Shown here piece by piece: positions 1 through 64,000 of a DNA stretch of 64,000 bases. Under the pieces are notes generated by a model. That model was not told where the DNA came from. It did no database searches and saw nothing but the letters and a program-made list of their open reading frames with translations. This DNA is from a virus. The stretch spans positions 1 through 64,000 of the IMG/VR virus record IMGVR_UViG_3300010885_020868; one strand, given 5' to 3'. How positions within the stretch are numbered: position 1 is the stretch's first letter; each line of letters starts with the position of its first letter. A program made the translations under genes and the position numbers.

Positions 1-1
1 A

Positions 2-490
2 TTTACTGGAACAGTAACAATTCCTGCAGGTGCAAGCATTTCAGGATTTGCTCCACTTGCATCACCAACATTTACTGGTACAAATAACGTAGCAGCACTT
101 ACAGCATCAGGATTAATTACAGCATCTTCTTCAGGTGTGGCATTTACAGACGGTACACAGACAAAAGAAGGTGTTCCATCACGTACACCAATTATTCAAA
201 AAACTGCTTCGTATACACTATCAGCATTAACCGAAAGAGATTCACTAATCGAAGTTGCTTCAGCATCTGGAACAACAATCACAATTCCAACAAATTCAGC
301 GGTAGCATATCCAGTCGGAACTTCAATTGATATTCTTCAAACCTCAACAGGTCAAGTAACAATTGCAGGGGATACTGGAGTAACAGTAAACGCAACACCA
401 GGATTAAAATTAAGAACAACATGGTCATCATGTACATTATTCAAGAGAGCAACAAATACTTGGGTAGTTTACGGCGATCTAACAGCATAA
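2..490 (+). CDS. tail fibre protein, C-terminal part (5' end outside window)
   Basis: The reading frame is open from base 2 and ends at TAA 488-490, so the gene begins upstream of the window; the GTG at 137 is internal. The visible part starts with a repeated fibre motif (FTGT...ASPTFTGT) rich in Ala, Thr, Ser and Gly, typical of phage fibre shafts. It ends in a compact domain (KTASYTLS, then SLIEVASASGTTITIP, ending TWVVYGDLTA) of the kind that caps many phage and cyanophage fibres. A fibre of this type would sit at the tail or capsid surface and contact the host. The next gene starts 14 bases downstream with a purine-rich RBS (AAAGGGG). The structural class is reasonably sure; the receptor is unknown. 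Confidence 0.75.
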   Translation, partial: FTGTVTIPAGASISGFAPLASPTFTGTNNVAALTASGLITASSSGVAFTDGTQTKEGVPSRTPIIQKTASYTLSALTERDSLIEVASASGTTITIPTNSAVAYPVGTSIDILQTSTGQVTIAGDTGVTVNATPGLKLRTTWSSCTLFKRATNTWVVYGDLTA

Positions 491-504
491 TAAAGGGGAT
501 ATAA

Positions 505-1518
505 ATGAGTAAGAAAACTGGTAGACGTTCAGCAGCATCAAATGACTTTTTAGAGCCATTAAATGTAACAAGTTTAACAGCCTCAGATGTCGGTACAAGC
601 CGTCCATATTTAGCTACAGCAAATACTACATCTGCAGCATCTGCAGCTGGCACAGGAGCCGCTGCAAGCCTTGCATGGACCCTTCCAGCTTTGTCTCCAG
701 CAGCTACATCTTATACAATTACAACAACCCCTTCTACTTATACTGTAACAACAGGAAGTTCAACTCCATCTTACACTTTTGAAGGTCTTGCTTCAAATAC
801 AGCATACACATTTACAGTTAAAGCATCAAATGCTGCTGGTACTGCAACAGGAACAACATCTTCTTCTGTAACAGTAACAACAGTTCCAGCAACTATGTCT
901 GCTCCAACTCCTACTGCTGGCGTAAATCAAAATTCAATTGCATTTTCAGCACCAGCAACTGGTGGAAAAACAATTACTGGATACACTGTAAATGGTTCTG
1001 ATGGAACTTCTGGAACAGGTGCTACCTCTCCAATTGTTATTGCAGATACAGCTAATACTTCTCAAACCTATACAGTTAGAGCAACTAATGCTAATGGTTC
1101 TGGTATTGTATCTGCTGCATCTGGATCTATTACAACTATAGCTCCATTCTTCCCACCGTTCTTTCCGCCGTTCTTCCCGCCTAGCTTCCCATTCTTCCCA
1201 CCATTCTTCCCACCATTCTTCCCACCATTCTTCCCACCTAGCTTCCCATTCTTCCCACCATTCTTCCCGCCTAGCTTCCCATTCTTCCCACCATTCTTCC
1301 CACCGTATTTTCCACCGTATTTCCCACCATCATTCCCATTTTTTCCACCATTCTTCCCACCGTATTTCCCACCGTATTTCCCACCATCATTCCCAAGCTT
1401 TAGCGCTTGTGCTTCTGCGTATCAAAGCTGCGGAACTTGTTGCCCAGGCTGTGCCTGTGACCTGTACTGCTACATCAACTGTGCTTATATCTGCTGCGGT
1501 AGAGATATCTGTTGCTAA
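505..1518 (+). CDS. FN3 surface protein with (FFPP)n repeat and cysteine-rich tail
   Basis: A 337-aa protein. Residues about 45-210 look like two fibronectin type III domains (SYTFEGLASNTAYTFTVKA; QTYTVRATNANGSG). Residues 214-297 are an uninterrupted Phe/Pro repeat: five blocks of FFPP or YFPP units, each block closed by SFP. Residues 298-337 are a tail with 12 cysteines, several as CC pairs, ending in CC. FN3 domains are common on phage virions and bind surfaces; the FFPP array and Cys tail match no family I know. The repeat is built of TTC and CC(A/G/T) codons and is GC-richer than its surroundings. A nearly identical repeat occurs in the large adhesin at 40526-40606. It follows a fibre gene and precedes the dioxygenase island, so a virion appendage is the likely role. 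Confidence 0.7.
   Translation: MSKKTGRRSAASNDFLEPLNVTSLTASDVGTSRPYLATANTTSAASAAGTGAAASLAWTLPALSPAATSYTITTTPSTYTVTTGSSTPSYTFEGLASNTAYTFTVKASNAAGTATGTTSSSVTVTTVPATMSAPTPTAGVNQNSIAFSAPATGGKTITGYTVNGSDGTSGTGATSPIVIADTANTSQTYTVRATNANGSGIVSAASGSITTIAPFFPPFFPPFFPPSFPFFPPFFPPFFPPFFPPSFPFFPPFFPPSFPFFPPFFPPYFPPYFPPSFPFFPPFFPPYFPPYFPPSFPSFSACASAYQSCGTCCPGCACDLYCYINCAYICCGRDICC
1144..1395 (+). repeat. FFPP-encoding repeat array, long copy
   Basis: A tandem array built on a 12-base unit of the form TTCTTCCCACCA/G, giving FFPP. Blocks are separated by CCTAGCTTCCCA or CCATCATTCCCA (PSFP). It encodes 84 residues in five blocks and exits through TTCCCAAGCTTTA. The same unit order and the same exit sequence recur at 40526-40606. 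Phenylalanine is almost always TTC here although TTT dominates elsewhere in the genome. Confidence 0.9.
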
Positions 1519-1530
1519 AAACAATACTTA

Positions 1531-1559
1531 TTGACAATATATAATAATTTTACTATAAT
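1531..1559 (+). promoter_or_regulatory. consensus sigma70-type promoter of the dioxygenase island
   Basis: TTGACA at 1531-1536 and TATAAT at 1554-1559 are separated by exactly 17 bp, a perfect match to the vegetative consensus. It lies in the 76-bp gap between the FFPP protein gene and the first gene of the island, and the first ATG (1595) is 35 bases past the -10 box. It probably drives the run of genes from 1595 to 7795. Confidence 0.85.
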
Positions 1560-1594
1560 AGTATTATTAATAATTAAAAGAAAAGAGCTAAAAA

Positions 1595-1903
1595 ATGACA
1601 AATGATAAAAGAATGTGTTTTGTTTCTGAAGGCGTAGTGGAATTTGCAATTAATTCCGTAAGCAGTTTTGCAGATATCATATCTAAACCATATAACTCTA
1701 CTGAAACAACTACTGAAGAAGATGTGTTAAAAAATAGATTTAAATTTGATATTACAGACATTGATGGTAATGTTTTATCAATGTATGCAGTTGATCCAAT
1801 GTATTCTATTTTAAAAAGCAAGATGATTGCAATAATTGCTCCAGAAGGATTAGATGTTCAAATTGGTTGGCTTTATGATGGCACAAATTTTACAGAAAAT
1901 TAA
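1595..1903 (+). CDS. conserved-looking hypothetical protein, first gene of the island
   Basis: A 102-aa protein that I do not recognise. It is acidic, without Cys or membrane segments, and contains two beta-rich stretches (FKFDITDIDGNVLSMYAVD; DVQIGWLYDGTNFTEN). It is the first gene after the consensus promoter at 1531 and ends 3 bases before the next start. The start ATG at 1595 has a weak purine-rich RBS (AAAGAG). Its position suggests co-expression with the dioxygenases; no function can be assigned. Confidence 0.7.
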   Translation: MTNDKRMCFVSEGVVEFAINSVSSFADIISKPYNSTETTTEEDVLKNRFKFDITDIDGNVLSMYAVDPMYSILKSKMIAIIAPEGLDVQIGWLYDGTNFTEN

Positions 1904-1906
1904 AAA

Positions 1907-2170
1907 ATGTCTGAAAAAACTCCATGGCAAATTTATAAAGAAAATAATAAAGAATTAATTGAAAATTTTTCTAACAGAGAAGTAAAGCCCTGGGATTTTT
2001 TAAATCCTAATACAGAATATGCTGAATCTGATGTTTCAGAAAAAAGGTTTTCAATTTGTCAATCTTGCCCAGAACTAATTAAGTTAACATCCACATGTAA
2101 AAAATGTGGATGTTTTATGAAAATGAAAACAAAACTTTTACACGCTACCTGTCCTTTAGAAAAGTGGTAA
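1907..2170 (+). CDS. zinc-ribbon protein (DUF6171-like)
   Basis: An 87-aa protein. The C-terminal half carries CxxC (ICQSCPEL), CxxCxC (CKKCGCF) and a final CP close to the C-terminus (ATCPLEKW), the layout of a small zinc-binding phage family that I believe is DUF6171, often found near tail genes and oxygenases. The N-terminal half (WQIYKENNKELIENF, KPWDFLNP) is a charged helix-like lead. It sits directly before the first dioxygenase (2172) with only one base between stop and start. Zinc binding is likely from the cysteines; its role is unknown. Confidence 0.7.
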   Translation: MSEKTPWQIYKENNKELIENFSNREVKPWDFLNPNTEYAESDVSEKRFSICQSCPELIKLTSTCKKCGCFMKMKTKLLHATCPLEKW

Positions 2171-2171
2171 T

Positions 2172-2870
2172 ATGCAAAACAGTATTCCTCAATGGTTTGA
2201 TTTACCAAGATTAGAAAATAAAAATTCCCGTTTGCCTGATATAAATATAGGAAATGGAATAACCAGAATAAATTTAGATTACGGTATTAATTTATATAAA
2301 GGCGGCATTTTAAAAGATAAATCTTTAGATACAATAACTCGTTTAGAAAATAGTCTAAGCGGATCTGAATTTTCTTGGAGTCTTGCTCAGGTAAATGATA
2401 AAGAAGAAATATCAGAAAACAGAAATTGTGTAGACTTTAAGTATAAGTCTAAAAATATCACATCAGATACAGAAGTAGCAAAAGAATTAATTTCTATACA
2501 TAATGACACCCTAGATAGATTTAATCTATGTCTTAGAGATTACGAATCACTTTGGCATTTAAATATGAACTATATTGAAGCATTTAACTTTGTTAAATAT
2601 CTGCCTGGAAAATACTTTAAACTACATGTTGATGATGGACCTTTCTATAGCTGTACTATTTCTGGTGTAATTTATTTAAATGATGACTATGAAGGTGGAG
2701 AAATAGAATTTACAAGACATGGTTTAAAAATAAAACCAGAAGCTGGGGATATTATTTTATTCCCGTCAAACTTTATTTACGAACATGCCTCATGCGAGGT
2801 ATTTTCTGGAACTAAATATTCTGTTGTAATTATGACAGACTATAATGATAACAATCACAAGAATCACTAA
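2172..2870 (+). CDS. 2-oxoglutarate/Fe(II) dioxygenase 1 (prolyl 4-hydroxylase-like)
   Basis: A 232-aa protein with the C-terminal double-stranded beta-helix of the P4H-like 2OG-Fe(II) oxygenases. The iron triad is visible as H152-x-D154 (KLHVDDG) and H205 (YEHAS), with K215 (GTKYSV) placed to bind the 2-oxoglutarate carboxylate. The strand LNDDYEGGEIEF between them is diagnostic of this family. Such enzymes couple decarboxylation of 2-oxoglutarate to hydroxylation of a protein, nucleic acid or small molecule. The N-terminal 100 residues (NCVDFKYK) resemble those of dioxygenase 2, so the two are probably duplicates. The substrate is not evident; the neighbouring Pro-rich virion proteins are candidates. 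Confidence 0.88.
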   Translation: MQNSIPQWFDLPRLENKNSRLPDINIGNGITRINLDYGINLYKGGILKDKSLDTITRLENSLSGSEFSWSLAQVNDKEEISENRNCVDFKYKSKNITSDTEVAKELISIHNDTLDRFNLCLRDYESLWHLNMNYIEAFNFVKYLPGKYFKLHVDDGPFYSCTISGVIYLNDDYEGGEIEFTRHGLKIKPEAGDIILFPSNFIYEHASCEVFSGTKYSVVIMTDYNDNNHKNH

Positions 2871-2883
2871 CAAAGGAAAATAA

Positions 2884-3564
2884 ATGGATATCAATCAGCC
2901 TAACAATAATTCAATTGAAAAAACATGGACAAGCTCAGAAGAAGTTGGTCCAGGAATCTGGGTGTATAGAAATATTTTTACTCCAGAGATGGATGTAACA
3001 AATAGAATTGAATCTTATTTAAAAGAAGACCCTAACTATTCTTGGCAACCAGCTTATGTAGGATATCAACAATTAATGCCAGAGTATAGAGATTGTGTTG
3101 ACTTTAAATTTAAGAAATCAGATATTCAAAATGATAAATCACCAACGTCATTAAATCTTCAACAGTTATGGCAAGACTGCTATGATAGAAAATCTAATGC
3201 CGTTGCAGATTATGCTAAAAAGTTTAATATTAATAATTTAAGATACTGGGAAGCTTTTAATTTTGTTAGATATGGAGAAGGCCAACACTTTATGGAGCAT
3301 CATGATCATGGATATTCTTATAATTGTACTGTATCTTTAGTGGGATATCCAAATGACGATTACGAAGGTGGAGAGCTATACTTTAGACTGCAAAATTTAA
3401 AGGTAAAGCCTCAAGCTGGAGACTTATACATATTCCCATCAAATTTTATGTATCCTCACCAGGCATTGCCCGTAACATCTGGAATAAAATATTCAATTGT
3501 AACAATGCTTGATTATAGCGAAAAATATCATACTCCAGAAATGTACCAAGAGACTGGAAAATAA
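2884..3564 (+). CDS. 2-oxoglutarate/Fe(II) dioxygenase 2
   Basis: A 226-aa protein closely related in layout to dioxygenase 1: the shared N-terminal motif DCVDFKFK, then H139-x-D141 (EHHDHG), the signature NDDYEGGELYF, H192 (YPHQA) and K202 (GIKYSI). All iron and cosubstrate residues are present, so it should be active. It has a good RBS (CAAAGGA) 14 bases after the previous gene. Membership in the P4H-like 2OG-Fe(II) family is secure; the substrate is unknown. Confidence 0.88.
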   Translation: MDINQPNNNSIEKTWTSSEEVGPGIWVYRNIFTPEMDVTNRIESYLKEDPNYSWQPAYVGYQQLMPEYRDCVDFKFKKSDIQNDKSPTSLNLQQLWQDCYDRKSNAVADYAKKFNINNLRYWEAFNFVRYGEGQHFMEHHDHGYSYNCTVSLVGYPNDDYEGGELYFRLQNLKVKPQAGDLYIFPSNFMYPHQALPVTSGIKYSIVTMLDYSEKYHTPEMYQETGK

Positions 3565-4275
3565 TTGTCAAAAATATCTGTTTATGTAAGCGGATCTAAT
3601 TCAGCAAATATTGAACAGATATCTGTAAAAAGAGACTGGATGGATGAAACTGACAGGTTACACGCATATAGATGTTTTCCAGTTAGTCTTTCAAATACTT
3701 TAGGATGGGGTTTATCTTTTAATAAAGATATTACTTTTATTTGGGATGGTATATCAGATACCACTCCAAACCATGTAAAGATTTTAGAAGGAGAAGAGTT
3801 TTGTTTTACAGGAAGAGCTAACGCAACAATAAGTTTTAATACTGGCCTTAGATTTAAAACTGATGAAGATGTTACAATATTACAAATGCCAGTTCCAAAT
3901 CAATTTATTGATGGAGTACAGGCGTTTACAACATTAATGTCTACTTCATTTTATCCACACGATTTGCCCTGCGCTTGGAAAATAACTAAAGCAAATGTTC
4001 CAATAACAATTAAGGCTGGCACACCAATTATTTCTATAATTCCAATATCTCTTGGTAGCATAAAAGAATTTGAAGTAGATTTATATAACTATGTTTATGA
4101 CGAAGACTATCATAAAAAGAGCAAGGCTTATGGTGACGCTTCTCAGGAAATAACAATGCGTGGAGAGTGGACAGATTTTTATAGAGATGCAGTAGACGAA
4201 AAAAATAATTCCGTAGGATCTCATGAAACAAAATCTTTGAGGCTTAAGGTAAATGATTTAAGGGGATTTAAATGA
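3565..4275 (+). CDS. DUF6065-like protein A
   Basis: A 236-aa protein beginning with TTG directly after the stop of dioxygenase 2. The pattern is CFPVSLSNTLGWGLSF, then TFIWDG, an LRF strand, MPVPNQFIDGVQAF, LPCAWKIT and IKAGTPIISIIPISLG. I recognise this as the layout of the DUF6065 group (a beta-sandwich-like domain with a conserved GW near the start and GTP..iiP near the end). The function of that group is not known to me. It recurs beside phage 2OG dioxygenases, and here it forms a tandem pair with the next gene. An alternative is an independent small beta-domain enzyme. The family call is moderate; the gene itself is certain from coding density and the 4-bp overlap with its neighbour. 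Confidence 0.6.
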   Translation: MSKISVYVSGSNSANIEQISVKRDWMDETDRLHAYRCFPVSLSNTLGWGLSFNKDITFIWDGISDTTPNHVKILEGEEFCFTGRANATISFNTGLRFKTDEDVTILQMPVPNQFIDGVQAFTTLMSTSFYPHDLPCAWKITKANVPITIKAGTPIISIIPISLGSIKEFEVDLYNYVYDEDYHKKSKAYGDASQEITMRGEWTDFYRDAVDEKNNSVGSHETKSLRLKVNDLRGFK

Positions 4276-5003
4276 ATACAAACAAGATAACCTTTGTCAG
4301 CAATAGACCTTGGCTTAGTAAAGATAGCAAGTCTAGGCCAGAACCAATTATTAAAACTATACCAGAATGGTATAGAAAGGCAGATAGATTTGCCATAAAT
4401 GAATCTACAAATGAATACTGGGCTGCGCCAGATGGAGGTAAAATTCCAACATGGAAAGCATGCCCAGCCGTGTTTGATATTTTAGGAACAGGGTATACAT
4501 ATAAAACTCCGTGTGATATTGAATTTTACATGAAGGGGAAAAACTTAGCTGTAAAAGTAAGCAGCCCAATGTATCAAGATTTCTGTTCTGCAAGGCCTAC
4601 AATGCCTCAATTTGAGAATCCTAAAGGCTATCATCCAGATCACTTTGCTTGGTTCCCAGATTGGGCTGTAGAGGTTCCTGAAGGGTATAGCGTTCTGTAC
4701 AGCCAACCATTTAATAGATTTGAATTACCATTTTTAACTACAAGTGGAATTATAGATAACGATAAGGTAAATCTTCCAGGATCTATGCCATTTTTTATTC
4801 AAGAAGGTTTTATTGGAGTAATACCAGCAGGAACTCCTTATGCACAAATGATTCCATTTTTAAGAGAAAATTGGGAATCAGAAATAAAAATAGAACAGGG
4901 CAATAATTTAATGTCTAAAAATCAAGATAATAGCAACAAATATAGGGTCCCAAATGGGGGAGTTTATAAAAATGAAGTGTGGACCAAAAGAACATACTCA
5001 TAG
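4272..5003 (+). CDS. DUF6065-related protein B
   Basis: A 243-aa protein overlapping the previous gene by ATGA. It begins with RPEPIIKTIPEWYRKA, then CPAVFDILGTGYTYKTPCDIEF, then VPEGYSVLYSQPFNRFELPF and FIGVIPAGTPYAQMIPFLRENW. This order (an inert-looking beta domain with C-P at one third and GTP..q.iPf.R..W near the end) is familiar from uncharacterised phage proteins and parallels protein A, so the pair probably arose by duplication and divergence. No catalytic residues are obvious. Its end overlaps the extended -10 promoter region of the next dioxygenase. Confidence 0.6.
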   Translation: MNTNKITFVSNRPWLSKDSKSRPEPIIKTIPEWYRKADRFAINESTNEYWAAPDGGKIPTWKACPAVFDILGTGYTYKTPCDIEFYMKGKNLAVKVSSPMYQDFCSARPTMPQFENPKGYHPDHFAWFPDWAVEVPEGYSVLYSQPFNRFELPFLTTSGIIDNDKVNLPGSMPFFIQEGFIGVIPAGTPYAQMIPFLRENWESEIKIEQGNNLMSKNQDNSNKYRVPNGGVYKNEVWTKRTYS

Positions 5004-5005
5004 AA

Positions 5006-5014
5006 TGGTATAAT
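5006..5014 (+). promoter_or_regulatory. extended -10 promoter, leaderless start for dioxygenase 3
   Basis: TGGTATAAT (5006-5014) is a TGn-extended -10 box, followed by 6 nt and then ATG 5021. With the usual 6 to 7 nt between -10 and transcription start, the mRNA would begin at the A of the ATG. No convincing -35 is seen. The same geometry recurs before the genes at 32704, 57529 and 60207. Confidence 0.6.
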
Positions 5015-5020
5015 AATATT

Positions 5021-5698
5021 ATGATAAGCAACGACTATGAAAAGCATAACGTAGATAGAGTTTCAATAACTCCTTCTGGTTACTATGGCAATTCTCCAGA
5101 CATGATTCAGGCTAGAGAAAATTTTATGACTCCAGAAGAATTAGCATTTCTTTCTAATGAAGCAAGAAATATAAAGATTTGGGATGTTACAGAAACTCAT
5201 TACAATGAAGAGGGAACAGTTATTTATGATCACTCCTATTGGGAAAATCGTGTAGCTACAACTGGATCTTTGTGGCAAAACAATCCAGAAATTGTACCAG
5301 TTATTGATGAACTGGTAAAAAGGCTAAAAATAGAAGTAGACGAGTTTTTTGGAGTAGATGCTTTTCCTACAAGTCCAGCTATTGTAAGATGGCTTCCTGG
5401 CCAGCTTCAAATGCCTCATGCAGATAAAGAACTTCATGAAGGTGAAAATGCTGGAAAGCCTAATGATTTTCCATGGTATGATATTTCTGGATTGTTTTAT
5501 CTAAATGATGATTATGAGGGCGGAGAATTGTATTTTCCTCTTCAAGGAATTCAATTCAAGCCAAAGGCTGGCGGAGCATACTTTTTTCCAGGAGATAAGA
5601 ATTTTATTCATGGAGTAACTGAAATTACAAGCGGAATAAGATATGTAATTCCATTTTTCTGGACTATTTTATCTCACAAAGAAAAAAAAATAATATGA
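5021..5698 (+). CDS. 2-oxoglutarate/Fe(II) dioxygenase 3
   Basis: A 225-aa protein if started at ATG 5021, chosen because a TGGTATAAT box lies 6 nt upstream; the frame is open to an ATG at 4979 inside the previous gene. It shows H133-x-D135 (MPHADKEL), LNDDYEGGELYF, H197 (FIHGVT) and R207 (GIRYVI). The cosubstrate residue is Arg rather than Lys, as in dioxygenases 4 and 5. A 15-residue loop after the first histidine (ELHEGENAGKPNDFPW) is specific to this copy. P4H-like family; the substrate is unknown. It overlaps the CDGSH gene by ATGA, implying translational coupling. Confidence 0.88.
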   Translation: MISNDYEKHNVDRVSITPSGYYGNSPDMIQARENFMTPEELAFLSNEARNIKIWDVTETHYNEEGTVIYDHSYWENRVATTGSLWQNNPEIVPVIDELVKRLKIEVDEFFGVDAFPTSPAIVRWLPGQLQMPHADKELHEGENAGKPNDFPWYDISGLFYLNDDYEGGELYFPLQGIQFKPKAGGAYFFPGDKNFIHGVTEITSGIRYVIPFFWTILSHKEKKII

Positions 5699-5811
5699 GG
5701 CAGTGTACATGCGGAAGATCTGCAATCTATCCATATTGTGACAATACTCACAAAATTAAAAAAACTGATACTGTAATACAAGAAAATGAAGAGGTGCTAG
5801 ATGATAATTAA
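5695..5811 (+). CDS. 38-aa CDGSH-type iron-sulfur protein
   Basis: A very short gene, ATG 5695 to TAA 5811, overlapping dioxygenase 3 by ATGA and dioxygenase 4 by 11 bases. The protein starts MRQCTCGRSAIYPYCDNTH. This matches the CDGSH [2Fe-2S] motif C-x-C-x2-S-x3-P-x-C-D-x-x-H, with Asn in place of the usual Gly after CD; the three Cys and one His cluster ligands are all present. The rest is a short acidic tail. CDGSH proteins carry a redox-active 2Fe-2S cluster; being wedged between two Fe(II) dioxygenases suggests electron supply or iron handling for them. The motif is clear; the role is inferred. Confidence 0.82.
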   Translation: MRQCTCGRSAIYPYCDNTHKIKKTDTVIQENEEVLDDN

Positions 5812-6529
5812 CGATATAAACAAAGATAATTTTATTTATTATAAAGATGACATTAACGATAAGGGTGTTTTGGGCATAACTCATAATAGAATCGTAGAGA
5901 TCCCTAATTTCTTAGATGAAGATACAGCAAAAAACATGACTAATTTTTTTGAAGCTAAGTCTGAAATGTGGGGGGACATCGCTTTTTACGGATCTCTTGG
6001 AATGGGTTTAGCTCCTAATGATCCACTACTATCAACTTATAATTTAGACGGAGATCATTTTGATAAATTACGTGAAAAATTTAAAGAATCAGTTGAGATA
6101 GTATTTGAAAGAGAAGTTAGGGCAAATACTTCTCATGCTCAAAAATGGGAAGTAGGAGGATTTGCAGCCCCTCATTCTGATAATTCTGATTTTGAAGGCG
6201 TTCCAAATGCTTTTGAAATAAATAAATATGTAGGAATACTTTACTTAAATGATGATTATGAGGGTGGGAATCTTTATTTTCCAGATCATGATATAAGCTT
6301 TAAACCAAATAAACTTTCTTATTATGTTTTCTGTGGCGGAGTAGAAAATATTCATGGAGTAAGTGAAATTACAAAGGGAACCAGATATACAATGGTTTCT
6401 TTTTGGGATTATGCGGATGTAGAATATGATCAAGAAACCTTAGACCGCTGGGAAGAAGAAGAAAAACAAGTTAGAATTCAACAGGCAGCTCAAAAAGAAG
6501 AATGGCTAAAGGGCAATAAATACGCCTAA
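5801..6529 (+). CDS. 2-oxoglutarate/Fe(II) dioxygenase 4
   Basis: A 242-aa protein with H125-x-D127 (APHSDNSD), LNDDYEGGNLYF, H185 (NIHGVS) and R195 (GTRYTM). It ends in a charged helical extension with many Glu, Lys and Gln (EEEEKQVRIQQAAQKEEWLK) closing with KGNKYA. Dioxygenase 5 shares both the PHSDNSD-type motif and the same tail ending (KGNKYV), so the two are recent paralogues. The tail may mediate dimerisation or partner binding. It starts inside the CDGSH gene. Family assignment is firm; substrate unknown. Confidence 0.88.
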   Translation: MIINDINKDNFIYYKDDINDKGVLGITHNRIVEIPNFLDEDTAKNMTNFFEAKSEMWGDIAFYGSLGMGLAPNDPLLSTYNLDGDHFDKLREKFKESVEIVFEREVRANTSHAQKWEVGGFAAPHSDNSDFEGVPNAFEINKYVGILYLNDDYEGGNLYFPDHDISFKPNKLSYYVFCGGVENIHGVSEITKGTRYTMVSFWDYADVEYDQETLDRWEEEEKQVRIQQAAQKEEWLKGNKYA

Positions 6530-6543
6530 TAAAAGGAGACATA

Positions 6544-7209
6544 ATGGAAAAGGTAATACATAGGCACGATATAGTAGAATTTAAAAATTTTCTTACGCAG
6601 GAAGAATGCCAGAAGTTAATTAATTATTTTAATAGCTCAATGGATTCTTGGCAAGAAACTTGTTTTTATGCAAGCTATGTTATGGATCCATTAGACCCAT
6701 TAAACGTAAACCCAGATTCTGAAATAAACAGAGAGTACTTTGATAATTTAAGATTATCCTTAAAAGATTTAGCAGAAACCTGCAGTCCAGAAAAATTACG
6801 TAATCTAAGTTTAAGTGCTCATAAATGGACGCCAGGAGCATTTGCGTCAGATCACTCAGATAACTCAGATATGGATGGCACACCAAATGCTTGGCAAGAT
6901 AATAAATTTGTAACTATTATTTATTTAAATCGTGACTACGAAGGTGGTAATTTAACTTTTGACGCACATGGAATTTCAATTGCTCCAGATCAAGGAACCA
7001 TGATTGCGTTTGATCCTGGATTCACAAACCTTCATGGAGTAACAGAAGTATTATCTGGATTAAGATATACAATGCTTTCTTCATGGGATTATGAATCAGT
7101 TAGTTATACAGAAGAAGACATTAGAAAAATTAAAGAAGAAAAAGAAAGATTAAAACCAGAACAAGAAAAACAAAGAGAAGAGTGGAGAAAAGGTAATAAA
7201 TATGTTTAA
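6544..7209 (+). CDS. 2-oxoglutarate/Fe(II) dioxygenase 5
   Basis: A 221-aa protein with a strong RBS (AAAAGGAGA). It shows H104-x-D106 (SDHSDNSD), LNRDYEGGNLTF, H164 (NLHGVT) and R174 (GLRYTM), plus the charged C-terminal helix ending RKGNKYV that is shared with dioxygenase 4. All catalytic residues are present. It is a tandem paralogue of the preceding gene. It overlaps dioxygenase 6 by 8 bases. Confidence 0.88.
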   Translation: MEKVIHRHDIVEFKNFLTQEECQKLINYFNSSMDSWQETCFYASYVMDPLDPLNVNPDSEINREYFDNLRLSLKDLAETCSPEKLRNLSLSAHKWTPGAFASDHSDNSDMDGTPNAWQDNKFVTIIYLNRDYEGGNLTFDAHGISIAPDQGTMIAFDPGFTNLHGVTEVLSGLRYTMLSSWDYESVSYTEEDIRKIKEEKERLKPEQEKQREEWRKGNKYV

Positions 7210-7795
7210 TGCAATCTCTCCTGAAATTTTTGACAAAATATTTTATTATAAAAATGTCATACTTGACCCTTTGGCTCTTATAAATTTAATTGAAAAAACA
7301 GACGAAAGATTATCTGAAAAAACATCTATTCCTAAATGGAATGAGTGGACAGCTAGCGGAGACGATCCATATTTTTTTGGATATCAAAAAAGATTTAATC
7401 ACGGAATAGAAAAAGAATCAGATCCAGATCTAATAGAAATTAGAGATATTTTAACTAATGCAATATTAGGAGCATCTAATGATTACGCAGAAAAAAATGA
7501 AATAAATATAGGATCACTTTCACCAATATCTATTAGCAAGTATTCTACTGGTAAATTCATGGGTCCCCATGTTGATTCTTATGGAGACGATAATTCTCCA
7601 GTAATATCTGTAGTTCTTTATTTAAACGATAGCTACACTGGAGGCGAGCTTAATTTTAAAAATCAAAATATTAAGATAAAACCAGAGGCTGGAAGCATTG
7701 TCATATTTCCATCAGTAGAACCTTACTACCACGAGTCTTTGCCAGTAACTGATGGCATTAAGTACATGTCTCCAGGATTTTGGAGTAAGCGCTAA
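7202..7795 (+). CDS. 2-oxoglutarate/Fe(II) dioxygenase 6
   Basis: A 197-aa protein, the smallest of the six. It has H123-x-D125 (GPHVDSYGDD), LNDSYTGGELNF, H177 (YYHES) and K187 (GIKYMS). The Lys cosubstrate residue puts it closer to dioxygenases 1 and 2. It resembles the stand-alone P4H-like proteins common in cyanophages. It is the last gene of the island; the next transcription unit starts with a new promoter at 7802. The RBS is AAAAGG. Confidence 0.88.
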   Translation: MFNAISPEIFDKIFYYKNVILDPLALINLIEKTDERLSEKTSIPKWNEWTASGDDPYFFGYQKRFNHGIEKESDPDLIEIRDILTNAILGASNDYAEKNEINIGSLSPISISKYSTGKFMGPHVDSYGDDNSPVISVVLYLNDSYTGGELNFKNQNIKIKPEAGSIVIFPSVEPYYHESLPVTDGIKYMSPGFWSKR

Positions 7796-7801
7796 ACCTA
7801 C

Positions 7802-7831
7802 TTGTATTCTAGTATTGTTTAGTGATACAAT
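7802..7831 (+). promoter_or_regulatory. promoter for the LamG-like gene
   Basis: TTGTAT (7802-7807), 18 bp, then TACAAT (7826-7831) preceded by TGA (extended -10). The ATG at 7840 lies 8 nt past the -10 box, so the transcript is leaderless or has only 1-2 leading bases. This geometry supports ATG 7840 over the GTG at 7822, which lies inside the promoter. Confidence 0.6.
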
Positions 7832-7839
7832 TAATTCAA

Positions 7840-9651
7840 ATGTCATATCAACTTAAAGTAATTAAAGATGCTCCTATAGGCTTTTGGCCTTTAGATGAGA
7901 CTTCTGGTACCACCGCATTAGACGTATCTGGCTGTGGAAACAATGGAACCTATTACGGATCTTTAACTACAAATATTCTTCCGCTTATTTCAGGTGGAGT
8001 TTCAGCAAGTAAAATTACAAATACAGCCTATGTGTCTTTGAGTGTGTCAAATGATTATGATGGAATTTTGGCAGACGGAGGCCTAGCCACTTTATATAAC
8101 TCAGACAATGACTTTTCTTTAGAAGTTTGGTTTTATCCTCAAATAACTACAACATCTCTAACTCCCATTCTTGCCGATTTAAATAATAAAGTCGGAATAT
8201 TCTACGAAAAAGGAAACCTAGTATTTTTAGCAGCAGGAGAAAGATTAGATTACACTGTTCCTTATCTTAAAAGAGCCATGCATGTTGTTGCAAATTACTC
8301 TACATCTAATATATCACTATCTTTAAATGGAAAAAGAGTTGCGTCAAAAAACATTAACTCCCCTAAGTTTGCAAATACAGCATTAAATTTAAAGATTGGT
8401 CCAACTTTATCTTCTTTAGATTCTTTTATAGTAGACGCCCCAGCAGTATACAGATATTCTTTGTCTATTAGCGACATAGCTAGACACTATCTATATAGCA
8501 GATCAGTAGACTATGCACAGATAGCGGTACCAGAACAGGGCACCATGTTTGATATAAGCGATAAAAATATATTTAAACCTTTTACATATATTCTTCCACA
8601 AAACAACGATTTTGAAATTGCTGTCAATTCAGATACTTATTATGATAAATTAAATAATTGGTTGTCTTTTATTCAAACCGATACAGCACAATCTAAAACT
8701 TTTACCATGCAAGATTATTTTTTAGTACCAATTACAACTGGCCTAAATAGCTCAAAGGTTGAATGGTACGGAGATAATGGAATATCAATTGAAACTAGTC
8801 TAACTGGAGAAGCAGGATCTTGGGAGTATTGCACTAACGGCCAAAGTGTGCCTCAATATAAAACGGGTTCGGTAAATTTTCAACAGTCTGGCTTACTTCA
8901 TTTTAAAATAACTATGACCAGTGCAGACACAAGCAAAATCCTGCCATTACTACAGTATGTTGGTTTCTATTTTTATACTAATAAAGAATTTGTATCTAAC
9001 AATTCGGGAATGTCTATTCGTTCAAAACAGCCATTAGGCGGAGACATTAATTTAACAACATGGGAATATAATTTAGGCACAGACAATTATCCTATATTGT
9101 CTAGGCATTCAGAAAATGGAATAATTCCATCTGAGGCTGGATTTTATATAAATACAATTAGAGATATTAGTACGGTAGAAATGTTCTTTACCCCTAAAAC
9201 TCTAACTAAAAATTGTCTTCTTTATTCAGAGTATAACTCTAATGTAATATCTTACCTATGGTCAAATTCTGGGGCCATAACAAAAAGTAATATATCTGCT
9301 ATTTATGTAAATGGCGTAAATCGAACCTCAGCAACAAACATCTCATCATTTTTAAAAGAGGGAGAGATTTGTCACATAGTACTGTGCCTAAATCAGCCTA
9401 TTTCAGGAGACATTTGGTTTAATGTTAAAGTTTCAAACAACCTTTGGACAAATGGTGGCGGCAAGAATTTATACAAGAATATAACCCTTTACCCGTCGCA
9501 ACTAACACAAGCAGAAGCTCAAAATCATTATTACCTCTATACTGACAGAGCCTCAGCTACCGCAATAGACAGCCAAAATAGTTCAATTACCCTGACAGAA
9601 GAACATGTAAACGCATATGATAATGACTGGGTAGTCATTAAAAGCGTCTAA
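7840..9651 (+). CDS. LamG/concanavalin-like virion surface protein
   Basis: A 603-aa protein from ATG 7840 (an upstream GTG at 7822 sits within the promoter). Residues about 10-190 form a LamG-type jelly roll: APIGFWPLDETSG, a DVSGCGNNGTY loop, SLEVWFYP and LSLNGKRV are the usual landmarks. A second, weaker concanavalin-like region follows the FQQSGLLHFKITMTS segment toward the C-terminus (VEMFFTPKTLT...HIVLCLNQP). Such proteins bind glycans or decorate virions. It lies between the island and the portal gene, so a receptor-binding or decoration role is probable. Confidence 0.75.
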   Translation: MSYQLKVIKDAPIGFWPLDETSGTTALDVSGCGNNGTYYGSLTTNILPLISGGVSASKITNTAYVSLSVSNDYDGILADGGLATLYNSDNDFSLEVWFYPQITTTSLTPILADLNNKVGIFYEKGNLVFLAAGERLDYTVPYLKRAMHVVANYSTSNISLSLNGKRVASKNINSPKFANTALNLKIGPTLSSLDSFIVDAPAVYRYSLSISDIARHYLYSRSVDYAQIAVPEQGTMFDISDKNIFKPFTYILPQNNDFEIAVNSDTYYDKLNNWLSFIQTDTAQSKTFTMQDYFLVPITTGLNSSKVEWYGDNGISIETSLTGEAGSWEYCTNGQSVPQYKTGSVNFQQSGLLHFKITMTSADTSKILPLLQYVGFYFYTNKEFVSNNSGMSIRSKQPLGGDINLTTWEYNLGTDNYPILSRHSENGIIPSEAGFYINTIRDISTVEMFFTPKTLTKNCLLYSEYNSNVISYLWSNSGAITKSNISAIYVNGVNRTSATNISSFLKEGEICHIVLCLNQPISGDIWFNVKVSNNLWTNGGGKNLYKNITLYPSQLTQAEAQNHYYLYTDRASATAIDSQNSSITLTEEHVNAYDNDWVVIKSV

Positions 9652-9676
9652 TATTGTCAGGCACAATGACACAGTA

Positions 9677-9705
9677 TGGACTTTGATTCAAAGTAATGGT
9701 AGAAT
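9677..9705 (+). promoter_or_regulatory. probable promoter upstream of the head genes
   Basis: TGGACT (9677-9682), 17 bp, TAGAAT (9700-9705) with TGG before the -10 box. ATG 9714 is 8 nt downstream. An inverted repeat ACTTTG-ATT-CAAAGT (9680-9694) sits inside the spacer and could be an operator, although 6-bp arms can occur by chance. Confidence 0.5.
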
Positions 9706-9713
9706 AATGATCT

Positions 9714-10058
9714 ATGGATATTAATAATGTAAACTCAAAAATTCTAGAAGAGGAGTCCACTCTTGGAATTTATGTCTGGGAAATGCCAGATGGAAGGTGG
9801 ATAGGCGATGACGAAGGAAACTACCTCTCAGTCACTTCCAAAAAAGGAAATGTTGACCGCATGGATGCCATTACTAGAGAAGTACGCACGTTTGGTATAT
9901 ATGAGGGCAGGCCTTTATTCCTTTCAGCAAGAAGAAAAATTGATGACGAAGAATTTGAATATCAAAACCAAAGACTTAAATGGGGACTAGTTCCAGATCC
10001 GCTTGATATTGGAAACTATAAAGATGAAGTTAAAAAGTATGGTAATTTAAGGGGATAA
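9714..10058 (+). CDS. hypothetical protein preceding portal
   Basis: A 114-aa protein, rich in acidic residues and aromatic turns (YVWEMPDGRWIGDDEGNYLS, RTFGIYEGRPLFLSARR, KWGLVPDPLDIGNY). I recognise no domain. It lies 2 bases before the portal gene and shares the promoter at 9677, so a head-related role is likely. The ATG at 9714 is supported by the -10 box 8 nt upstream. Confidence 0.65.
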   Translation: MDINNVNSKILEEESTLGIYVWEMPDGRWIGDDEGNYLSVTSKKGNVDRMDAITREVRTFGIYEGRPLFLSARRKIDDEEFEYQNQRLKWGLVPDPLDIGNYKDEVKKYGNLRG

Positions 10059-10060
10059 AG

Positions 10061-11647
10061 ATGGAATTTATTGAAGAAGAAAATGAGGCAGGAGAACAAA
10101 TTCAGCTATCTAATGTTGCTGATTGGTTCTCATTTAATAAGTCTACAGAAGTTACAAGTAACGATCCTTTTACTATAGACCTAGATGGAATTAAAAAGCT
10201 TAATGGATTAAGTCCAGCATTTCGACGTAAAGTAGGGCGTGAGTTTACAAAATCATTTACAGGAATTGAAGAAACTGGAACACAGCAAAATCTTCTAGCA
10301 CAGGCAATTACTGGCTACGCTATGTTTGATTTAATTGAACCAACATATAACCTAGAGTATCTATCTCAAATCTATGAGACATCTACATATAACTACGCAG
10401 CGATTAATGCTAAGGTTTCAAATATTGTTGGACTAGGATATGATTTTATTGAAACTAAGAAAACAAATGACGCCTTTGATTCTATTTCAGATGATAGACA
10501 ATTAGAACGGGCACGAAAGAAGATTAGTAAATTAAGACAGGATCTACAAGGATGGCTTGACCAAACAAATGATGAAGACACCTTTACTCAAACTTTAATT
10601 AAGGTGTATACAGACTATGAAGCTACAGGAAATGGTTTCCTAGAAATTGGCAGAACAACTGCTGGAGACATTGGCTATATTGGGCATATCCCAGCAAAGA
10701 CTATGCGTATCCGTAGACTGCGTGATGGCTTTATTCAATTGCTTTATGGCAAGGCTGTATACTTTAGAAACTTTGAAGATATGGATACCCCAAGTCCAAT
10801 TACTTCTCAAGAGGATCGCCCAAATGAGGTTATTCATTTTAAGAAATATACCCCTATGAATAATTATTATGGTATCCCAGATATTATTGCTTCACAAATG
10901 GCATTGGCTGGAAATGAATATTCAGGTAGATATAACCTAGATTATTTCCAAAATAAAGCGGTACCAAGATATATTATTACAGTAAAGGGAGCAAAGCTTT
11001 CTCCTGAATCAGAACGTAAATTACTTGAATTTTTCCAGGTTGGACTAAAGGGTAAAAATCACAGATCCCTATATGTTCCGCTTCCTGCTGATACTCCAGA
11101 TTCAAAAGTTGAATTTAAAATGGAGCCAATTGAAGCTGGTAATCAAGAAGGCTCATTTGAGAAGTATCGTAAATCTAATAGAGATGAAATTCTATTGGCT
11201 CACCGTGTACCAATTAATAAAATTGGAACTCCAGAAGGAGTTAATTTAGCGGTAGCCAGAGATGCCGATAAAACATTTAAAGAGCAGGTTTGCCGACCAG
11301 CTCAAATGATTTTAGAAAAGAAATTAAATAGAATATTCTCTGAAAAGACAGATGCCCTACAACTTAAATTTAATGAATTAACTTTGACCGACGAAGATAC
11401 TCAGTCTAAAATTGATGAGCGTTATTTAAGAATGCAGGTAATTACCCCTAATGAAGTTAGACTTAGAAAGGGCATGATTCCTCTAGAAGGCGGAGACAAA
11501 GTAATTGAATTAAAGCCACAACAGGCAGCAGATCAACAGGCTAAATCTACTGGAAATAAAACTAGAGATCAACAAAGATCTGCAACTTCCCCAGATAAAT
11601 CTGGTGAGGCTAGAAATCCAAAGGGCGATGGCGCCCAAGTTGACTAA
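10061..11647 (+). CDS. portal protein
   Basis: A 528-aa protein, the usual size for siphovirus portals. The middle section shows portal landmarks: YNYAAINAKVSNIVGLGYDF, TDYEATGNGFLEIGR, then YIGHIPAKTMRIRR and VIHFKKYTPMNNYYGIPD, as in PBSX-type and related phage portals. Late residues EILLAHRVPINKIG and LNRIFSEK are also typical. The C-terminus (QQAADQQAKSTGNKTRDQQR) is disordered. It forms the dodecameric DNA gate at one capsid vertex and docks terminase. The RBS AAGGGGA is good. The protease and capsid genes follow directly, as expected. Confidence 0.88.
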   Translation: MEFIEEENEAGEQIQLSNVADWFSFNKSTEVTSNDPFTIDLDGIKKLNGLSPAFRRKVGREFTKSFTGIEETGTQQNLLAQAITGYAMFDLIEPTYNLEYLSQIYETSTYNYAAINAKVSNIVGLGYDFIETKKTNDAFDSISDDRQLERARKKISKLRQDLQGWLDQTNDEDTFTQTLIKVYTDYEATGNGFLEIGRTTAGDIGYIGHIPAKTMRIRRLRDGFIQLLYGKAVYFRNFEDMDTPSPITSQEDRPNEVIHFKKYTPMNNYYGIPDIIASQMALAGNEYSGRYNLDYFQNKAVPRYIITVKGAKLSPESERKLLEFFQVGLKGKNHRSLYVPLPADTPDSKVEFKMEPIEAGNQEGSFEKYRKSNRDEILLAHRVPINKIGTPEGVNLAVARDADKTFKEQVCRPAQMILEKKLNRIFSEKTDALQLKFNELTLTDEDTQSKIDERYLRMQVITPNEVRLRKGMIPLEGGDKVIELKPQQAADQQAKSTGNKTRDQQRSATSPDKSGEARNPKGDGAQVD

Positions 11648-11664
11648 GACCACTCAACTACTAT

Positions 11665-11693
11665 TTGCCTTTTTATCGACAAAAAGATAAAAT
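11665..11693 (+). promoter_or_regulatory. promoter of protease and capsid genes
   Basis: TTGCCT (11665-11670), 17 bp, TAAAAT (11688-11693), then ATG 11701 after 7 nt. The TTGCCTTT -35 element is shared with the tail-tube promoter at 17306. The position makes ATG 11701 the probable start and excludes the TTG at 11665, which is itself the -35 box. Confidence 0.65.
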
Positions 11694-11700
11694 TGAACAT

Positions 11701-13026
11701 ATGAATATCGAGAAATCACATTGGTCTAGTGAGGGTGAAAACCTTCACTTATCAGTTCCATTCACAAAGGTAAACCGAGAGAAAAGAACAGTCTCTGGTT
11801 TTGCTACATTGGATAATGTAGATCAGACAGGCGATGTTGTAACTGCCGAAGCTAGCATTAAGGCATTTGAAAATTTTAGAGGCAACCTCCGTGAAATGCA
11901 TCAAGCAGTTGCAGTGGGCAAAGTTGTTTCATTTAAGCCAGAAACTTATTATGATCAGGCTACTAAGAAATTTTATAATGGAGTTTATGTAACTTCATAC
12001 ATATCAAAGGGAGCACAGGATACTTGGGAAAAAGTTCTTGACGGGACCCTTGCTGGTTTTTCAATCGGTGGAAAGATTAAAGATTCAGATAATGAAGTTA
12101 ACAAAGCAACAGGAAAATCAGTTCGTTTTATTAAAGACTATGACCTAGTTGAACTATCAATTGTTGATTCTCCAGCAAATGAATTATGTAATATTTTTTC
12201 AATTGAAAAAGTTAATGGCGCAATGGTTTATAAAGGTATTGCTGCAGAAATGAATACAGAAAATATTTTTTATTGTGAAGATAGTAATTCAGTTTTTATG
12301 TCAACTGAAAAAACATTTGACTCTCCAGTATCTGGAAAGCCAGCAGTTTTAATTGGTTGGGTAGAAACTGCAGATGTAAATAAAGCGAAAGAAGTAGAAA
12401 AGATTCTTGATTCATTTAGATCAAGATTTACGTTGCCTGAAACACAAACAATTGCAAAACAGGCAAACGCAGAAGGAGGTAATGAAGTGTCAGAAAATAT
12501 AGAAAACGTAGTTGCAGAAGATGCAGTAGCACCAGAAGCAATCGTAGAAGAAACACCAGTTGCTGCTGAAGAAGCACCAGCTGTTGAAGAAGCTCCTGCA
12601 GAAGATGCAGTAGCAGACGCTTCTGCTGAATCTCTGGAAAAGGCAGCCAATGTATCAGAAGTTATGGTTGATGAACCTGATTTTGCAAAAATGTTAGGTG
12701 ATTTAAAAGGCTTTTTCTCAGAAACTCTATTCAAGGCGTCAGAAACAAATGCTGCACAGGTAACTGCTATCAAAGATACAGTAGAATCTTTCAGCAAGAG
12801 TGTTGATACTAGAATTTCAGAGTTGGCAGAACAACATACAGCACTATCAGCTGCTGTAAATGAAATCAAGGGCACCATTGATGGTGTTCAAAAGCGTGTA
12901 GATGCTGTTGAAGGCGAAACCGCAATTAAGAAGTCTTCAGATCTTGGCGGATCTGAAGTTGTAACAAAATCAAAATCAAAATGGAACGGTTCTTTCCTCG
13001 GTTCCGTAAATGAAATATTTAACTAA
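11701..13026 (+). CDS. prohead protease (S78/HK97 type) fused to scaffold-like region
   Basis: A 441-aa protein from ATG 11701. Residues 1-170 are an S78-family prohead protease: VSGFATLDNVDQTGDVV near the start, catalytic His67 (REMHQAV), nucleophile Ser121 (AGFSIGG) and the following YDLVELSIVDSPAN strand. After residue 260 comes a long acidic Ala/Glu/Val-rich stretch, then a predicted helical region (FFSETLFKA, VESFSKSVDTRISELAEQ), which resembles a scaffolding domain. The protease would cleave scaffold and capsid subunits during maturation. A one-polypeptide protease plus scaffold just before the capsid gene is a known arrangement. The basic tail (KSKSKWNGSFLGSVNEIF) may be a self-cleavage product. 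Confidence 0.85.
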   Translation: MNIEKSHWSSEGENLHLSVPFTKVNREKRTVSGFATLDNVDQTGDVVTAEASIKAFENFRGNLREMHQAVAVGKVVSFKPETYYDQATKKFYNGVYVTSYISKGAQDTWEKVLDGTLAGFSIGGKIKDSDNEVNKATGKSVRFIKDYDLVELSIVDSPANELCNIFSIEKVNGAMVYKGIAAEMNTENIFYCEDSNSVFMSTEKTFDSPVSGKPAVLIGWVETADVNKAKEVEKILDSFRSRFTLPETQTIAKQANAEGGNEVSENIENVVAEDAVAPEAIVEETPVAAEEAPAVEEAPAEDAVADASAESLEKAANVSEVMVDEPDFAKMLGDLKGFFSETLFKASETNAAQVTAIKDTVESFSKSVDTRISELAEQHTALSAAVNEIKGTIDGVQKRVDAVEGETAIKKSSDLGGSEVVTKSKSKWNGSFLGSVNEIFN

Positions 13027-13041
13027 GGTAGGTAAAAAATA

Positions 13042-14088
13042 ATGAGCAATGAACTATTAAAAGATATTGCAGCTGGCGCAGTAGCGACAGCAGGATTCGC
13101 TTCCACTTCAGGTGGAACAGGAATTCACACCGCTTCCGAAAACGGCAACGGTGGTTTACTTAACCCAGAACAATCAGCTCGCTTCCTAGACTATATGTTC
13201 GACGCAACCGTAATTGGTAAGGTCGCACGTACAGTACGCATGAAGGCAGATACAACCGAGATTGATCGTATTGGTGTTGGCGAGAAGCTTATGAAGCTCG
13301 CTACAGAAGGTTCAGATACCGCAACAAACGGTGCTGTAACATTCTCAAAGATTTCTTTGACAACAAAGAAACTTCGCATGGATTGGGAACTTTCAACTGA
13401 GTCTCTAGAAGACAACATTGAAGGTCCAGATCTAGAAGATCATATTGCACGTATGATGGCAACACAAGCTGGTAATGACATTGAAGACGTAGTTCTTAAT
13501 GGTAATACCGCATTGTCATCAGACGCACTTTACAAGTCATTCAATGGTATTGTAAAGAAGGCTAAGACCTATGGTAATGTTGTAGATGCAGGTGGAGCAG
13601 CCGTTTCTCGTGCTGTATTCAACTCAGCTCTTAAGGCACTTCCACGTAAGTACAAGCAACGTCGTACAGACCTTCGCTTCCTTGCTGGTTCAAACCTGGT
13701 CCAAGACTTCCTATATAACAACAGCATTGGAACAAACCAAACAATTCCACAGGATATTGCTTCAAGCATAATCCGTGGTGAGGTTGCCCCACTAGGCGGA
13801 CCTGCAGGATACGTAGCTCCTTACGCATTTGGTATTCCAATTGTTGAAGTTCCGCTACTTCCAGAGACACAGACTGGCGACTACTCAGGCGCAACTGGTT
13901 CACACGGAGATATCCACTTGACATTCCCAAATAACGTTGTTATTGGTATCAAGCGTGATGTAACTGTATATCGTTTCTTCTGGCCACGTAAAGACTCAAT
14001 CGAATATACAATGTATACTCGCGTTGGTGTCCAAATCGAACAAGCAAATGCTTGGGTTGTAGTAAAGAACGTTAAGGTTGCTTCTTAA
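13042..14088 (+). CDS. major capsid protein (HK97 fold)
   Basis: A 348-aa protein with landmarks of HK97-fold capsids: LLNPEQSARFLDYMFDATV at the start, KLRMDWELSTESLEDN in the middle (the long spine helix follows), IARMMATQAGNDIEDVVLNG, and C-terminal VVIGIKRDVTVYRFFWPRKD. It forms the icosahedral shell. All 16 arginine codons are CGT or CGC, unlike the AGA-rich neighbouring genes, a sign of selection for high expression. A strong intrinsic terminator follows at 14104. Position after the protease supports the call. Confidence 0.9.
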   Translation: MSNELLKDIAAGAVATAGFASTSGGTGIHTASENGNGGLLNPEQSARFLDYMFDATVIGKVARTVRMKADTTEIDRIGVGEKLMKLATEGSDTATNGAVTFSKISLTTKKLRMDWELSTESLEDNIEGPDLEDHIARMMATQAGNDIEDVVLNGNTALSSDALYKSFNGIVKKAKTYGNVVDAGGAAVSRAVFNSALKALPRKYKQRRTDLRFLAGSNLVQDFLYNNSIGTNQTIPQDIASSIIRGEVAPLGGPAGYVAPYAFGIPIVEVPLLPETQTGDYSGATGSHGDIHLTFPNNVVIGIKRDVTVYRFFWPRKDSIEYTMYTRVGVQIEQANAWVVVKNVKVAS

Positions 14089-14103
14089 TTAGAACAGCTA
14101 TAG

Positions 14104-14134
14104 AAAGGCCCCCGATTAATTTCGGGGGCTTTTC
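14104..14134 (+). terminator. intrinsic terminator after major capsid gene
   Basis: Stem GCCCCCGA (14108-14115) / TCGGGGGC (14122-14129) with a 6-nt loop, followed by TTTTC. It is a strong GC-rich hairpin in AT-rich DNA, isolating the capsid transcript. Confidence 0.92.
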
Positions 14135-14149
14135 ATTTTAATTTACTAA

Positions 14150-14158
14150 TGCTATAAT
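14150..14158 (+). promoter_or_regulatory. extended -10 promoter for connector genes
   Basis: TGCTATAAT (14150-14158), a TGn-extended -10 box directly after the capsid terminator. The -35 region overlaps the terminator T-tract (TTTTCA) and is poor. The gene at 14186 follows with RBS TAAGGAG, so this transcript has a leader. Confidence 0.65.
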
Positions 14159-14185
14159 AAACATACCTAGACTAAGGAGATTACC

Positions 14186-14590
14186 ATGTCATTCGAGACA
14201 TTAAAAGTTGCAGAATTAAGAAAAGTTGCAGAAGATTTTGCCGTAGACACAGACGGCTTAAAGAATAAAAATGATATTATTGCGGCATTATCAGAAGAAG
14301 GCGTGACCTGGGCTGTATATGCTAAGACGCTTAAGGATATTGAAAAGGCGGAAGAAGAAGATATTTCTGATGAGATACTTCCTAAGTTTGATCCAAAGAA
14401 GGATCAGGCAGAGGACACGGTACTTGTTAGAATGACTAGAGCTAATTTCAGATACGATATTTTAGGACATACCTTTACAAAGGATCATCCTTTTATTGCT
14501 ATGAATGAAAAAGATGCTCAATCAATTTTTGACAAGGAGGAAGGTTTTAGATTAGCTACCCCAAAAGAGGTTCAAGAGTTTTATAACTAA
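14186..14590 (+). CDS. small head-associated protein with SAP-like N-terminus
   Basis: A 134-aa protein. Residues 3-32 (TLKVAELRKVAEDFAVDTDG, then LKNKNDIIAAL) match the helix-turn-helix layout of SAP/Rho-N-like modules, which in phage head proteins often mark capsid-associated or DNA-contacting small proteins. The remainder includes an acidic segment and a compact domain (VLVRMTRANFRYDILGHTFT...HPFIAMNEKDAQSIF) like those of head fibre or decoration proteins. It is the first gene of the connector operon. RBS TAAGGAGA. Function is not proven. Confidence 0.7.
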   Translation: MSFETLKVAELRKVAEDFAVDTDGLKNKNDIIAALSEEGVTWAVYAKTLKDIEKAEEEDISDEILPKFDPKKDQAEDTVLVRMTRANFRYDILGHTFTKDHPFIAMNEKDAQSIFDKEEGFRLATPKEVQEFYN

Positions 14591-14605
14591 TCATTACCAA
14601 ATATA

Positions 14606-15592
14606 ATGGCTGAAGTTTATACAGAAAGTAGTACCCCCGTTAAAACTAAGATTTTTTACGGAGGAGAGGTAGTAGACGCAGACGGAGCTGTTTCTGTAAC
14701 TATTTATGATGTTACAGAAGATCCAGCAATTGTTCCTTCGCTGAATCCCACCACCTCACTTGCTGTATTAACAGCAACTAAGTTAGACAATGATTTTGGA
14801 ACATATCAAATTATTCTTCCAAGGACATATACAACCAGACAAAGAAAATTTAAATTTGTCTGGAGTTACCTTATAAATTCAGTTGCTCATTATTATACAA
14901 CTTACACAGATGTAGTTACCCCATATGCTAATTTAGCAGAAGTCTATGAAGACTTAAATATTGGAACAGATCCTAGCGATCCAAATTACAAGACGTATCA
15001 TGAATTAAGAATGGCAGAAAAGTACGGAAGAAAGATAATTGAAAATTATTGTAATCAGCAATTTTCTGTATATGATGATGTTCAAGTTGCATATGGAGCT
15101 GGAACAGATATTCTTCCACTGCCCTTTAAGTTGCTACAGATACATGAGATATACGCAAACGATATCTTGCTAATAGATAATGTTAACTCAATTAATAATT
15201 GGAATTATCATCCAGTAATATCAGAGACTGGATTTGGAGTTAGAGTGGACAGAACTTATGATCTGGACAATACAGTTTATATTGCTAATGGCATGGTTCC
15301 TCCAACAGTAAATGATTTAAATTATGGCGGAGCATTTCAAAAAAATGTAAGATATAAAATTCAGGGTAAATTTGGCTGGGATAAAGTTCCAGATAATGTT
15401 GAAGAAGCCTGTATTGTTTTAATGAAAGATTACTTCTCTAAAGATCAGCGCTGGAAAGAAAAATATATTAAAAACGTACAAGCATTTGACTGGAAGTTTG
15501 AATATACTGGCGATGCCTATAAGGGTACAGGTAATCTATATGCCGACCAATTATTAAACCCATATGTAGTAAATGGTATGGTTGTAATCTAA
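14606..15592 (+). CDS. head-tail connector protein (adaptor)
   Basis: A 328-aa protein. An N-terminal beta domain (PVKTKIFYGGEVVDADGAVSV) precedes a helical adaptor-like part (YEDLNIGTDPSDPNYKTYHE, then AEKYGRKIIENYCNQQFSVY) that is the usual signature of gp6/gp15-type connectors in actinophages. The C-terminal region (KVPDNVEEACIVLMKDYFSK) is also typical. It would bind below the portal. The stop overlaps the next start by one base (TAATG). The order after the capsid gene supports the role. Confidence 0.75.
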   Translation: MAEVYTESSTPVKTKIFYGGEVVDADGAVSVTIYDVTEDPAIVPSLNPTTSLAVLTATKLDNDFGTYQIILPRTYTTRQRKFKFVWSYLINSVAHYYTTYTDVVTPYANLAEVYEDLNIGTDPSDPNYKTYHELRMAEKYGRKIIENYCNQQFSVYDDVQVAYGAGTDILPLPFKLLQIHEIYANDILLIDNVNSINNWNYHPVISETGFGVRVDRTYDLDNTVYIANGMVPPTVNDLNYGGAFQKNVRYKIQGKFGWDKVPDNVEEACIVLMKDYFSKDQRWKEKYIKNVQAFDWKFEYTGDAYKGTGNLYADQLLNPYVVNGMVVI

Positions 15593-16020
15593 TGAATGAT
15601 TTAATTTATCCAATGCTCTATATGAAAATGGATGTATATAGGCAAGTAGATTCTCAAGATGCATCTACTGGAGCAATTAAGAAAGAATGGAATTTTTACG
15701 AGACTATTCCATGTAGCGCTAAAGGAACTATTACTAATTCTTCTACATCAAGAGGCGGAGACAAAGAAGTATACTCTACTAAATATGCTTATAATCAATT
15801 CATAGATGTTAGAACTTTAAGAAAATTAAACTCAAGAGAAAAAATAACCAATATCTCAAATCAAGCAGGAGAAGTTATTTGGGAAGAACTAAATTATCCC
15901 ACTAGCACTCCGACAGTATTTGAAGTAACAGGAACAACTCCAATCACCGACCCGTTTGGCAGTATCCTAGGATATAACTCAACTCTTAAGAGATCGGAAA
16001 ATCAACAAATTGGCATCTAG
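15592..16020 (+). CDS. head closure / head-tail joining protein
   Basis: A 142-aa protein, starting at the TAATG overlap. It is beta-rich with features of head-completion proteins (LYMKMDVYRQVDSQDASTGA, EWNFYETIPCSAKG, TKYAYNQFIDVRTLRKLNSR). It lies between an adaptor-like gene and the neck-like gene 16010. No enzymatic motif. The assignment rests on gene order and size. Confidence 0.6.
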   Translation: MNDLIYPMLYMKMDVYRQVDSQDASTGAIKKEWNFYETIPCSAKGTITNSSTSRGGDKEVYSTKYAYNQFIDVRTLRKLNSREKITNISNQAGEVIWEELNYPTSTPTVFEVTGTTPITDPFGSILGYNSTLKRSENQQIGI

Positions 16021-16795
16021 CCAATTGCTAGTCCAGGCTGCTAGCGGCCTAGAAAAATTAATGGTCGGTAGCGGAAACGGTGCTCTTAAAGATAGTACAG
16101 TCGCTCAAATATCAGCAGCAATATATTATCAGGCAAATGTCTTATCACAGGTAACAACAAATAATGGATTTGAAGCTTTGTTTGCTAAAACACTCTTTAA
16201 TCAAATAAACAAAGATTTTGGATTATATATAGATGCTCAGGCAAGAATGAAACCAAAGGCTTTGCACCATGTTTACGAATGGGATGATACTGGAAATTCA
16301 ACAAAAAGACTTTTTAGACTAAGTAAAAAAATGTCTAATGGATTAAGTTTTCAAATTGGATATAAATTTATTTTATCTAAAACGGCTCCATTAAAAACAA
16401 GAAATCAAAAAAGATATGTATTTAAAAATAAAGCCTCTATCATGGAACAAGGAATACCCGTTATAATCACTCCAAGGACCCCTGGAGGCCGCTTAGTGTT
16501 TGAGTACATGGGAGAACCTATGTTTATGCCAAAGGGGGCTTCAGTGACCGTACAACGCCCTGGAGGACGTGCAGCAACTCATCAATTTAAATTACATTAT
16601 GCTAAATTTTTTACAGGAGATTTAGTTAATCTATCAATTAAAAAATCGGGATTCCAAAGAATATTTAATGATAGAATAGCTAGAGCAATGGGATTACCTT
16701 TAAATATTAGAAAGGTTAAATATTCATTCTCGCCAAATGCGGTAAGGATGCAATCTTTGTCAGCAGTACAGGCAGCATTTGGAGGAATACTATGA
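16010..16795 (+). CDS. neck / minor head-tail protein
   Basis: A 261-aa protein with no recognised motif beyond a basic, beta-rich core (RLSKKMSNGLSFQIGYKFIL, TPRTPGGRLVFEYMGEPMFM, VTVQRPGGRAATHQFKLHYA). A TTG at 16010 overlaps the previous gene by 11 bases; an in-frame ATG at 16061 is the alternative and would shorten it by 17 residues. Its place, between head closure and tail terminator genes, is that of an HK97 gp10-like protein. The call is by position. Confidence 0.6.
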   Translation: MASSQLLVQAASGLEKLMVGSGNGALKDSTVAQISAAIYYQANVLSQVTTNNGFEALFAKTLFNQINKDFGLYIDAQARMKPKALHHVYEWDDTGNSTKRLFRLSKKMSNGLSFQIGYKFILSKTAPLKTRNQKRYVFKNKASIMEQGIPVIITPRTPGGRLVFEYMGEPMFMPKGASVTVQRPGGRAATHQFKLHYAKFFTGDLVNLSIKKSGFQRIFNDRIARAMGLPLNIRKVKYSFSPNAVRMQSLSAVQAAFGGIL

Positions 16796-17304
16796 CAGTA
16801 AATTATAAATTAGACATGATTCATGATCTAAGAAAGCATCTTTGGAATGAATTAACCAGTAAAGAGATCTTTGACCCACAAGATTATTATAGCGATAATA
16901 TAGGTCAAGAGATTATTCCTATTATTCCTGTTCAGCAACAGCCAGAACTTAATCAATTTTTGAGCGGGAAGAAGCACATAGTCTACGATAAAATAGGAAT
17001 GTCTTATGAAGAAAATTGGGTTATATGCTGTGAGCAAATTCTATTTACAATCTATTCAACACAGGTCGACGAAATCAATGAAATAAGAAACTTAATGGTA
17101 GATACATTTAGAAGAATGGATGAGTCGGCTAAAGACGTCAATAGCTATAACGCAATATCTGGAGCATTTAAATTCTATAGTATTTATGTAGCAGATATAT
17201 CTAGCACATCCCCATCAGAAGAAGTTCAAGGATTCTTGTCAACAGACGTTATTTTAGAGGTTAAATACTCTAGGCATATATCACCAGACGGAAGATTTAT
17301 ATAG
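16792..17304 (+). CDS. tail terminator / tail completion protein
   Basis: A 170-aa protein overlapping the previous gene by ATGA. The pattern MIHDLRKHLWNELTSKEIFD, then IIPVQQQPELN, EENWVICCEQILFTIYS and EEVQGFLSTDVILEVKYSRH is that of siphovirus tail terminators (gpU-like; ring that stops tube growth). It directly precedes the tail tube gene, the usual location. Confidence 0.7.
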   Translation: MTVNYKLDMIHDLRKHLWNELTSKEIFDPQDYYSDNIGQEIIPIIPVQQQPELNQFLSGKKHIVYDKIGMSYEENWVICCEQILFTIYSTQVDEINEIRNLMVDTFRRMDESAKDVNSYNAISGAFKFYSIYVADISSTSPSEEVQGFLSTDVILEVKYSRHISPDGRFI

Positions 17305-17305
17305 T

Positions 17306-17334
17306 TTGCCTTTAGGCGCATTATAGCGTATTAT
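17306..17334 (+). promoter_or_regulatory. promoter of the tail tube gene
   Basis: TTGCCT (17306-17311), 17 bp, TATTAT (17329-17334). The -35 box and following TT match the protease promoter at 11665. The 70-nt leader up to ATG 17405 ends in a consensus RBS AGGAGGT (17391-17397). Confidence 0.65.
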
Positions 17335-17404
17335 TGCTTATAGAGGAAAGGGCCTAGCCAGCCAAAATGATTTAAAAATTTATTCTTAACAGGAGGTAGT
17401 AAAA

Positions 17405-18118
17405 ATGGCAATTAATTCAGCCAAAAATATTCTCGTAGGTGCTTCACCACTGTATTTATCAACAAAAGATTCTACAGACAACGCTTACGTAGAAAATATG
17501 CTTGAAGCAGGTACAGTTGCATTTACAAAAGGTGCAAAGGCATCAGCAGCACTAGATGCTTCAGCAAATGTTCGTAACGTAGGATTCACAAATAATGGAC
17601 TTCAGATTACTTACAACCCAACATACGATTCAGTAACAGTAGATCAGCTTCTAGATACAGCAAAGCTTTTCAAGTCAGCAATGGAAGTTATGATTGCAAC
17701 AGAACTAGCAGAAGGAACACTTACAAACGTTCTAGCAGTATTTGGACAAGGCGCATCTACACTTACAAAGGATGGATCTGCATCAACAGATGCATATCCA
17801 ACAAAGGGCGCAACTAGCGCTGACAACAAGGACCTAGTACTAGGAATGGAAGCAGGATCTCTTGGTATTCAACCAGTAGAGCGTCAGCTATTCGCAGTAG
17901 GCCAGGCCCCAACACTAGCAAAGAATGCATCTGCAGCTGAAGTATCTGCAACAACAGAGCGTGTATATTATGCACGTCGTGTTTTGTCAGTACAACAGTC
18001 ACAATTCTCACTTGCTCGTAACGCAGCTTCAACATTTCCTGTAACATTCCGTCTGCTTCCAGACAATGCTTATGCAGGTTCAGAATATGGCAAGATTATT
18101 GACCGCGTAAGCGCTTAA
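17405..18118 (+). CDS. major tail tube protein
   Basis: A 237-aa protein, Ala/Thr/Ser-rich, with an N-terminal NILVGASPLYLSTKDSTDNA and a segment TNNGLQITYNPTYDSVTVDQ typical of phage tail tube subunits, then PVERQLFAVGQAPTLAKNAS. It has the best RBS in the window (AGGAGGT). All eight arginine codons are CGT/CGC, as in the capsid gene, and a strong terminator follows. High expression, size and location ahead of the chaperone pair and tape measure gene make the call strong. Confidence 0.87.
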   Translation: MAINSAKNILVGASPLYLSTKDSTDNAYVENMLEAGTVAFTKGAKASAALDASANVRNVGFTNNGLQITYNPTYDSVTVDQLLDTAKLFKSAMEVMIATELAEGTLTNVLAVFGQGASTLTKDGSASTDAYPTKGATSADNKDLVLGMEAGSLGIQPVERQLFAVGQAPTLAKNASAAEVSATTERVYYARRVLSVQQSQFSLARNAASTFPVTFRLLPDNAYAGSEYGKIIDRVSA

Positions 18119-18143
18119 TTTAATTATATTTAAATAAAGAATT

Positions 18144-18165
18144 CCCCCCAGAAATGGGGGGTTTT
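18144..18165 (+). terminator. intrinsic terminator after tail tube gene
   Basis: Six C (18144-18149), loop AGAAAT, six G (18156-18161), then TTTT. It is a simple GC hairpin with a T-tract, closing the tail-tube transcript. Confidence 0.9.
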
Positions 18166-18169
18166 CTAT

Positions 18170-18198
18170 TTGTAGTGATAAAACCTATATGTTATAAT
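18170..18198 (+). promoter_or_regulatory. promoter of the tail assembly genes
   Basis: TTGTAG (18170-18175), 17 bp, TATAAT (18193-18198) preceded by TGT (extended -10). It lies immediately after the tail-tube terminator and before the chaperone gene at 18226. Confidence 0.75.
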
Positions 18199-18225
18199 AA
18201 TTAAGACAATCCTAGGAGGATACAA

Positions 18226-18558
18226 TTGGCAACCACAGTATACGATGTAGAAGAAATTACATTACAAAATGGCGCAGTAGTCAAACTAAAGCCGCTCACA
18301 ATTAAAGAGCTAAGAAAGTTCATGGCGGCAATTCAAAAAACCGCAACGGCAGAAACAGAAGATGAGACTCTAACAATTCTAATTGATGCTTGTGCAGTAG
18401 CACTAGAAAAGCAACTGCCAGAATTAACTAAAGATAGAGACGCATTTGAAGATGTTTTGGACGTTCCAACAATCAACCGCATTCTTGAAATTTGCGGAGG
18501 TATTAAGATGGACGACCCAAACCTTCTAGCGGCAGCGGTTCTGGCTGGTCAGAACTAG
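18226..18558 (+). CDS. tail assembly chaperone, short form (gpG-like)
   Basis: A 110-aa protein starting at TTG 18226, placed by RBS AGGAGG at 18213. The sequence (VVKLKPLTIKELRKFMAAIQ, IDACAVALEKQLPEL, LDVPTINRILEICGGIKMDD) is that of tail assembly chaperones of siphoviruses, which bind the tape measure protein during tail building. It lies between the tail tube and tape measure genes, and the end overlaps a second frame that continues to 18884 through a -1 shift at 18516. Confidence 0.85.
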   Translation: MATTVYDVEEITLQNGAVVKLKPLTIKELRKFMAAIQKTATAETEDETLTILIDACAVALEKQLPELTKDRDAFEDVLDVPTINRILEICGGIKMDDPNLLAAAVLAGQN

Positions 18559-18884
18559 ATTTAGCCGCATTAGAAGGGGAAGTTTTTCTTTTAGGTAATT
18601 GGAAAAATTACGAAGAACTAGAAGATAATCTTTCAATGCCAGAACTAGTACAAACTTTTAAAGCAATGCAAAAAACTGAAGAAGATAAACGTAGATTTTT
18701 AGCTTCAATACAAGGCATTGATTTAAATGAAAATAAAGAAGAAGAAGGCACAACCTTCGATGATATACAAAGAAAAGCACTCGGAATAGAAGCAAGTGGA
18801 GACGATGTAGTTTCACTACAAGGAACATTTGCGGCACAAGCTGGATTTGGTATCGGAGCAGGATTGGGTTATTCTAAGGAGTAA
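18226..18884 (+). CDS. tail assembly chaperone, frameshift fusion (gpGT-like)
   Basis: The product of joining 18226-18522 with 18522-18884 by a -1 shift: 99 residues of the short form plus 120 residues of the second frame, 219 aa in total. After the shift comes a short linker (PSSGSGSGWSELDLAALEG), then FLLGNWKNYEELEDNLSMPE and VQTFKAMQKTEEDKRRFLAS, typical of the GT extension which contacts the tape measure protein and tail tube. The ATG at 18636 is internal and lacks an RBS, so separate translation is less likely. In lambda-like phages the long form is made at a few percent of the short form. Confidence 0.82.
18516..18522 (+). promoter_or_regulatory. -1 ribosomal frameshift slippery site CCCAAAC
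   Basis: The heptamer CCCAAAC is in the exact phase C-CCA-AAC with respect to the chaperone frame (codons CCA 18517-18519 and AAC 18520-18522), the canonical X-XXY-YYZ form. The -1 frame is open from 18507 to the stop at 18884, while the 0 frame ends at 18558, so a slip here yields the fused product. Confidence 0.85.
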
Positions 18885-18889
18885 TATAG

Positions 18890-21800
18890 ATGGCTGATGA
18901 GCAGATAGTAACTAATATAGTTGCTCGTTCTGATTTCTCAGGTTTGATTGCAGATGTGCAACGAACCACGGCAGCGCTGGCTAAATTACAACAAGAATTA
19001 TCCATAACAAATAAAACATTAGCAGCACAAGCTGGCCAGATTCAAAAGTCGTTTTCCGAGACACTTAGAAGCACTGGCCAGTTTTCTTCCCATTTTGTAA
19101 CAGTAGGTTCACAAGTAGAAAGTTTTGGAAGAAGTTTAGATGGCGGAAAGTTAAAGTTAAAAGATTATTTTAGAACATGGCAAGAGCACACAAGGACTTC
19201 AGGCGGATTAATCAGAGACCTTGCTAGACAGCAAGTATCACTTCAAAATGCTATTGTACAGCCATTAGGTAGAACAGCTGATGGCTTAATGAAGTTTAAT
19301 GTACAGGTTCCAAAGGGCTTAGACGCAGTAGCTAATAAAACAGCAATAGCTAAAAAAGAATTGCAAATTTATAACAAAGTTATTCAGGACGGCGGAGTTC
19401 AATTAATTAACTGGGGTAAGAATACTCAGTGGGCAGGTCGTCAGTTAACAGTTGGATTAACCGTTCCACTGGCAGCATTTGGAATGGCGGCAGCTAAAGC
19501 ATTTAGAGAAGCCGATCAAGAGCTTGTAAGACTAACAAAGGTTTACGGTGGAGTTGCAGCTACAAGTGCTGTTGATTTAGCAAATGTAAGAAAAGATGTT
19601 TCTCAGACTGCTAGAGAATTAGCTGCGGCCTATGGCTCTTCATTTAAAGATACAATTTCTTTAGCTGCTGACATTGCCGCAACAGGGAAAACTGGTAATG
19701 AACTTTTAGTATCAACAAAAGAAACAACTAGATTAGCAGTACTTGGTGAAGTTGATAGACAAGATGCGATGAAAGCAACTTTAGCATTACAAAATGCTTT
19801 TAAACAGAGCACCACAGAGTTATCAGAATCAATTAACTTTCTTAACGCAGTTGAAAACCAAACATCAACAAGTCTTGGAGATTTAATTGAGGCAATTCCT
19901 AAAGCTGGTCCAGTAGTTCAAAGTTTGGGCGGAGACGTAAAAGACTTAGCACTTTATCTTACAGCAATGAAAGAAGGCGGAATTAATGCATCAGAAGGTG
20001 CAAATGCTTTAAAGTCTGCTTTAGCTTCTATGATTAATCCAACTAAAGTTGCTAGAGAAATGTTTTCTGGCCTTGGTATTGACTTAGGCGGAATTGTAAC
20101 ACAAAATGCGGGAAATTTAACAGCAACAATTACAGCGCTACAATCTTCTTTAGATAAACTAAATCCTCTACAAAAGTCACAGGCTATCGAACAGCTATTT
20201 GGTAAGTTTCAGTTTGCAAGATTATCAGCACTTTTTGAAAACTTAGGTAAAGAAGGATCCCAGACTCTTCAAGTCATGGATTTAATGAAAGCAAGTAGTG
20301 CTGATTTAGCAAATGTAGCAGGCCGAGAATTATCACAGATTACTGAATCTGCTTCTGGTAAATATCAAAGAGCTCTTCAAACATTAAAGGCAGATTTAGC
20401 TGGAGTTGGAGAGTCTTTCTTAAATGTTCAAACATTCTTTTTAAATCTAACAAGCTCAGTAGTTAAGTTTATTGAAATGCTTCCTGGTCCAGTTAAATCA
20501 ATGCTTACATTGGTAGCAGGAATTACTGCCTTGGCTGGACCAATCATTATGTTAACTGGCGTGTTTGCTAACTTCATTGGTTATGTTATTAAAGGCATTG
20601 GCCACCTCAAAGCTTTATTTAGGGGCGGAGAAGGCTTTAAATTATTAACCCCAGAAATATTAGCAGCAAGTAAAGCTGGAAGTTTAGTAGAAAAAACATT
20701 CTATAGCGATGCAGCAGCAGCAGACATTCTAAGTGCTTCTCTTAAAAACTTAATTACAGAATTTACTATATTACAACAAAAGGCTGCTTCTGGAGCCATA
20801 TCAGTTCAACCGACAATTGCTACTCTAGCAGGAACTGTTGCGATGGCGGGAACTCCAGGAGGGATGTATAAAGGTGTAACTGTAGATCCAAACAACCCTC
20901 TTGTAGGCAGAATGGGAACAAGAGCAAGTGCTCATATGAATCCTGTTGGAAATATGACAGAAGCAGAAAGAGCAGCACAAACAATATTTGGCATGGTTCC
21001 AGGACCAATTCCAGTTAATAGAAAAATTGGAAGAAATCCTCAGATGTATGCCGATCATGGATTGCCAGCAATTCCTGGACTTACTACAATTGGCGGAGTA
21101 TCAACAGGAGTAATTCCAGAAGAAGCAGCTAAATGGCATGCAATGACTGGTGCTATAGCAATGCAATCAGAAGCAGAAATTGCTCTATTAAAGAAAGAAG
21201 TTGCCGCAACTGGCACTGTAACACATGAACTTTCTGGTTCATATCAAGCACTTCTTCCAGAAATAACAAGGTTAACAAAGTTGGCAGCTCAAGAAGGTGC
21301 GGCAATTGTTGCACAAACACAAGCTGGAGCAATTACAGTAGAGCAAGCTAGAGCAAAAATTGTAGCATTAAATGCTAGAGTAGAGGCAATGATTGCAGAA
21401 ACAACTACACAAATTGCAATTACACAAGGTAGAACTGCAAATCTAACAATGGTTCCATTTACAAATCAGCCAGTAGTTGATCCAAAAACTGGCAAGTCAA
21501 ATATGAAAGAGATGTTCCATAAAACTCCTACTGCGACATTAGTGGATAATGTTGCTAGAGCATTAGGCGGAATTAGAACTTCGGGCGGCGGCTTTAGTAC
21601 AGAGACTACAATAAGACGTAATCAGGGCGGACCAATTTATCGTAATCAGGGTGGACCAATTTATTATAATGATGGTTCTAGATCAGTAGTTCCAGGACCA
21701 AATGTAAACGCAGATGTTGTTCCAGCAATGCTTACTCCAGGAGAGTTTGTTGTAAATAAAAAAGCAACACAAGCAAATCTGGGACTACTTCAATCTATTA

Positions 21801-24800
21801 ACAGTGGTAAATTAGGAGGATCTGTATCTTCTTCTCAAGGTGGATACGGAGTAAGGCCATCTGCATTAGATATATCAAGAATGTTTAACGGATTATTTTC
21901 AAAAGCAAAAAGTCGCTCTACTGTAAAGGTAAGAGGCAATGCTCTGCCTAGACATTTTTGGTCAACAGCAACAGGACAAGATACTAATTCAAGAAGAATG
22001 GATTTGGTAGAAAGTCTTAATGCTGGCAGACCAATTAGAAATAGAAAAGGTAAAGATTACACTGAAGAGGAATTGAGACTACTTCCAAAAGAAGAGGTTA
22101 ATACTATATGGAAAGGAATAGATAGAAGCCACTTTGCACCAGCTGCAACAATTGGTCGGGACGGACAATATATTTCTCCAGGCTTGTTTGGTCCACAAAA
22201 AAGAGGTGGAGCTGGAGGCAATCTTTCTCTAAACCAGGGTGGGAATCCACAAGATATTTTAAATTCTTTAATGGATACACCAATACATCCATTTTCAACA
22301 ATGAGATCAGCATCTAGATTGTTAGGGTATCCTTCTAAAGATATTAACGCTTCTTTTAATGCCGCATGGCTAGAATTAACAGCAGCACTAAAAATTAGAA
22401 CTACCGCGTTTGGCAAAGATCAGGATACCTTTGAAGAATTTGCTGGAAAAATATTAAAAAAACATTTAAAACATCTTAAAGTTCCTGATACAAGCATTAA
22501 TTTTTATGATGAAATGCACAGACTGGGAACGGTAAGAGGAGCTGGAATAAAAGGATCTGGAGCATCAGTTGTTGCAAATGATCCAGATATAACTTTTAAT
22601 ATTCCACAAAGAAGAATGGGTGGTCCAGTATCTGGAGCATCTCCATACATAGTTGGAGAAAACGGCCCAGAACTTTTTGTACCACAAAATAGTGGAAAGA
22701 TAATTCCAGGATTTAATAAAGGCGGACAGATACAAAACTTTGCTAAGGGCGGCGAAGTGATGGCTATGCTAATGAGAATGATCCCAGGACTTGCTGGTTA
22801 CGGAATTGGATCAAAATTAACTGGCGGATCAATGATGGGCGGAATGCTTGGAAGTTTAGGCGGAGATTTAATAGGAACTGCACTAGCTGGAAAGATTTTA
22901 AAATTAGGCGAAGCAGCAACAAAAACTGGCAAGAGCGTATCTCTGCTTCAAAAGGGTTTACAATTTTTAAAAGCTAAGCCAGTATTTGGATGGACAGCAG
23001 CAGTATTAGCTGGAGCAGCAATAATAAAATCTGTAAATGATAAGATAAATGAACATAGAAGAGTAATAAATCTAGCATTTGCACAAAATTCCGAAACGGC
23101 TTCTAAGCTAGGAATTAATTATAAGTCGTTAAATGAACAATTAAAAGATTTTAAAGACAAGATGGATTTAGCAAGAGCATCTGCAAACGCATTTTATAAT
23201 TCAACAACAATGACTAATGGATTAAAATTAACAATTCAACAATTCCAAGAGCTTAAAGAATCTGTTAAAAAAGATCTTCCAGACCTTATTTCAGTATTTG
23301 ATAAAGCTGGAGGAAACGAGGTAGTTCAAAAAGCATCTCAATTAAAGGCGCAATTTATTTCTGGTGGAATGAGTGCAGAAAAGGCAACCAGTGTAATATA
23401 TGCACTAATTGCAAATTCAAATAAAGCATACCTATCTCTTCAGGTTTTAGCAGACCAAGGATTTGGATCAATTATTGATAAAAGCACCGCAGCAATATCT
23501 AGTGTTGAAACTTTTAATGCTTTATTAAATGAAGGAAATACAGACCAGCTTGCCCCAGCTTTTCAATCATTAATAACCAGTGTGCAGGAAATGGAAAAGT
23601 CTTTAATTGGAACTGAAGACGAAACTGGAAAAATTATTACTGCTTCTAGGGCATGGGAAATTACAATGCAAAAAATTACTGCAGCCCAAGGCAGTTCTGC
23701 CTCACTAACATCTTTTCAATATTCTGAATTACAAAAAACAGTTCCAGAGCTATATAAAATATTAAACGGTACGGAAAGCACAGCAGCAGTTTTAGCAAAA
23801 TGGAAAGTTTATATTTCTGGCGCTAGAGTTGAATTAAAGGGAATGACAGAAGATGCGGCTATTGCATTGGCAGCAGCTCAAACAAATCTTGTAGGAATAC
23901 TATCTGGCGGAAAAACTGGAACTGATATAGACAAGATAGTAGATGCAATAAATAGAGCTAATAAAGCATCTTTAACTAATAAGACATTAATTCAAAAAAA
24001 TGCTGTAAGCGCACAAGATGCCCTTAAAGCAGAAATTGAATTGCATCAAGATAATATTGATAAAATTAAAGAAGAGGCAGATGCTAGAAGAAAATCTTTA
24101 TCTAGACAATCAGAAGATGAAGACATTCTTACTCAGATAAAGAAAAAGCAACTAGAATATCAAGATGCTTTAGCCATGGGAGATTCGGCAACAGCCGCTC
24201 AAGCACAATTAGATTTACAAATGCTACAAAGAGGACAGGAAAAAACTTTAGCCTTAAGAGCAATTGATGATAAAGAAAAGGCAGATACAGCAGCTCAGCA
24301 ATCTATCATTGATAGTCTACAAAAAAAGCTAGATGGTACTTCAAAAACTCTTCAGACACAATTAGATAATGCAGATAAAGCCTTATCTAAAGTTACTGAT
24401 CTTCAAAATTTTCTTAATGAGGTAGTATCTTTTATTTCTTCATCTGGAACTATAGATACCGACGACGAACTGAAGGCAGCAAACTTACTTCAAAAGAAAG
24501 GAGAGGATCTAGGGCTAAAAGATATTAAGCTAGGAGCAATAAAACAAGATCCAGCAGCAGCGCTGTTTGCATCAAAATTTGGAACAGGAATGGCAAGTCT
24601 TGGATTCCCTACATATAATCCTTATGCTGCAGGAACAGATATCATATTACAAAAAGTAATCAAAGAAGGTAGATTATCGGTAGAAGATAAAAATTCTTTA
24701 TCAAATAATAATCTGCTTAAAGGCATATTGTCAGCAGTATCTACAAACAGAAATCAAATTGCTCCAATTGATTTAGGACAAACTGGCTCTGGTCAATACG

Positions 24801-27800
24801 CACAAAACTTTATCACAGCTAAAGTTTTAGCAAAATATGGTATTAGCCCAAATACAAAAACTGGTTCATACTTAAATGAAACTATTCAAGTTGGAGGACA
24901 AAGCTATCAAATATCAGGATTTGATAAAGCGTCTGGCAGATACAGCTTAAGAAAGCTTGCAATGGGCGGACCAATTAAACATTATGAACCAGGCGGAAAT
25001 GTAAGAGGACCAGGAACTGGAATATCTGATTCTATTCCCGCCATGCTTTCAAATGGTGAATATGTAATTAAGGCGAACTCTGTAAAGAAATACGGAACAG
25101 AAACATTTGATGCACTAAATGCTGGAAAGTTTGCAGATGGTGCATTAATAGGATATCACAAAGGTGGACCAGTAGGACATAAGCATGGTCCTGCTGAAGC
25201 TGCTCGTCTTAAAGAACTTAGACTTGCAAAGCCAAGCGCTGTACAAAGTCCAAAAAAATGGTATGCAGGGTTTCAAGCCCTAACTAAAAGGGAAAATTGG
25301 GGCTTTGGTAAAACTCATGGAGTAGTTGATTTGCCGTATGATGCATATAAAAATATTATATTCCCTACAGTAGCATGGGCAGATAGAATGGTTGGAGATA
25401 CTATTGGTGGTGCTTTAAATATTAAATCTCCTCTAATAACTTCTACTAATAGAAATGCTCGTGCTCAAATGTCTAACAAAGACATCGCAATTCAGCAAGC
25501 AGTTGATTTATTAGGAATTCTTCCATACGGAAAAATTGTCTCTAAGCTATCTACTGCTGGAATGAGTAAAGCAACAATTGCAAAAATTGCGGAAGAAAAA
25601 TTAACATCTAAAGCAGCAACTGCAGCCTATAGAGCATCTGTAAAACCTGTTCCACTGCCATACAAAGCTTTAAATACCTTTAATCAATATGCTAACTACT
25701 TTAAAGCTAAAAAATTAGTTAAAGAAAAACAATATCATGGATCATCAGATCGCGGCAATAGTTTTGACAGACCACTTTATGGAGAAAGCGTATTAGACGG
25801 AACTCCTGCATACGATCCACATTATGGAATGGGATTTTATTCCACTTCTAGTAAAGCGGAAGCAGATTTATATGCAGGTGGATATAATGTTCCTGGTCAA
25901 TGGGGAGAGTCATATGGTTCTATGAACCAAGTCACCAGGATACCATTTGGCAAGTATATTGACTATCGAAAATCAAATATTAAATCTCAAAACTATTTAT
26001 TGTGGAAATTATTACAGGGTAAAGACTACAGATATGCTGGAGAAGATTTAGGTTCATTAATGAATCAAGCAGGAACTACTGGGTCTATTATGAAAAGAAT
26101 TTCTAATGGAAGAACTGGCGATGCCACAATAGACAAAGCTACTTGGCTTGCATTAAATAAGCCAAAAGGAACAACTTTACAAGAAACGGGATTAGGATTT
26201 AGCCCATCTAATTTAGGATTTCAGGAAAGTGGATTTACATATAATAATTGGAGCACAAAAACAGTACAAGAATTTTTAAGAAAAAATCTTGGAAAAACTG
26301 GTTTAACACAAGATAGATCTATTATTAATGAGGTTCTAAGTAAAACACCTATAAGAAAAGTTCCTAAAACAACTTTAGAAGACCTACACGCACTTGGAGC
26401 AACTACATACACTTCTACAGGTAATCATATTAGCTTACCTTCTAAAACAACTTTTGGAACAACTATACATGAAGGTGCACATGCATTAGATGCTTTTACA
26501 GGAACAAGCGTACGTAGATTTATAGGCGAAGTTGGAAGAACAAAGTCAAAAGTTGACGCAGACAGATTATCAAGACTATGGATATCATCTCAAACAACTT
26601 TGAATCCACTCCATACTTTTATTAATAAAGTTCAAGGTGCAAGACTACACCCAAATCTTTTAACTGGTATTCAAGAAGCTACAGCAACCGACGCACACTC
26701 CTTTGCTTATAAAAATGCTGGATTTAATTTAATAAAAAAACTTCGCATAGGAAATCCATATACTGCTGGCCAAGGGTACATTGAAAGTTTTGAACAACTT
26801 CTTCAATATTCACATGGCGTACAAAGTATGCAAGGTAAGATAGATCTTGCAAATGGACTTCTTACTTCAGAAAGAATGTCATCTTCTCTTAGAAAACAAA
26901 TGCAGCAATGGGTAAGACGTTTAGAAAATGAAAAAGCTTCAGGAATGTCTTATCCAGGATTTGAAGAATTTGGCAAGCCAGGAAATATCGGAAGAATTGA
27001 ATCATTACGACCTAATACATCTTCATCTCCTAATGCTAATAGTATGTTTACTCCACCTGAGTTAAGAACTGTAGAAGATTACATTGGAAGACCTCGTACC
27101 TACGCAGACAGCATGGCTCATGTTCTAGATAGATTTAATTTTGGAGATCAGGCTGGTACATTTTTTAGAGGGTTAAGCATGCATGATATGGCTGCAATTG
27201 CAGGATATACAAGAGTACCAAATCCTAATTTAATATACGGTAGAGATTATATGGAAAAGTGGGGGCCGACTAGTTGGGGTGGATTTGCAGATGATACAGC
27301 CGAAGCTCCTTGGGCACATTTGGCACGAAGCTGGAAGCCAGAAGCAGCAAGCGTATTCCCTAGAGGCACAAGGTCTCCATTACCATCTACAGAAGAGGCA
27401 ATGCCTTATTTAAATATGTTACCAGGATTAAAAATTGGTGAATACTGGAGACCAGATACATTAAAATCAATAACTGCAGAACTTGAATTTGCAAAACATA
27501 TAGCTGTTAGTGGTGGTACTGGTGGTGGTGAAACAAAAGCTATTGCAAAAATAATCGTTGATCCTAAAGTAAAAGGAGTAGGTGATTTTGCAAAATTTAG
27601 TCCTCCTAAACCAAAGCCAAATTGGATGGGAACTGAGTTTACAGAAGGTGCAATAGCTCCATTTACTAAATATATATTGCAGGCTATTAATAAAAATGCT
27701 CATAGCCTTACAGATGAATCTAAAGGCGTATCTCATTTAATAGATGAATATGTTTTTAAGGCAGTAGAGACATCTCCATATTTAGAATTCTTAAAGCGAC

Positions 27801-28171
27801 AAATGTCGATTAAAACTGAAGGACTACTTCCTATAGTTAAAAAAGCCACTGGCGGATATGTCAATCCTTCTTATTCTCCAAGTATGTCTGTTCCTCAATT
27901 CAAAGATGGAATTAATATGGTTCCCGCCGACATGCTTGCAATGATTCATAAGAACGAAGCCATTGTTCCAGCTAACATGAACCCCTTTAATCCTAACGCA
28001 AATAATGCTACAATGGCACCAGCGGTTTATAATATATCAATGACTAATCATGCGTCGGAAGGCATGGATATAAATGCATTCTCAGATATTGCAACACGTA
28101 AGGTATTAGCAGAAATTAAGAGACTAGATGTTCAACGAGCATCTATGAATGGAATAGGGAGAAGAGTCTAA
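18890..28171 (+). CDS. tape measure protein with embedded enzyme-like domains
   Basis: A 3093-aa protein; its length sets tail length. Residues 1-700 are classical: an N-terminal coiled coil, then GLTVPLAAFGMAAAKAFREA and the PhageMin-type region, with a hydrophobic hinge at about 535-565 (SMLTLVAGITALAGPIIMLT). Two Gly-rich stretches carry the PAMLTPGEFVV / PAMLSNGEYVI motif, common in tape measure proteins. Cargo lies between such motifs: residues about 990-1240 (unrecognised), and about 2100-2980. In the second, H2283 (YHGSS) with G2313-MGFYST-AEADLYAG looks ADP-ribosyltransferase-like, HEGAH at 2527-2531 is a zinc-metallopeptidase motif, and FFRG at 2758 starts another possible transferase fold. 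The last 100 residues return to tape-measure style (GINMVPADMLAMIHKNEAIV). A tape measure protein is ejected into the cell with DNA, so the cargo may act there. Confidence 0.87.
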   Translation: MADEQIVTNIVARSDFSGLIADVQRTTAALAKLQQELSITNKTLAAQAGQIQKSFSETLRSTGQFSSHFVTVGSQVESFGRSLDGGKLKLKDYFRTWQEHTRTSGGLIRDLARQQVSLQNAIVQPLGRTADGLMKFNVQVPKGLDAVANKTAIAKKELQIYNKVIQDGGVQLINWGKNTQWAGRQLTVGLTVPLAAFGMAAAKAFREADQELVRLTKVYGGVAATSAVDLANVRKDVSQTARELAAAYGSSFKDTISLAADIAATGKTGNELLVSTKETTRLAVLGEVDRQDAMKATLALQNAFKQSTTELSESINFLNAVENQTSTSLGDLIEAIPKAGPVVQSLGGDVKDLALYLTAMKEGGINASEGANALKSALASMINPTKVAREMFSGLGIDLGGIVTQNAGNLTATITALQSSLDKLNPLQKSQAIEQLFGKFQFARLSALFENLGKEGSQTLQVMDLMKASSADLANVAGRELSQITESASGKYQRALQTLKADLAGVGESFLNVQTFFLNLTSSVVKFIEMLPGPVKSMLTLVAGITALAGPIIMLTGVFANFIGYVIKGIGHLKALFRGGEGFKLLTPEILAASKAGSLVEKTFYSDAAAADILSASLKNLITEFTILQQKAASGAISVQPTIATLAGTVAMAGTPGGMYKGVTVDPNNPLVGRMGTRASAHMNPVGNMTEAERAAQTIFGMVPGPIPVNRKIGRNPQMYADHGLPAIPGLTTIGGVSTGVIPEEAAKWHAMTGAIAMQSEAEIALLKKEVAATGTVTHELSGSYQALLPEITRLTKLAAQEGAAIVAQTQAGAITVEQARAKIVALNARVEAMIAETTTQIAITQGRTANLTMVPFTNQPVVDPKTGKSNMKEMFHKTPTATLVDNVARALGGIRTSGGGFSTETTIRRNQGGPIYRNQGGPIYYNDGSRSVVPGPNVNADVVPAMLTPGEFVVNKKATQANLGLLQSINSGKLGGSVSSSQGGYGVRPSALDISRMFNGLFSKAKSRSTVKVRGNALPRHFWSTATGQDTNSRRMDLVESLNAGRPIRNRKGKDYTEEELRLLPKEEVNTIWKGIDRSHFAPAATIGRDGQYISPGLFGPQKRGGAGGNLSLNQGGNPQDILNSLMDTPIHPFSTMRSASRLLGYPSKDINASFNAAWLELTAALKIRTTAFGKDQDTFEEFAGKILKKHLKHLKVPDTSINFYDEMHRLGTVRGAGIKGSGASVVANDPDITFNIPQRRMGGPVSGASPYIVGENGPELFVPQNSGKIIPGFNKGGQIQNFAKGGEVMAMLMRMIPGLAGYGIGSKLTGGSMMGGMLGSLGGDLIGTALAGKILKLGEAATKTGKSVSLLQKGLQFLKAKPVFGWTAAVLAGAAIIKSVNDKINEHRRVINLAFAQNSETASKLGINYKSLNEQLKDFKDKMDLARASANAFYNSTTMTNGLKLTIQQFQELKESVKKDLPDLISVFDKAGGNEVVQKASQLKAQFISGGMSAEKATSVIYALIANSNKAYLSLQVLADQGFGSIIDKSTAAISSVETFNALLNEGNTDQLAPAFQSLITSVQEMEKSLIGTEDETGKIITASRAWEITMQKITAAQGSSASLTSFQYSELQKTVPELYKILNGTESTAAVLAKWKVYISGARVELKGMTEDAAIALAAAQTNLVGILSGGKTGTDIDKIVDAINRANKASLTNKTLIQKNAVSAQDALKAEIELHQDNIDKIKEEADARRKSLSRQSEDEDILTQIKKKQLEYQDALAMGDSATAAQAQLDLQMLQRGQEKTLALRAIDDKEKADTAAQQSIIDSLQKKLDGTSKTLQTQLDNADKALSKVTDLQNFLNEVVSFISSSGTIDTDDELKAANLLQKKGEDLGLKDIKLGAIKQDPAAALFASKFGTGMASLGFPTYNPYAAGTDIILQKVIKEGRLSVEDKNSLSNNNLLKGILSAVSTNRNQIAPIDLGQTGSGQYAQNFITAKVLAKYGISPNTKTGSYLNETIQVGGQSYQISGFDKASGRYSLRKLAMGGPIKHYEPGGNVRGPGTGISDSIPAMLSNGEYVIKANSVKKYGTETFDALNAGKFADGALIGYHKGGPVGHKHGPAEAARLKELRLAKPSAVQSPKKWYAGFQALTKRENWGFGKTHGVVDLPYDAYKNIIFPTVAWADRMVGDTIGGALNIKSPLITSTNRNARAQMSNKDIAIQQAVDLLGILPYGKIVSKLSTAGMSKATIAKIAEEKLTSKAATAAYRASVKPVPLPYKALNTFNQYANYFKAKKLVKEKQYHGSSDRGNSFDRPLYGESVLDGTPAYDPHYGMGFYSTSSKAEADLYAGGYNVPGQWGESYGSMNQVTRIPFGKYIDYRKSNIKSQNYLLWKLLQGKDYRYAGEDLGSLMNQAGTTGSIMKRISNGRTGDATIDKATWLALNKPKGTTLQETGLGFSPSNLGFQESGFTYNNWSTKTVQEFLRKNLGKTGLTQDRSIINEVLSKTPIRKVPKTTLEDLHALGATTYTSTGNHISLPSKTTFGTTIHEGAHALDAFTGTSVRRFIGEVGRTKSKVDADRLSRLWISSQTTLNPLHTFINKVQGARLHPNLLTGIQEATATDAHSFAYKNAGFNLIKKLRIGNPYTAGQGYIESFEQLLQYSHGVQSMQGKIDLANGLLTSERMSSSLRKQMQQWVRRLENEKASGMSYPGFEEFGKPGNIGRIESLRPNTSSSPNANSMFTPPELRTVEDYIGRPRTYADSMAHVLDRFNFGDQAGTFFRGLSMHDMAAIAGYTRVPNPNLIYGRDYMEKWGPTSWGGFADDTAEAPWAHLARSWKPEAASVFPRGTRSPLPSTEEAMPYLNMLPGLKIGEYWRPDTLKSITAELEFAKHIAVSGGTGGGETKAIAKIIVDPKVKGVGDFAKFSPPKPKPNWMGTEFTEGAIAPFTKYILQAINKNAHSLTDESKGVSHLIDEYVFKAVETSPYLEFLKRQMSIKTEGLLPIVKKATGGYVNPSYSPSMSVPQFKDGINMVPADMLAMIHKNEAIVPANMNPFNPNANNATMAPAVYNISMTNHASEGMDINAFSDIATRKVLAEIKRLDVQRASMNGIGRRV
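21617..21664 (+). repeat. 24-bp tandem duplication in tape measure gene
   Basis: Two adjacent copies of a 24-base unit starting CGTAATCAGGG (21617-21640 and 21641-21664), with one C/T difference. It encodes RNQGGPIY twice and sits at the left edge of the first cargo region. Confidence 0.85.
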
Positions 28172-28779
28172 TGGCAATTTATTTACCAGTAGGATCCCTC
28201 CTATATATTGATATAACTCCAAGATACAATGCGGCTCTTACATATAGTTCAGGAAGTAAAGTTTATTATAGCGGACTCCTTTGGAAAAGAAAAACAGGCG
28301 CAGCAATAACTGCTGGACAAACTCCAGCATCAGGATCAACATATTGGGAAACTAGCAATGATATAGCCTGGGTAAAGCTATCTGAGCACAACAGACAACC
28401 TTTGTCATTAGAGCATAATAGAATAGAAAAATCTCAAAGGATGAGCAATGGAACCTTACGCAAATTCTTTATTGCAGATAAAAAGAGTTTTTCAACATCA
28501 TGGGAGATGCTACCATCATTTAGCGGTTTAACAGTTGATGGCGGATTAGGAGCGGTAGACCTACAAGAATTTTATTCCAGTGTTGGGATAAATCCATTTA
28601 ATATTAAAATTGTATATGGACAAAAGATGGATGGTCTTAACAAAGTAAACAGAGAAGAATATTATAGTGTTAATTTTACATCCTGCTCATTTTCTGTAAT
28701 TAAAAGAAATGTTAAGGGAGCAACAACAGACCCAGCCCAGGAATTTTGGTCGGCATCAATATCAATGGAGCAAGTATAA
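28171..28779 (+). CDS. distal tail protein with carbohydrate-binding-like N-terminus
   Basis: A 202-aa protein that starts at the last base of the tape measure stop codon. Residues 20-60 (YNAALTYSSGSKVYYSGLLW, then KTGAAITAGQ...YWE) have the Y-G-x-V-Y-Y-G-x-x-W pattern of small chitin-binding-type CBMs. The rest (LSLEHNRIEKSQRMSNGTLR, SFSTSWEMLPS) resembles actinophage distal-tail proteins located just after the tape measure gene. Its stop overlaps the next start (TAATG). Confidence 0.68.
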   Translation: MAIYLPVGSLLYIDITPRYNAALTYSSGSKVYYSGLLWKRKTGAAITAGQTPASGSTYWETSNDIAWVKLSEHNRQPLSLEHNRIEKSQRMSNGTLRKFFIADKKSFSTSWEMLPSFSGLTVDGGLGAVDLQEFYSSVGINPFNIKIVYGQKMDGLNKVNREEYYSVNFTSCSFSVIKRNVKGATTDPAQEFWSASISMEQV

Positions 28780-30770
28780 TGATTACTTTACCTACAAATG
28801 ACACATTAGTCAAAAATCTATTTAAGTCAGAATCTTCAATTAGAACTGGCGTAGGATGTACTATAGAATATAATTTAAACAGTATGGTTAATTTTGCTAC
28901 AAACGCAATTACTAATAGTTCAGCTGAGTACACTTCAAACGGGAGATCTCCCTTTAAAAAACTATTTCCAGTAGACGCAATTGTTAGGCAGAATAGGCCT
29001 TTAGGAGCGGGAATAAAATATTATATTCATGGAGATATAGCAGCAGCAAGTTTACCAGATCCTAAAACATTAATATTTGACAAGCAATTTAGAACATACA
29101 TTCCTTCAGAAGATACTTACTATAAATATTGGGTAAGCAAAAAAAGCGAAGGTGCGGATATTGCAATTAAATATCCTAAGACTTTATTAGTAAACAAAAT
29201 CACTATTAAATTTGAGATATCTCATTGCACTCCAGCAGCCTTTCAGGTCTTTGGAAGAAATGGCAACGGAAGCTTTGTAAGTTTAAAATCTGGTAATTCT
29301 ACTAACATAAAATCATTTACTGATAAATATGAAGCTGGTCAAGTAAATATATACTACACTGGCTCCTCTTGGTCATTTAATGAATCAGAATTAAATACCT
29401 CTTCCTATCAATCATTAACAGATGTTAAGTTAGTTGTTAATGCCGTTTCAGATAAATATATAAGCATTATTGAAATATCTCCTAAAATGGTAAAAGATAT
29501 ATCCGAAGACATAGTAAACTTTAGTATCAAGAAAGAATCCTCTTCCACAGGAGACTTGCTTCCAGTAGGAAATGTATCTTCAAACTCAATGTCATTATCT
29601 ATAAATGGTTACGGAGAATCCACTCCAACTTATATCATATATGATAAAACAAACGGATCTTTTGCGTCAGATAAAAAATATTTTTATAAAAACTCACAAC
29701 TTAATTTATTTATTAAAGTATTCCCATATCCAGATAGCGAAGAATATATAAAGGTTCCTCAAGGTGTATTCTTTATGCAAGATTGGTCGGTATCTGAATT
29801 TGGCGAGATTGATATAAACGCATTAGATGGTTGTAAAATTTTAATGGATACCATGTGTCCAGATGTACTTTTAAAAAATTATTCGGTTCCCGCAATCATA
29901 AGAGTGTTACTAGATACAATTGGATTTACAAACTATAAGTTTAATACTACTTCTTTAGCAACAGAAAACGGCATTGTGACTCCAAAGTATTGGTGGACGG
30001 AAGATGTCAAGACAGTATGGGAAGCTATTCAAGAACTGTGTAGAGACATACAAATGACTGCTGTAATGGATGACAATAATGTCCTACAATTCTATACTAG
30101 AGATTATTTCTATGGAAAACAAAGAGAGGTTACGGCTCAAGGCGCTGCTGCTAATAATATTATTAGTTGGGCTTTTAATAATGAACCCTTTATAGACTCA
30201 TCTACTAATTTAATTAATCAAGCAAATATTATGGATTTAAATAAAGAAGCATTGCCAGCTGCTAATAAAGTTAAAGTTTTATGGAGTGCAGCAACAACTT
30301 CTAATTATTTAGGAGACTCAACTCCTTTATGGAAGTCAGAAACAACATTTCTAGGTGCCCTAGCTCTATATAGTAATATTGATGCTGTGTCAGAATATGG
30401 AGTACCAGTTGATTCAAATGGTAAATACTATCTAGTTCTTAAGCCAAACCATGTATCTTATTATGATAATACTCAAGCCCTTTTATCATACAATGGCTAT
30501 CTATTAATTGATTCAGAAGTGTTTGAGTATGATGCAATAGAATTTATTTATGAAGGCGTTGATGATGGAAAAGTTTATAGGCAGGATGTTCAAACTCCTA
30601 ACGATATTTATAAGTATAGAACTTTGGCTAAAGTTTCTTCTAAATCATTTAGACCAAGCTACAGATATAGAATTAAAAGTAGGGCAGCGTTAAATACTAA
30701 AAAGGCTGCACACAAAGGGTTATCTGCCGATTATGTTTCAGACTGGAAATCGTTTGGAGTTAATTGGTAA
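28779..30770 (+). CDS. minor tail protein (tail hub-like)
   Basis: A 663-aa protein; ATG 28779 at the TAATG junction is preferred to the upstream in-frame ATG at 28746. The N-terminal half is beta-rich, with INKITIKFEISHCTPAAFQV resembling a discoidin-like sandwich. The central section has the hub signature of tail-tip proteins: VPQGVFFMQDWSVSEFGEID, INALDGCKILMD, then VPAIIRVLLDTIGFTNYKF and VWEAIQELCRDIQMTAVMDD. This pattern appears in siphovirus Tal/hub proteins that contact the tape measure. The C-terminus has YRYRIKSRAALNTKKAAHKG. Confidence 0.72.
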   Translation: MITLPTNDTLVKNLFKSESSIRTGVGCTIEYNLNSMVNFATNAITNSSAEYTSNGRSPFKKLFPVDAIVRQNRPLGAGIKYYIHGDIAAASLPDPKTLIFDKQFRTYIPSEDTYYKYWVSKKSEGADIAIKYPKTLLVNKITIKFEISHCTPAAFQVFGRNGNGSFVSLKSGNSTNIKSFTDKYEAGQVNIYYTGSSWSFNESELNTSSYQSLTDVKLVVNAVSDKYISIIEISPKMVKDISEDIVNFSIKKESSSTGDLLPVGNVSSNSMSLSINGYGESTPTYIIYDKTNGSFASDKKYFYKNSQLNLFIKVFPYPDSEEYIKVPQGVFFMQDWSVSEFGEIDINALDGCKILMDTMCPDVLLKNYSVPAIIRVLLDTIGFTNYKFNTTSLATENGIVTPKYWWTEDVKTVWEAIQELCRDIQMTAVMDDNNVLQFYTRDYFYGKQREVTAQGAAANNIISWAFNNEPFIDSSTNLINQANIMDLNKEALPAANKVKVLWSAATTSNYLGDSTPLWKSETTFLGALALYSNIDAVSEYGVPVDSNGKYYLVLKPNHVSYYDNTQALLSYNGYLLIDSEVFEYDAIEFIYEGVDDGKVYRQDVQTPNDIYKYRTLAKVSSKSFRPSYRYRIKSRAALNTKKAAHKGLSADYVSDWKSFGVNW

Positions 30771-32680
30771 TGGCTATAGCCCCAGAATATGCAGACGATT
30801 ATATCTATCCAAATTTAAATATAACAAATTTTACTGTGGCGTTTGACGCTATTGATAAAACAAAAATAACAGTATCTGTTTCTACTAACTCTAATTCAGT
30901 AAATATAAAAAGTTATAAGGTTATGTATGTATTAGATACAGAAACTTTTTTATCTGGATCTCCCACAGTAAATTCTAATTCATCTACAATTTCTATTACT
31001 GGACTTTTACCAGGAAAATCTTACAAAATATCAGTACAAGGATTTAGCGCAATAAACCAGGGTGGAAATTTTGGAAATTCTGTTCAAAGAATAGTGTTTA
31101 TGCCAGTCCAATTAGAGCCTGCTAAAGTGGTGACAACAATAACAGGATCAACAGCAACAGCAACAGCAACAAGCAACACGTTTGGATGGTCTTTACCAGA
31201 TTATCTTAAAGCAGATTACGGATTTATCAAACTTCCTTCTTTAAATGCTACTGGCTCTGGCGACACTGGGTCTGGAACATCTAACGGAGTAGTTCCTGGA
31301 ACAAATAGCGGAACTATTGTTATTCCAACTAACCCTAAAAATGATGATTCAATTGGTTTAGTAGATAGCACGATAACAAGTATCGCCGACTATGCAAAAA
31401 GCCAGGGATTAGATGAAAATACTCCAAGAGGCGTACTTTTAGTTCCTGGACCCCTATCTCTTAAAGTAAATAATAATTACAATGTAGTTTATAAAACCTT
31501 TCCATCAGTAGATTCTACATTACCAGCAACTGACAATGATCCAATCTATAATACATTTGGAACCACCCTTTTCTTTTCTGATCAAGACAAGAATCCAAAT
31601 CAAAGAGGCGGGTTTGGATTTTATTTTGATGATTTAAAGCAAGACGGTTACTTTTTACAAATAAGAACAACAGTAGATGCAGTTAGAAGTACCGCACCAA
31701 AAGAAGTATCATTTTTTAAAGTTGTAAATGGGCAAACTTATCCTTTATCTGATTCGCAAGGAATAGACTTAGATAGAATTGCTGGAATATACAGAGGCCA
31801 AACTTATAAAATTGATATTAAAGTTAAGTCCGCTAAAACATATGTTGAAATTGTAGCATACATAAATGGATTTCAAATTAGAGCTTTAGATACTGCTTCT
31901 GCAACAAATACTATAATCAACCCTTCTAAAAATATAGCAGCATTTTCTTACGCAAAAACTAATTCGTATTTAGATTATGTATATGCTAAAAAAATAGCTG
32001 TTGATAATTTTACAGACCTTGAAACTGTCTATGGCGTTTATAATGGATCATTTTCAAAAAATATATTAGACACAAGCTTTGGATCAAATATATTAAATAG
32101 TCAATCCTTAGAGCCAAATGATTTTGCCCTAGAAGAATTTGGAACAATGGCTAGAGAAATTAGAAAAGTAAAAGTTAGATACAATTCAAGACCAGGAAAT
32201 CCAGTATACGTGTCAACTGGATTAAGTAAATTGGCTCAAGTTTTAGCAACTAAATTGACTAGTTTTGGTGCTGAGATATATGTATTTAATAACTCTTCCG
32301 TCTTTATTCCGCTAGAAGACGGGGACGAAAACAGTTTTTTTGTTTTAGGAAACACTATATCTAAAACTGGAGAGTATGAGCAATCAAGCACTAAACTAAG
32401 TGAATTTACTGTGGAAGAACCTATAGTATTTGCGTCAAATTGGATTCAAAGTCTTCCTGAAGCAGCAGCATTAGAAACATGGATAAAAGATAATTGGTCG
32501 AGCAAACAAATTACAGTGTCAATGAAAGTATTTGGAAACCCTTTTATTGCCGTAGGAGATGTAATTAAAATTTATCACAGTTATCAATCTTTAGATGGAT
32601 CTAGAGAATTTGTTGTATTAACTGTAGATCATCAATATGATCAAGGATTGGAGACCAGTATTATATGTCGAACTTTATAG
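30770..32680 (+). CDS. minor tail protein with FN3 and concanavalin-like domains
   Basis: A 636-aa protein, ATG 30770 in TAATG with the previous stop. Residues about 15-110 are an FN3 domain (TKITVSVSTNSNSVNIKSYK, SITGLLPGKSYKISVQGF). Residues about 220-400 look like a concanavalin/LamG-like jelly roll (GVLLVPGPLSLKVNNNYN, GGFGFYFDDLKQDGYFLQIR, VEIVAYINGFQIRAL). The end (GNPFIAVGDVIKIYHSYQSL, LTVDHQYDQGLETSIICR) is the style of tail hub C-termini. A binding or structural role at the tail tip is likely. It is followed by an extended -10 promoter. Confidence 0.72.
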   Translation: MAIAPEYADDYIYPNLNITNFTVAFDAIDKTKITVSVSTNSNSVNIKSYKVMYVLDTETFLSGSPTVNSNSSTISITGLLPGKSYKISVQGFSAINQGGNFGNSVQRIVFMPVQLEPAKVVTTITGSTATATATSNTFGWSLPDYLKADYGFIKLPSLNATGSGDTGSGTSNGVVPGTNSGTIVIPTNPKNDDSIGLVDSTITSIADYAKSQGLDENTPRGVLLVPGPLSLKVNNNYNVVYKTFPSVDSTLPATDNDPIYNTFGTTLFFSDQDKNPNQRGGFGFYFDDLKQDGYFLQIRTTVDAVRSTAPKEVSFFKVVNGQTYPLSDSQGIDLDRIAGIYRGQTYKIDIKVKSAKTYVEIVAYINGFQIRALDTASATNTIINPSKNIAAFSYAKTNSYLDYVYAKKIAVDNFTDLETVYGVYNGSFSKNILDTSFGSNILNSQSLEPNDFALEEFGTMAREIRKVKVRYNSRPGNPVYVSTGLSKLAQVLATKLTSFGAEIYVFNNSSVFIPLEDGDENSFFVLGNTISKTGEYEQSSTKLSEFTVEEPIVFASNWIQSLPEAAALETWIKDNWSSKQITVSMKVFGNPFIAVGDVIKIYHSYQSLDGSREFVVLTVDHQYDQGLETSIICRTL

Positions 32681-32688
32681 TTGACTAA

Positions 32689-32697
32689 TGATATAAT
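32689..32697 (+). promoter_or_regulatory. extended -10 promoter, leaderless start at 32704
   Basis: TGATATAAT (32689-32697) with 6 nt to ATG 32704. There is no good -35. The transcript is expected to start at or next to the A of the ATG. This is the same geometry as at 5006 and 57514. Confidence 0.6.
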
Positions 32698-32703
32698 GTT
32701 ATT

Positions 32704-33090
32704 ATGTCCGATAGTGATTTAAGTTTACCTAAAACCCCCTTAGTTGCAGTAGCCCAGGGGTCGCTTGAGTCTATATTATTAAATAGTACAGCTATTAAAA
32801 GGCTAGATCCAAATTCAAAATTTATTACAGGTGGACTATATGGTGGCGGAGGAAATATAGAGTTATCTGTATCTCAGCAGGATCCGAATAATATATCAGA
32901 AGATGGGAATATAAACTCTTCAACTACTGAAAAACCACAGCTAGCGGACATATCAGTATTTTCTAATGAGCTATATGTTGATACTAAGGGTGTAACAAGA
33001 GCTAGAATAGTTATGAAAGTTAAAAACTCTAGTGGTGAAGAATTACTTGGCGTTGACGCCTTGCTTAAAAATGTGAAAGAGGGTGGCTAA
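32704..33090 (+). CDS. small tail-region protein
   Basis: A 128-aa protein of unknown family. It is acidic, with Gly-rich (TGGLYGGGGNIELSVSQQDP) and Ser/Thr-rich segments, and a beta-like C-terminus (NELYVDTKGVTRARIVMKVK). No RBS is present, consistent with leaderless translation from the promoter at 32689. It lies within the tail gene series and just before 33092. Confidence 0.65.
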   Translation: MSDSDLSLPKTPLVAVAQGSLESILLNSTAIKRLDPNSKFITGGLYGGGGNIELSVSQQDPNNISEDGNINSSTTEKPQLADISVFSNELYVDTKGVTRARIVMKVKNSSGEELLGVDALLKNVKEGG

Positions 33091-33091
33091 T

Positions 33092-34087
33092 ATGCTAAAA
33101 GGAACGTATGTATTTTATGAAGATGGCATTGAAATTTGTAGAAGCCAAAATGTAATTACTAAATTTGGTAAAAGATTTTTGACAAATTATTTAGCTGGTA
33201 ATGTTACCTCTAATTCTAAAAGCATGGCACTAGGAATTGCTACATCTTTAGAGTATCCAGTATCTATTTCAAATACCCGCCTAGGATTTGAAGCATATTC
33301 AATTCCAGTTAATTTTGGAAGCATAGATATTCAACAGGTATTTGCCTCAAATGGAAATCCAGTATTAGATGCGGAGAGCAATCCAACATTTGAATATGCA
33401 GTTGTATATAAGTCAACTATTCCACAAAACTTAGTCGGAGTGATTAATGAAATAGGAATTTATCCATCAGGACAAAAATCTCAAAATGCCTTTTCAAGTC
33501 AATTCCTATCTGATTTTTCTGATGAAACTATTTGGTTTGATGAGGATAATTATAATCCAAAATACTTAACTAGTCCAGCTCCTAGAGTTGGAGATGCTTT
33601 AATGGAATGGAAATTTCCAAATTCAGATGCAACTAATTTAACAAAGGAATACAAGGTTAGAACTAACAATCTTAATATAGGCGGGTATAGCAATAATGAT
33701 ACCTTGACATTGGCTTACAATAGATATGATACAAACTCTAGTAAGATTAGAATAAAGTTTTACAGCTCAAACAATAATTATTTTTATGGAGATATAACTC
33801 CAACTACTGGTACAGGAAATAAAATTCAAACAATTCCAATGTCTTCAGTATTTAATAATACAGTAGGTACACCAGATAAGTACTCTATTGAATCTATAGG
33901 TATACAGATTACTAGATCTTCAGCGGCAAGCAACTCTTATGTTTATTTTGACGGACTTAGAGTTAATGATGAGGATACCTTTGATCCAGACTATGGTTTA
34001 ATTAGTCGTTCAGTTTTATCTTCCCCGCTTGTAAAAATTGCGGGAAGGCAAGTAGACGTAGAATATAGATTATCATTAGGATTCTAA
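33092..34087 (+). CDS. tail protein with N-terminal YVFYEDG domain
   Basis: A 331-aa protein. ATG 33092 is preferred over GTG 33083 because AAAGAGGG lies at proper distance. The N-terminus (MLKGTYVFYEDGIEICRSQN, then ITKFGKRFLTNYLAG) is seen on many phage tail or fibre proteins that trim or cap trimers. The central part resembles a beta sandwich (RIKFYSSNNNYFYGDITP, IQTIPMSSVFNNT). A tail or fibre-associated role is likely. No enzymatic motif. Confidence 0.65.
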   Translation: MLKGTYVFYEDGIEICRSQNVITKFGKRFLTNYLAGNVTSNSKSMALGIATSLEYPVSISNTRLGFEAYSIPVNFGSIDIQQVFASNGNPVLDAESNPTFEYAVVYKSTIPQNLVGVINEIGIYPSGQKSQNAFSSQFLSDFSDETIWFDEDNYNPKYLTSPAPRVGDALMEWKFPNSDATNLTKEYKVRTNNLNIGGYSNNDTLTLAYNRYDTNSSKIRIKFYSSNNNYFYGDITPTTGTGNKIQTIPMSSVFNNTVGTPDKYSIESIGIQITRSSAASNSYVYFDGLRVNDEDTFDPDYGLISRSVLSSPLVKIAGRQVDVEYRLSLGF

Positions 34088-34088
34088 T

Positions 34089-37000
34089 ATGGTAGATAAA
34101 ATTATTCCTGATGATTTAAGAAATGTTCAAAGCGATAAAAAGACTAACGACTATTTTTTAATCCCATTAAATGATTTAAATCCAGGCGAGATGTATAACA
34201 TGCAGTTTGCGTGGGTATACCCAGATAAAACTAATAGCGAATGGTCTTCTACATTTTCAGTAAAAGCCGCAGAAGAGATGCTTGATCTAACTCCAAGCTT
34301 TGTATCGTCAGATTTAACAGGCGGAAAAGGTTTTATTTCTATTAGATGGCGTGGCAGAGATATTCAAGATACTGTCATTGAGGGAATTAAACAAGTTAAT
34401 ATTTGGATTACAGGTGGTCAATACGGGAATAGCTACGTTAAGATTGCAGAATCATTTAATTCCGCTAGTACAAAAACGGTATACGTTGCACCAGGAAGAT
34501 ATTACGTAAAACTACAAGCAGTTGGATACTCTGGAGTTCTATCGAACTTTAGCGCAATTCAAAATGTTTTTTCTTTAAAAGCTCCATTAGCAGCAACAAA
34601 TATTCAAACTACTTGGAGAGCATCAAATGGCACTACAAAAACAGATACCCTAAAAGTATCATTCAACTTCGACCCAAATTTTGAAGATTCAACTTCATCT
34701 GGAAAAGATGTAGATTCATTTAGAATAAGTTTAACTGGTAATGGAATTAAAAGATCCTGGATAGTTCCAATAAATAAAGCCTCTACTACTCAAAATTTTG
34801 AATTATCTCCATCTATGAACCAAGCAGCCTTCCAATTGTTTTCAGAAACACTTACTGTTGGAATAACAACAATTATTACTGGATTGTCAGAATCAGTTTT
34901 GGTTGAAGAAACCTCAGTTCCTTATGAAACACCTTTAGTAACACCAATTATTACCCTAGTAAAAGGAATTTTATTATATCAGGTTATTTGGAACTCTCAA
35001 TCTGGAAGTACGTTTGATCAAATTTATATTGAAGAAGTTGAAAGCTCTTCTAGTTCTGCCCCTTTAACTGGATACACTCAAGTTGCTCAAGGAACACAAA
35101 ATCCTTTAACTGTAAACACACTTAACTCTAATCAACGTTGGGTACGTACCAGATTTTATGATGCTTATGGCAATGCCACTTCGTACAGTACGCCAGCTAA
35201 AATAACACCAGACGCATCAGTTACAGCAGATACCGAAGGCCCTCCAGATGTATCTTCTGTTACAACATCTGTAGGATTAGATACAAGCGGTGCAATTGGA
35301 TTTAATGGCTATGCCAACGTATCTTGGTCTTCTGTTACATCTGGCGGAATACGTGGATACAGAATTAGATACAAAGCAACATCATCTTCATCGTATTCTT
35401 ACGCAGACTCTCCAGGATCTGGTACATCATATATGCTAACTGGATTAGGAGCAGGATTAACATATCAAATTGCGGTAGCAACATATGATGAGTTTAATAA
35501 TACTTCTTCTAATTATGTTTCTGGTTCAAACGTAACCGTTCGTGGAACTTTTTATATTCCAGATACTTTAGATGTAACTGGATATTTTTCAGCTAAGGCA
35601 AATGAGTCTGATTTAAACAGCACCGCATTTAAGTTTGGATATGGGGTAGATACTGGTAAAAGAGGCTTAGTATTTAATTCAAATAACTACTGGTATATAG
35701 ACTCAAATCAATCAGCATCATTAAAAGTTGGCGGAGCAACAACAAACTTTATACAATGGAACGGCGAATCTTTTATAATTGATGGAGACCTAAGAGCTAA
35801 AAAAGGAACATTTAGCGGAAACATAAATATGGCATTAGGTGCTTCTATTTATAGCGGAACCATAGCGGGAAATACTGTAAGTGTAACTGGAGATACAGGC
35901 GGAGAAATATCTGGAGATGGATATATTTTAAGAAAGACGGGACTTGCTTTTTATAAAGATAGCACTGAGACAACAGTAATATCAGCAAGTACTGGAAGAC
36001 TTACAACAAAACTAGCAACAATAGGCGGATGGAATGTAGATTCAACAACTATAAATAAAAATGGCATTACTTTTACGGCACCAATTTTAGATACATCTAA
36101 ACCTTCAATTATTATAAATAAAGCTGCTTATTACTTAGGAATGCAAACTCCAGATCCAACCAGTCCTTTAATTACAGATATTGTTTTGTGGGCTGGAGAA
36201 AGCTCAACAGGAGGAACATATTTATCTGGACCTAGTTTTAGAGTAACAGCGGGTGGAACCCTATATGCAAGTGGTGCGGTAATACAAGGAGACGTCACAT
36301 TTGCGGCAGGATCAACTACTGCTACATATTTAAATGGAATTGATACAAAAGCTACGGAAGCAAAAGCAGGCGCTACAGTTGCTCAAGCAGCACTTACTAG
36401 CAAATTAGAAAAAACTGGTGGGCTAATTGAAAGTAATGACCAAAATCAAATTGTAAGATTTCTTAGTAATGGCTTAAACATATATTCAGGAACTTTTAAA
36501 ATATTAAAACCAGGTGAAGCGGATGTAATATCTGGACCACGTTTAATTATTAATTCAGCAGGTATACTAGGAAATAACGGATCTAAAAATACCTTTGTTA
36601 TAGGAACTGATGGAAATGCTACTTTTAGTGGATCTATTGAAGCATCAACTATTACTGGATCAATATTTACATCTTCAAATTATAATGTTTCAGGCCGTTC
36701 TGGTATGGGATTGGCAGAGACTACTTTGGGAGATGCACAAGTACTTTCATTTAAATATGGATCTACCACAACTGGATATCTTTATTCACAACATATGTCG
36801 GACGGTTCGGATAGATTGATATTAAGAACTCCTTCTGCTGGAGGAATTGAATTTCAGTCAGACGGAGATGTATTTTTAACTAGTACAAAAAGTGCATTAA
36901 TTCAGTCTCCAGCTATTAGCCTAACATCATCTACTTCAACAATAAATCTATTTAGTACAACTTCTACAAATATAAGCTCTAAAACGTCAACTAGCATTTT

Positions 37001-37292
37001 CTCAGAAGGCTCTATTGCGCTAACAACAGGTGGCGACAGTGCTTCGTCAATTTCATTTAACGCAAAAACTACTTTATATGCAGCCATAAATGGAGCAACT
37101 AAGCTTAGTATAACTTCAACCACTGCTTCATTATATGGAGGAACAAACGAACTTCTCCTATCTTCTGATGTTGCAACTTTAACAAAATCTCATGCAGCAA
37201 GCGGCAAGGGTTTACGTAATATATTGTTTACCCAAAATGCAAGTACTCCATCGACTGGAGACCCTGGCGACATAGTATTGGTATACGTATAA
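34089..37292 (+). CDS. large minor tail protein with FN3 domains and fibre-like C-terminus
   Basis: A 1067-aa protein. The N-terminal 480 residues hold several FN3-type beta domains (LNPGEMYNMQFAWVYPDKTN, YARPGRYYVKL-like strands, SYADSPGSGTSYMLTGLGAG). The middle and C-terminal parts are a shaft of short Gly/Ser repeats (KGTFSGNINMALGASIYSGT, IGGWNVDSTTINKNGITF) as in J-like central fibre proteins and spikes. The C-terminal 250 residues are rich in Thr/Ser/Ile (SSKTSTSIFSEGSIALTTGG). Likely the receptor-contacting central fibre. Its stop overlaps the next start by one base. Confidence 0.72.
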   Translation: MVDKIIPDDLRNVQSDKKTNDYFLIPLNDLNPGEMYNMQFAWVYPDKTNSEWSSTFSVKAAEEMLDLTPSFVSSDLTGGKGFISIRWRGRDIQDTVIEGIKQVNIWITGGQYGNSYVKIAESFNSASTKTVYVAPGRYYVKLQAVGYSGVLSNFSAIQNVFSLKAPLAATNIQTTWRASNGTTKTDTLKVSFNFDPNFEDSTSSGKDVDSFRISLTGNGIKRSWIVPINKASTTQNFELSPSMNQAAFQLFSETLTVGITTIITGLSESVLVEETSVPYETPLVTPIITLVKGILLYQVIWNSQSGSTFDQIYIEEVESSSSSAPLTGYTQVAQGTQNPLTVNTLNSNQRWVRTRFYDAYGNATSYSTPAKITPDASVTADTEGPPDVSSVTTSVGLDTSGAIGFNGYANVSWSSVTSGGIRGYRIRYKATSSSSYSYADSPGSGTSYMLTGLGAGLTYQIAVATYDEFNNTSSNYVSGSNVTVRGTFYIPDTLDVTGYFSAKANESDLNSTAFKFGYGVDTGKRGLVFNSNNYWYIDSNQSASLKVGGATTNFIQWNGESFIIDGDLRAKKGTFSGNINMALGASIYSGTIAGNTVSVTGDTGGEISGDGYILRKTGLAFYKDSTETTVISASTGRLTTKLATIGGWNVDSTTINKNGITFTAPILDTSKPSIIINKAAYYLGMQTPDPTSPLITDIVLWAGESSTGGTYLSGPSFRVTAGGTLYASGAVIQGDVTFAAGSTTATYLNGIDTKATEAKAGATVAQAALTSKLEKTGGLIESNDQNQIVRFLSNGLNIYSGTFKILKPGEADVISGPRLIINSAGILGNNGSKNTFVIGTDGNATFSGSIEASTITGSIFTSSNYNVSGRSGMGLAETTLGDAQVLSFKYGSTTTGYLYSQHMSDGSDRLILRTPSAGGIEFQSDGDVFLTSTKSALIQSPAISLTSSTSTINLFSTTSTNISSKTSTSIFSEGSIALTTGGDSASSISFNAKTTLYAAINGATKLSITSTTASLYGGTNELLLSSDVATLTKSHAASGKGLRNILFTQNASTPSTGDPGDIVLVYV

Positions 37293-40200
37293 TGCCAAAT
37301 AGTTTTTTAAATGTAAAAAATAATAACGTAAATGATGGCTGGCATAGCCTTTCTAAAATATTTGCAAACGTTGGCGGAGCATGGCGATTTGTTGTTAAAG
37401 GAATGGTTAATATTGGCGGAGGAGTGTGGAAAAAGTTCTTTGGATTATTAGAGACAGACTCTAGAGTTACAATTTCGGCATCCCCTGCTAATTGGGTAGG
37501 TTCTACTGCTCCAACATTAACTGGAAGATATTATCACTGGGAAGATACTAATTCTATGGTAAACCTAACTTATATATTCCAGTATAGTTTTACAAATTCT
37601 ACAAACGATATACTTTGGACAGATATTGGATCTCCTCAAGTAATTGTAACAAATCCTCCAGAAGCATCTTCTGCTACAAAAACTATGGTTATACCATATG
37701 ACAATAGTGGATATTTATATATTTATCCAACTAGATACTATCGGTTCAAGGTATTTGCGTCAAATAATGACGGAGATTCAAATACATCAGTTAGTACACC
37801 AATTTCTGTAAACTATGTACTTCCAGTTGGAGAATTAGATTCAGTAACATCTCAAAGATATAACGATGAAACATATAACTATGTAATTACATATAACGGT
37901 AACTGGATTAATAATACTGGAATAACCTATACATATCTGTGGCAATGGTCTTCTGACGCCACCGAATGGAATAATATATCTAATTCTAACGCCTCTTCAT
38001 TTACTATTCCAGGAATATATAAAGGACTTTATGTCAGACCCTTAGTGTTTGGAGCAAACTCATTTGGAACTTCTATTGAGGCAATTACTTCATATGGGGA
38101 ATATGTATATTATAAAACTCCAGTTATAAATTCTTTTTCCGTAACTGGCGGCATAGATAAAGTAACATATAGTTATAACTATTCTGCTGATGATCCATAC
38201 CGCACAGCTACTATTTTTTATGATAATGGAAATGGATATTCTAATACTATTACTTTATCTGGAACATCGGGATCTGGAGTAGAAATTACAAATTTGCCTG
38301 CGGGAACTTATGATTTTACTTTAACGGTAGAAAACTCTGAAGATGGATATTTCTTATCAGATACCGCATCTCAAACTGCCACAGTCACCACTACTATATA
38401 TCCAGGCGCCCCTACAATTACATCATTTTCTGCAACATCTACTACCATAACTCTTAATTTTACAATGGGTGCTAATTCTACAAGTGTTAACGGATATAGA
38501 GATACAGTTAAGGTAGTTGGCGTATCAACTACAAGTTATTTTACTTTTGTTGGACTATCTCCATCTACATCATATGTTTTAAACTTATATGGATTTGATG
38601 GAACAAGAGAAAGTCAAACTTATGCAGGTGGTAGTTATAGTACAACTGCCCCTACACCTCCAGGCCGTCCTACAATTGGAACCGTTACTAGAACTAACAA
38701 TACAACAGTTTCTATTCCTTTTACTCCACCAGCCTCAAATGGTGGAGCAGCAATTACATCTTATGTAGCAACATCGAGCCCCACAAAAACTTTAGCAGTT
38801 ACTGGAACTACCAGCCCATTGTCTGTATCTGGAACATTCGGTATAGGCACAGGATATACTTTTCAAATTGCAGCAGTAAACTCAGCTGGAACTGGATCCT
38901 ATTCATCATCTTCTAATTCAGTAATTGTTAATACTACATCAGTTCCAGGAGCTCCAACAATTGGAACCGCTACCGCTAGCACAACAGTTCCAACTAGAGC
39001 TACCGTAGGATGGACTGCGCCAGCATCTAATGGAGGAGCTAGCATTACCTTATACACAGCAACATCTTCTCCAGGCGGAATAACTGGCACTTTAAATCCA
39101 CTAGGAAATACAAGTGGAGTTATAACTGTAGACGGGTTATCTGAAGGAACAGCATATACATTTACAGTAACCGCAACAAATGCTGCGGGAACTTCAACAG
39201 CATCTGCCGCTTCTAATTCTATAACTACATATAGAACCATTCCAGATATAACTGGTTTATCTCAAAGTACTGCAACATCTGCATTACAAGCAGGGGGATT
39301 TAATGTAGCAATTGGCACTCCAGTAACAAATGCTGGCGGAGCAACAGCAGCAAATAACGGTAATGTGGCATCTCAAACTCCATTTTATGGGCAAAGTGGC
39401 ATATATGTTGTTGCAACTGGAACTACATTTACATTAAGAATATATCAATATACAGTACCAGTTACTTATTCTATTAGTTATAATGGCAATGGAAGTACAA
39501 GTGGTAGTGTTGCTTCTGGAAGTTATACATCTCCTGGCGGAGCAGCATATACTATTGCCGCTAATGGATTTGCTAGAACGGGATATGGATTTTATAGTTG
39601 GAATACGGCATCAAATGGCACAGGAACAGCCTACTATCCTGGAGATTCATATTCTACGGCTGCCAATTTAGTTCTTTATGCTATATGGCTAACAAATACT
39701 TATTATATTACTTATAGAGGAAATAATAATACTTCAGGTTCCGTTCCTTCAGATACATCATATAACGTAGAAACTGGAGGTAGTGTTTCTGGTCCAAATA
39801 CTTTAGCAAGAACAAATTATACTTTTAGTGGCTGGAATACAGCAGCAGATGGATCAGGAACTTCATATCCAGTAGGCACTGAGTATTCTACAGCTGGCGG
39901 ATTGACGCTGTATGCTAAATGGACATTCAATTTAGCAATTCCATCTGGTGGATCAATATCTTATGCAGTTGGCGGATCAAATGCAGTAGTTGGTAGCACA
40001 ATTACAATTGGAACAACTGGATGGTCTCCAACACCAGATTCATATAATTTAATAATTGTTAGAGGAACTCGATTTGTAAATAGATTTGAAACCACAGTAG
40101 CAACTTCTGTAAATAGTGGTCCATTAAGCTATACAATTCAATCTGCCGATTTAGGGTATTATTTTAAAGGATTTGTTGCCGCAACAAATTCGGCAGGAAC

Positions 40201-40909
40201 TTCTTCTTATATAAGTACTGGTGAAATTGGTCCAGTAGTTGTTGCCGTTGCTGATCTAACTGGATTAACCGTTAATTCTACAACTAGTGGATCTTTTAGC
40301 TTAAACTGGAATGCTTCTGCTGGAGCAGGATCATATAAAGTAGTTATTGGCGGACCTAATGGTGTTGATACTTCAACTACAGGAACATCATATTCAAGAA
40401 GTAACTTAATTCCTGGATCAAGTTACGGCATTAGTGTAACTCCTTATAGCGGTACATCTGGAAATGGAACTGCTGGAAATGGACAAACAATAACTAAGCA
40501 GCCTAATGGTCAAGATGCTGCTGGGCCATTCTTCCCACCGTTCTTCCCGCCTAGCTTCCCATTCTTCCCACCATTCTTCCCACCGTTCTTCCCGCCTAGC
40601 TTCCCAAGCTTTACGGCTGCATCCATTCCTTCCACCCCAACTAATGTTGGATTTACTGGATCTGGATCAGTATCTTGGACTGCATCATCTGGGGCAACTA
40701 GCTATACTATAGAATTCTATACATCTACAAATGGTTCTGGAGCAAATGTAGCTGGACCTTATACTGTAACTGCTAGCGCTTCACCTTATCAACTTACGTC
40801 TCCTTATGTCTCACCAAATAACTGGGCGAGGGTAAGAGTAAGTGCATCAAATAGCAGCGGATCATCTGCATATTCAGCATGGGTACCATCAGAAACGACA
40901 TATACATAA
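37292..40909 (+). CDS. giant adhesin-like tail protein (FN3, PASTA-like, InlB-type repeats, FFPP)
   Basis: A 1205-aa protein. Residues 1-50 (GGAWRFVVKGMVNIGGGVWK) are a short virion-binding lead also found on other actinophage fibres. FN3 domains run through about 280-650. About residues 650-715 have the PASTA layout (IPDITGLSQSTATSALQAGG ... VASQTPFYG). Two InlB-type beta-repeats follow (FYSWNTASNGTGTAYYPGDS; FSGWNTAADGSGTSYPVGTE). An FN3 domain precedes the FFPP array at residues 1079-1105 and another closes the protein. PASTA modules bind peptidoglycan, InlB repeats occur on surface adhesins, and FN3 modules bind glycans, so host cell-wall recognition is likely. Closely spaced, similar FN3 copies invite recombination. 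Confidence 0.78.
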   Translation: MPNSFLNVKNNNVNDGWHSLSKIFANVGGAWRFVVKGMVNIGGGVWKKFFGLLETDSRVTISASPANWVGSTAPTLTGRYYHWEDTNSMVNLTYIFQYSFTNSTNDILWTDIGSPQVIVTNPPEASSATKTMVIPYDNSGYLYIYPTRYYRFKVFASNNDGDSNTSVSTPISVNYVLPVGELDSVTSQRYNDETYNYVITYNGNWINNTGITYTYLWQWSSDATEWNNISNSNASSFTIPGIYKGLYVRPLVFGANSFGTSIEAITSYGEYVYYKTPVINSFSVTGGIDKVTYSYNYSADDPYRTATIFYDNGNGYSNTITLSGTSGSGVEITNLPAGTYDFTLTVENSEDGYFLSDTASQTATVTTTIYPGAPTITSFSATSTTITLNFTMGANSTSVNGYRDTVKVVGVSTTSYFTFVGLSPSTSYVLNLYGFDGTRESQTYAGGSYSTTAPTPPGRPTIGTVTRTNNTTVSIPFTPPASNGGAAITSYVATSSPTKTLAVTGTTSPLSVSGTFGIGTGYTFQIAAVNSAGTGSYSSSSNSVIVNTTSVPGAPTIGTATASTTVPTRATVGWTAPASNGGASITLYTATSSPGGITGTLNPLGNTSGVITVDGLSEGTAYTFTVTATNAAGTSTASAASNSITTYRTIPDITGLSQSTATSALQAGGFNVAIGTPVTNAGGATAANNGNVASQTPFYGQSGIYVVATGTTFTLRIYQYTVPVTYSISYNGNGSTSGSVASGSYTSPGGAAYTIAANGFARTGYGFYSWNTASNGTGTAYYPGDSYSTAANLVLYAIWLTNTYYITYRGNNNTSGSVPSDTSYNVETGGSVSGPNTLARTNYTFSGWNTAADGSGTSYPVGTEYSTAGGLTLYAKWTFNLAIPSGGSISYAVGGSNAVVGSTITIGTTGWSPTPDSYNLIIVRGTRFVNRFETTVATSVNSGPLSYTIQSADLGYYFKGFVAATNSAGTSSYISTGEIGPVVVAVADLTGLTVNSTTSGSFSLNWNASAGAGSYKVVIGGPNGVDTSTTGTSYSRSNLIPGSSYGISVTPYSGTSGNGTAGNGQTITKQPNGQDAAGPFFPPFFPPSFPFFPPFFPPFFPPSFPSFTAASIPSTPTNVGFTGSGSVSWTASSGATSYTIEFYTSTNGSGANVAGPYTVTASASPYQLTSPYVSPNNWARVRVSASNSSGSSAYSAWVPSETTYT
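40526..40606 (+). repeat. FFPP-encoding repeat array, short copy
   Basis: An 81-base array encoding 27 residues with the same 12-base FFPP units, the same CCTAGCTTCCC spacer and the same exit (TTCCCAAGCTTTA) as the long copy at 1144-1395. Almost no synonymous drift separates the two copies, suggesting recent copying or ongoing recombination. Confidence 0.88.
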
Positions 40910-40933
40910 AACATTAGTTTGGTCTTGCAGGCC

Positions 40934-40961
40934 TTGACTAAAATTAACAAAATGATATAAT
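40934..40961 (+). promoter_or_regulatory. promoter of the small accessory genes
   Basis: TTGACT (40934-40939), 16 bp, TATAAT (40956-40961) preceded by TGA (extended -10). The gene at 40979 follows with RBS AAAGGAGG. Confidence 0.75.
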
Positions 40962-40978
40962 ATGAAAGGAGGCACAAA

Positions 40979-41197
40979 ATGACTTATGAATTAACTAATG
41001 ATGAAAAAAGAAACATTATTAATCAACACCTTAGAAATCTAAAGTATTCTCAATATGGAATAGAGATTTCAATAGTTGAAGAAAATGCTGCAGCAACCCT
41101 AGATCAAGAAAATTTATCTACGCTTAATGGACAACTTGCGAACATTAATGGTAAAATAGATGTTCTGGTAGCTGAATTAGCGACAATAGTAGATTAG
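40979..41197 (+). CDS. small hypothetical protein
   Basis: A 72-aa protein, mainly helical, ending in a leucine/asparagine-rich coiled coil (LSTLNGQLANINGKIDVLVA). The N-terminus contains NDEKRNIINQHLRNLKYSQY. Strong RBS AAAGGAGG. It heads a small operon of four short genes after the adhesin. It may be a virion accessory or chaperone; no family recognised. Confidence 0.65.
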   Translation: MTYELTNDEKRNIINQHLRNLKYSQYGIEISIVEENAAATLDQENLSTLNGQLANINGKIDVLVAELATIVD

Positions 41198-41206
41198 GAA
41201 TCTAAC

Positions 41207-41389
41207 ATGGCAGAAAAAGCGGAACTAATTATTACCGCCTTACAGCAACGCATTGGGGAAATTGTAAGTAATTACGAAACCCAAATAGCAATATTACGAG
41301 CAGAAATTACACAGATTATGGAAGAAAAAGATGCTAAAGAGAAAGCCGAAAAGGAATACTCAGACAGCCTTAATATCTCAACCAACTAA
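41207..41389 (+). CDS. small coiled-coil protein
   Basis: A 60-aa protein that is almost entirely a coiled coil (ALQQRIGEIVSNYETQIAIL, then EITQIMEEKDAKEKAEKEYS). It starts 10 bases after the previous gene. Its end overlaps the next frame by up to 59 bases, which makes the true start of the following gene uncertain. Function unknown. Confidence 0.6.
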   Translation: MAEKAELIITALQQRIGEIVSNYETQIAILRAEITQIMEEKDAKEKAEKEYSDSLNISTN

Positions 41390-41735
41390 TTTTCCTTCAG
41401 GAATAGCCGTCAAAACTGATAAGGCTACCTATTGGATTAAAGATGGCAAAAGATATAAACTAATATCTGATCGGGCAGCGAACTCTTGGTTATTTACAAC
41501 CATAAATGCCACTGAGTCTGCTATATCTGATATAAAGTTAGTAGGAAAATTAGGATTTAGAGACGGCACCTTGATAAAGAACATTGCAGATGGTAAGATA
41601 TATCTTATCTCGCAAAACAAAAGGCGGCATGTAGTAAGTCCAGATATATTTATCCAATACGGATTAGATAGATCTAGCGTACTTGAAGTAAGTGATTTAG
41701 AAGTAAATATGCATGACTTAGGAGAAAATTTATGA
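41331..41735 (+). CDS. protein with two ligand-binding-like WIKDGKR / YLISQNKRR repeats
   Basis: Up to 134 aa from ATG 41331, which overlaps the preceding gene by 59 bases; the first 15 residues (MLKRKPKRNTQTALI) are perhaps not translated, and a later non-ATG start is possible. The body has two similar motifs: TYWIKDGKRYKLISDRA and, 45 residues on, KNIADGKIYLISQNKRRHVV. This YLI-x-x-G/N-K-R-x-x-(I/V) element recurs in bacterial surface and cell-wall amidase proteins. A role in the virion or at the cell wall is possible. The start is uncertain; the coding call is firm. Confidence 0.6.
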   Translation: MLKRKPKRNTQTALISQPTNFPSGIAVKTDKATYWIKDGKRYKLISDRAANSWLFTTINATESAISDIKLVGKLGFRDGTLIKNIADGKIYLISQNKRRHVVSPDIFIQYGLDRSSVLEVSDLEVNMHDLGENL

Positions 41736-42130
41736 GTGAAGTTTTTAACCCAGGAGAGCCTTTAGACATAGCTAAGCTAAATGAAATTTATGAAAGACTT
41801 ACAAAATCAGAAACCACTCTTGTTGGAATTCAAAATTCTAACAAAGAAGCAACTAATTTCAAAATTACAACAGGAACTTTATCTCAAACCCTTACTCCAA
41901 CTAAAAAAGATCAAGTTGTTACTATTAACTACGGCACTACCTATAGGAGCATTCCGTCTATAATCATAACCCCATATGGAATAGCAGAAGGAACGTCAAA
42001 ACTATTTTATTCTGTTGGTGGTAATTACAGTACAACTAATGCCAATATTCATTATTGGACCGATGATGCAAAATGGCTTGGTGGAACAATAGGATTTTTT
42101 TGGGTTGCAATAGGTCTTCCACAAGTTTAA
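41732..42130 (+). CDS. putative H-type-lectin-like structural protein
   Basis: A 132-aa protein, overlapping the previous gene by ATGA. After a short helix (PLDIAKLNEIYERLTKSETT) it has a beta sandwich-like part, with VTINYGTTYRSIPSIIITPY and GTIGFFWVAIGLPQV. This layout (beta strands with SIPSIIITP in the middle and a final f.W.AIG) is common in lectin-like domains at phage fibre tips. It ends the late genes; the next promoter lies 5 bases downstream. The lectin assignment is tentative. Confidence 0.6.
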   Translation: MSEVFNPGEPLDIAKLNEIYERLTKSETTLVGIQNSNKEATNFKITTGTLSQTLTPTKKDQVVTINYGTTYRSIPSIIITPYGIAEGTSKLFYSVGGNYSTTNANIHYWTDDAKWLGGTIGFFWVAIGLPQV

Positions 42131-42135
42131 TAGTA

Positions 42136-42163
42136 TTGACAATCGTTTAAAATATGTTACAAT
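42136..42163 (+). promoter_or_regulatory. sigma70-type promoter before the replication genes
   Basis: TTGACA (42136-42141), 16 bp, TACAAT (42158-42163). It is followed within about 12 nt by a hairpin and T-tract (42175-42200), so transcripts starting here meet a terminator-like structure before the first gene at 42216. Confidence 0.8.
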
Positions 42164-42174
42164 TGCTGTAACCT

Positions 42175-42200
42175 AAAAGTCACGTACCCGTGACTTTTTT
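42175..42200 (+). terminator. terminator-like hairpin directly after a promoter
   Basis: Stem AAAAGTCACG (42175-42184), loop TACC, CGTGACTTTT (42189-42198) followed by further T residues. It has a 10-bp stem with a T-tract and is symmetric enough to terminate on either strand. It could end the late operon, attenuate the early one, or release a roughly 30-nt RNA. Confidence 0.85.
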
Positions 42201-42215
42201 ACATTAAGGTAGATT

Positions 42216-43016
42216 ATGAGTAATGATTTAAAGTGGATGCTATCATCCGATCAGCAGTTCCCTTATCAAGATGACAAAATGATTGCCTTGTGGTTCAAGG
42301 TTATGAAATGGTTTAAGCCAGATGTAGTAGATTATTTGGGCGATACGGATGATCAAGCTTGCTACAGCAAGTATACAGAAGGAAGATCAGCAGAATTTTT
42401 AAATTATCATAAGACTGAAAGTGGCGATTTAATTGTACCAATGATGCGCCATGAGGCTAAGGGTGCAAGAGATTTTTATGCAAAGACTAGAGAGATGCTT
42501 CCTGATGCTCAGTTATTTTCGGCGCTAGGTAACCATGACATTAGAGTATTTAATTATGTAGATGCCAAGTTGCCAGAATATATTACTGAAGTAACACCAG
42601 AATCTTTATGGAGTCTAGACTCATTAGGATATGATTACATTTATTATAACGAATTACCTAAGCGCCGTTTTGGAGATGTGCATGTTCATCATGGACTTTC
42701 AATTGCAGCATCTGGATCAGTTAGAAAAGATGTAGAGGACTTACAGGTATCTTTAATCCGTGGGCACTCACACAGAATTGCTTCACATATGGTAACATAT
42801 GAACTAAGAAATAACGGAGAAGGAGAAACACTTCGTGGTTATGAAATTGGACACATGTGTGATGAAAAGAGCGATGGCATGAAATATAGTCAGCACCATG
42901 ATTGGCAAAAAGGATTTGCTGTAGCGCATATCGTAAATGACTATCCTCATATTCAAATGATTCACGTATCTCCAGACTATACTTGTGTAGTGGATGGGAA
43001 AACATTTAGCTTATGA
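42216..43016 (+). CDS. calcineurin-like metallophosphoesterase
   Basis: A 266-aa protein with the metallophosphoesterase set: D12 (SSDQQFP), GDTDD, G105-NHD108 (LGNHDIR) and GHSH at 183-186, with HHG in VHVHHGLSIA. These residues bind a two-metal centre which cleaves phosphomonoesters or diesters. The family in phages includes nucleases related to SbcD/Mre11 and small phosphatases; the protein lacks a partner SbcC-like gene nearby. RBS region TAAGGTAG. It is the first gene of the replication block. Confidence 0.82.
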   Translation: MSNDLKWMLSSDQQFPYQDDKMIALWFKVMKWFKPDVVDYLGDTDDQACYSKYTEGRSAEFLNYHKTESGDLIVPMMRHEAKGARDFYAKTREMLPDAQLFSALGNHDIRVFNYVDAKLPEYITEVTPESLWSLDSLGYDYIYYNELPKRRFGDVHVHHGLSIAASGSVRKDVEDLQVSLIRGHSHRIASHMVTYELRNNGEGETLRGYEIGHMCDEKSDGMKYSQHHDWQKGFAVAHIVNDYPHIQMIHVSPDYTCVVDGKTFSL

Positions 43017-43201
43017 TGACGTGTCAGAGGTGTAAGGGTAGAGTATTTATTGACAGAGTATTCTCTCAGAAATTACATATGGAATTGTTCTGCGTAATGT
43101 GTGGAAAGCGATGGATGATTAATAAAGAAACTAATAAGTTGGCAAAATGGCTAGAAAAAATGGAAGAAAAGTACGCAAAGCTTTTCTTTATTTCTTCCTA
43201 A
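43013..43201 (+). CDS. small zinc-ribbon protein
   Basis: A 62-aa protein with CxxC (TCQRCKGRVF) and CxxC (CVMCGKRW) pairs spaced by about 24 residues, a zinc ribbon. A basic helix follows (INKETNKLAKWLEKMEEKYA). The start ATGATG overlaps the previous stop. Its 3' end overlaps the next gene by 55 bases. Possibly a DNA- or RNA-binding early protein. Confidence 0.68.
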   Translation: MMTCQRCKGRVFIDRVFSQKLHMELFCVMCGKRWMINKETNKLAKWLEKMEEKYAKLFFISS

Positions 43202-43629
43202 ACGATAAACTACATAAGGTATTAAATTCATCTAGGTCAAAAGATGAGTTAGTTGCTTGGTGTTATCCTGATAAAAAAAGGGTTTTATATTCTTATTCTC
43301 AGGTAAATAAGTATATGGAAAATGCTTATAGCACCAGACAAGTATCTGTCTTGTTAAACAAGCATAAGGTAACTATTGAGGATTATATTTTAGAGGGTAA
43401 GATTAAAGCTCCTTCTAAAGTTTATCCAATTGGTAATCCAGAAAGCACATGGTCTAAGTATATGTTTAATCAATCAGACATACTAGATTTACATCAGTTT
43501 ATATTGGATGCTGGTCATTCAAAAGAAGTTCCATCAAAAACAGAATTGATGGCTCTTCTCAAACACAACATGATATTGTATACTAGAACAGAAGAGGGCA
43601 ACTTTGTCCCAGTATGGAAGGCGGAATAA
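43147..43629 (+). CDS. hypothetical DNA-binding-like protein
   Basis: Up to 160 aa from ATG 43147, which lies well inside the preceding gene; a later start is possible because the first residues are simply basic (MARKNGRKVRKAFLYFFLND). The central part (YMENAYSTRQVSVLLNKHKV, TIEDYILEGKIKAPSKVYP) looks like a helix-turn-helix of the MerR/excisionase sort (STRQVSVLLNKHKVT) followed by SKYMFNQSDILDLHQFIL. A DNA-binding early regulator is possible. It ends at TAATG with the next gene. Confidence 0.62.
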   Translation: MARKNGRKVRKAFLYFFLNDKLHKVLNSSRSKDELVAWCYPDKKRVLYSYSQVNKYMENAYSTRQVSVLLNKHKVTIEDYILEGKIKAPSKVYPIGNPESTWSKYMFNQSDILDLHQFILDAGHSKEVPSKTELMALLKHNMILYTRTEEGNFVPVWKAE

Positions 43630-43835
43630 TGTCAGAAACTGTAGTTAAAGTAGACCTATCGTTTACTAGAAATCTTGGTAACTATGAATCAATTAAAATT
43701 GGCATAGGCATTGAGGATATTGTTAGACATGGTGAAACAGTTGAAACCGCCACAGAAAGAGTTTATAAATTTGTTGAAGAAAAGCTTATTCAGAAAACTA
43801 CCGAGGTGGAAGAAGAACTAAAGAGTGGCAAATGA
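43629..43835 (+). CDS. small conserved phage protein (NLGNYESIKI type)
   Basis: A 68-aa protein from ATG 43629, at the TAATG junction. The motif SFTRNLGNYESIKIGIGIED is frequent in short phage proteins beside DNA replication genes; its function is not known to me. The end is acidic (KTTEVEEELKSGK). It overlaps the following gene by 11 bases. Confidence 0.65.
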   Translation: MSETVVKVDLSFTRNLGNYESIKIGIGIEDIVRHGETVETATERVYKFVEEKLIQKTTEVEEELKSGK

Positions 43836-44148
43836 GAAAGAACCTTACATACTGATTAGTCTGTATCAATCTTTATATAAAGATAAGTATGGCAAAATTC
43901 CTACCATGAATAAATTCCGTGAAAAGTGGGCAATGCAGGATGTAATTGATAGTGTAGGGTTTGAACGTGCTAAAGAACTTTTAGTTTATTATTTTAATTT
44001 AAATAAGAGTGGTCACCCACTTCAATTCTTTTTCTTTAACTTTGACAAGATTGAGAACAATAAAGTAGAATTAGAAAAAGATAAAGAGCGACGTAGAATC
44101 CTAATGAAGGAAACTAAAAAAATGGTTGAAGAAGGCGGGATGGCATGA
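43825..44148 (+). CDS. small protein preceding DnaB (possible helicase loader)
   Basis: A 107-aa protein starting at GTG 43825. It is helical and charged (KIPTMNKFREKWAMQDVIDS, RAKELLVYYFNLNKSGHPLQ, KVELEKDKERRRILMKETKK). It overlaps the helicase gene by ATGA. In phages a small helical gene right before DnaB is often a loader or accessory factor (for example T4 gp59-like), but there is no sequence motif to prove it. The role is inferred from position. Confidence 0.6.
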   Translation: MANEKEPYILISLYQSLYKDKYGKIPTMNKFREKWAMQDVIDSVGFERAKELLVYYFNLNKSGHPLQFFFFNFDKIENNKVELEKDKERRRILMKETKKMVEEGGMA

Positions 44149-45383
44149 ATACAGAAGCAACATTAATTTCTGCAGTATGTAAGAATAAAGATATTAGCAC
44201 TTTGCTTGCCGCCAATGTTGATGAGATATTTACATCTCATAAAGATATCTGGGAAGGCCTAAAGTCATATTACTATAAGTTTAAGGCTGTCCCAGAAGTA
44301 GGCGTTCTAATGGAACGCTTTAAAGATTTTGAGCCAGTAGAAGTAAAAGCTGAGACTGGATACTATCTAGATAAACTCAAGAATGAATTCCTTTCAAATA
44401 AACTTAAGACTATTATTCTTAAGAGTGGATCTATGCTTAAAGAAGATGCCGCATCTAGAGTTTTATCTGAAATGCAATCACAGCTTGCTTCGCTTAGCAA
44501 ATTTACTAGCAACGTTCGTGACCTAGATGTTACTGATGCAGAAAATGCGGCACGACATTTTGAAGCAGTTAAAGTTCGTTCCGCTGAAATGGGTGGCTCT
44601 CCAGGAATTAAAACTGGATTCGATGCAATTGATTTAGCCTATCCTACTGGAATGGCTCCAGGACACCTTATCGTGGCTATTGGTTGGCCAGGAAGAGGAA
44701 AGACATGGTTTACATCTTATCTAGCTTGTAAGGCTTGGGAACAAGGTTTTAAGCCCATGATAGTTTCCCTTGAAATGTCTCCAGAGAATATGCGTGATCG
44801 TATTTATACTATGATGGGTTCTGGACTATTTAAGGCTAGTGATTTGTCTAAGGGTGATATTAATATTGATGATTTCCGTTCATGGTCTAAGAAAAAGTTT
44901 GATAACAAGAACGGTTTTGTTTTAGTATCTAATGAGGGAATGACTGAAGTAACACCAGCAACTATTCAAGGAAAGATTGATCAACATAAACCAGACTTAG
45001 TTATTCTAGATTATCATCAGTTGTTTTCCGATAATAAAAAGAGCATGGGAGCAACAGAACGTAACATGAATATCTCTAGAGAATTCAAGATGCTTGCTAT
45101 GACTAATAGTATTCCAGTTATTGATATTACTGCCGCGACTATGGATGATATTTCAGATCAAGACGCTCCACCAATGCTATCTCAAGTAGCATGGTCTAAG
45201 GCTATTGAATATGATGCGGACATGGCTATTGCTATTCACAAATATACTGGAACAAATATGATTGAAGTGGTTTCAAGAAAGAATCGTCATGGTCAAGAGT
45301 TCGGAATGTATTTAGACTGGGATATCAATCGTGGTATCGTTAAAGAAATTTATGAGAATCCACTAACAAAGAATGAATCATAA
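44145..45383 (+). CDS. dnaB: replicative DNA helicase (DnaB-like)
   Basis: A 412-aa protein. Its N-terminal domain is short (CKNKDISTLLAANVDEIFTS). The RecA-like domain begins near residue 160: PGIKTGFDAIDLAYPTGM, Walker A GWPGRGKT at 180-187, MIVSLEMSPENMRDRIYTMM, Walker B LVILDYHQLFS, and an arginine-rich end (MIEVVSRKNRHGQEF). This is the F4 hexameric helicase of the replisome, unwinding DNA 5'-3' ahead of polymerase. It is followed by a small gene and primase. Confidence 0.9.
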   Translation: MNTEATLISAVCKNKDISTLLAANVDEIFTSHKDIWEGLKSYYYKFKAVPEVGVLMERFKDFEPVEVKAETGYYLDKLKNEFLSNKLKTIILKSGSMLKEDAASRVLSEMQSQLASLSKFTSNVRDLDVTDAENAARHFEAVKVRSAEMGGSPGIKTGFDAIDLAYPTGMAPGHLIVAIGWPGRGKTWFTSYLACKAWEQGFKPMIVSLEMSPENMRDRIYTMMGSGLFKASDLSKGDINIDDFRSWSKKKFDNKNGFVLVSNEGMTEVTPATIQGKIDQHKPDLVILDYHQLFSDNKKSMGATERNMNISREFKMLAMTNSIPVIDITAATMDDISDQDAPPMLSQVAWSKAIEYDADMAIAIHKYTGTNMIEVVSRKNRHGQEFGMYLDWDINRGIVKEIYENPLTKNES

Positions 45384-45675
45384 AAATATAAAAAGATTTC
45401 AAATTAATGTTGAGTTTCATGATGATTCTGATATGATCAGGATTAAAGCTCAGTACGAAAGTCTTTTGTCTCAGGACATGAGAGGTAAAGGATATGCCAG
45501 AGTGCTTGACATAGACACTAACTTTTCAGTACAATTTACAGGTGAAACATGGTCATTCTTAATGACTATGTATGGAGTATACGTAGGAAAGAGGAAGGCA
45601 TGGCAATCAGAGGGAATTACGCAAGGAAAATTGATTCCACGCATTATGCGCCAGCACACATTAAGTCAATTATAA
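45373..45675 (+). CDS. small hypothetical protein between helicase and primase
   Basis: A 100-aa protein of unknown family, overlapping helicase by 11 bases and primase by 76 bases. The body (KNIKRFQINVEFHDDSDMIR, SLLSQDMRGKGYARVLDID) is beta-rich and the end basic (KLIPRIMRQHTLSQL). The RBS of primase lies within it, supporting translation of both. It could be a primase or helicase accessory. Confidence 0.55.
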   Translation: MNHKNIKRFQINVEFHDDSDMIRIKAQYESLLSQDMRGKGYARVLDIDTNFSVQFTGETWSFLMTMYGVYVGKRKAWQSEGITQGKLIPRIMRQHTLSQL

Positions 45676-46598
45676 AAACTATTGGCTTAGAGTTAGTTGG
45701 AGAAACGTCTAATGATTTCCTATGCTATTGTCCATTTCATAGCAATAGGCATACCTCAAGCTTTAGCGTAAGCCGAGAAATAGGCGCCTTTATTTGTTTT
45801 AATCCCTCATGCGGAGAGTCAGGAACTTTAGTTGAGTTAGTTAAACGTGTTCTTCATAAGAATGATTTTGAGGCTCTTAGATTTATTTCATCTAAGGAGT
45901 CGGAAGCCTTAGAAAATTTTGATGAATTATTAAGTGGGGTAATGGAAGATAAGCCAGACTTTATAGAATTCCCCCAGGAAACATTAAATAATCTACATAA
46001 TGATTTAATTAAAAGCGAAGAAGCCAAACAATATTTTCATTCTAGAAAAATAGACCTACAGTCTATTACACATTTTTCTTTAGGATATTCTCCAAAACAA
46101 AACATGGTTACGGTACCAGTTCACAGTCCAGACGGAACTCCAGTCGGATTAGTTGGAAGATCCATATCTGAAAAAAAGTTTAAGAACAGTACAAACCTTC
46201 CACGAAGCAAAACTATGTTCAATATTCATCGTGCCAAGAAAATTGGTGACCATGTAATCATTGTTGAGTCTAGCTTTGATGCAATCCGAGTGCATCAAGC
46301 TGGATTCCCTAATGTTGTGGCTACTCTTGGTGGGCACATCTCTTCAGAAAATATTGGTCTGCTTAATAGATATTTTAATAAGGTAACAATAATGACAGAC
46401 TCAGATTTAGCGGGTAGAGAATTAGGAGTTACAATATGTAGTAGGTTAAAAAATAAAGACCTATTGTGGGCTTCGTATTCTTATGGTAAGATATATCCAC
46501 ATGACGCAAAAGATGTAGGCGATATGACTGATGAAGAAATTAAAACCTGTGTTAAAAATGCTGTATCCAATATAGAATACAGATCTTGGAATGAATGA
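45600..46598 (+). CDS. dnaG: DNA primase (DnaG-type, CHC2 zinc finger and Toprim)
   Basis: A 332-aa protein from ATG 45600 (RBS GAGGAAGG; the upstream in-frame ATG at 45549 has none). The N-terminal CHC2-type zinc finger is C44-x2-H47 and C66-x4-C71 (CPFHSNRH; CFNPSCGE). The Toprim domain follows, with VIIVESSFDAIRVHQAG, the conserved glutamate, and TIMTDSDLAGREL. It lacks the long C-terminal helicase-binding domain. It would make RNA primers for the lagging strand. The order helicase, primase, SSB, polymerase is a standard replisome cluster. Confidence 0.88.
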   Translation: MAIRGNYARKIDSTHYAPAHIKSIIKTIGLELVGETSNDFLCYCPFHSNRHTSSFSVSREIGAFICFNPSCGESGTLVELVKRVLHKNDFEALRFISSKESEALENFDELLSGVMEDKPDFIEFPQETLNNLHNDLIKSEEAKQYFHSRKIDLQSITHFSLGYSPKQNMVTVPVHSPDGTPVGLVGRSISEKKFKNSTNLPRSKTMFNIHRAKKIGDHVIIVESSFDAIRVHQAGFPNVVATLGGHISSENIGLLNRYFNKVTIMTDSDLAGRELGVTICSRLKNKDLLWASYSYGKIYPHDAKDVGDMTDEEIKTCVKNAVSNIEYRSWNE

Positions 46599-46604
46599 TA
46601 TAAT
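46596..46604 (+). promoter_or_regulatory. extended -10 promoter for SSB
   Basis: TGATATAAT (46596-46604), with a weak -35 (AATACA at 17 bp). SSB ATG 46654 follows 49 bases on with RBS AAAAGGAGA, so here a leader is present. Confidence 0.6.
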
Positions 46605-46653
46605 AGTAATACAGATGGATTTATACCATCAACTATAAGAAAAGGAGATACAA

Positions 46654-47325
46654 ATGGGTATCGTTAAAGGACTAAAAGACCTGAATAAGGTTATGGATAA
46701 GCCGCAATCAACAGGCGGAGATGGAACAAAAGCTCGCTGGGCAAAGTTGGAAGATTCTGAAAGTGTTAAGATTCGTTTCTTACAAGAATTAGATCCAGAT
46801 TCACCAACTTATAATGAAAAGCACGGCTTGGGATTTATTGCTGTTGAACATACAAATCCAAAAGATTACCGTCGCAAAGCTCTATGCTCTATGGATGACC
46901 AAGGCAAGTGCTATGGTTGCGAACAACATCGAAAAGACTACAAGGCAGGATGGAAAGGTCGTTCACGACTTTACATTAATGTACTTCTAGATGATGGAAA
47001 AGAAGATCCTTATGTGGCAATTCTTTCACAAGGTTCAAGTGGAAAAACAATTACACCTACACTCATTGAGTATGCTGGTGAAATGGGATCGATTACAAAT
47101 CTCATGTGGCGCATTAAGCGTACAGGTACAAAGACAGACACAAGCTACACAATTATTCCTCTAGCCAAGGATGAAACAGCATTTGATGCATCAAGTCTAG
47201 AACTATATGATCTTGAAACAACTGCTGTACGAGACCTACCTTATACAGAACAAGAAGCCTTCTTTGCTGGCGAAGGCGGACATGCTGAAGAGTCTTCTGC
47301 TACAAGTAGCAATCTAGACTGGTAA
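46654..47325 (+). CDS. ssb: single-strand DNA-binding protein, zinc-containing
   Basis: A 223-aa protein of the T4 gp32-like style. A core of ARWAKLEDSESVKIRFLQEL, then HTNPKDYRRKALC, is followed by a Zn site C78-x7-C86-x2-C89-x2-H92 (GKCYGCEQH). The central domain has KGRSRLYINVLLDDGKEDPY. The last 20 residues are acidic and Ser-rich, closing in SSNLDW, the typical SSB/gp32 tail that recruits partners. It coats ssDNA at forks and recombination intermediates. It has its own promoter and terminator, consistent with high expression. Confidence 0.8.
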   Translation: MGIVKGLKDLNKVMDKPQSTGGDGTKARWAKLEDSESVKIRFLQELDPDSPTYNEKHGLGFIAVEHTNPKDYRRKALCSMDDQGKCYGCEQHRKDYKAGWKGRSRLYINVLLDDGKEDPYVAILSQGSSGKTITPTLIEYAGEMGSITNLMWRIKRTGTKTDTSYTIIPLAKDETAFDASSLELYDLETTAVRDLPYTEQEAFFAGEGGHAEESSATSSNLDW

Positions 47326-47336
47326 TTATAACGACT

Positions 47337-47365
47337 GGGGCCAGTCACTAGACTGGCCCCTTTCT
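47337..47365 (+). terminator. intrinsic terminator after SSB
   Basis: Stem GGGGCCAGTC (47337-47346), loop ACTA, GACTGGCCCC (47351-47360), then TTTCT. A perfect 10-bp stem. Confidence 0.92.
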
Positions 47366-47377
47366 ATTTAGTAGAAT
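47349..47377 (+). promoter_or_regulatory. weak promoter within and after the SSB terminator
   Basis: TAGACT (47349-47354), 17 bp, TAGAAT (47372-47377). ATG 47386 is 8 nt past the -10 box, matching the leaderless geometry seen elsewhere. The -35 is poor and overlaps the hairpin, so this is tentative. Confidence 0.4.
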
Positions 47378-47385
47378 TGGCGGAT

Positions 47386-50300
47386 ATGGAAAACAAAAGA
47401 TTTACACATTTACATGTGCACTCATATTATTCTTTAATGGATGGATTGAACTCCCCTAAAGAATTATGTCAGGCTGCTTTAGATGCTGGACAAACTGCGA
47501 TTGCAATTACAGATCATGGAACATTATCATCTCATCGTGATATGCAAATAGCGGCTAAAGAATTAGGCATTAAGCCAATTTTAGGAGTAGAAGCATATAT
47601 TTCTCCAACAGATAGATTCGACAGATCATCAAAGACAGATAAATCTATTCAAGCATACAACCATATTATTTTGTTGGCTAAAAATAAAAAGGGTTTAAAA
47701 AATATTAACATTCTCCAAGAACTTGCTTGGAACGAAGGCTTTTATCATAAGCCACGAATTGATAGAGAGGTATTAAAAGTATATGCAGAAGGTATTATTG
47801 TTTTGTCTGGATGCCTCAACGGTCTTATTAGCAAAGCTATTGAGCGTGGAGAATTCTCTGAAGCAAAATTGGTACTCAAAGATTTTAAACAAACTTTCGC
47901 TGAAGATTTTTATATTGAGATTCAATCTCACAATCCGCCAGAAATAAATTCAAAGCTTTTAGAATTAGCCGATGAACTTAAAATTAAAGCGGTGGCAACA
48001 GGAGATGCCCACTTTGCTAAAGAAGAAGATAGAATCTTAGAAGAAGCATTACTAATTCTATCAACATCTCCAAAGACAGATAAGGATACAGACTTTGATA
48101 TGTCTAGAAACATGAAGAATATGTTAGATAGATTTAACTATCTTTATCCAGATCGTAGAATTTCATTTCAAGACTATAATCTATTTATTCAAAGCCGTTC
48201 TGAGTTAGAAGCTGACTTTAATAAAGCTGGGATTAATCGAATAGACATTTATGAGAATACAATGGAGATTGCCGACAAGATTGGTGAATATGACTTTAAT
48301 CAGGGATTAGACCTTCTGCCAGTCCCAAAGACTGATGCCGATGAAAGACTACGGGATCTGGCTGAAAAGGGCTTAGAGAGCCTTGGGAAGGCTTCTGATG
48401 AGGTCTATGTGGCTCGCATGGAAGAAGAATTGGCAGTAATTGCCTCTAAAAACTTTGCCTCCTATTTCTTGGTAGTGGGAGATATGATTAATTGGGCTAA
48501 GGATACGGGAATTCGGGTTGGTCCAGGACGTGGTTCGGCAGCAGGATCTTTAGTCTGCTATGCCCTAGGAATTACAGATGTTGATCCAATTAAATATGAC
48601 CTGTTGTTTTTCCGATTTATTAATCCAGAGCGTAATGACTTTCCAGATATTGATACAGACTTTGAAGACCGTCGCCGTAAAGAAGTTAAAGAGTATTTAA
48701 AGAAGAGGTTTAAGCATGTAGCTTCAATTTCTACATATACTTATTTTAAAGATAAGGGTGTAGTCCGTGATGCTGCTCGTGTATTTATGGTTCCACTCCA
48801 AGAAGTTAATCGTGCCTTAAAACCAGTAGATACTTTTGAAGATTTTATGGAGTCACCAAATACTAAAGAATTTAGAATGAGATACCCAGAAGTTGTTTGG
48901 CTTGCTGAAAGATTGCGTGGCCGAATTCGTTCTGTCGGAGTCCATGCTGCGGGTGTTGTAGTTGCTAAAGATGATTTAAGAAAATATGCTCCAGTTGAAT
49001 CTAGAGAAGATGCTCAAGATAAAGTTTCTGGTCGTATTCCCGTTGTAGCATATGACATGGATACTGTAGCAGACATTGGGTTAATTAAGTTAGACGCTTT
49101 AGGATTAAAAACTCTTTCTGTTATATCTGACACTCTATCTTCAATTAAAGAAAGACATAAAAAAGAAATAAATCTTTCAGAATTAAAACTGGATGATCCT
49201 AAAGTTTATAAGATGTTAAGCGAAGGATACACTAAGGGAGTATTTCAAGCTGAAGCAACTCCCTACACAAATCTTCTCATGAAGATGGGCGTAGATAAAT
49301 TTGAAGACTTAGTTGCATCTAATGCTTTAGTCCGTCCAGGCGCGATGAATACTGTTGGTGCTGCCTACATTGACCGTAAAAACGGAAGAGAAGCAGTAGA
49401 TTACAGCCATGTATTAATGAAAGAGTTTACCGAAAACACATATGGTGTTATTATATATCAAGAGCAAGTTATGCAAGCATGTGTTCACTTAGGAGGAATG
49501 TCTTGGTCAGAAGCGGATAAAGTTCGTAAGATCATTGGCAAAAAGAAAGATGCAAAAGAATTCGACCAGTTCAAAGATAAGTTTATTGAGGGCGCTTCTG
49601 GGCATATCTCAAAAAAGAAAGCGGAGCAGCTATGGCATGACTTTGAAGCTCATGCTGGTTATTCGTTTAACCGTTCTCATGCTGTTGCTTATTCCATGCT
49701 TTCTTATTATACAGCTTGGCTTAAAACTTATTATCCTTTGGAATTTATGTTTTCAATTCTTAAAAATGAAAATGATAAAGATGCGAGAACCGAATATTTA
49801 ATTGAAGCAAAACGACTTGGGTTACGCATCATGCTTCCTCATGTCAATGAATCTGACATATACTTTTCATTACAAGACGGCGGAATTAGATTTGGACTTG
49901 CCGAAGTAAAGTTTATATCTGACAATATTGCTAATAAAATTATGGAGAAGCGCCCATTTAAAGACTACGCAGAGCTAATTGATAAAGCTTCTAAAAAGGG
50001 TAGCGGTATTAATAGCCGAGCAATTGAAGCACTAAATGCAATTGGCGGTGCAGCGTTTAAAGATAATCCAAGAACTGGTAATGAAAAAGATAACTATTAC
50101 GAATATTTAGGAATACCTACTTTTAACTTGGCTGGTATCCCTCCACGCATTAAAGCGCAAGCTAGGCCGATTGATGATTTTGATGATCTAGGATCCTTTG
50201 TTATGTTTGGAATGGTTAAAAGTATTAAGCGTGGAACTGGTTGGGCAAGAGTAGAGTTGGTAGATGAAACTGGAACTATTGGATTGTTCCATCATGAAGA

Positions 50301-50664
50301 TACTCAGATAGAGCCAAACCAAATGTACTTTATTTTGGTCGGAGATAATAGAATATCTAGATATATAAAGGTAAGCGAAATAGATCCTAGCGGATCAGAT
50401 TTATTTGTAGATTACTTATATAGAAAAGAATATGATTTAGAAGAGGATGAATATATTGTAGTAAGCTTTACTCCATATAAAACTAAGGCTGGCAAGATGA
50501 TGAGTCACATAGTTTTATCTAATGCTGATAAACAATTAACTAGAGTTATTGTATTCCCTACCCTATACAAGATATCACTTGCTAAAATGCGAGAAGGCAT
50601 GAAATGTAAATTGGTATTATCTAAATTAGATGATGGCACACTTAACGTAAAGGAAATAAAATGA
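47386..50664 (+). CDS. dnaE: DNA polymerase III alpha subunit
   Basis: A 1092-aa protein from ATG 47386; the TTG at 47377 overlaps the -10 box. The N-terminal PHP domain is clear (THLHVHSYYSLMDG, ITDHGTLSSH). The polymerase active site has D421-x-D423-x-D425 (FPDIDTDFED), with GPGRGSAAGSLVCYALGITD before it and RSVGVHAAGVVVAK after it. The second half carries YQEQVMQACVHLGG and NRSHAVAYSMLSYYTAW, then an OB fold near residues 945-1000. It is a full-length DnaE-type C-family polymerase; no beta clamp or proofreading subunit is nearby, so a PHP-based or host activity may assist. It is the replicative enzyme of the phage. Confidence 0.93.
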   Translation: MENKRFTHLHVHSYYSLMDGLNSPKELCQAALDAGQTAIAITDHGTLSSHRDMQIAAKELGIKPILGVEAYISPTDRFDRSSKTDKSIQAYNHIILLAKNKKGLKNINILQELAWNEGFYHKPRIDREVLKVYAEGIIVLSGCLNGLISKAIERGEFSEAKLVLKDFKQTFAEDFYIEIQSHNPPEINSKLLELADELKIKAVATGDAHFAKEEDRILEEALLILSTSPKTDKDTDFDMSRNMKNMLDRFNYLYPDRRISFQDYNLFIQSRSELEADFNKAGINRIDIYENTMEIADKIGEYDFNQGLDLLPVPKTDADERLRDLAEKGLESLGKASDEVYVARMEEELAVIASKNFASYFLVVGDMINWAKDTGIRVGPGRGSAAGSLVCYALGITDVDPIKYDLLFFRFINPERNDFPDIDTDFEDRRRKEVKEYLKKRFKHVASISTYTYFKDKGVVRDAARVFMVPLQEVNRALKPVDTFEDFMESPNTKEFRMRYPEVVWLAERLRGRIRSVGVHAAGVVVAKDDLRKYAPVESREDAQDKVSGRIPVVAYDMDTVADIGLIKLDALGLKTLSVISDTLSSIKERHKKEINLSELKLDDPKVYKMLSEGYTKGVFQAEATPYTNLLMKMGVDKFEDLVASNALVRPGAMNTVGAAYIDRKNGREAVDYSHVLMKEFTENTYGVIIYQEQVMQACVHLGGMSWSEADKVRKIIGKKKDAKEFDQFKDKFIEGASGHISKKKAEQLWHDFEAHAGYSFNRSHAVAYSMLSYYTAWLKTYYPLEFMFSILKNENDKDARTEYLIEAKRLGLRIMLPHVNESDIYFSLQDGGIRFGLAEVKFISDNIANKIMEKRPFKDYAELIDKASKKGSGINSRAIEALNAIGGAAFKDNPRTGNEKDNYYEYLGIPTFNLAGIPPRIKAQARPIDDFDDLGSFVMFGMVKSIKRGTGWARVELVDETGTIGLFHHEDTQIEPNQMYFILVGDNRISRYIKVSEIDPSGSDLFVDYLYRKEYDLEEDEYIVVSFTPYKTKAGKMMSHIVLSNADKQLTRVIVFPTLYKISLAKMREGMKCKLVLSKLDDGTLNVKEIK

Positions 50665-50876
50665 CAGAAATAGATCCACAGGATTTATTTAAAGAAATGA
50701 GTCTTAGTAAAATTTTAGTTGCTATGCTAGAAACTTTAGGAACAATTGATATCCCCGCCCTAACATTTTTAGATGCTGCTAAAGAAGATAAACAATTACA
50801 GATTGATTATGATTCGGAAATCGAATCATTTACATTTAAATTAAAGGAGAACCATGAACAACCAGATAACAACTAA
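50661..50876 (+). CDS. small hypothetical protein after polymerase
   Basis: A 71-aa acidic protein (PQDLFKEMSLSKILVAMLET, FLDAAKEDKQLQIDYDSEIE), overlapping the polymerase by ATGA and the MazG gene by 23 bases. No family recognised. The first half is helical. It probably shares the polymerase transcript. Confidence 0.6.
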   Translation: MTEIDPQDLFKEMSLSKILVAMLETLGTIDIPALTFLDAAKEDKQLQIDYDSEIESFTFKLKENHEQPDNN

Positions 50877-51243
50877 GTCTTTAAATAACCCAAATCACAG
50901 AGAGATTAATTTAGTAACAGATTATGGAATGGATGCGTTAGCAGCTGTTCTTCATGAAACTGCAATTGAAAAAGGTTTCTGGGATGGAGAAATCGGATAT
51001 GACAAGATCGGTAATAAGCTTGCTCTCGTACATTCAGAAGTTACTGAAGTGCTGGAAGCTATCCGTAAGAATAAAGGGTCTGAAGAAGTTGTAGAAGAAA
51101 TAGCAGATATTATTATTCGTACGTTAGATGTCTATGCTGCTATGAGAAATACAGGAGATCTTACACATAGCTTAGATGAAGTTTTATTTAATAAAATGGA
51201 AAAGAATAAGGCACGACCAAAGCTTCACGGCAACCGTTTTTAA
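50854..51243 (+). CDS. MazG-like nucleotide pyrophosphohydrolase
   Basis: A 129-aa protein with the MazG/dUTPase-like all-alpha metal site: KLALVHSEVTEVLEAIRKNK and EEVVEEIADIIIRTLDVYAA, where the EVxE and EExxD acidic residues coordinate Mg2+. Members hydrolyse NTPs or dNTPs, or alarmones, to monophosphates. In phages they may clean nucleotide pools or modulate (p)ppGpp. RBS AAAGGAGA. A RecA gene with its own promoter follows. Confidence 0.82.
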   Translation: MNNQITTKSLNNPNHREINLVTDYGMDALAAVLHETAIEKGFWDGEIGYDKIGNKLALVHSEVTEVLEAIRKNKGSEEVVEEIADIIIRTLDVYAAMRNTGDLTHSLDEVLFNKMEKNKARPKLHGNRF

Positions 51244-51252
51244 TGCTATAAT
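51244..51252 (+). promoter_or_regulatory. extended -10 promoter for recA
   Basis: TGCTATAAT (51244-51252) just after the MazG stop, with TTCACG at 17 bp as a moderate -35. The preferred recA start is ATG 51275. Confidence 0.6.
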
Positions 51253-51274
51253 AATGAAAAAGAAAGAGTTAAAA

Positions 51275-52279
51275 ATGACAATATTGATAGACGATATACT
51301 ATCAAAGCTTGACCCTAAAACAAGAGCAAGAGTTCAATCCGCACAGAATATAGTTGTTGAAAAACAAAAAACTCCAAGTGCTGGATTAAATATGGCTCTT
51401 AGGGGTGGCCTTGGATATGGAAGACAGGTTTTAGTTTGGGGCAATAAGTCCGCAGGCAAATCTTCTTTTTGCTTACAAACAATTGCTTTAGCACAGAAAG
51501 AGGGTAAAACCTGTGCATGGATTGATGCAGAAGCATCATATGATCAAGCATGGGCGGAGTCCTTGGGGGTAGATTCATCTTCTCTTATTTATTCCCCCGC
51601 AAAAACTGTAAATGATATGGTTGATGTTGCTACCAAGTTAATGGATGCGGGAATAGATATAATTGTTGTTGATTCCATATCAGCACTATTACCAGCCATT
51701 TATTTTGAAAAAGATGGCAACGATATGAAAGATTTACAAGACACTAAACAAATTGGTGCGGAAGCAAAGGACATGACACATGCAGTTAAAATGCTTAACT
51801 ACGCAAACAAAAACACATTACTTATACTTATATCACAACAAAGAAACCAGTTTGGAAGTATGCATGCTTCCCACATCCCAACAGGAGGAATGGCAGTCAA
51901 GTTCTTTTCCTCAACAGTTGTCAAGCTTTGGTCTTCCGAAGCTGAAGCTAATGCTATTAAGTCTGGTATACAGGTCGGTGATAAAATCATTGAACAAAGG
52001 GTCGGTAGACCAGTTAACTGGATCATTGACTATAACAAACTTGGACCCCCAAACTTATCTGGACAGTACGACTTCTATTATCAAGGCTCACACCTTGGCG
52101 TAGATCGTGTTGGTGAAACTTTAGATGTAGCAGAAATGTGCGGGATAGTAGAAAAGGGTGGAGCATGGTATACAGTAAATGGAGAACGTTTTCAAGGACG
52201 TGCAAAGGCTGTGGCATATTTAAGAGAAAATCCAGATGTTGTAGACAACTTAATTGGAGAAATAGATGCCAGATCTTAA
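51275..52279 (+). CDS. recA: RecA/UvsX-type recombinase
   Basis: A 334-aa protein from ATG 51275 (AGAAAGAG RBS; an ATG at 51254 and the longer frame from 51176 lie upstream). Walker A GNKSAGKS is at 56-63, with CAWIDAEASYDQAWAESLGV after it and Walker B DIIVVDSISALLPA. The L1-like region is FEKDGNDMKDLQDTKQIG and L2 is NQFGSMHASHIPTGGMAVKF. It catalyses strand exchange on ssDNA, together with the SSB and resolvases nearby. C-terminal domain ends NPDVVDNLIGEIDARS. Confidence 0.9.
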   Translation: MTILIDDILSKLDPKTRARVQSAQNIVVEKQKTPSAGLNMALRGGLGYGRQVLVWGNKSAGKSSFCLQTIALAQKEGKTCAWIDAEASYDQAWAESLGVDSSSLIYSPAKTVNDMVDVATKLMDAGIDIIVVDSISALLPAIYFEKDGNDMKDLQDTKQIGAEAKDMTHAVKMLNYANKNTLLILISQQRNQFGSMHASHIPTGGMAVKFFSSTVVKLWSSEAEANAIKSGIQVGDKIIEQRVGRPVNWIIDYNKLGPPNLSGQYDFYYQGSHLGVDRVGETLDVAEMCGIVEKGGAWYTVNGERFQGRAKAVAYLRENPDVVDNLIGEIDARS

Positions 52280-52463
52280 TCAGTTTCTTAATAAAAAGAA
52301 AGTAGATTTAAAATTAAATGACAGGGATCTAGAACAGCTAAATGGAATTCGTCCATGTTCACATTGCTCCGAAGATGTAGTTGGCGCATTATGGGATGCT
52401 ATTGATTTGACCATGTATTGGAAATGCAGTAATGGTCATGAAAATTCTTTTAAGGTTAACTAA
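52266..52463 (+). CDS. small zinc-ribbon protein
   Basis: A 65-aa protein; CSHC (PCSHCSEDV) and CSNGH (KCSNGHENS) supply the likely metal ligands. It overlaps recA by 14 bases and the next gene by one base. No known family. Nucleic acid binding or a transcription-related role is possible. Confidence 0.6.
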   Translation: MPDLNQFLNKKKVDLKLNDRDLEQLNGIRPCSHCSEDVVGALWDAIDLTMYWKCSNGHENSFKVN

Positions 52464-52771
52464 TGTCTGAAAGATCAGAGGTTAAGCGTGATGGAGCCAA
52501 GGCTCAAAAGAATAGTGGTCGTGGAGATTACCAAAAGGGTGACGCTCAATGGAAACAATTTTTAGTAGATTATAAAGAAGCTTCAAGATCGTTTGCGCTT
52601 AACAAAGAAGTCTGGGCAAAAATTTGCACAGATACCTTTAAAGTTAATAGAGATATGTACCCAGCTCTTAAAATTATTTTAGGAACAGATTCAAAGGTTA
52701 GGCTAGGTTTAATTGAATGGGCAGTTTTAGAAGAATTAATTACATTTTGGGAGAAAAATCATGGAGAATAA
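52463..52771 (+). CDS. PD-(D/E)XK nuclease, Hjc-like Holliday junction resolvase
   Basis: A 102-aa protein. The stretch DGAKAQKNSGRGDYQKGD, then FLVDYKEASRSFALNKEVWA, has the core of small archaeal-Hjc-like phage resolvases: a Ser-Gly-Arg-Gly turn, Asp in KGD, then the D-x-K pair (VDYK). These cut branched DNA. With RuvC at 54161 the phage would carry two unrelated junction-cutting enzymes. The motif is good, but such PD-(D/E)XK cores also occur in other phage endonucleases. Confidence 0.68.
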   Translation: MSERSEVKRDGAKAQKNSGRGDYQKGDAQWKQFLVDYKEASRSFALNKEVWAKICTDTFKVNRDMYPALKIILGTDSKVRLGLIEWAVLEELITFWEKNHGE

Positions 52772-53108
52772 AATAGAAAGTAAAAATACCTTAGAAATTA
52801 TTAGTGATATTACTGAGTTTAATGATCTTCATGAGTTTATGCGAGATGAACATTTAGATAAAGCCCTTGGCATTGTGGTAAAATTATTAATGAACCCAGA
52901 TGTTCCTTCGGCAAAAGCTCCACTTTTAATTATGGAGTTGCAGGCAATGTCAACTAAGTTTGCAGTTCTTGCATCAGTGTATTCTACTATTGCAAAAGAT
53001 AAAGCGGGTACAGAAAACAATAATAAAAAGAATATTTATTATTCAGTAAAGGAGTCTATAGACAAACTTGTAGATGCACTCAAGTATGTTGTTAGGTATA
53101 ATTCGTAA
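52761..53108 (+). CDS. hypothetical helical protein of the recombination cluster
   Basis: A 115-aa protein, all helical (LHEFMRDEHLDKALGIVVKL, KAPLLIMELQAMSTKFAVLA, KKNIYYSVKESIDKLVDALK). It overlaps the genes on both sides. Similar small helical genes often stand before Cas4-like exonucleases in phages; no known function. Confidence 0.6.
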   Translation: MENKIESKNTLEIISDITEFNDLHEFMRDEHLDKALGIVVKLLMNPDVPSAKAPLLIMELQAMSTKFAVLASVYSTIAKDKAGTENNNKKNIYYSVKESIDKLVDALKYVVRYNS

Positions 53109-53899
53109 TGGGTAGAGATATAGTAAAGAATCTTAAATTTAAGAAACATACTGGTAAGCATTTTGATCCAGAACTATTTGCACAATTATTAGATGAATCA
53201 TATAGAAATACTAAACGTGCTGATGGAGAGATGACAAAGAAATCATTTAGTCCAAGCTCTTTAGGATATGGTCATGGAACCTGCCCGAGATACTGGTACA
53301 TGGCTTTTAGCGGAGCAATGTTTATTGATGATAACGATGCCGTTGCCGTAGCTAACATGGCTCAGGGCACTCAAGCTCACGAAAGGCTTCAAAAACTTAT
53401 TGCGACTATGCCACAGTTTGTATCTGAAGAAGAAGAGATTATTAATGAATATCCTCCAGTTAGAGGCTTTATAGACCTTATCATGGAGTATGATGGACAA
53501 ACTGTAATTGGTGAAATTAAAACGGCTAAGCAAGAGGTATGGGATACTAGACAGTCTGAAATGAAATCTTCAGCCAACCATATGCTACAACTGCTTACCT
53601 ATATGAAGTTAAAAAATGCTAAGGAAGGATTCTTCCTATATGAGAACAAGAATACTCAAGAAATACTTATAATCCCTATCTCTATGAATGAAAAGAACAC
53701 TAAGATAATTGAAGATACTTTTACTTGGATGTGTGAAGTTTGGGATAATTTTAAAGACGGAGATATTCCAATGAAGCCAGCTGGAGTAACTAAGTCTAAG
53801 ATGCCATGTACCTATTGCCCAGTTAAAAAAGAATGCTACAGTAAAGATACTCCTACTGGTACAGTACAGATTGAGCTGTATGAGGTTCCTAAGATATGA
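53108..53899 (+). CDS. Cas4-like RecB-family exonuclease
   Basis: A 263-aa protein with the Cas4 layout: an N-terminal cysteine (HGTCPRYWYMAFSG), the nuclease core (GFIDLIMEYDGQTVIGEIKT: Asp, then E-x-K), the helix HMLQLLTYMKLKNAKEGF (QhhxY) and three C-terminal cysteines (MPCTYCPVKKECYS), for a [4Fe-4S] cluster. Such enzymes resect DNA ends and pair with RecA and SSB in phage recombination. There is no CRISPR array, so adaptation is not implied. The start is at the stop of the previous gene (TAATG). Confidence 0.85.
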   Translation: MGRDIVKNLKFKKHTGKHFDPELFAQLLDESYRNTKRADGEMTKKSFSPSSLGYGHGTCPRYWYMAFSGAMFIDDNDAVAVANMAQGTQAHERLQKLIATMPQFVSEEEEIINEYPPVRGFIDLIMEYDGQTVIGEIKTAKQEVWDTRQSEMKSSANHMLQLLTYMKLKNAKEGFFLYENKNTQEILIIPISMNEKNTKIIEDTFTWMCEVWDNFKDGDIPMKPAGVTKSKMPCTYCPVKKECYSKDTPTGTVQIELYEVPKI

Positions 53900-54174
53900 T
53901 TTGTAGTAATAAGGAATGCGCTAAAGACTTTGATGCTAAGACCCATAATCAAAAATATTGTTCTGATGAGTGCTGTCGAGTTGCAACTAATAAAAGAATC
54001 ATGGAAAAATATTACGAAAAAAAAGCTATTAAAAATGGAGCATTAAGAAAATGTAAAAAGTGTTCTATTAGATTAAGTAGATATAACCAAAATGAAATAT
54101 GCTCAAGTTGTGAAAAAAATATAAATTTAAAAAATAAAAATACATTATTAGGAATGTTAGATGAAATTAGCTGA
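53896..54174 (+). CDS. double zinc-finger protein
   Basis: A 92-aa protein with two zinc sites: CSNKEC with YCSDECC, and RKCKKCS with CSSCEK. A helix with basic residues lies between (NKRIMEKYYEKKAIKNGALR). The first finger resembles the C-x4-C...C-x3-C treble clef found on phage HNH-related and recombination proteins. It overlaps the exonuclease by ATGA and RuvC by 14 bases. DNA binding is likely; the role is unknown. Confidence 0.68.
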   Translation: MICSNKECAKDFDAKTHNQKYCSDECCRVATNKRIMEKYYEKKAIKNGALRKCKKCSIRLSRYNQNEICSSCEKNINLKNKNTLLGMLDEIS

Positions 54175-54727
54175 CTTAATAAAAACAAAAGCGGGTAGAG
54201 TTTTAGGAATAGATGCCTCTACAAATTCAATTGCGTTTTGCTTAATGGAAAATAATAAACCATTAAAGTGGGGCAAGATAGAGTTGTCTGGATCAGATAT
54301 TTATGAAAAGATATATGATGCTAAGGTAAAGATGTCTGTTATGTTAGATGAATTAAAGTCTGATTATATTGCTGTAGAGGGTGCTATCCTTGTCAGATCC
54401 CCTGATGCTGTGATAAAATTATCTTATGTTTATGGTGTTGTTATTGCTGAGCTTATGTCTACTGGAGCTAAGGTCATTACTATTTCTCCTACAGCTTGGC
54501 AGGCTTACATTGGAAACAAAAATCCTACCAAGGATGAGAAGGCGGCTATAAGGCTAAAGCATCCAGGGTATGCTGATTCTTGGTATAAGAATCAAATAAG
54601 AAACATGCGTAAACAAAGAACAGTAGACTATTTTAATAATAAATATGGATTAAGTTTAGACGATTTTGATGTGGCAGATGCTTTTGGTATTGCCCATTAT
54701 TCTAATGAGGAGTTGACTAAAAGATGA
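54161..54727 (+). CDS. ruvC: RuvC-like Holliday junction resolvase
   Basis: A 188-aa protein of the RNase H fold. D18 is in RVLGIDASTNSIAF, the glutamate in YIAVEGAILVRSPD, and the last acidic residues in DVADAFGIAHYSNEE, with the SPTAWQAYIGNK region typical of RuvC. The family cleaves four-way junctions symmetrically; phages use it for recombination and packaging clean-up. It overlaps the small helix-turn-helix gene by ATGA. Confidence 0.83.
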   Translation: MKLADLIKTKAGRVLGIDASTNSIAFCLMENNKPLKWGKIELSGSDIYEKIYDAKVKMSVMLDELKSDYIAVEGAILVRSPDAVIKLSYVYGVVIAELMSTGAKVITISPTAWQAYIGNKNPTKDEKAAIRLKHPGYADSWYKNQIRNMRKQRTVDYFNNKYGLSLDDFDVADAFGIAHYSNEELTKR

Positions 54728-54870
54728 AATTGTATCAAAGTAAAGAGTGGCTTCATAGGCGGTACCTTGTACAAAAAAAGACAGTTACAGAAATAGCAAA
54801 AGAAGCGGGAACCTCTGCAATGACTATTCAGAGGTATTTAGTACAGTTTGGATTAATTAAAAAAAGATGA
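54724..54870 (+). CDS. 48-aa helix-turn-helix protein
   Basis: A short gene from ATG 54724 to TGA 54870, overlapping both neighbours by ATGA. The protein reads MKLYQSKEWLHRRYLVQKKT then VTEIAKEAGTSAMTIQRYLV, ending QFGLIKKR. The second half is a textbook helix-turn-helix of the HTH_7/resolvase or sigma-like sort (T.E.IAKEAG.S..TI.RYL). It is too small for more than the DNA-binding part. Possibly a transcription regulator or recombination accessory. Confidence 0.75.
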   Translation: MKLYQSKEWLHRRYLVQKKTVTEIAKEAGTSAMTIQRYLVQFGLIKKR

Positions 54871-55520
54871 TACCAGTATTAGCTATACCAGTCCTTAACA
54901 GATATGACTTGCTAGATCAAAATTTAGAAACAATTGATTACCCAGTTAAAGAAATTTTAATTATAAATAATGGCAATGAAGATTACACGCCCAAAAGAAA
55001 TGATTTAAATATTAGAGTATTAAATTTACCATCTAATTTAGGAATGTCTGGATCATGGAATCTTACTATAAAGCTGTATCCAAATGCAAACTATTGGATA
55101 TTCTCTTCAGCAGATACGTATTGGATACCAGGAGCATTAGAAAAATTGCATCAATCTAGTGGAGATAGCAATCTAGTAATGACTACCGAAGCTTGGGGGG
55201 CATTTTCTATTGGTGAAAACATGATTAGAGAAGTAGGATTATTTGATGAATATTTCTATCCTATATACTTTGAAGATAATGATTATTATGAGCGTGTTAT
55301 GAATAGTTCTTTAAAAGATGGATATATAAATAGCGGAATAGAGGTAAGTACGCCACATGGTGCATCTCAAACTATAAATAGTAATGAAAAATTATTAAAT
55401 AGAAACCACGAAACTTTTGTAAAAAATCAAGAATACTTTAATTATAAAAAAGAAAATAATTTTCAAATTAATGGAGTATGGAGTATAGATAGAAGGAGGG
55501 AGCAAGAATGGCAATTATAG
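54867..55520 (+). CDS. glycosyltransferase family 2-like protein
   Basis: A 217-aa protein with a GT-A Rossmann-like start (MIPVLAIPVLNRYDLLDQNL, EILIINNGNEDYTP), then LPSNLGMSGSWNLTIKLYPN and IFSSADTYWIPGALEKL, the likely nucleotide-sugar/metal site (an S-A-D-T variant of DxD). FDEYFYPIYFEDNDYYERV is the usual acceptor-side acidic stretch in GT2 enzymes. It would transfer a sugar from a nucleotide donor to DNA, protein or another acceptor. A sugar nucleotidyltransferase follows, overlapping by 13 bases. Confidence 0.75.
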   Translation: MIPVLAIPVLNRYDLLDQNLETIDYPVKEILIINNGNEDYTPKRNDLNIRVLNLPSNLGMSGSWNLTIKLYPNANYWIFSSADTYWIPGALEKLHQSSGDSNLVMTTEAWGAFSIGENMIREVGLFDEYFYPIYFEDNDYYERVMNSSLKDGYINSGIEVSTPHGASQTINSNEKLLNRNHETFVKNQEYFNYKKENNFQINGVWSIDRRREQEWQL

Positions 55521-56161
55521 GTGTTCTGCCAGCTTCTGGCAAGGCAACAAGAATAGGTGGAATTGCAAAGTTTGCTTTGCCAATTTCTGACAACTCTTCT
55601 ATTTTAAAATGGCATGTAGAACAAATGCTTGAAGTTTGTGATGAAGTTAGAGTTTCTACAAGATCAGCTTGGGTTCCAATTATTCAAAGCATGGAAATAA
55701 ATATTAAGTTAATGATAAAAGAGCCATCAACAATGTCTGATGCGGTAAGTTTTTTAGCTGGTGGAGATAGCGATACTTTATTGATAGGATTGCCAGATAC
55801 ATTTATGGTTGGAGCTACTAGTAATATTTATAAAAAAATGATAGAATCTGACGGAGATGTAGTTCTTGGAACTTGGGAATGTCATCAAGATATTAAAGGA
55901 AGAGTTGGGCAAATAGATGTTATTAAAAATAAAGTTGTTGGTTCAAAAGATAAGGTTTCAGATTGCGATTTCCCATTTATGTGGGGAACAATGTTATTAA
56001 GAAACATGTCTAGTAAGATAGACTCTTCTTTAGCACATGTAGGACTGCAAATTCAAGAATGGATAGACAGCGGAATAGATGTTAGATCAGTATTCCCAGG
56101 CGGACAGTATATGGATATTGGAACGCTAGATGGATTAAAATTATTATATAAGGAGATTTAA
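55508..56161 (+). CDS. sugar nucleotidyltransferase
   Basis: A 217-aa protein starting MAIIGVLPASGKATRIGGIA, then FALPISDNSSILKWHVEQML: the glycine-rich nucleotide-binding loop of sugar-1-phosphate nucleotidylyltransferases, although the pattern GxGTRxxxxT is altered to ASGKATRIGG. The sequence has LLIGLPDTFMVG, where the Asp would bind metal, and CDFPFMWGTMLLRN. It probably makes an NDP-sugar for the preceding GT2. RBS GGAGGGAG. The final overlap (TAATG) leads to the IMPDH-like gene. Confidence 0.75.
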   Translation: MAIIGVLPASGKATRIGGIAKFALPISDNSSILKWHVEQMLEVCDEVRVSTRSAWVPIIQSMEINIKLMIKEPSTMSDAVSFLAGGDSDTLLIGLPDTFMVGATSNIYKKMIESDGDVVLGTWECHQDIKGRVGQIDVIKNKVVGSKDKVSDCDFPFMWGTMLLRNMSSKIDSSLAHVGLQIQEWIDSGIDVRSVFPGGQYMDIGTLDGLKLLYKEI

Positions 56162-57183
56162 TGCTTAATATTGGTAATAGTGAGGCGCTATGCTTTGATG
56201 ATATTCTTTTAGTTCCACAACAATCAGATGTAGCAAGCCGAAAAGAAGTTAACTTAAAGATGAATGGGTATGACTTACCTATTGTTTCAAGTCCTATGGA
56301 CACAGTAACTGGTTGGGAAATGGCAGCACATATTGCTAATGCTGGCGGAATTGGAATTATACATAGATACATGAGTCCTGATGATAGAATATTGGAATGT
56401 CGTAAAGCAATAAGGGCTACAGAAAATCCAGATAATATTGGTATTGCTATATCAGCAATTGAAGCTTTAGATACTCAATTCATTGAAGATTTAATTTTTG
56501 TTAAAGTTAAATGGATATGTGTTGATACTGCTAATGGTCATGGAGAATCATGTGCTAGAGCAGTTAGAGTATTAAAATCTAATTTCCCAAAATTAAAAGT
56601 TATGGCAGGCAATGTTTCTACAAAGTATGGTTACGGAAGATTGTCTAGAATGGGTGCCGATGCAATTAGGGTAGGAATTGGTGGCGGAGCCACATGTACC
56701 ACTAGAATTGTTTCTGGTCATGGAATGCCAACTCTTCAATCTATTATTGATTGTTATGAATTTAAAAAAGAAAATAATATAGAGGCTCTAATTATCGCAG
56801 ATGGTGGAATTAGAAATACAGGAGACATGGTAAAGGCTTTTGCCGCAGGCGCAGACATGGTTATGCTTGGCTCTATGCTAGCAGGTACAGATGAAGCCCC
56901 TGGAGACCTAGATAACGGGTTTAAACGATTTAGGGGTATGGCAAGTAAGGAAGCTCAATTACAATGGCGTGGAGAGTCTTCTGTGCCAGAAGGAGTGTCT
57001 ACTATGATACCTTATAAAGGATTGGTGTCAAATGTTATTGAAGAAATTAAGGGTGGGCTAGGCAGTGGATGTTCTTATTCTGGAGTACATGCATTAGGAG
57101 ATTTAGCTTATGAATCAAACTATGTTAAAGTTTCGCCATTAAGTAAAGCAGAATCTATTCCACATGCTAAGGGAGCAAATTAA
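56161..57183 (+). CDS. IMP dehydrogenase / GMP reductase family enzyme
   Basis: A 340-aa TIM barrel without CBS domains. It has [15 protein letters not shown] and [20 protein letters not shown] at the start, [34 protein letters not shown], the catalytic loop [20 protein letters not shown] with the active cysteine, [20 protein letters not shown] and [14 protein letters not shown]. The end has [20 protein letters not shown] and [11 protein letters not shown]. The C-loop and size (about 340 aa) fit either CBS-less IMPDH or GMP reductase; VPEG..IPYKG favours IMPDH. It would shift the IMP/GMP balance. It starts in a TAATG overlap. Confidence 0.85.
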
Positions 57184-57497
57184 TGAATATTCAAAAGGAT
57201 AAAGGCTATCAAACTTGGATCACAGATCTACAGCTTTCAGCAATTGATGCTCCATCTGGACATGAAATTTTAAGAGAGTGTTTAGAAATTGCAGAGATGT
57301 TAATTAAAAAGAATATATCTTATGGAAACTCTGCTTTAAATCCAGTTAGAGTATTTAGCAAGGCGGATCCAAAAGAACAAATTATGGTTAGGCTTGATGA
57401 TAAATTAAGCAGAATCAAAAATGCTGAGTCATTTCCAGGAGATAATGATATAGAAGATATGATTGGCTATTTAGTTTTATATAAATTATGTGATTGA
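57183..57497 (+). CDS. Nmad1-like / MazG-related small protein
   Basis: A 104-aa all-alpha protein: LIKKNISYGNSALNPVRVFS, then VRLDDKLSRIKNAESFPGDN and DIEDMIGYLVLYKLCD. The KN-x-x-Y-G-x-S, RxxDKLxR and D-x-x-GYL pattern is that of the nucleotide-modification-associated domain 1 group, also annotated as DUF1599 in some phages, whose members act on nucleotides or are tied to modified-base pathways. It overlaps the IMPDH-like gene by one base (TAATG), linking it to purine metabolism. Confidence 0.7.
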   Translation: MNIQKDKGYQTWITDLQLSAIDAPSGHEILRECLEIAEMLIKKNISYGNSALNPVRVFSKADPKEQIMVRLDDKLSRIKNAESFPGDNDIEDMIGYLVLYKLCD

Positions 57498-57522
57498 TTT
57501 TAGTCGACTAAGATGGTATACT
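57494..57522 (+). promoter_or_regulatory. promoter of the terminase genes, leaderless
   Basis: TTGATT (57494-57499), 17 bp, TATACT (57517-57522) preceded by TGG (extended -10), then 6 nt to ATG 57529. It is the most complete of the leaderless-type promoters. Confidence 0.72.
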
Positions 57523-57528
57523 AATTAA

Positions 57529-58065
57529 ATGTCAGAGATAGAATTATCGAGTCATTTTGACCGAATGAACAAAGTAGTAGAAGAACTACTTAAGGGTAAT
57601 AATGCTACTGCCATTGCTACAATTACTGGGTTTCCCCGCAAAGATGTTGTTGAGTTAATTGGCGAATGGAAATCCGTAGTCCACAATGATCAAGGTGCTA
57701 AAGATCGTGCCAAGGAAGCAATTTCTGGTGCAGATCAACACTATGCTATGCTAATTAAAGAAGCATGGAAAACTGTAGAAGATGCGGATCAATCTGGACA
57801 GCTTGGCATTAAATCTGGTGCCCTAAAATTAATTGCCGACATTGAGACAAAACGAATAGCAATGCTTCAACAAGTAGGCTTATTAGACAATGCTGAGATG
57901 GCAGACATCATTGCCGAGACTGAACGCAAACAAGAAATTTTAGTTAGAATTTTAAAAGAAGTAACCTCAAGTTGCCCTAAATGTAAGATGGATGTTGCTA
58001 GAAGACTATCTCAAATTACAGGAATAGTTGAGTCAATTATAGTAGAGGATGTCAGTGGACTTTAA
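57529..58065 (+). CDS. terminase small subunit-like protein
   Basis: A 178-aa protein directly before terL. The N-terminal part has a helix-turn-helix layout (LLKGNNATAIATITGFPRKD), followed by a long helical oligomerisation stretch (ADQHYAMLIKEAWKTVEDAD, IKSGALKLIADIETKRIAML), and a CPKC motif near the C-terminus (SCPKCKMDV). Small terminases recognise the packaging site and stimulate the large subunit. It overlaps terL by 17 bases. The call is supported mainly by its HTH and position. Confidence 0.72.
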   Translation: MSEIELSSHFDRMNKVVEELLKGNNATAIATITGFPRKDVVELIGEWKSVVHNDQGAKDRAKEAISGADQHYAMLIKEAWKTVEDADQSGQLGIKSGALKLIADIETKRIAMLQQVGLLDNAEMADIIAETERKQEILVRILKEVTSSCPKCKMDVARRLSQITGIVESIIVEDVSGL

Positions 58066-59854
58066 TTTTAATGATCTCATTGATATGCTGGACGGCGAAG
58101 AATTTGATGAACGTCCAGTCGATCTTCGCACGTTTGTAACAGATCCACAATTTCTTGCGCTTCCGCCACTCTCAGAAGCACAATACACTTTAATTGAAAA
58201 AAGTTCTCAGATTTATAAAGAAGCTACACTTAAAAAACTTTTCGGAGACGAAGAGGGCGCAAGAATGTATAAGCAGACGGCTACAGAAGTTATTGCTCAA
58301 TTAGGTAAAGGCTCTGGTAAAGATTATTCATCAACTATTGCAGTTTCATATATAGTATACCTATTGTTATGCTTGAAAGATCCAGCCACATATTATGGTA
58401 AGCCTCCAGGAGATGCAATTGATATTTTAAATATTGCTATAAATGCTCAACAGGCAAATAACGTTTTCTTTAAAGGATTTAAAACACGCATCGAAAGATC
58501 ACCTTGGTTTGTTGGAAAGTATACAGACAAGGCTTCTGAAATGAAGTTTGATAAATCAGTTACAGTTCACTCAGGCCACTCAGAGCGTGAGGCATGGGAA
58601 GGCTATAACGTACTTGTAGTTATCCTAGATGAGATATCTGGTTTTGCTACAGACAATACAACTGGCCATGATCAAGCTAAGACTGCTAATGCTATATACG
58701 ACATGTATCGTGCATCAGTTGATTCTCGTTTCCCAGACTTTGGCAAAGTAATTCTTCTTTCATTTCCACGTTTTAAAAATGATCCTATTCAAAAGTTTTA
58801 TGACTCTGTTATTGCTGAAAAAGAAACTATTATACGTACACATCATTTTAAGATGGACGAAGATCTTCCAGACGGAACCGAAGGGAATGAGTTTGAAGTT
58901 CAATGGGAAGAAGATCATATTAAATCATATTTAATTCCAAAAGTCTACGCATTGAAAAGACCCACTTGGGAAGTAAATCCAACTAGAAGTATTGATGATT
59001 TTAAGACAGCATTTTATAAGAACAGTATGGATGCCCTAGGACGCTTTGCCTGTATGCCACCAGAAATGGTTGATGCGTTCTTTAAGTCTCGTGAAAAGAT
59101 TGAAAAGGCATTTAATAAAATGAATTTAGCGGTGGATAATTTTGGTAGAATAGAAGAATGGTTTAAGCCAGAAGATGATAAAGATTATTTTATTCACGTT
59201 GACTTAGCTCAGAAGCATGATCATTGTGCTGTAGCTTTAGCGCATGTTGACAGGTGGGTTAATGTTAAAGTAACAAATGAATATTCTCAACCAGCTCCAA
59301 TTGTTAGCGTAGATGCTGTTAGATATTGGACTCCTACTCCAGATAAGTCAGTAGATTTTACTGAAGTTAAAGATTATATTTTATCTCTTAAGACTCGTGG
59401 CTTTAACATTCGTGCTTGTACGTTTGACCGCTGGAACTCACATGACATGATGCAGCAATTGAAGTCTTATGGAATTAATACAGAACTATTGTCTGTTGCT
59501 AAAAAACATTATGATGACATGGCAATGGTAGTCATGGAAGAAAGATTATCTGGCCCAGCAATTAAACTACTTATTGATGAATTGTTACAGCTTAAAATTA
59601 TGCGGGACAAAGTGGATCACCCTAGAAAAGGTTCTAAAGACTTAGCAGATGCTGTATGTGGAGCAGTATATAATTCTATTAGTAGAACTAGACCAAATAT
59701 GGATAATGAAATAAAGATTCATACATACGAGTCTATGAGTTTTGACAATGATTTTAATCCACGAGAAGAAAAAGATGAATCATATAATTTAATTAGGGCA
59801 CCAAGAATACCTGAAAACTTACAAGAAGCAATGGATAGGATGCAGATACTATGA
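58049..59854 (+). CDS. terL: terminase large subunit
   Basis: A 601-aa protein. ATPase: Walker A GKGSGKD at 86-92 and Walker B D194-E195 (VVILDEISGF). Nuclease: D385 (IHVDLAQKHDHCA), D460 (TFDRWNSHDM) and D534 (KDLADAV), the RNase H-like three-aspartate site. This motor cuts concatemers and pumps DNA through the portal. The long insert between Walker A and B (KPPGDAIDILNIAINAQQAN) is typical of siphovirus enzymes. It lies tens of kb from the portal in the linear window, with the two joined if the genome is circular or permuted. Confidence 0.92.
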   Translation: MSVDFNFNDLIDMLDGEEFDERPVDLRTFVTDPQFLALPPLSEAQYTLIEKSSQIYKEATLKKLFGDEEGARMYKQTATEVIAQLGKGSGKDYSSTIAVSYIVYLLLCLKDPATYYGKPPGDAIDILNIAINAQQANNVFFKGFKTRIERSPWFVGKYTDKASEMKFDKSVTVHSGHSEREAWEGYNVLVVILDEISGFATDNTTGHDQAKTANAIYDMYRASVDSRFPDFGKVILLSFPRFKNDPIQKFYDSVIAEKETIIRTHHFKMDEDLPDGTEGNEFEVQWEEDHIKSYLIPKVYALKRPTWEVNPTRSIDDFKTAFYKNSMDALGRFACMPPEMVDAFFKSREKIEKAFNKMNLAVDNFGRIEEWFKPEDDKDYFIHVDLAQKHDHCAVALAHVDRWVNVKVTNEYSQPAPIVSVDAVRYWTPTPDKSVDFTEVKDYILSLKTRGFNIRACTFDRWNSHDMMQQLKSYGINTELLSVAKKHYDDMAMVVMEERLSGPAIKLLIDELLQLKIMRDKVDHPRKGSKDLADAVCGAVYNSISRTRPNMDNEIKIHTYESMSFDNDFNPREEKDESYNLIRAPRIPENLQEAMDRMQIL

Positions 59855-60099
59855 GTATATATCAAGAAAAAGCTAAAGAATGCAAGTGCTGTGGAAAACA
59901 TGTACCCCTTCCAACTATATTAAAAGAATACAACGGAGCCATGCTTTGCCCTACTACTTTCTCTAATGTAATTGAATATAAAAGATTATGGAAAGTATTA
60001 GGAACTCGACCAAGCGGAAGCATTAGAAAACATTTTTCAGAGTATGTACAGCAACTTGTTGAGAGCACCATTGACAAAAACGAAGACGGAACGTTATAA
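59851..60099 (+). CDS. zinc-ribbon-like small protein
   Basis: An 82-aa protein overlapping terL by ATGA. It has CKCCGK at the start and a lone CPTTFSN later, with two basic helices (NVIEYKRLWKVLGTRPSGSI, RKHFSEYVQQLVESTIDK). It resembles the small CxxC proteins next to terminases in phages. The 3' end contains the -35 box of the tRNA promoter (60071). Function unknown. Confidence 0.65.
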   Translation: MSIYQEKAKECKCCGKHVPLPTILKEYNGAMLCPTTFSNVIEYKRLWKVLGTRPSGSIRKHFSEYVQQLVESTIDKNEDGTL

Positions 60100-60100
60100 T
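60071..60100 (+). promoter_or_regulatory. tRNA-Met promoter
   Basis: TTGACA (60071-60076), 18 bp, TATAAT (60095-60100), within the end of the preceding gene. The tRNA begins 10 nt after the -10 box, so the 5' extension is at most a few bases. Confidence 0.78.
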
Positions 60101-60110
60101 ATACACCTAA

Positions 60111-60184
60111 GCAACAGTAGCTTAGTTGGTTAAAGCCCCGAACTCATAATTCGGTAATCCTCGGTTCAAGTCCGAGCTGTTGCA
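60111..60184 (+). tRNA. tRNA-Met (anticodon CAT)
   Basis: Cloverleaf: acceptor GCAACAG / CTGTTGC with discriminator A, D stem GCTT-AGTTGGTTA-AAGC, anticodon stem CCGAA / TTCGG with loop CTCATAA (anticodon 60145-60147), T arm CTCGG-TTCAAGT-CCGAG. CCA is not encoded. CAT could be elongator Met, initiator, or lysidine-modified Ile; an elongator-like acceptor stem is seen. Confidence 0.93.
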
Positions 60185-60194
60185 CGGAAAGGTA

Positions 60195-60200
60195 TATAAT
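60195..60200 (+). promoter_or_regulatory. -10 box with leaderless geometry
   Basis: TATAAT 60195-60200 is 6 nt before ATG 60207, as at 5009 and 57517, but without the TGn extension or a -35. An alternative is read-through from the tRNA promoter, with GGAAAGG (60186) as RBS. Confidence 0.45.
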
Positions 60201-60206
60201 TAATAT

Positions 60207-60509
60207 ATGGACGAAGACGAGAAGTTAGCCTTCTATTTAGAGATAGGCGCTATTGAAGTAATGGGTATAGAAGATGATGGAGAGTTTATCTTTAAAATAA
60301 CCGATGCTGCTAAAGAGCTGGCTCCAGAATTGTGGGAAGCCCACGAAGATCACGTCAACTCAACCCTGATAGAACTATATGAAAAAGGATTAATTAATGT
60401 TTCATATGATGAATCTCTAGAAGCTATAATTGAAATTACTCCAGAAGGAATGGATGTTATTAAGGCAGCAGGATTAATTAATATGGAATATGATACAGAA
60501 AAAGAGTAA
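60207..60509 (+). CDS. small acidic winged-helix-like protein
   Basis: A 100-aa very acidic protein (DEDEKLAFYLEIGAIEVMGI). The pattern FKITDAAKELAPELWEAHED, LIELYEKGLINVSYDESLEA, then IIEITPEGMDVIKAAGLI is compatible with a winged-helix fold of the PadR sort that has lost its basic residues. It may be a DNA mimic or a regulator; no proof. It lies immediately after tRNA-Met. Confidence 0.6.
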   Translation: MDEDEKLAFYLEIGAIEVMGIEDDGEFIFKITDAAKELAPELWEAHEDHVNSTLIELYEKGLINVSYDESLEAIIEITPEGMDVIKAAGLINMEYDTEKE

Positions 60510-60512
60510 GTA

Positions 60513-61556
60513 ATGTATGTCCGTGATATTATAGGCTGGGAATGCGATTCAATTGAAGAATTAAAATATGATAATTTTTCCATATTTAAAATGTCTAATT
60601 TAAAATCAGAAAATAACAGCCTATCGGATACAGTGTTTATTCCAGGCAAATCCTTTTTTATTGCTTATGATAAGTTCTTTTGGCATTTTTTACAAGAAGG
60701 TCTAGGGCAATACGAATTAATAAATGATTGTGTTAAAGATGTAAATTTAATATTTATAGATATTTTGTATATTAATGAAAAATATAAACAAGACAAATCA
60801 ATAGATGAGTTTTCAAAATATATACCAGAATCTGGCAATTTTTTTGTTGATTTTTTTAATATCTATTCTAAACAAAAAAATATTTATGACATTTTTAAAG
60901 ACAATATTATTTTCGAAGAATTGTATATTATTCTAGATTTTAGAAACATACTTGATGAAAATTTATTTAAAAAACATGGGAATTTACCATATTGGTTTGT
61001 GGGAGATGGATATCATAATAGACACAATGACCCATCTGGCCACTGGCAATTTAAAGGATTATCTTTATTAAGAAATAGAATGTTAAATAATATAGAAAAA
61101 GATATTTCCTACCCTACAAAAATATACATATCTAGAGAAGATGCAAATAATAAATATCGAAGCGGAGACATTCCTGAAAAAGATGTCAGTCTTAGACTAT
61201 TTGAAGAAGACAAAATATTAAAAGATTACTTTGGAAGATTTGGCTACACTCCTATAGTTTTTGAAGGAATCCCTAGTATTGAGCAAGCTAAAATAATTTT
61301 TAATGCTAAAAAAATAGTTGGACCTATAGGCTCGGGATTTTTAAATACTATATTTTGTGATAAAGACACAACTGTTTTTGAGCTACATGTTAAGCCAAAA
61401 TTTTCTTTTAGCTATAAATACGTTTCTGACTACGTAGCAAAAAGTTATTTTTACTCAATAGATTTAAAAAAATATGAAAATGACGACGAGTCTTATGGCA
61501 TGATGACTATTGAAGAGATAGATAAATATTTAGAAAACTATAAGGCATTATTCTAA
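60513..61556 (+). CDS. glycosyltransferase family 61-like protein 1
   Basis: A 347-aa protein of GT61/DUF563 type. Early residues FIAYDKFFWHFLQEGLGQYE match the acceptor-side helix; the C-terminal GT-B half has TKIYISREDANNKYRSGDIP, IVFEGIPSIEQAKIIFNAKK and IVGPIGSGFLNTIFCD, the usual donor-binding loop (G-x-x-G-S-G-x-x-N). In bacteria this family adds sugars to capsular polysaccharide; in plants and animals it adds xylose, arabinose or GlcNAc. The phage acceptor is unknown. RBS GAGTAAG. Confidence 0.8.
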   Translation: MYVRDIIGWECDSIEELKYDNFSIFKMSNLKSENNSLSDTVFIPGKSFFIAYDKFFWHFLQEGLGQYELINDCVKDVNLIFIDILYINEKYKQDKSIDEFSKYIPESGNFFVDFFNIYSKQKNIYDIFKDNIIFEELYIILDFRNILDENLFKKHGNLPYWFVGDGYHNRHNDPSGHWQFKGLSLLRNRMLNNIEKDISYPTKIYISREDANNKYRSGDIPEKDVSLRLFEEDKILKDYFGRFGYTPIVFEGIPSIEQAKIIFNAKKIVGPIGSGFLNTIFCDKDTTVFELHVKPKFSFSYKYVSDYVAKSYFYSIDLKKYENDDESYGMMTIEEIDKYLENYKALF

Positions 61557-62392
61557 TGCAATATACTACCAGATACTTTAATAAAATAATAGAAGATCAA
61601 AATTTTTTATATAAACAATCTTCAAATATTGAAAAAATTAAAGCAGAGTATGATTATTATTATTACTTGCCAGATGAATTAAAGCATTATTTTGTCCAGC
61701 CGCAGGACTTTTTATTAGAGAGTCCCTTGGCGAGCTACAAAATGCAAAAAATGTATATAGAAGATGCTGCTAAGCAAATAGTTAACTATTCTATGGATAT
61801 AAAATCTTTTAGAAATCTTTTAAATAAAATAGAAGATTTTAAAAATAATTGTGATGAGATAAGATTGTCTCAAGAAGATGGGTTTCAAGAGGCTCAAAAA
61901 ATAGTTTTAACAAAAACTATAAACAGGTTAGATAATCTCAACATCCCTACTGGGGATCTGTATTTTAGATTATCTAAATCTTTTGAGTATTATAAGCATG
62001 ACAGAGTAAATTGGGATCTAAAAGTATCTCATGGAGATTTATGCTTATCTAATATATTATGGAATGGTAATATTCTATTAATAGATCCTAAAGGGGCTTT
62101 AAATAAAAACGATCTATACATGGATAAATATTACGATATGGCAAAACTTAGTCATTCAATAATTGGTGGATACGACTTTATCAATAATGAGATGTATGAC
62201 TTTGAAATTGGACAAGAGTTTATTGAAGAGTTTAAAATTTTTTTAGAAACAAATGACTTTAATTTTAAATTGCTTAGAGTGTACGAAGCCTCTTTGTTTT
62301 TATCTATGCTCCCATTTCATATTGAAAATACTAAAAAAATATCATATTTTCTAAATCAATGTGATATAATATTAAAAGAAATAGGATTTTAA
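61556..62392 (+). CDS. aminoglycoside phosphotransferase-fold kinase
   Basis: A 278-aa protein. The kinase loop is H159-G-D161-x4-N166 (VSHGDLCLSNILWNG) and the metal-binding D177 (LIDPKGALN), followed by MDKYYDMAKLSHSIIGGYDF. The N-terminal lobe is poorly conserved but has LLESPLASYKMQK. The fold phosphorylates sugars, choline or small hydroxyl compounds, and is seen next to capsule biosynthesis genes. It lies between two GT61-like genes with one-base and 28-base spacings, suggesting joint action on a glycan. Confidence 0.78.
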   Translation: MQYTTRYFNKIIEDQNFLYKQSSNIEKIKAEYDYYYYLPDELKHYFVQPQDFLLESPLASYKMQKMYIEDAAKQIVNYSMDIKSFRNLLNKIEDFKNNCDEIRLSQEDGFQEAQKIVLTKTINRLDNLNIPTGDLYFRLSKSFEYYKHDRVNWDLKVSHGDLCLSNILWNGNILLIDPKGALNKNDLYMDKYYDMAKLSHSIIGGYDFINNEMYDFEIGQEFIEEFKIFLETNDFNFKLLRVYEASLFLSMLPFHIENTKKISYFLNQCDIILKEIGF

Positions 62393-62420
62393 TGTTAAAT
62401 ATTTTTTTAAAGAGGAAAAA

Positions 62421-63422
62421 ATGAATGAGCATGTTGTTAAAAAAATTGATCTGACCCAGAATACTTTTGCTTATAAGGTTAAAGACCCAGTTTATGATTT
62501 ATGGCTTCGTGGGCCTGAATTTAATGCCGCCCCTTTTATTCCTTATTTCGGTAAAGGAAATAATAGAATTAATGAAACTGTCATTCCCCTCTTTTTTGCC
62601 CCTCAGTACTTTCATAATTTCTTAGAAGTGTTTCCAAAGTTGATAAGATTAAAACAAGAGGGCGAAAATTTTAAAGTTTTATTAATAACAAATTATGTAA
62701 TAGATAAAGATAAGGGTTTACCAGAAATGCTGATAGAGGGAAGCCCTATCAATATTTCTTCAGATAAATGCAATTATTTAAAAAAATTCTATAGCAATTT
62801 AGGAATAGAAATTATGTTTATTTCTTTTGATGATTTTAAAATGACATCATTTGATTACTCATATGTGTTTTATGAAAAGTCTTCTGATAAAAATAGCTAC
62901 GGATTCTGGAAGATGTGGGATAAGAATCTTCAGATTAAATGTGAAAATTTGTTTAATTGTTGGTCTCAAGACTTATTTTTAGAAGGACATCCTACACAGT
63001 TTTATATTGATAATATTGAAATAATGAAATCATTTTTTCCAGAAAAAAAATCCAATTTAGATAAAAAAATATATGTATCTAGAAAAAATTTTTACATGAG
63101 AAAAATAAAAGAAGAGTTTAAACTAGAAGAATATATGGCTCAAAAAGGATATGAAATAGTTTATTTAGAAAATTATTCTGTAGAAGATCAGATTGAAATA
63201 ATAAGAGAGTCTTCAGAAATAGTATGTTTAAGCGGCTCTTCTTTGGTTAATTGCATGTTGGCAAATCCTGGCACTAAGGTAATTGAAATGTCCTTTGATG
63301 ACCCACCAGTAGTATATTTATACTCAGAAATGTTTAAAAGATATAAGATAGAACATACTTTTATTCATGTAGAGCCAAATGTTGAATCAATAATAGATTC
63401 GTTAAAAGTTAATGGGATATAG
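62421..63422 (+). CDS. glycosyltransferase family 61-like protein 2
   Basis: A 333-aa protein. The first half contains FFAPQYFHNFLEVFPKLIRL, the recognisable GT61/DUF563 histidine-phenylalanine helix; the second half has KKIYVSRKNFYMRKIKEEFK, YEIVYLENYSVEDQIEIIRE and VCLSGSSLVNCMLANPGTKV, the donor-binding loop. It is a distant paralogue of the gene at 60513. RBS AAAGAGGA. Together with the kinase it forms a three-gene set flanked by tRNA genes. Confidence 0.8.
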   Translation: MNEHVVKKIDLTQNTFAYKVKDPVYDLWLRGPEFNAAPFIPYFGKGNNRINETVIPLFFAPQYFHNFLEVFPKLIRLKQEGENFKVLLITNYVIDKDKGLPEMLIEGSPINISSDKCNYLKKFYSNLGIEIMFISFDDFKMTSFDYSYVFYEKSSDKNSYGFWKMWDKNLQIKCENLFNCWSQDLFLEGHPTQFYIDNIEIMKSFFPEKKSNLDKKIYVSRKNFYMRKIKEEFKLEEYMAQKGYEIVYLENYSVEDQIEIIRESSEIVCLSGSSLVNCMLANPGTKVIEMSFDDPPVVYLYSEMFKRYKIEHTFIHVEPNVESIIDSLKVNGI

Positions 63423-63426
63423 GGTA

Positions 63427-63455
63427 TTGTAGTATTTAATTAAATATGCGATAAT
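63427..63455 (+). promoter_or_regulatory. tRNA-Arg promoter
   Basis: TTGTAG (63427-63432), 17 bp, GATAAT (63450-63455) preceded by TGC (extended -10). The tRNA begins 8 nt after the -10 box. Confidence 0.72.
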
Positions 63456-63463
63456 AGAGCCTT

Positions 63464-63536
63464 GCCTTCGTAGCTCAGAGGACAGAGCATTCGGTTTCTA
63501 CCCGACTGGCCGCAGGTTCGATTCCTGCCGAAGGCA
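63464..63536 (+). tRNA. tRNA-Arg (anticodon TCT)
   Basis: Acceptor GCCTTCG / CGAAGGC with discriminator A, D stem GCTC / GAGC, anticodon arm TTCGG-TTTCTAC-CCGAC (anticodon 63497-63499) with one T-C mismatch at its base, T arm GCAGG-TTCGATT-CCTGC. It decodes AGA, the commonest arginine codon of the genes outside the capsid and tail tube. Confidence 0.92.
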
Positions 63537-63558
63537 CTGGCGGATACAAAATAATAAA

Positions 63559-63567
63559 TGGTATAAT
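63559..63567 (+). promoter_or_regulatory. extended -10 promoter for the Dps-like gene
   Basis: TGGTATAAT (63559-63567), with the ATG at 63595 following at 27 nt; RBS AGGGGA at about 63585-63590. No clear -35. Confidence 0.6.
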
Positions 63568-63594
63568 AAATACAAGTAATGTTTAGGGGATATA

Positions 63595-64000
63595 ATGGAA
63601 GCTTTAATTCAAGCACTAAGGACACTTCAGGCTAACGCTTTTATTTATTATACAAAAGCTCACGGGTATCATTGGAATATAGAAGGAATTTTATTTACTC
63701 AGTTTCATGAATTTTTTGCGGATATATATAATGATGCTTGGTCTTCTATAGATGGGTATGCAGAGTGGATTCGTATTTTTGGAGGAAAAGCAGCATTTGA
63801 TACTCCTTCAATTTTAATGAATTCTAATGTTAGATACGATTTAGACATGAATGCGTCTAACCCAATTGATATGCTAAATTCATTAAATTCATCAAATGAT
63901 CAAATAATTTCTGATTTAACTTTAGCTTTTGATATTGCAACATTAGAAAGACAGCAAGGCGTAGCAAACTTCTTTGCCGATAGAATTTCAATACATGAAA
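63595..64000 (+). CDS. dps: Dps-like ferritin (3' end outside window)
   Basis: The frame is open for 135 codons to the window edge. The protein starts MEALIQALRTLQANAFIYYT, with H23 and H26-W27 (AHGYHWNIEG), H38-E39 (FHEFFADIYN) and D53-x3-E57 (SSIDGYAEWIRIFGG). These His, Asp and Glu residues match the inter-subunit ferroxidase centre of Dps miniferritins, as in the Dps-like proteins of actinophages and cyanophages. It would oxidise and store Fe(II), or protect DNA from iron-driven damage. A link to the Fe(II) dioxygenases is possible. RBS AGGGGA. Confidence 0.82.
   Translation, partial: MEALIQALRTLQANAFIYYTKAHGYHWNIEGILFTQFHEFFADIYNDAWSSIDGYAEWIRIFGGKAAFDTPSILMNSNVRYDLDMNASNPIDMLNSLNSSNDQIISDLTLAFDIATLERQQGVANFFADRISIHE

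Follow-up and report, generated by a model that had tools for sequence, protein, structure and literature searches.

Injected phage effectors have so far come mostly from heads, as in T4 Alt, MuF fusions, and polyvalent proteins. T4 Alt is a phage ADP-ribosyltransferase (ART) that is injected and modifies the host's RNA polymerase as infection begins (PMC5512222). In polyvalent proteins, a single virion-associated chain unites multiple enzyme domains that are unrelated to each other, with H-Y clade ARTs beside zincin-like metallopeptidases, and their delivery with the DNA has been predicted (PMC5512222). In the MuF-VIP2 proteins of Microbacterium phages Percival and Goodman, an ART is fused to a virion protein, and one phage has the ART while a close relative lacks it (PMC7302621). 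Tme, from the contractile injection systems of Streptomyces davawensis, is related to tape measure proteins (TMPs), and its C-terminal domain is an active endonuclease (PMC11126660). The term "tape measure" is absent from both PMC5512222 and a 2022 NAD-ADPr survey (PMC9503650). A search of the open-access literature returned no report of ARTs inside TMPs, which is not proof of absence.

Here we analyze a 64,000-nucleotide stretch of DNA (the window) contained in a 66,675-base IMG/VR virus record with a GC content of 35%. In our reading, to which we give a probability of about two in three, the C-terminal part of the TMP encoded in the window is a cargo slot, filled here by three modules, effectors that would be ejected with the TMP and modify the host. 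The TMP is the largest open reading frame (ORF) of the window, ORFs of the tail region come after it, and profile searches place it in both PhageMin_Tail and phrog_10030. Two short ORFs (18226-18558 and 18636-18884) directly precede it, where tail assembly chaperones sit. The parts of the TMP outside the three modules are as follows.

18890..28171, + strand: TMP carrying the cargo, 3,093 aa, an uninterrupted ORF (PhageMin_Tail, E 4.6e-28; phrog_10030, E 3e-122)
18890..21799, + strand: conserved TMP backbone, residues 1-970, with 55-91% identity across about 20 IMG/VR relatives
21842..22609, + strand: variable zone 1, residues 985-1240, in which relative L013 is unrelated though the flanks on both sides match
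25004..25159, + strand: anchor motif RGPGTGISDSIPAMLSNGEYVIKANSVKKYG and linker, residues 2039-2090, the slot entrance, recurring in both loaded and empty relatives
25157..25654, + strand: pre-ART segment, residues 2090-2255, weakly hydrophobic at 2199-2217 (a hydropathy of 1.23 across these 19 residues)
27845..28168, + strand: conserved TMP C-terminal tail (VPADMLAMIHKNEAIVPANMNPFNPNA...), residues 2986-3093, the slot exit, with 88% identity in L002/L013

Because the head protein and TMP N-terminus of the window are nearest to those of Streptomyces, Gordonia, and Rhodococcus phages, the host of the window phage is likely actinobacterial. The backbone identities were obtained from a single scan (about 20 relatives); a second scan returned at least 584 relatives, 80 of which were kept. 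Full-length TMPs among the relatives read, designated here by L numbers, range from 1,774 to 4,268 aa. Segments related to variable zone 1 are present in many other TMPs. The domain at about residues 1050-1200, in this second variable zone besides the slot, recurs in many relatives and has no confident Pfam match. A genome scan with the TMP N-terminus yielded a single relative with 44% identity, L095 (contig CAINGU010000031.1, from a cyanobacterial MAG). The L095 TMP has 142 aa past the anchor and no large cargo, and the contig, binned as a cyanobacterium, is possibly misbinned. In L015 the TMP is read as two overlapping ORFs in different frames (4668-10037 and 10001-16507), which could stem from a frameshift or faulty assembly, unless this TMP is genuinely encoded by two genes.

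The slot lies between the anchor, with the pattern GPGTxxSDSIP..GEYVIK, and the C-terminal tail, which in relatives also stands behind different cargo. Among 32 distinct anchored related TMPs, half (16) have 96-142 aa past the anchor, and the other 16 have 333-1,660 aa. The slot is loaded in some relatives and empty in others, and its modules are swapped. The first-pass annotation, which placed two enzyme-like segments inside the TMP, had not seen that the same slot in related TMPs is empty or holds other modules. The comparison with L013 illustrates this swapping: the two TMPs share 94% identity over residues 1-960 and about 88% in the final 106 residues, and the ART of the window's module 1 is the sole content common to both slots. 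The pre-ART segment, which has a close relative in L001 only, is possibly a leader.

The window's slot carries, in this order, an H-Y-type ART and two candidates, one for a zincin and one for an R-S-E ART; the third module (residues 2701-2985) was missed at first pass. IMG/VR scans revealed the module 1-type ART in ten further contigs, with identities from 88-91% down to 44-46%, and 11 of 11 contigs (window included) carry it within the TMP. Its placement varies, being first in the window and last in L004 and L005, and in L124, L181, and L185 it is the only module read in the slot. Further ART-like segments can be recognized by eye in the slots of relatives, and unrelated HEXXH modules occur in other slots. 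Motifs of the form HGDxHPGN...DWG, such as HGDMHPGN...DWG, or YSDAHGGN...DFG are found in the slots of L020, L021, L031, L109, and L010; in the first three of these, ABC1/APH kinase-like matches have an E of about 1e-3 and score below the cut-off.

L020 residue 3173; L021 and L031 residue 3128; L109 residue 3364; L010 residue 3156: kinase-like slot modules, assigned from the motifs

A glycine-rich hydrophobic segment (e.g., AQGGLSGLTFGGPGGLAGVGIGLVEGLAGL) precedes effector-like modules in L002/L013, L015, L019, L160, and L174 (by eye) and could be a membrane-insertion element.

Module 1 and its conserved residues are located as follows.

25655..26209, + strand: module 1, H-Y-type ART fold, residues 2256-2440 (AF2 pLDDT 74.5, pTM 0.75; fold matches)
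25736..25738, + strand: H2283, in strand 1 (model strand 26-29), putative NAD-binding His, invariant in 8/8
25871..25873, + strand: Y2328, putative catalytic-site Tyr, invariant in 8/8
26183..26185, + strand: E2432, Glu in the last strand, invariant in 8/8

The motifs named at first pass fall exactly where it had placed them: YHGSS at 2282-2286 (25733-25747), GMGFYST at 2313-2319, AEADLYAG at 2323-2330, HEGAH at 2527-2531, and QEATATDAHS at 2595-2604, with LYAGGY starting at TMP residue 2327. The claim of an ART-like segment is borne out by the model, as the predicted fold is that of an ART, and H2283, whose substitution would have spoken against the claim, is invariant, as is Y2328. The alignment behind this invariance comprises eight sequences, each from a different TMP, with identity falling to 46% for the most divergent one, and it also served as input for AF2. 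In the model, Y2328 sits in helix 67-74, after strand 61-64; at Y2317 of GMGFY, the aligned ART segments have either Y or F.

Structural comparison of the module 1 model points to the same superfamily. Foldseek against the PDB places the diphtheria toxin catalytic domain at the top (E 2.1e-3, probability 0.95); RES toxins and Pseudomonas exotoxin A come next. BFVD contains 15 viral models that match at E <= 1e-3, of which one is a MuF fusion and several bear the name ART-PolyVal. VIA-align gives Z-scores of 6.5 for a cyanophage pre-ejectosome protein, 6.1 for NatRT, 5.8 for MbcT, 5.7 for diphtheria toxin, and 4.9 for tankyrase; scores of 5-6.5 are modest, in a range that a common arrangement can reach, and the top rows are nearly all of the ART superfamily. 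The best of these matches aligns PDB 9k3a_B residues 1419-1608, from the cyanophage A4 pre-ejectosome protein, with TMP residues 2271-2440 (window 25700-26209) and, at Z 6.5, suggests that this other ejected phage protein has an ART-like domain.

The Pfam ART-PolyVal profile (PF18760) reaches module 1 with E 0.0018 and 19.5 bits, below its gathering cut-off of 31.2 bits, and matches one of the eight family members. A PF18760 search of 23 related virus records gave no match, nor did the ART profile match any sequence in the PDB, and tblastn of the ART against 50,697 phage records returned no relative.

The acid that completes the H-Y-[EDQ] triad is expected in the fifth strand and is E148 in diphtheria toxin and E988 in PARP1. 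By a topology argument, no acid stands at the corresponding place in module 1, where the window has T2418 and relatives have T, V, K, or L; the invariant E2432 falls one strand later. Module 1 is predicted to fold as an ART with conserved H and Y, and the model is compatible with an H-Y-E enzyme with a displaced Glu, a mono-ART without Glu, or an inactive domain.

The lack of a third catalytic acid at the expected place would suit a different reading, in which the cargo would be made up of accessory domains of the TMP that work at the envelope, opening the wall or membrane or contributing to tail-tip structure, instead of cytoplasmic effectors, and the ART fold would be a catalytically dead scaffold. 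The slots of other relatives, which hold CHAP, LysM, and OmpA modules, and that of phage Yaboi, with what seem to be wall-hydrolase domains, also lend themselves to it. We nevertheless consider an envelope role unlikely, as module 1 keeps its H and Y in every aligned sequence despite divergence to 46% identity, profile search gives no wall-hydrolase match in the window's slot, and in L109 and L010 the ART is a separate unit downstream of the wall modules. Opening of the envelope, one of the uses proposed at first pass, is likewise the less likely one for the window's three modules, none of which matches a wall hydrolase.

Module 2 is the candidate zincin metallopeptidase.

26210..26989, + strand: module 2, candidate zincin, residues 2441-2700, with HEGAH and E2596 and an 85% identical copy in L001
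26468..26482, + strand: HEGAH, residues 2527-2531, kept in L001
26675..26677, + strand: E2596 of QEATATDAHS (2595-2604), candidate third zinc ligand, kept in L001

An HEXXH motif is expected by chance 0.023 times in the window TMP. In related TMPs the motif is confined to the variable C-terminal part, where four unrelated sequences have it; the only scanned relatives with it are L008 (the same module), L033, L150, and L017. About 170,000 aa of related-TMP backbone contain none; the single "backbone" instance reported by the script, at residue 2867 of L017, actually lies in cargo, the anchor of that TMP having gone unrecognized. The first-pass claim of a metallopeptidase holds at the level of the motif, in that HEGAH and E2596 are kept in the single relative, and finds no counterpart in family profiles, as Pfam, NCBIfam, and PADLOC give no match for module 2. 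tblastn of module 2 against 50,697 phage records gave matches at chance level, and AF2 on the block 2256-2990 (modules 1-3, six sequences) reached a pLDDT of 34. Since its sole known relative is the L001/L008 copy with 85% identity, a zincin assignment for module 2 is credible but unproven.

The position of the candidate zincin between both candidate ARTs raises the idea that it is a processing protease that cuts the TMP to free the flanking ART modules and not itself an effector. A processing role was proposed for the MPTase domains of polyvalent proteins by Iyer et al. 2017 (PMC5512222). Other TMPs with the module 1-type ART (L002, L004, L005, L124, L181, and L185), however, have no HEXXH in the sequences read, so release of modules cannot generally depend on the zincin, and we hold this alternative to be clearly less probable than not.

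Module 3 resembles the R-S-E branch of ARTs in its motifs.

26990..27844, + strand: module 3, candidate R-S-E-type ART, residues 2701-2985, with R-S-E motifs identical in L004
27167..27169, + strand: R2760 of FRGLS, putative R of R-S-E, kept in L001 and L004
27467..27469, + strand: S2860 of SIT, putative S of R-S-E, kept in L001 and L004
27644..27646, + strand: E2919, putative E of R-S-E, kept in L001 and L004

The R, S-x-T, and E motifs appear in the R-S-E order, and R2760-G-L, S2860-I-T2862, and E2919-G are the same in L004 despite 36% overall identity, in a comparison that comprises two distinct sequences. Profile search of module 3 gave no match to an ART profile, a PDB sequence search gave chance-like matches only, tblastn against 50,697 phage records found nothing, and a further viral scan added no new relative. 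On its motifs, module 3 is a candidate R-S-E-type ART. Weak HerA matches to GGTGGGETKAIAKI in this module (E 0.02-0.09, three libraries), together with a full GxxxxGKT at the HerA-like site in L004, would instead make it a degenerate P-loop segment and not an ART. This similarity spans just about 25-40 residues, the Walker lysine position is E in the window, and L004 retains each of the R, S-x-T, and E positions, which leaves a P-loop origin quite improbable.

The DNA of module 3 differs from its surroundings in its history. Over residues 2761-2960 it is about 99-100% identical to that of L008, while the adjoining segments are 84-93% identical, and dS is 0.047 in module 3 versus 0.22-0.33 in the preceding modules. 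Near-identical DNA and low dS relative to its neighbors indicate a recent exchange of this single module. Values of dN/dS are 0.23 for the ART, 0.38 for the zincin, and 0.10 for module 3, which points to purifying selection on all three. That some relatives have no cargo at all could be taken to mean that the slot domains are functionless, decayed insertions, tolerated since the TMP is long. With dN/dS of 0.10-0.38 in the modules, retained catalytic motifs, and an open frame in every copy read, such decay is barely credible.

TMPs occupy the tail tube and exit before the DNA. For lambda, labelling in the course of injection places the TMP at the inner membrane (PMC13190303). For the effectors that we propose, the cargo would ride in the tail tube together with the TMP, be ejected into or across the cell membrane before the DNA, and then refold. 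The refolded cargo may modify host proteins (or NAD or nucleic acids) at the start of infection, serving host takeover or the blunting of defences, and the zincin would act as a third effector or, alternatively, as a protease that processes the chain and releases the neighboring modules. On our analysis, the cargo most likely acts by modifying presumed host targets within minutes of the onset of infection, as T4 Alt does. Effector delivery would agree with the context, namely the slot, the swapping of modules, and the wall-hydrolase-like domains in the slot of a cultured relative. A counterpoint to delivery by the tail is that domains of this size, if folded, may not fit the tail tube.

On balance we lean slightly toward a wider generalization, that in widespread uncultured, probably actinobacterial siphophages the TMP is a general loading platform, with a fixed polymorphic slot and swappable ARTs, kinases, zincins, and undescribed enzymes delivered via the tail. 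Such a slot may be likened to the polymorphic C-termini of bacterial polymorphic toxins. If this is true, siphophage tails are protein-delivery devices, and how several enzymes traverse a narrow tube becomes a question; TMP length would be uncoupled from tail length in such phages, and a large set of undescribed early-infection enzymes would be assayable by domain.

Compared with the systems described at the outset, the TMP resembles polyvalent proteins (PMC5512222) in its putative array of disparate domains, with an H-Y-type ART fold beside a candidate zincin, and in the delivery proposed for them: its identity as a TMP is sure, one ART fold is supported, and two modules are candidates. It differs from them in that the carrier is a tail TMP, an R-S-E candidate lies in the same chain, and module 1 lacks an acid at the expected place. 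T4 Alt, in contrast, is a head protein in its own right and belongs to the R-S-E clade. MuF-VIP2 likewise is a head protein with a single VIP2-type domain (PMC7302621), whereas the carrier in the window belongs to the tail and bears an array of modules. Tme belongs to a bacterium's contractile injection system and not to an infecting phage, and it has one nuclease domain (PMC11126660); among TMP-type carriers whose C-terminus is an enzyme, it is the nearest precedent. A cultured relative, Streptomyces phage Yaboi, has a TMP with an N-terminus about 34% identical and enzyme domains between the anchor and the C-terminal tail. The Yaboi slot domains look, by eye, like wall hydrolases only, so that enzymes at the slot position appear to be normal, and in the window's clade the slot would have been extended to protein-modifying enzymes. 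As neither the polyvalent-protein paper nor the 2022 survey mentions TMPs, MuF-VIP2 is borne by the head, and Tme is the nearest precedent, what is new here is a polyvalent-like, polymorphic cargo borne by a siphophage TMP.
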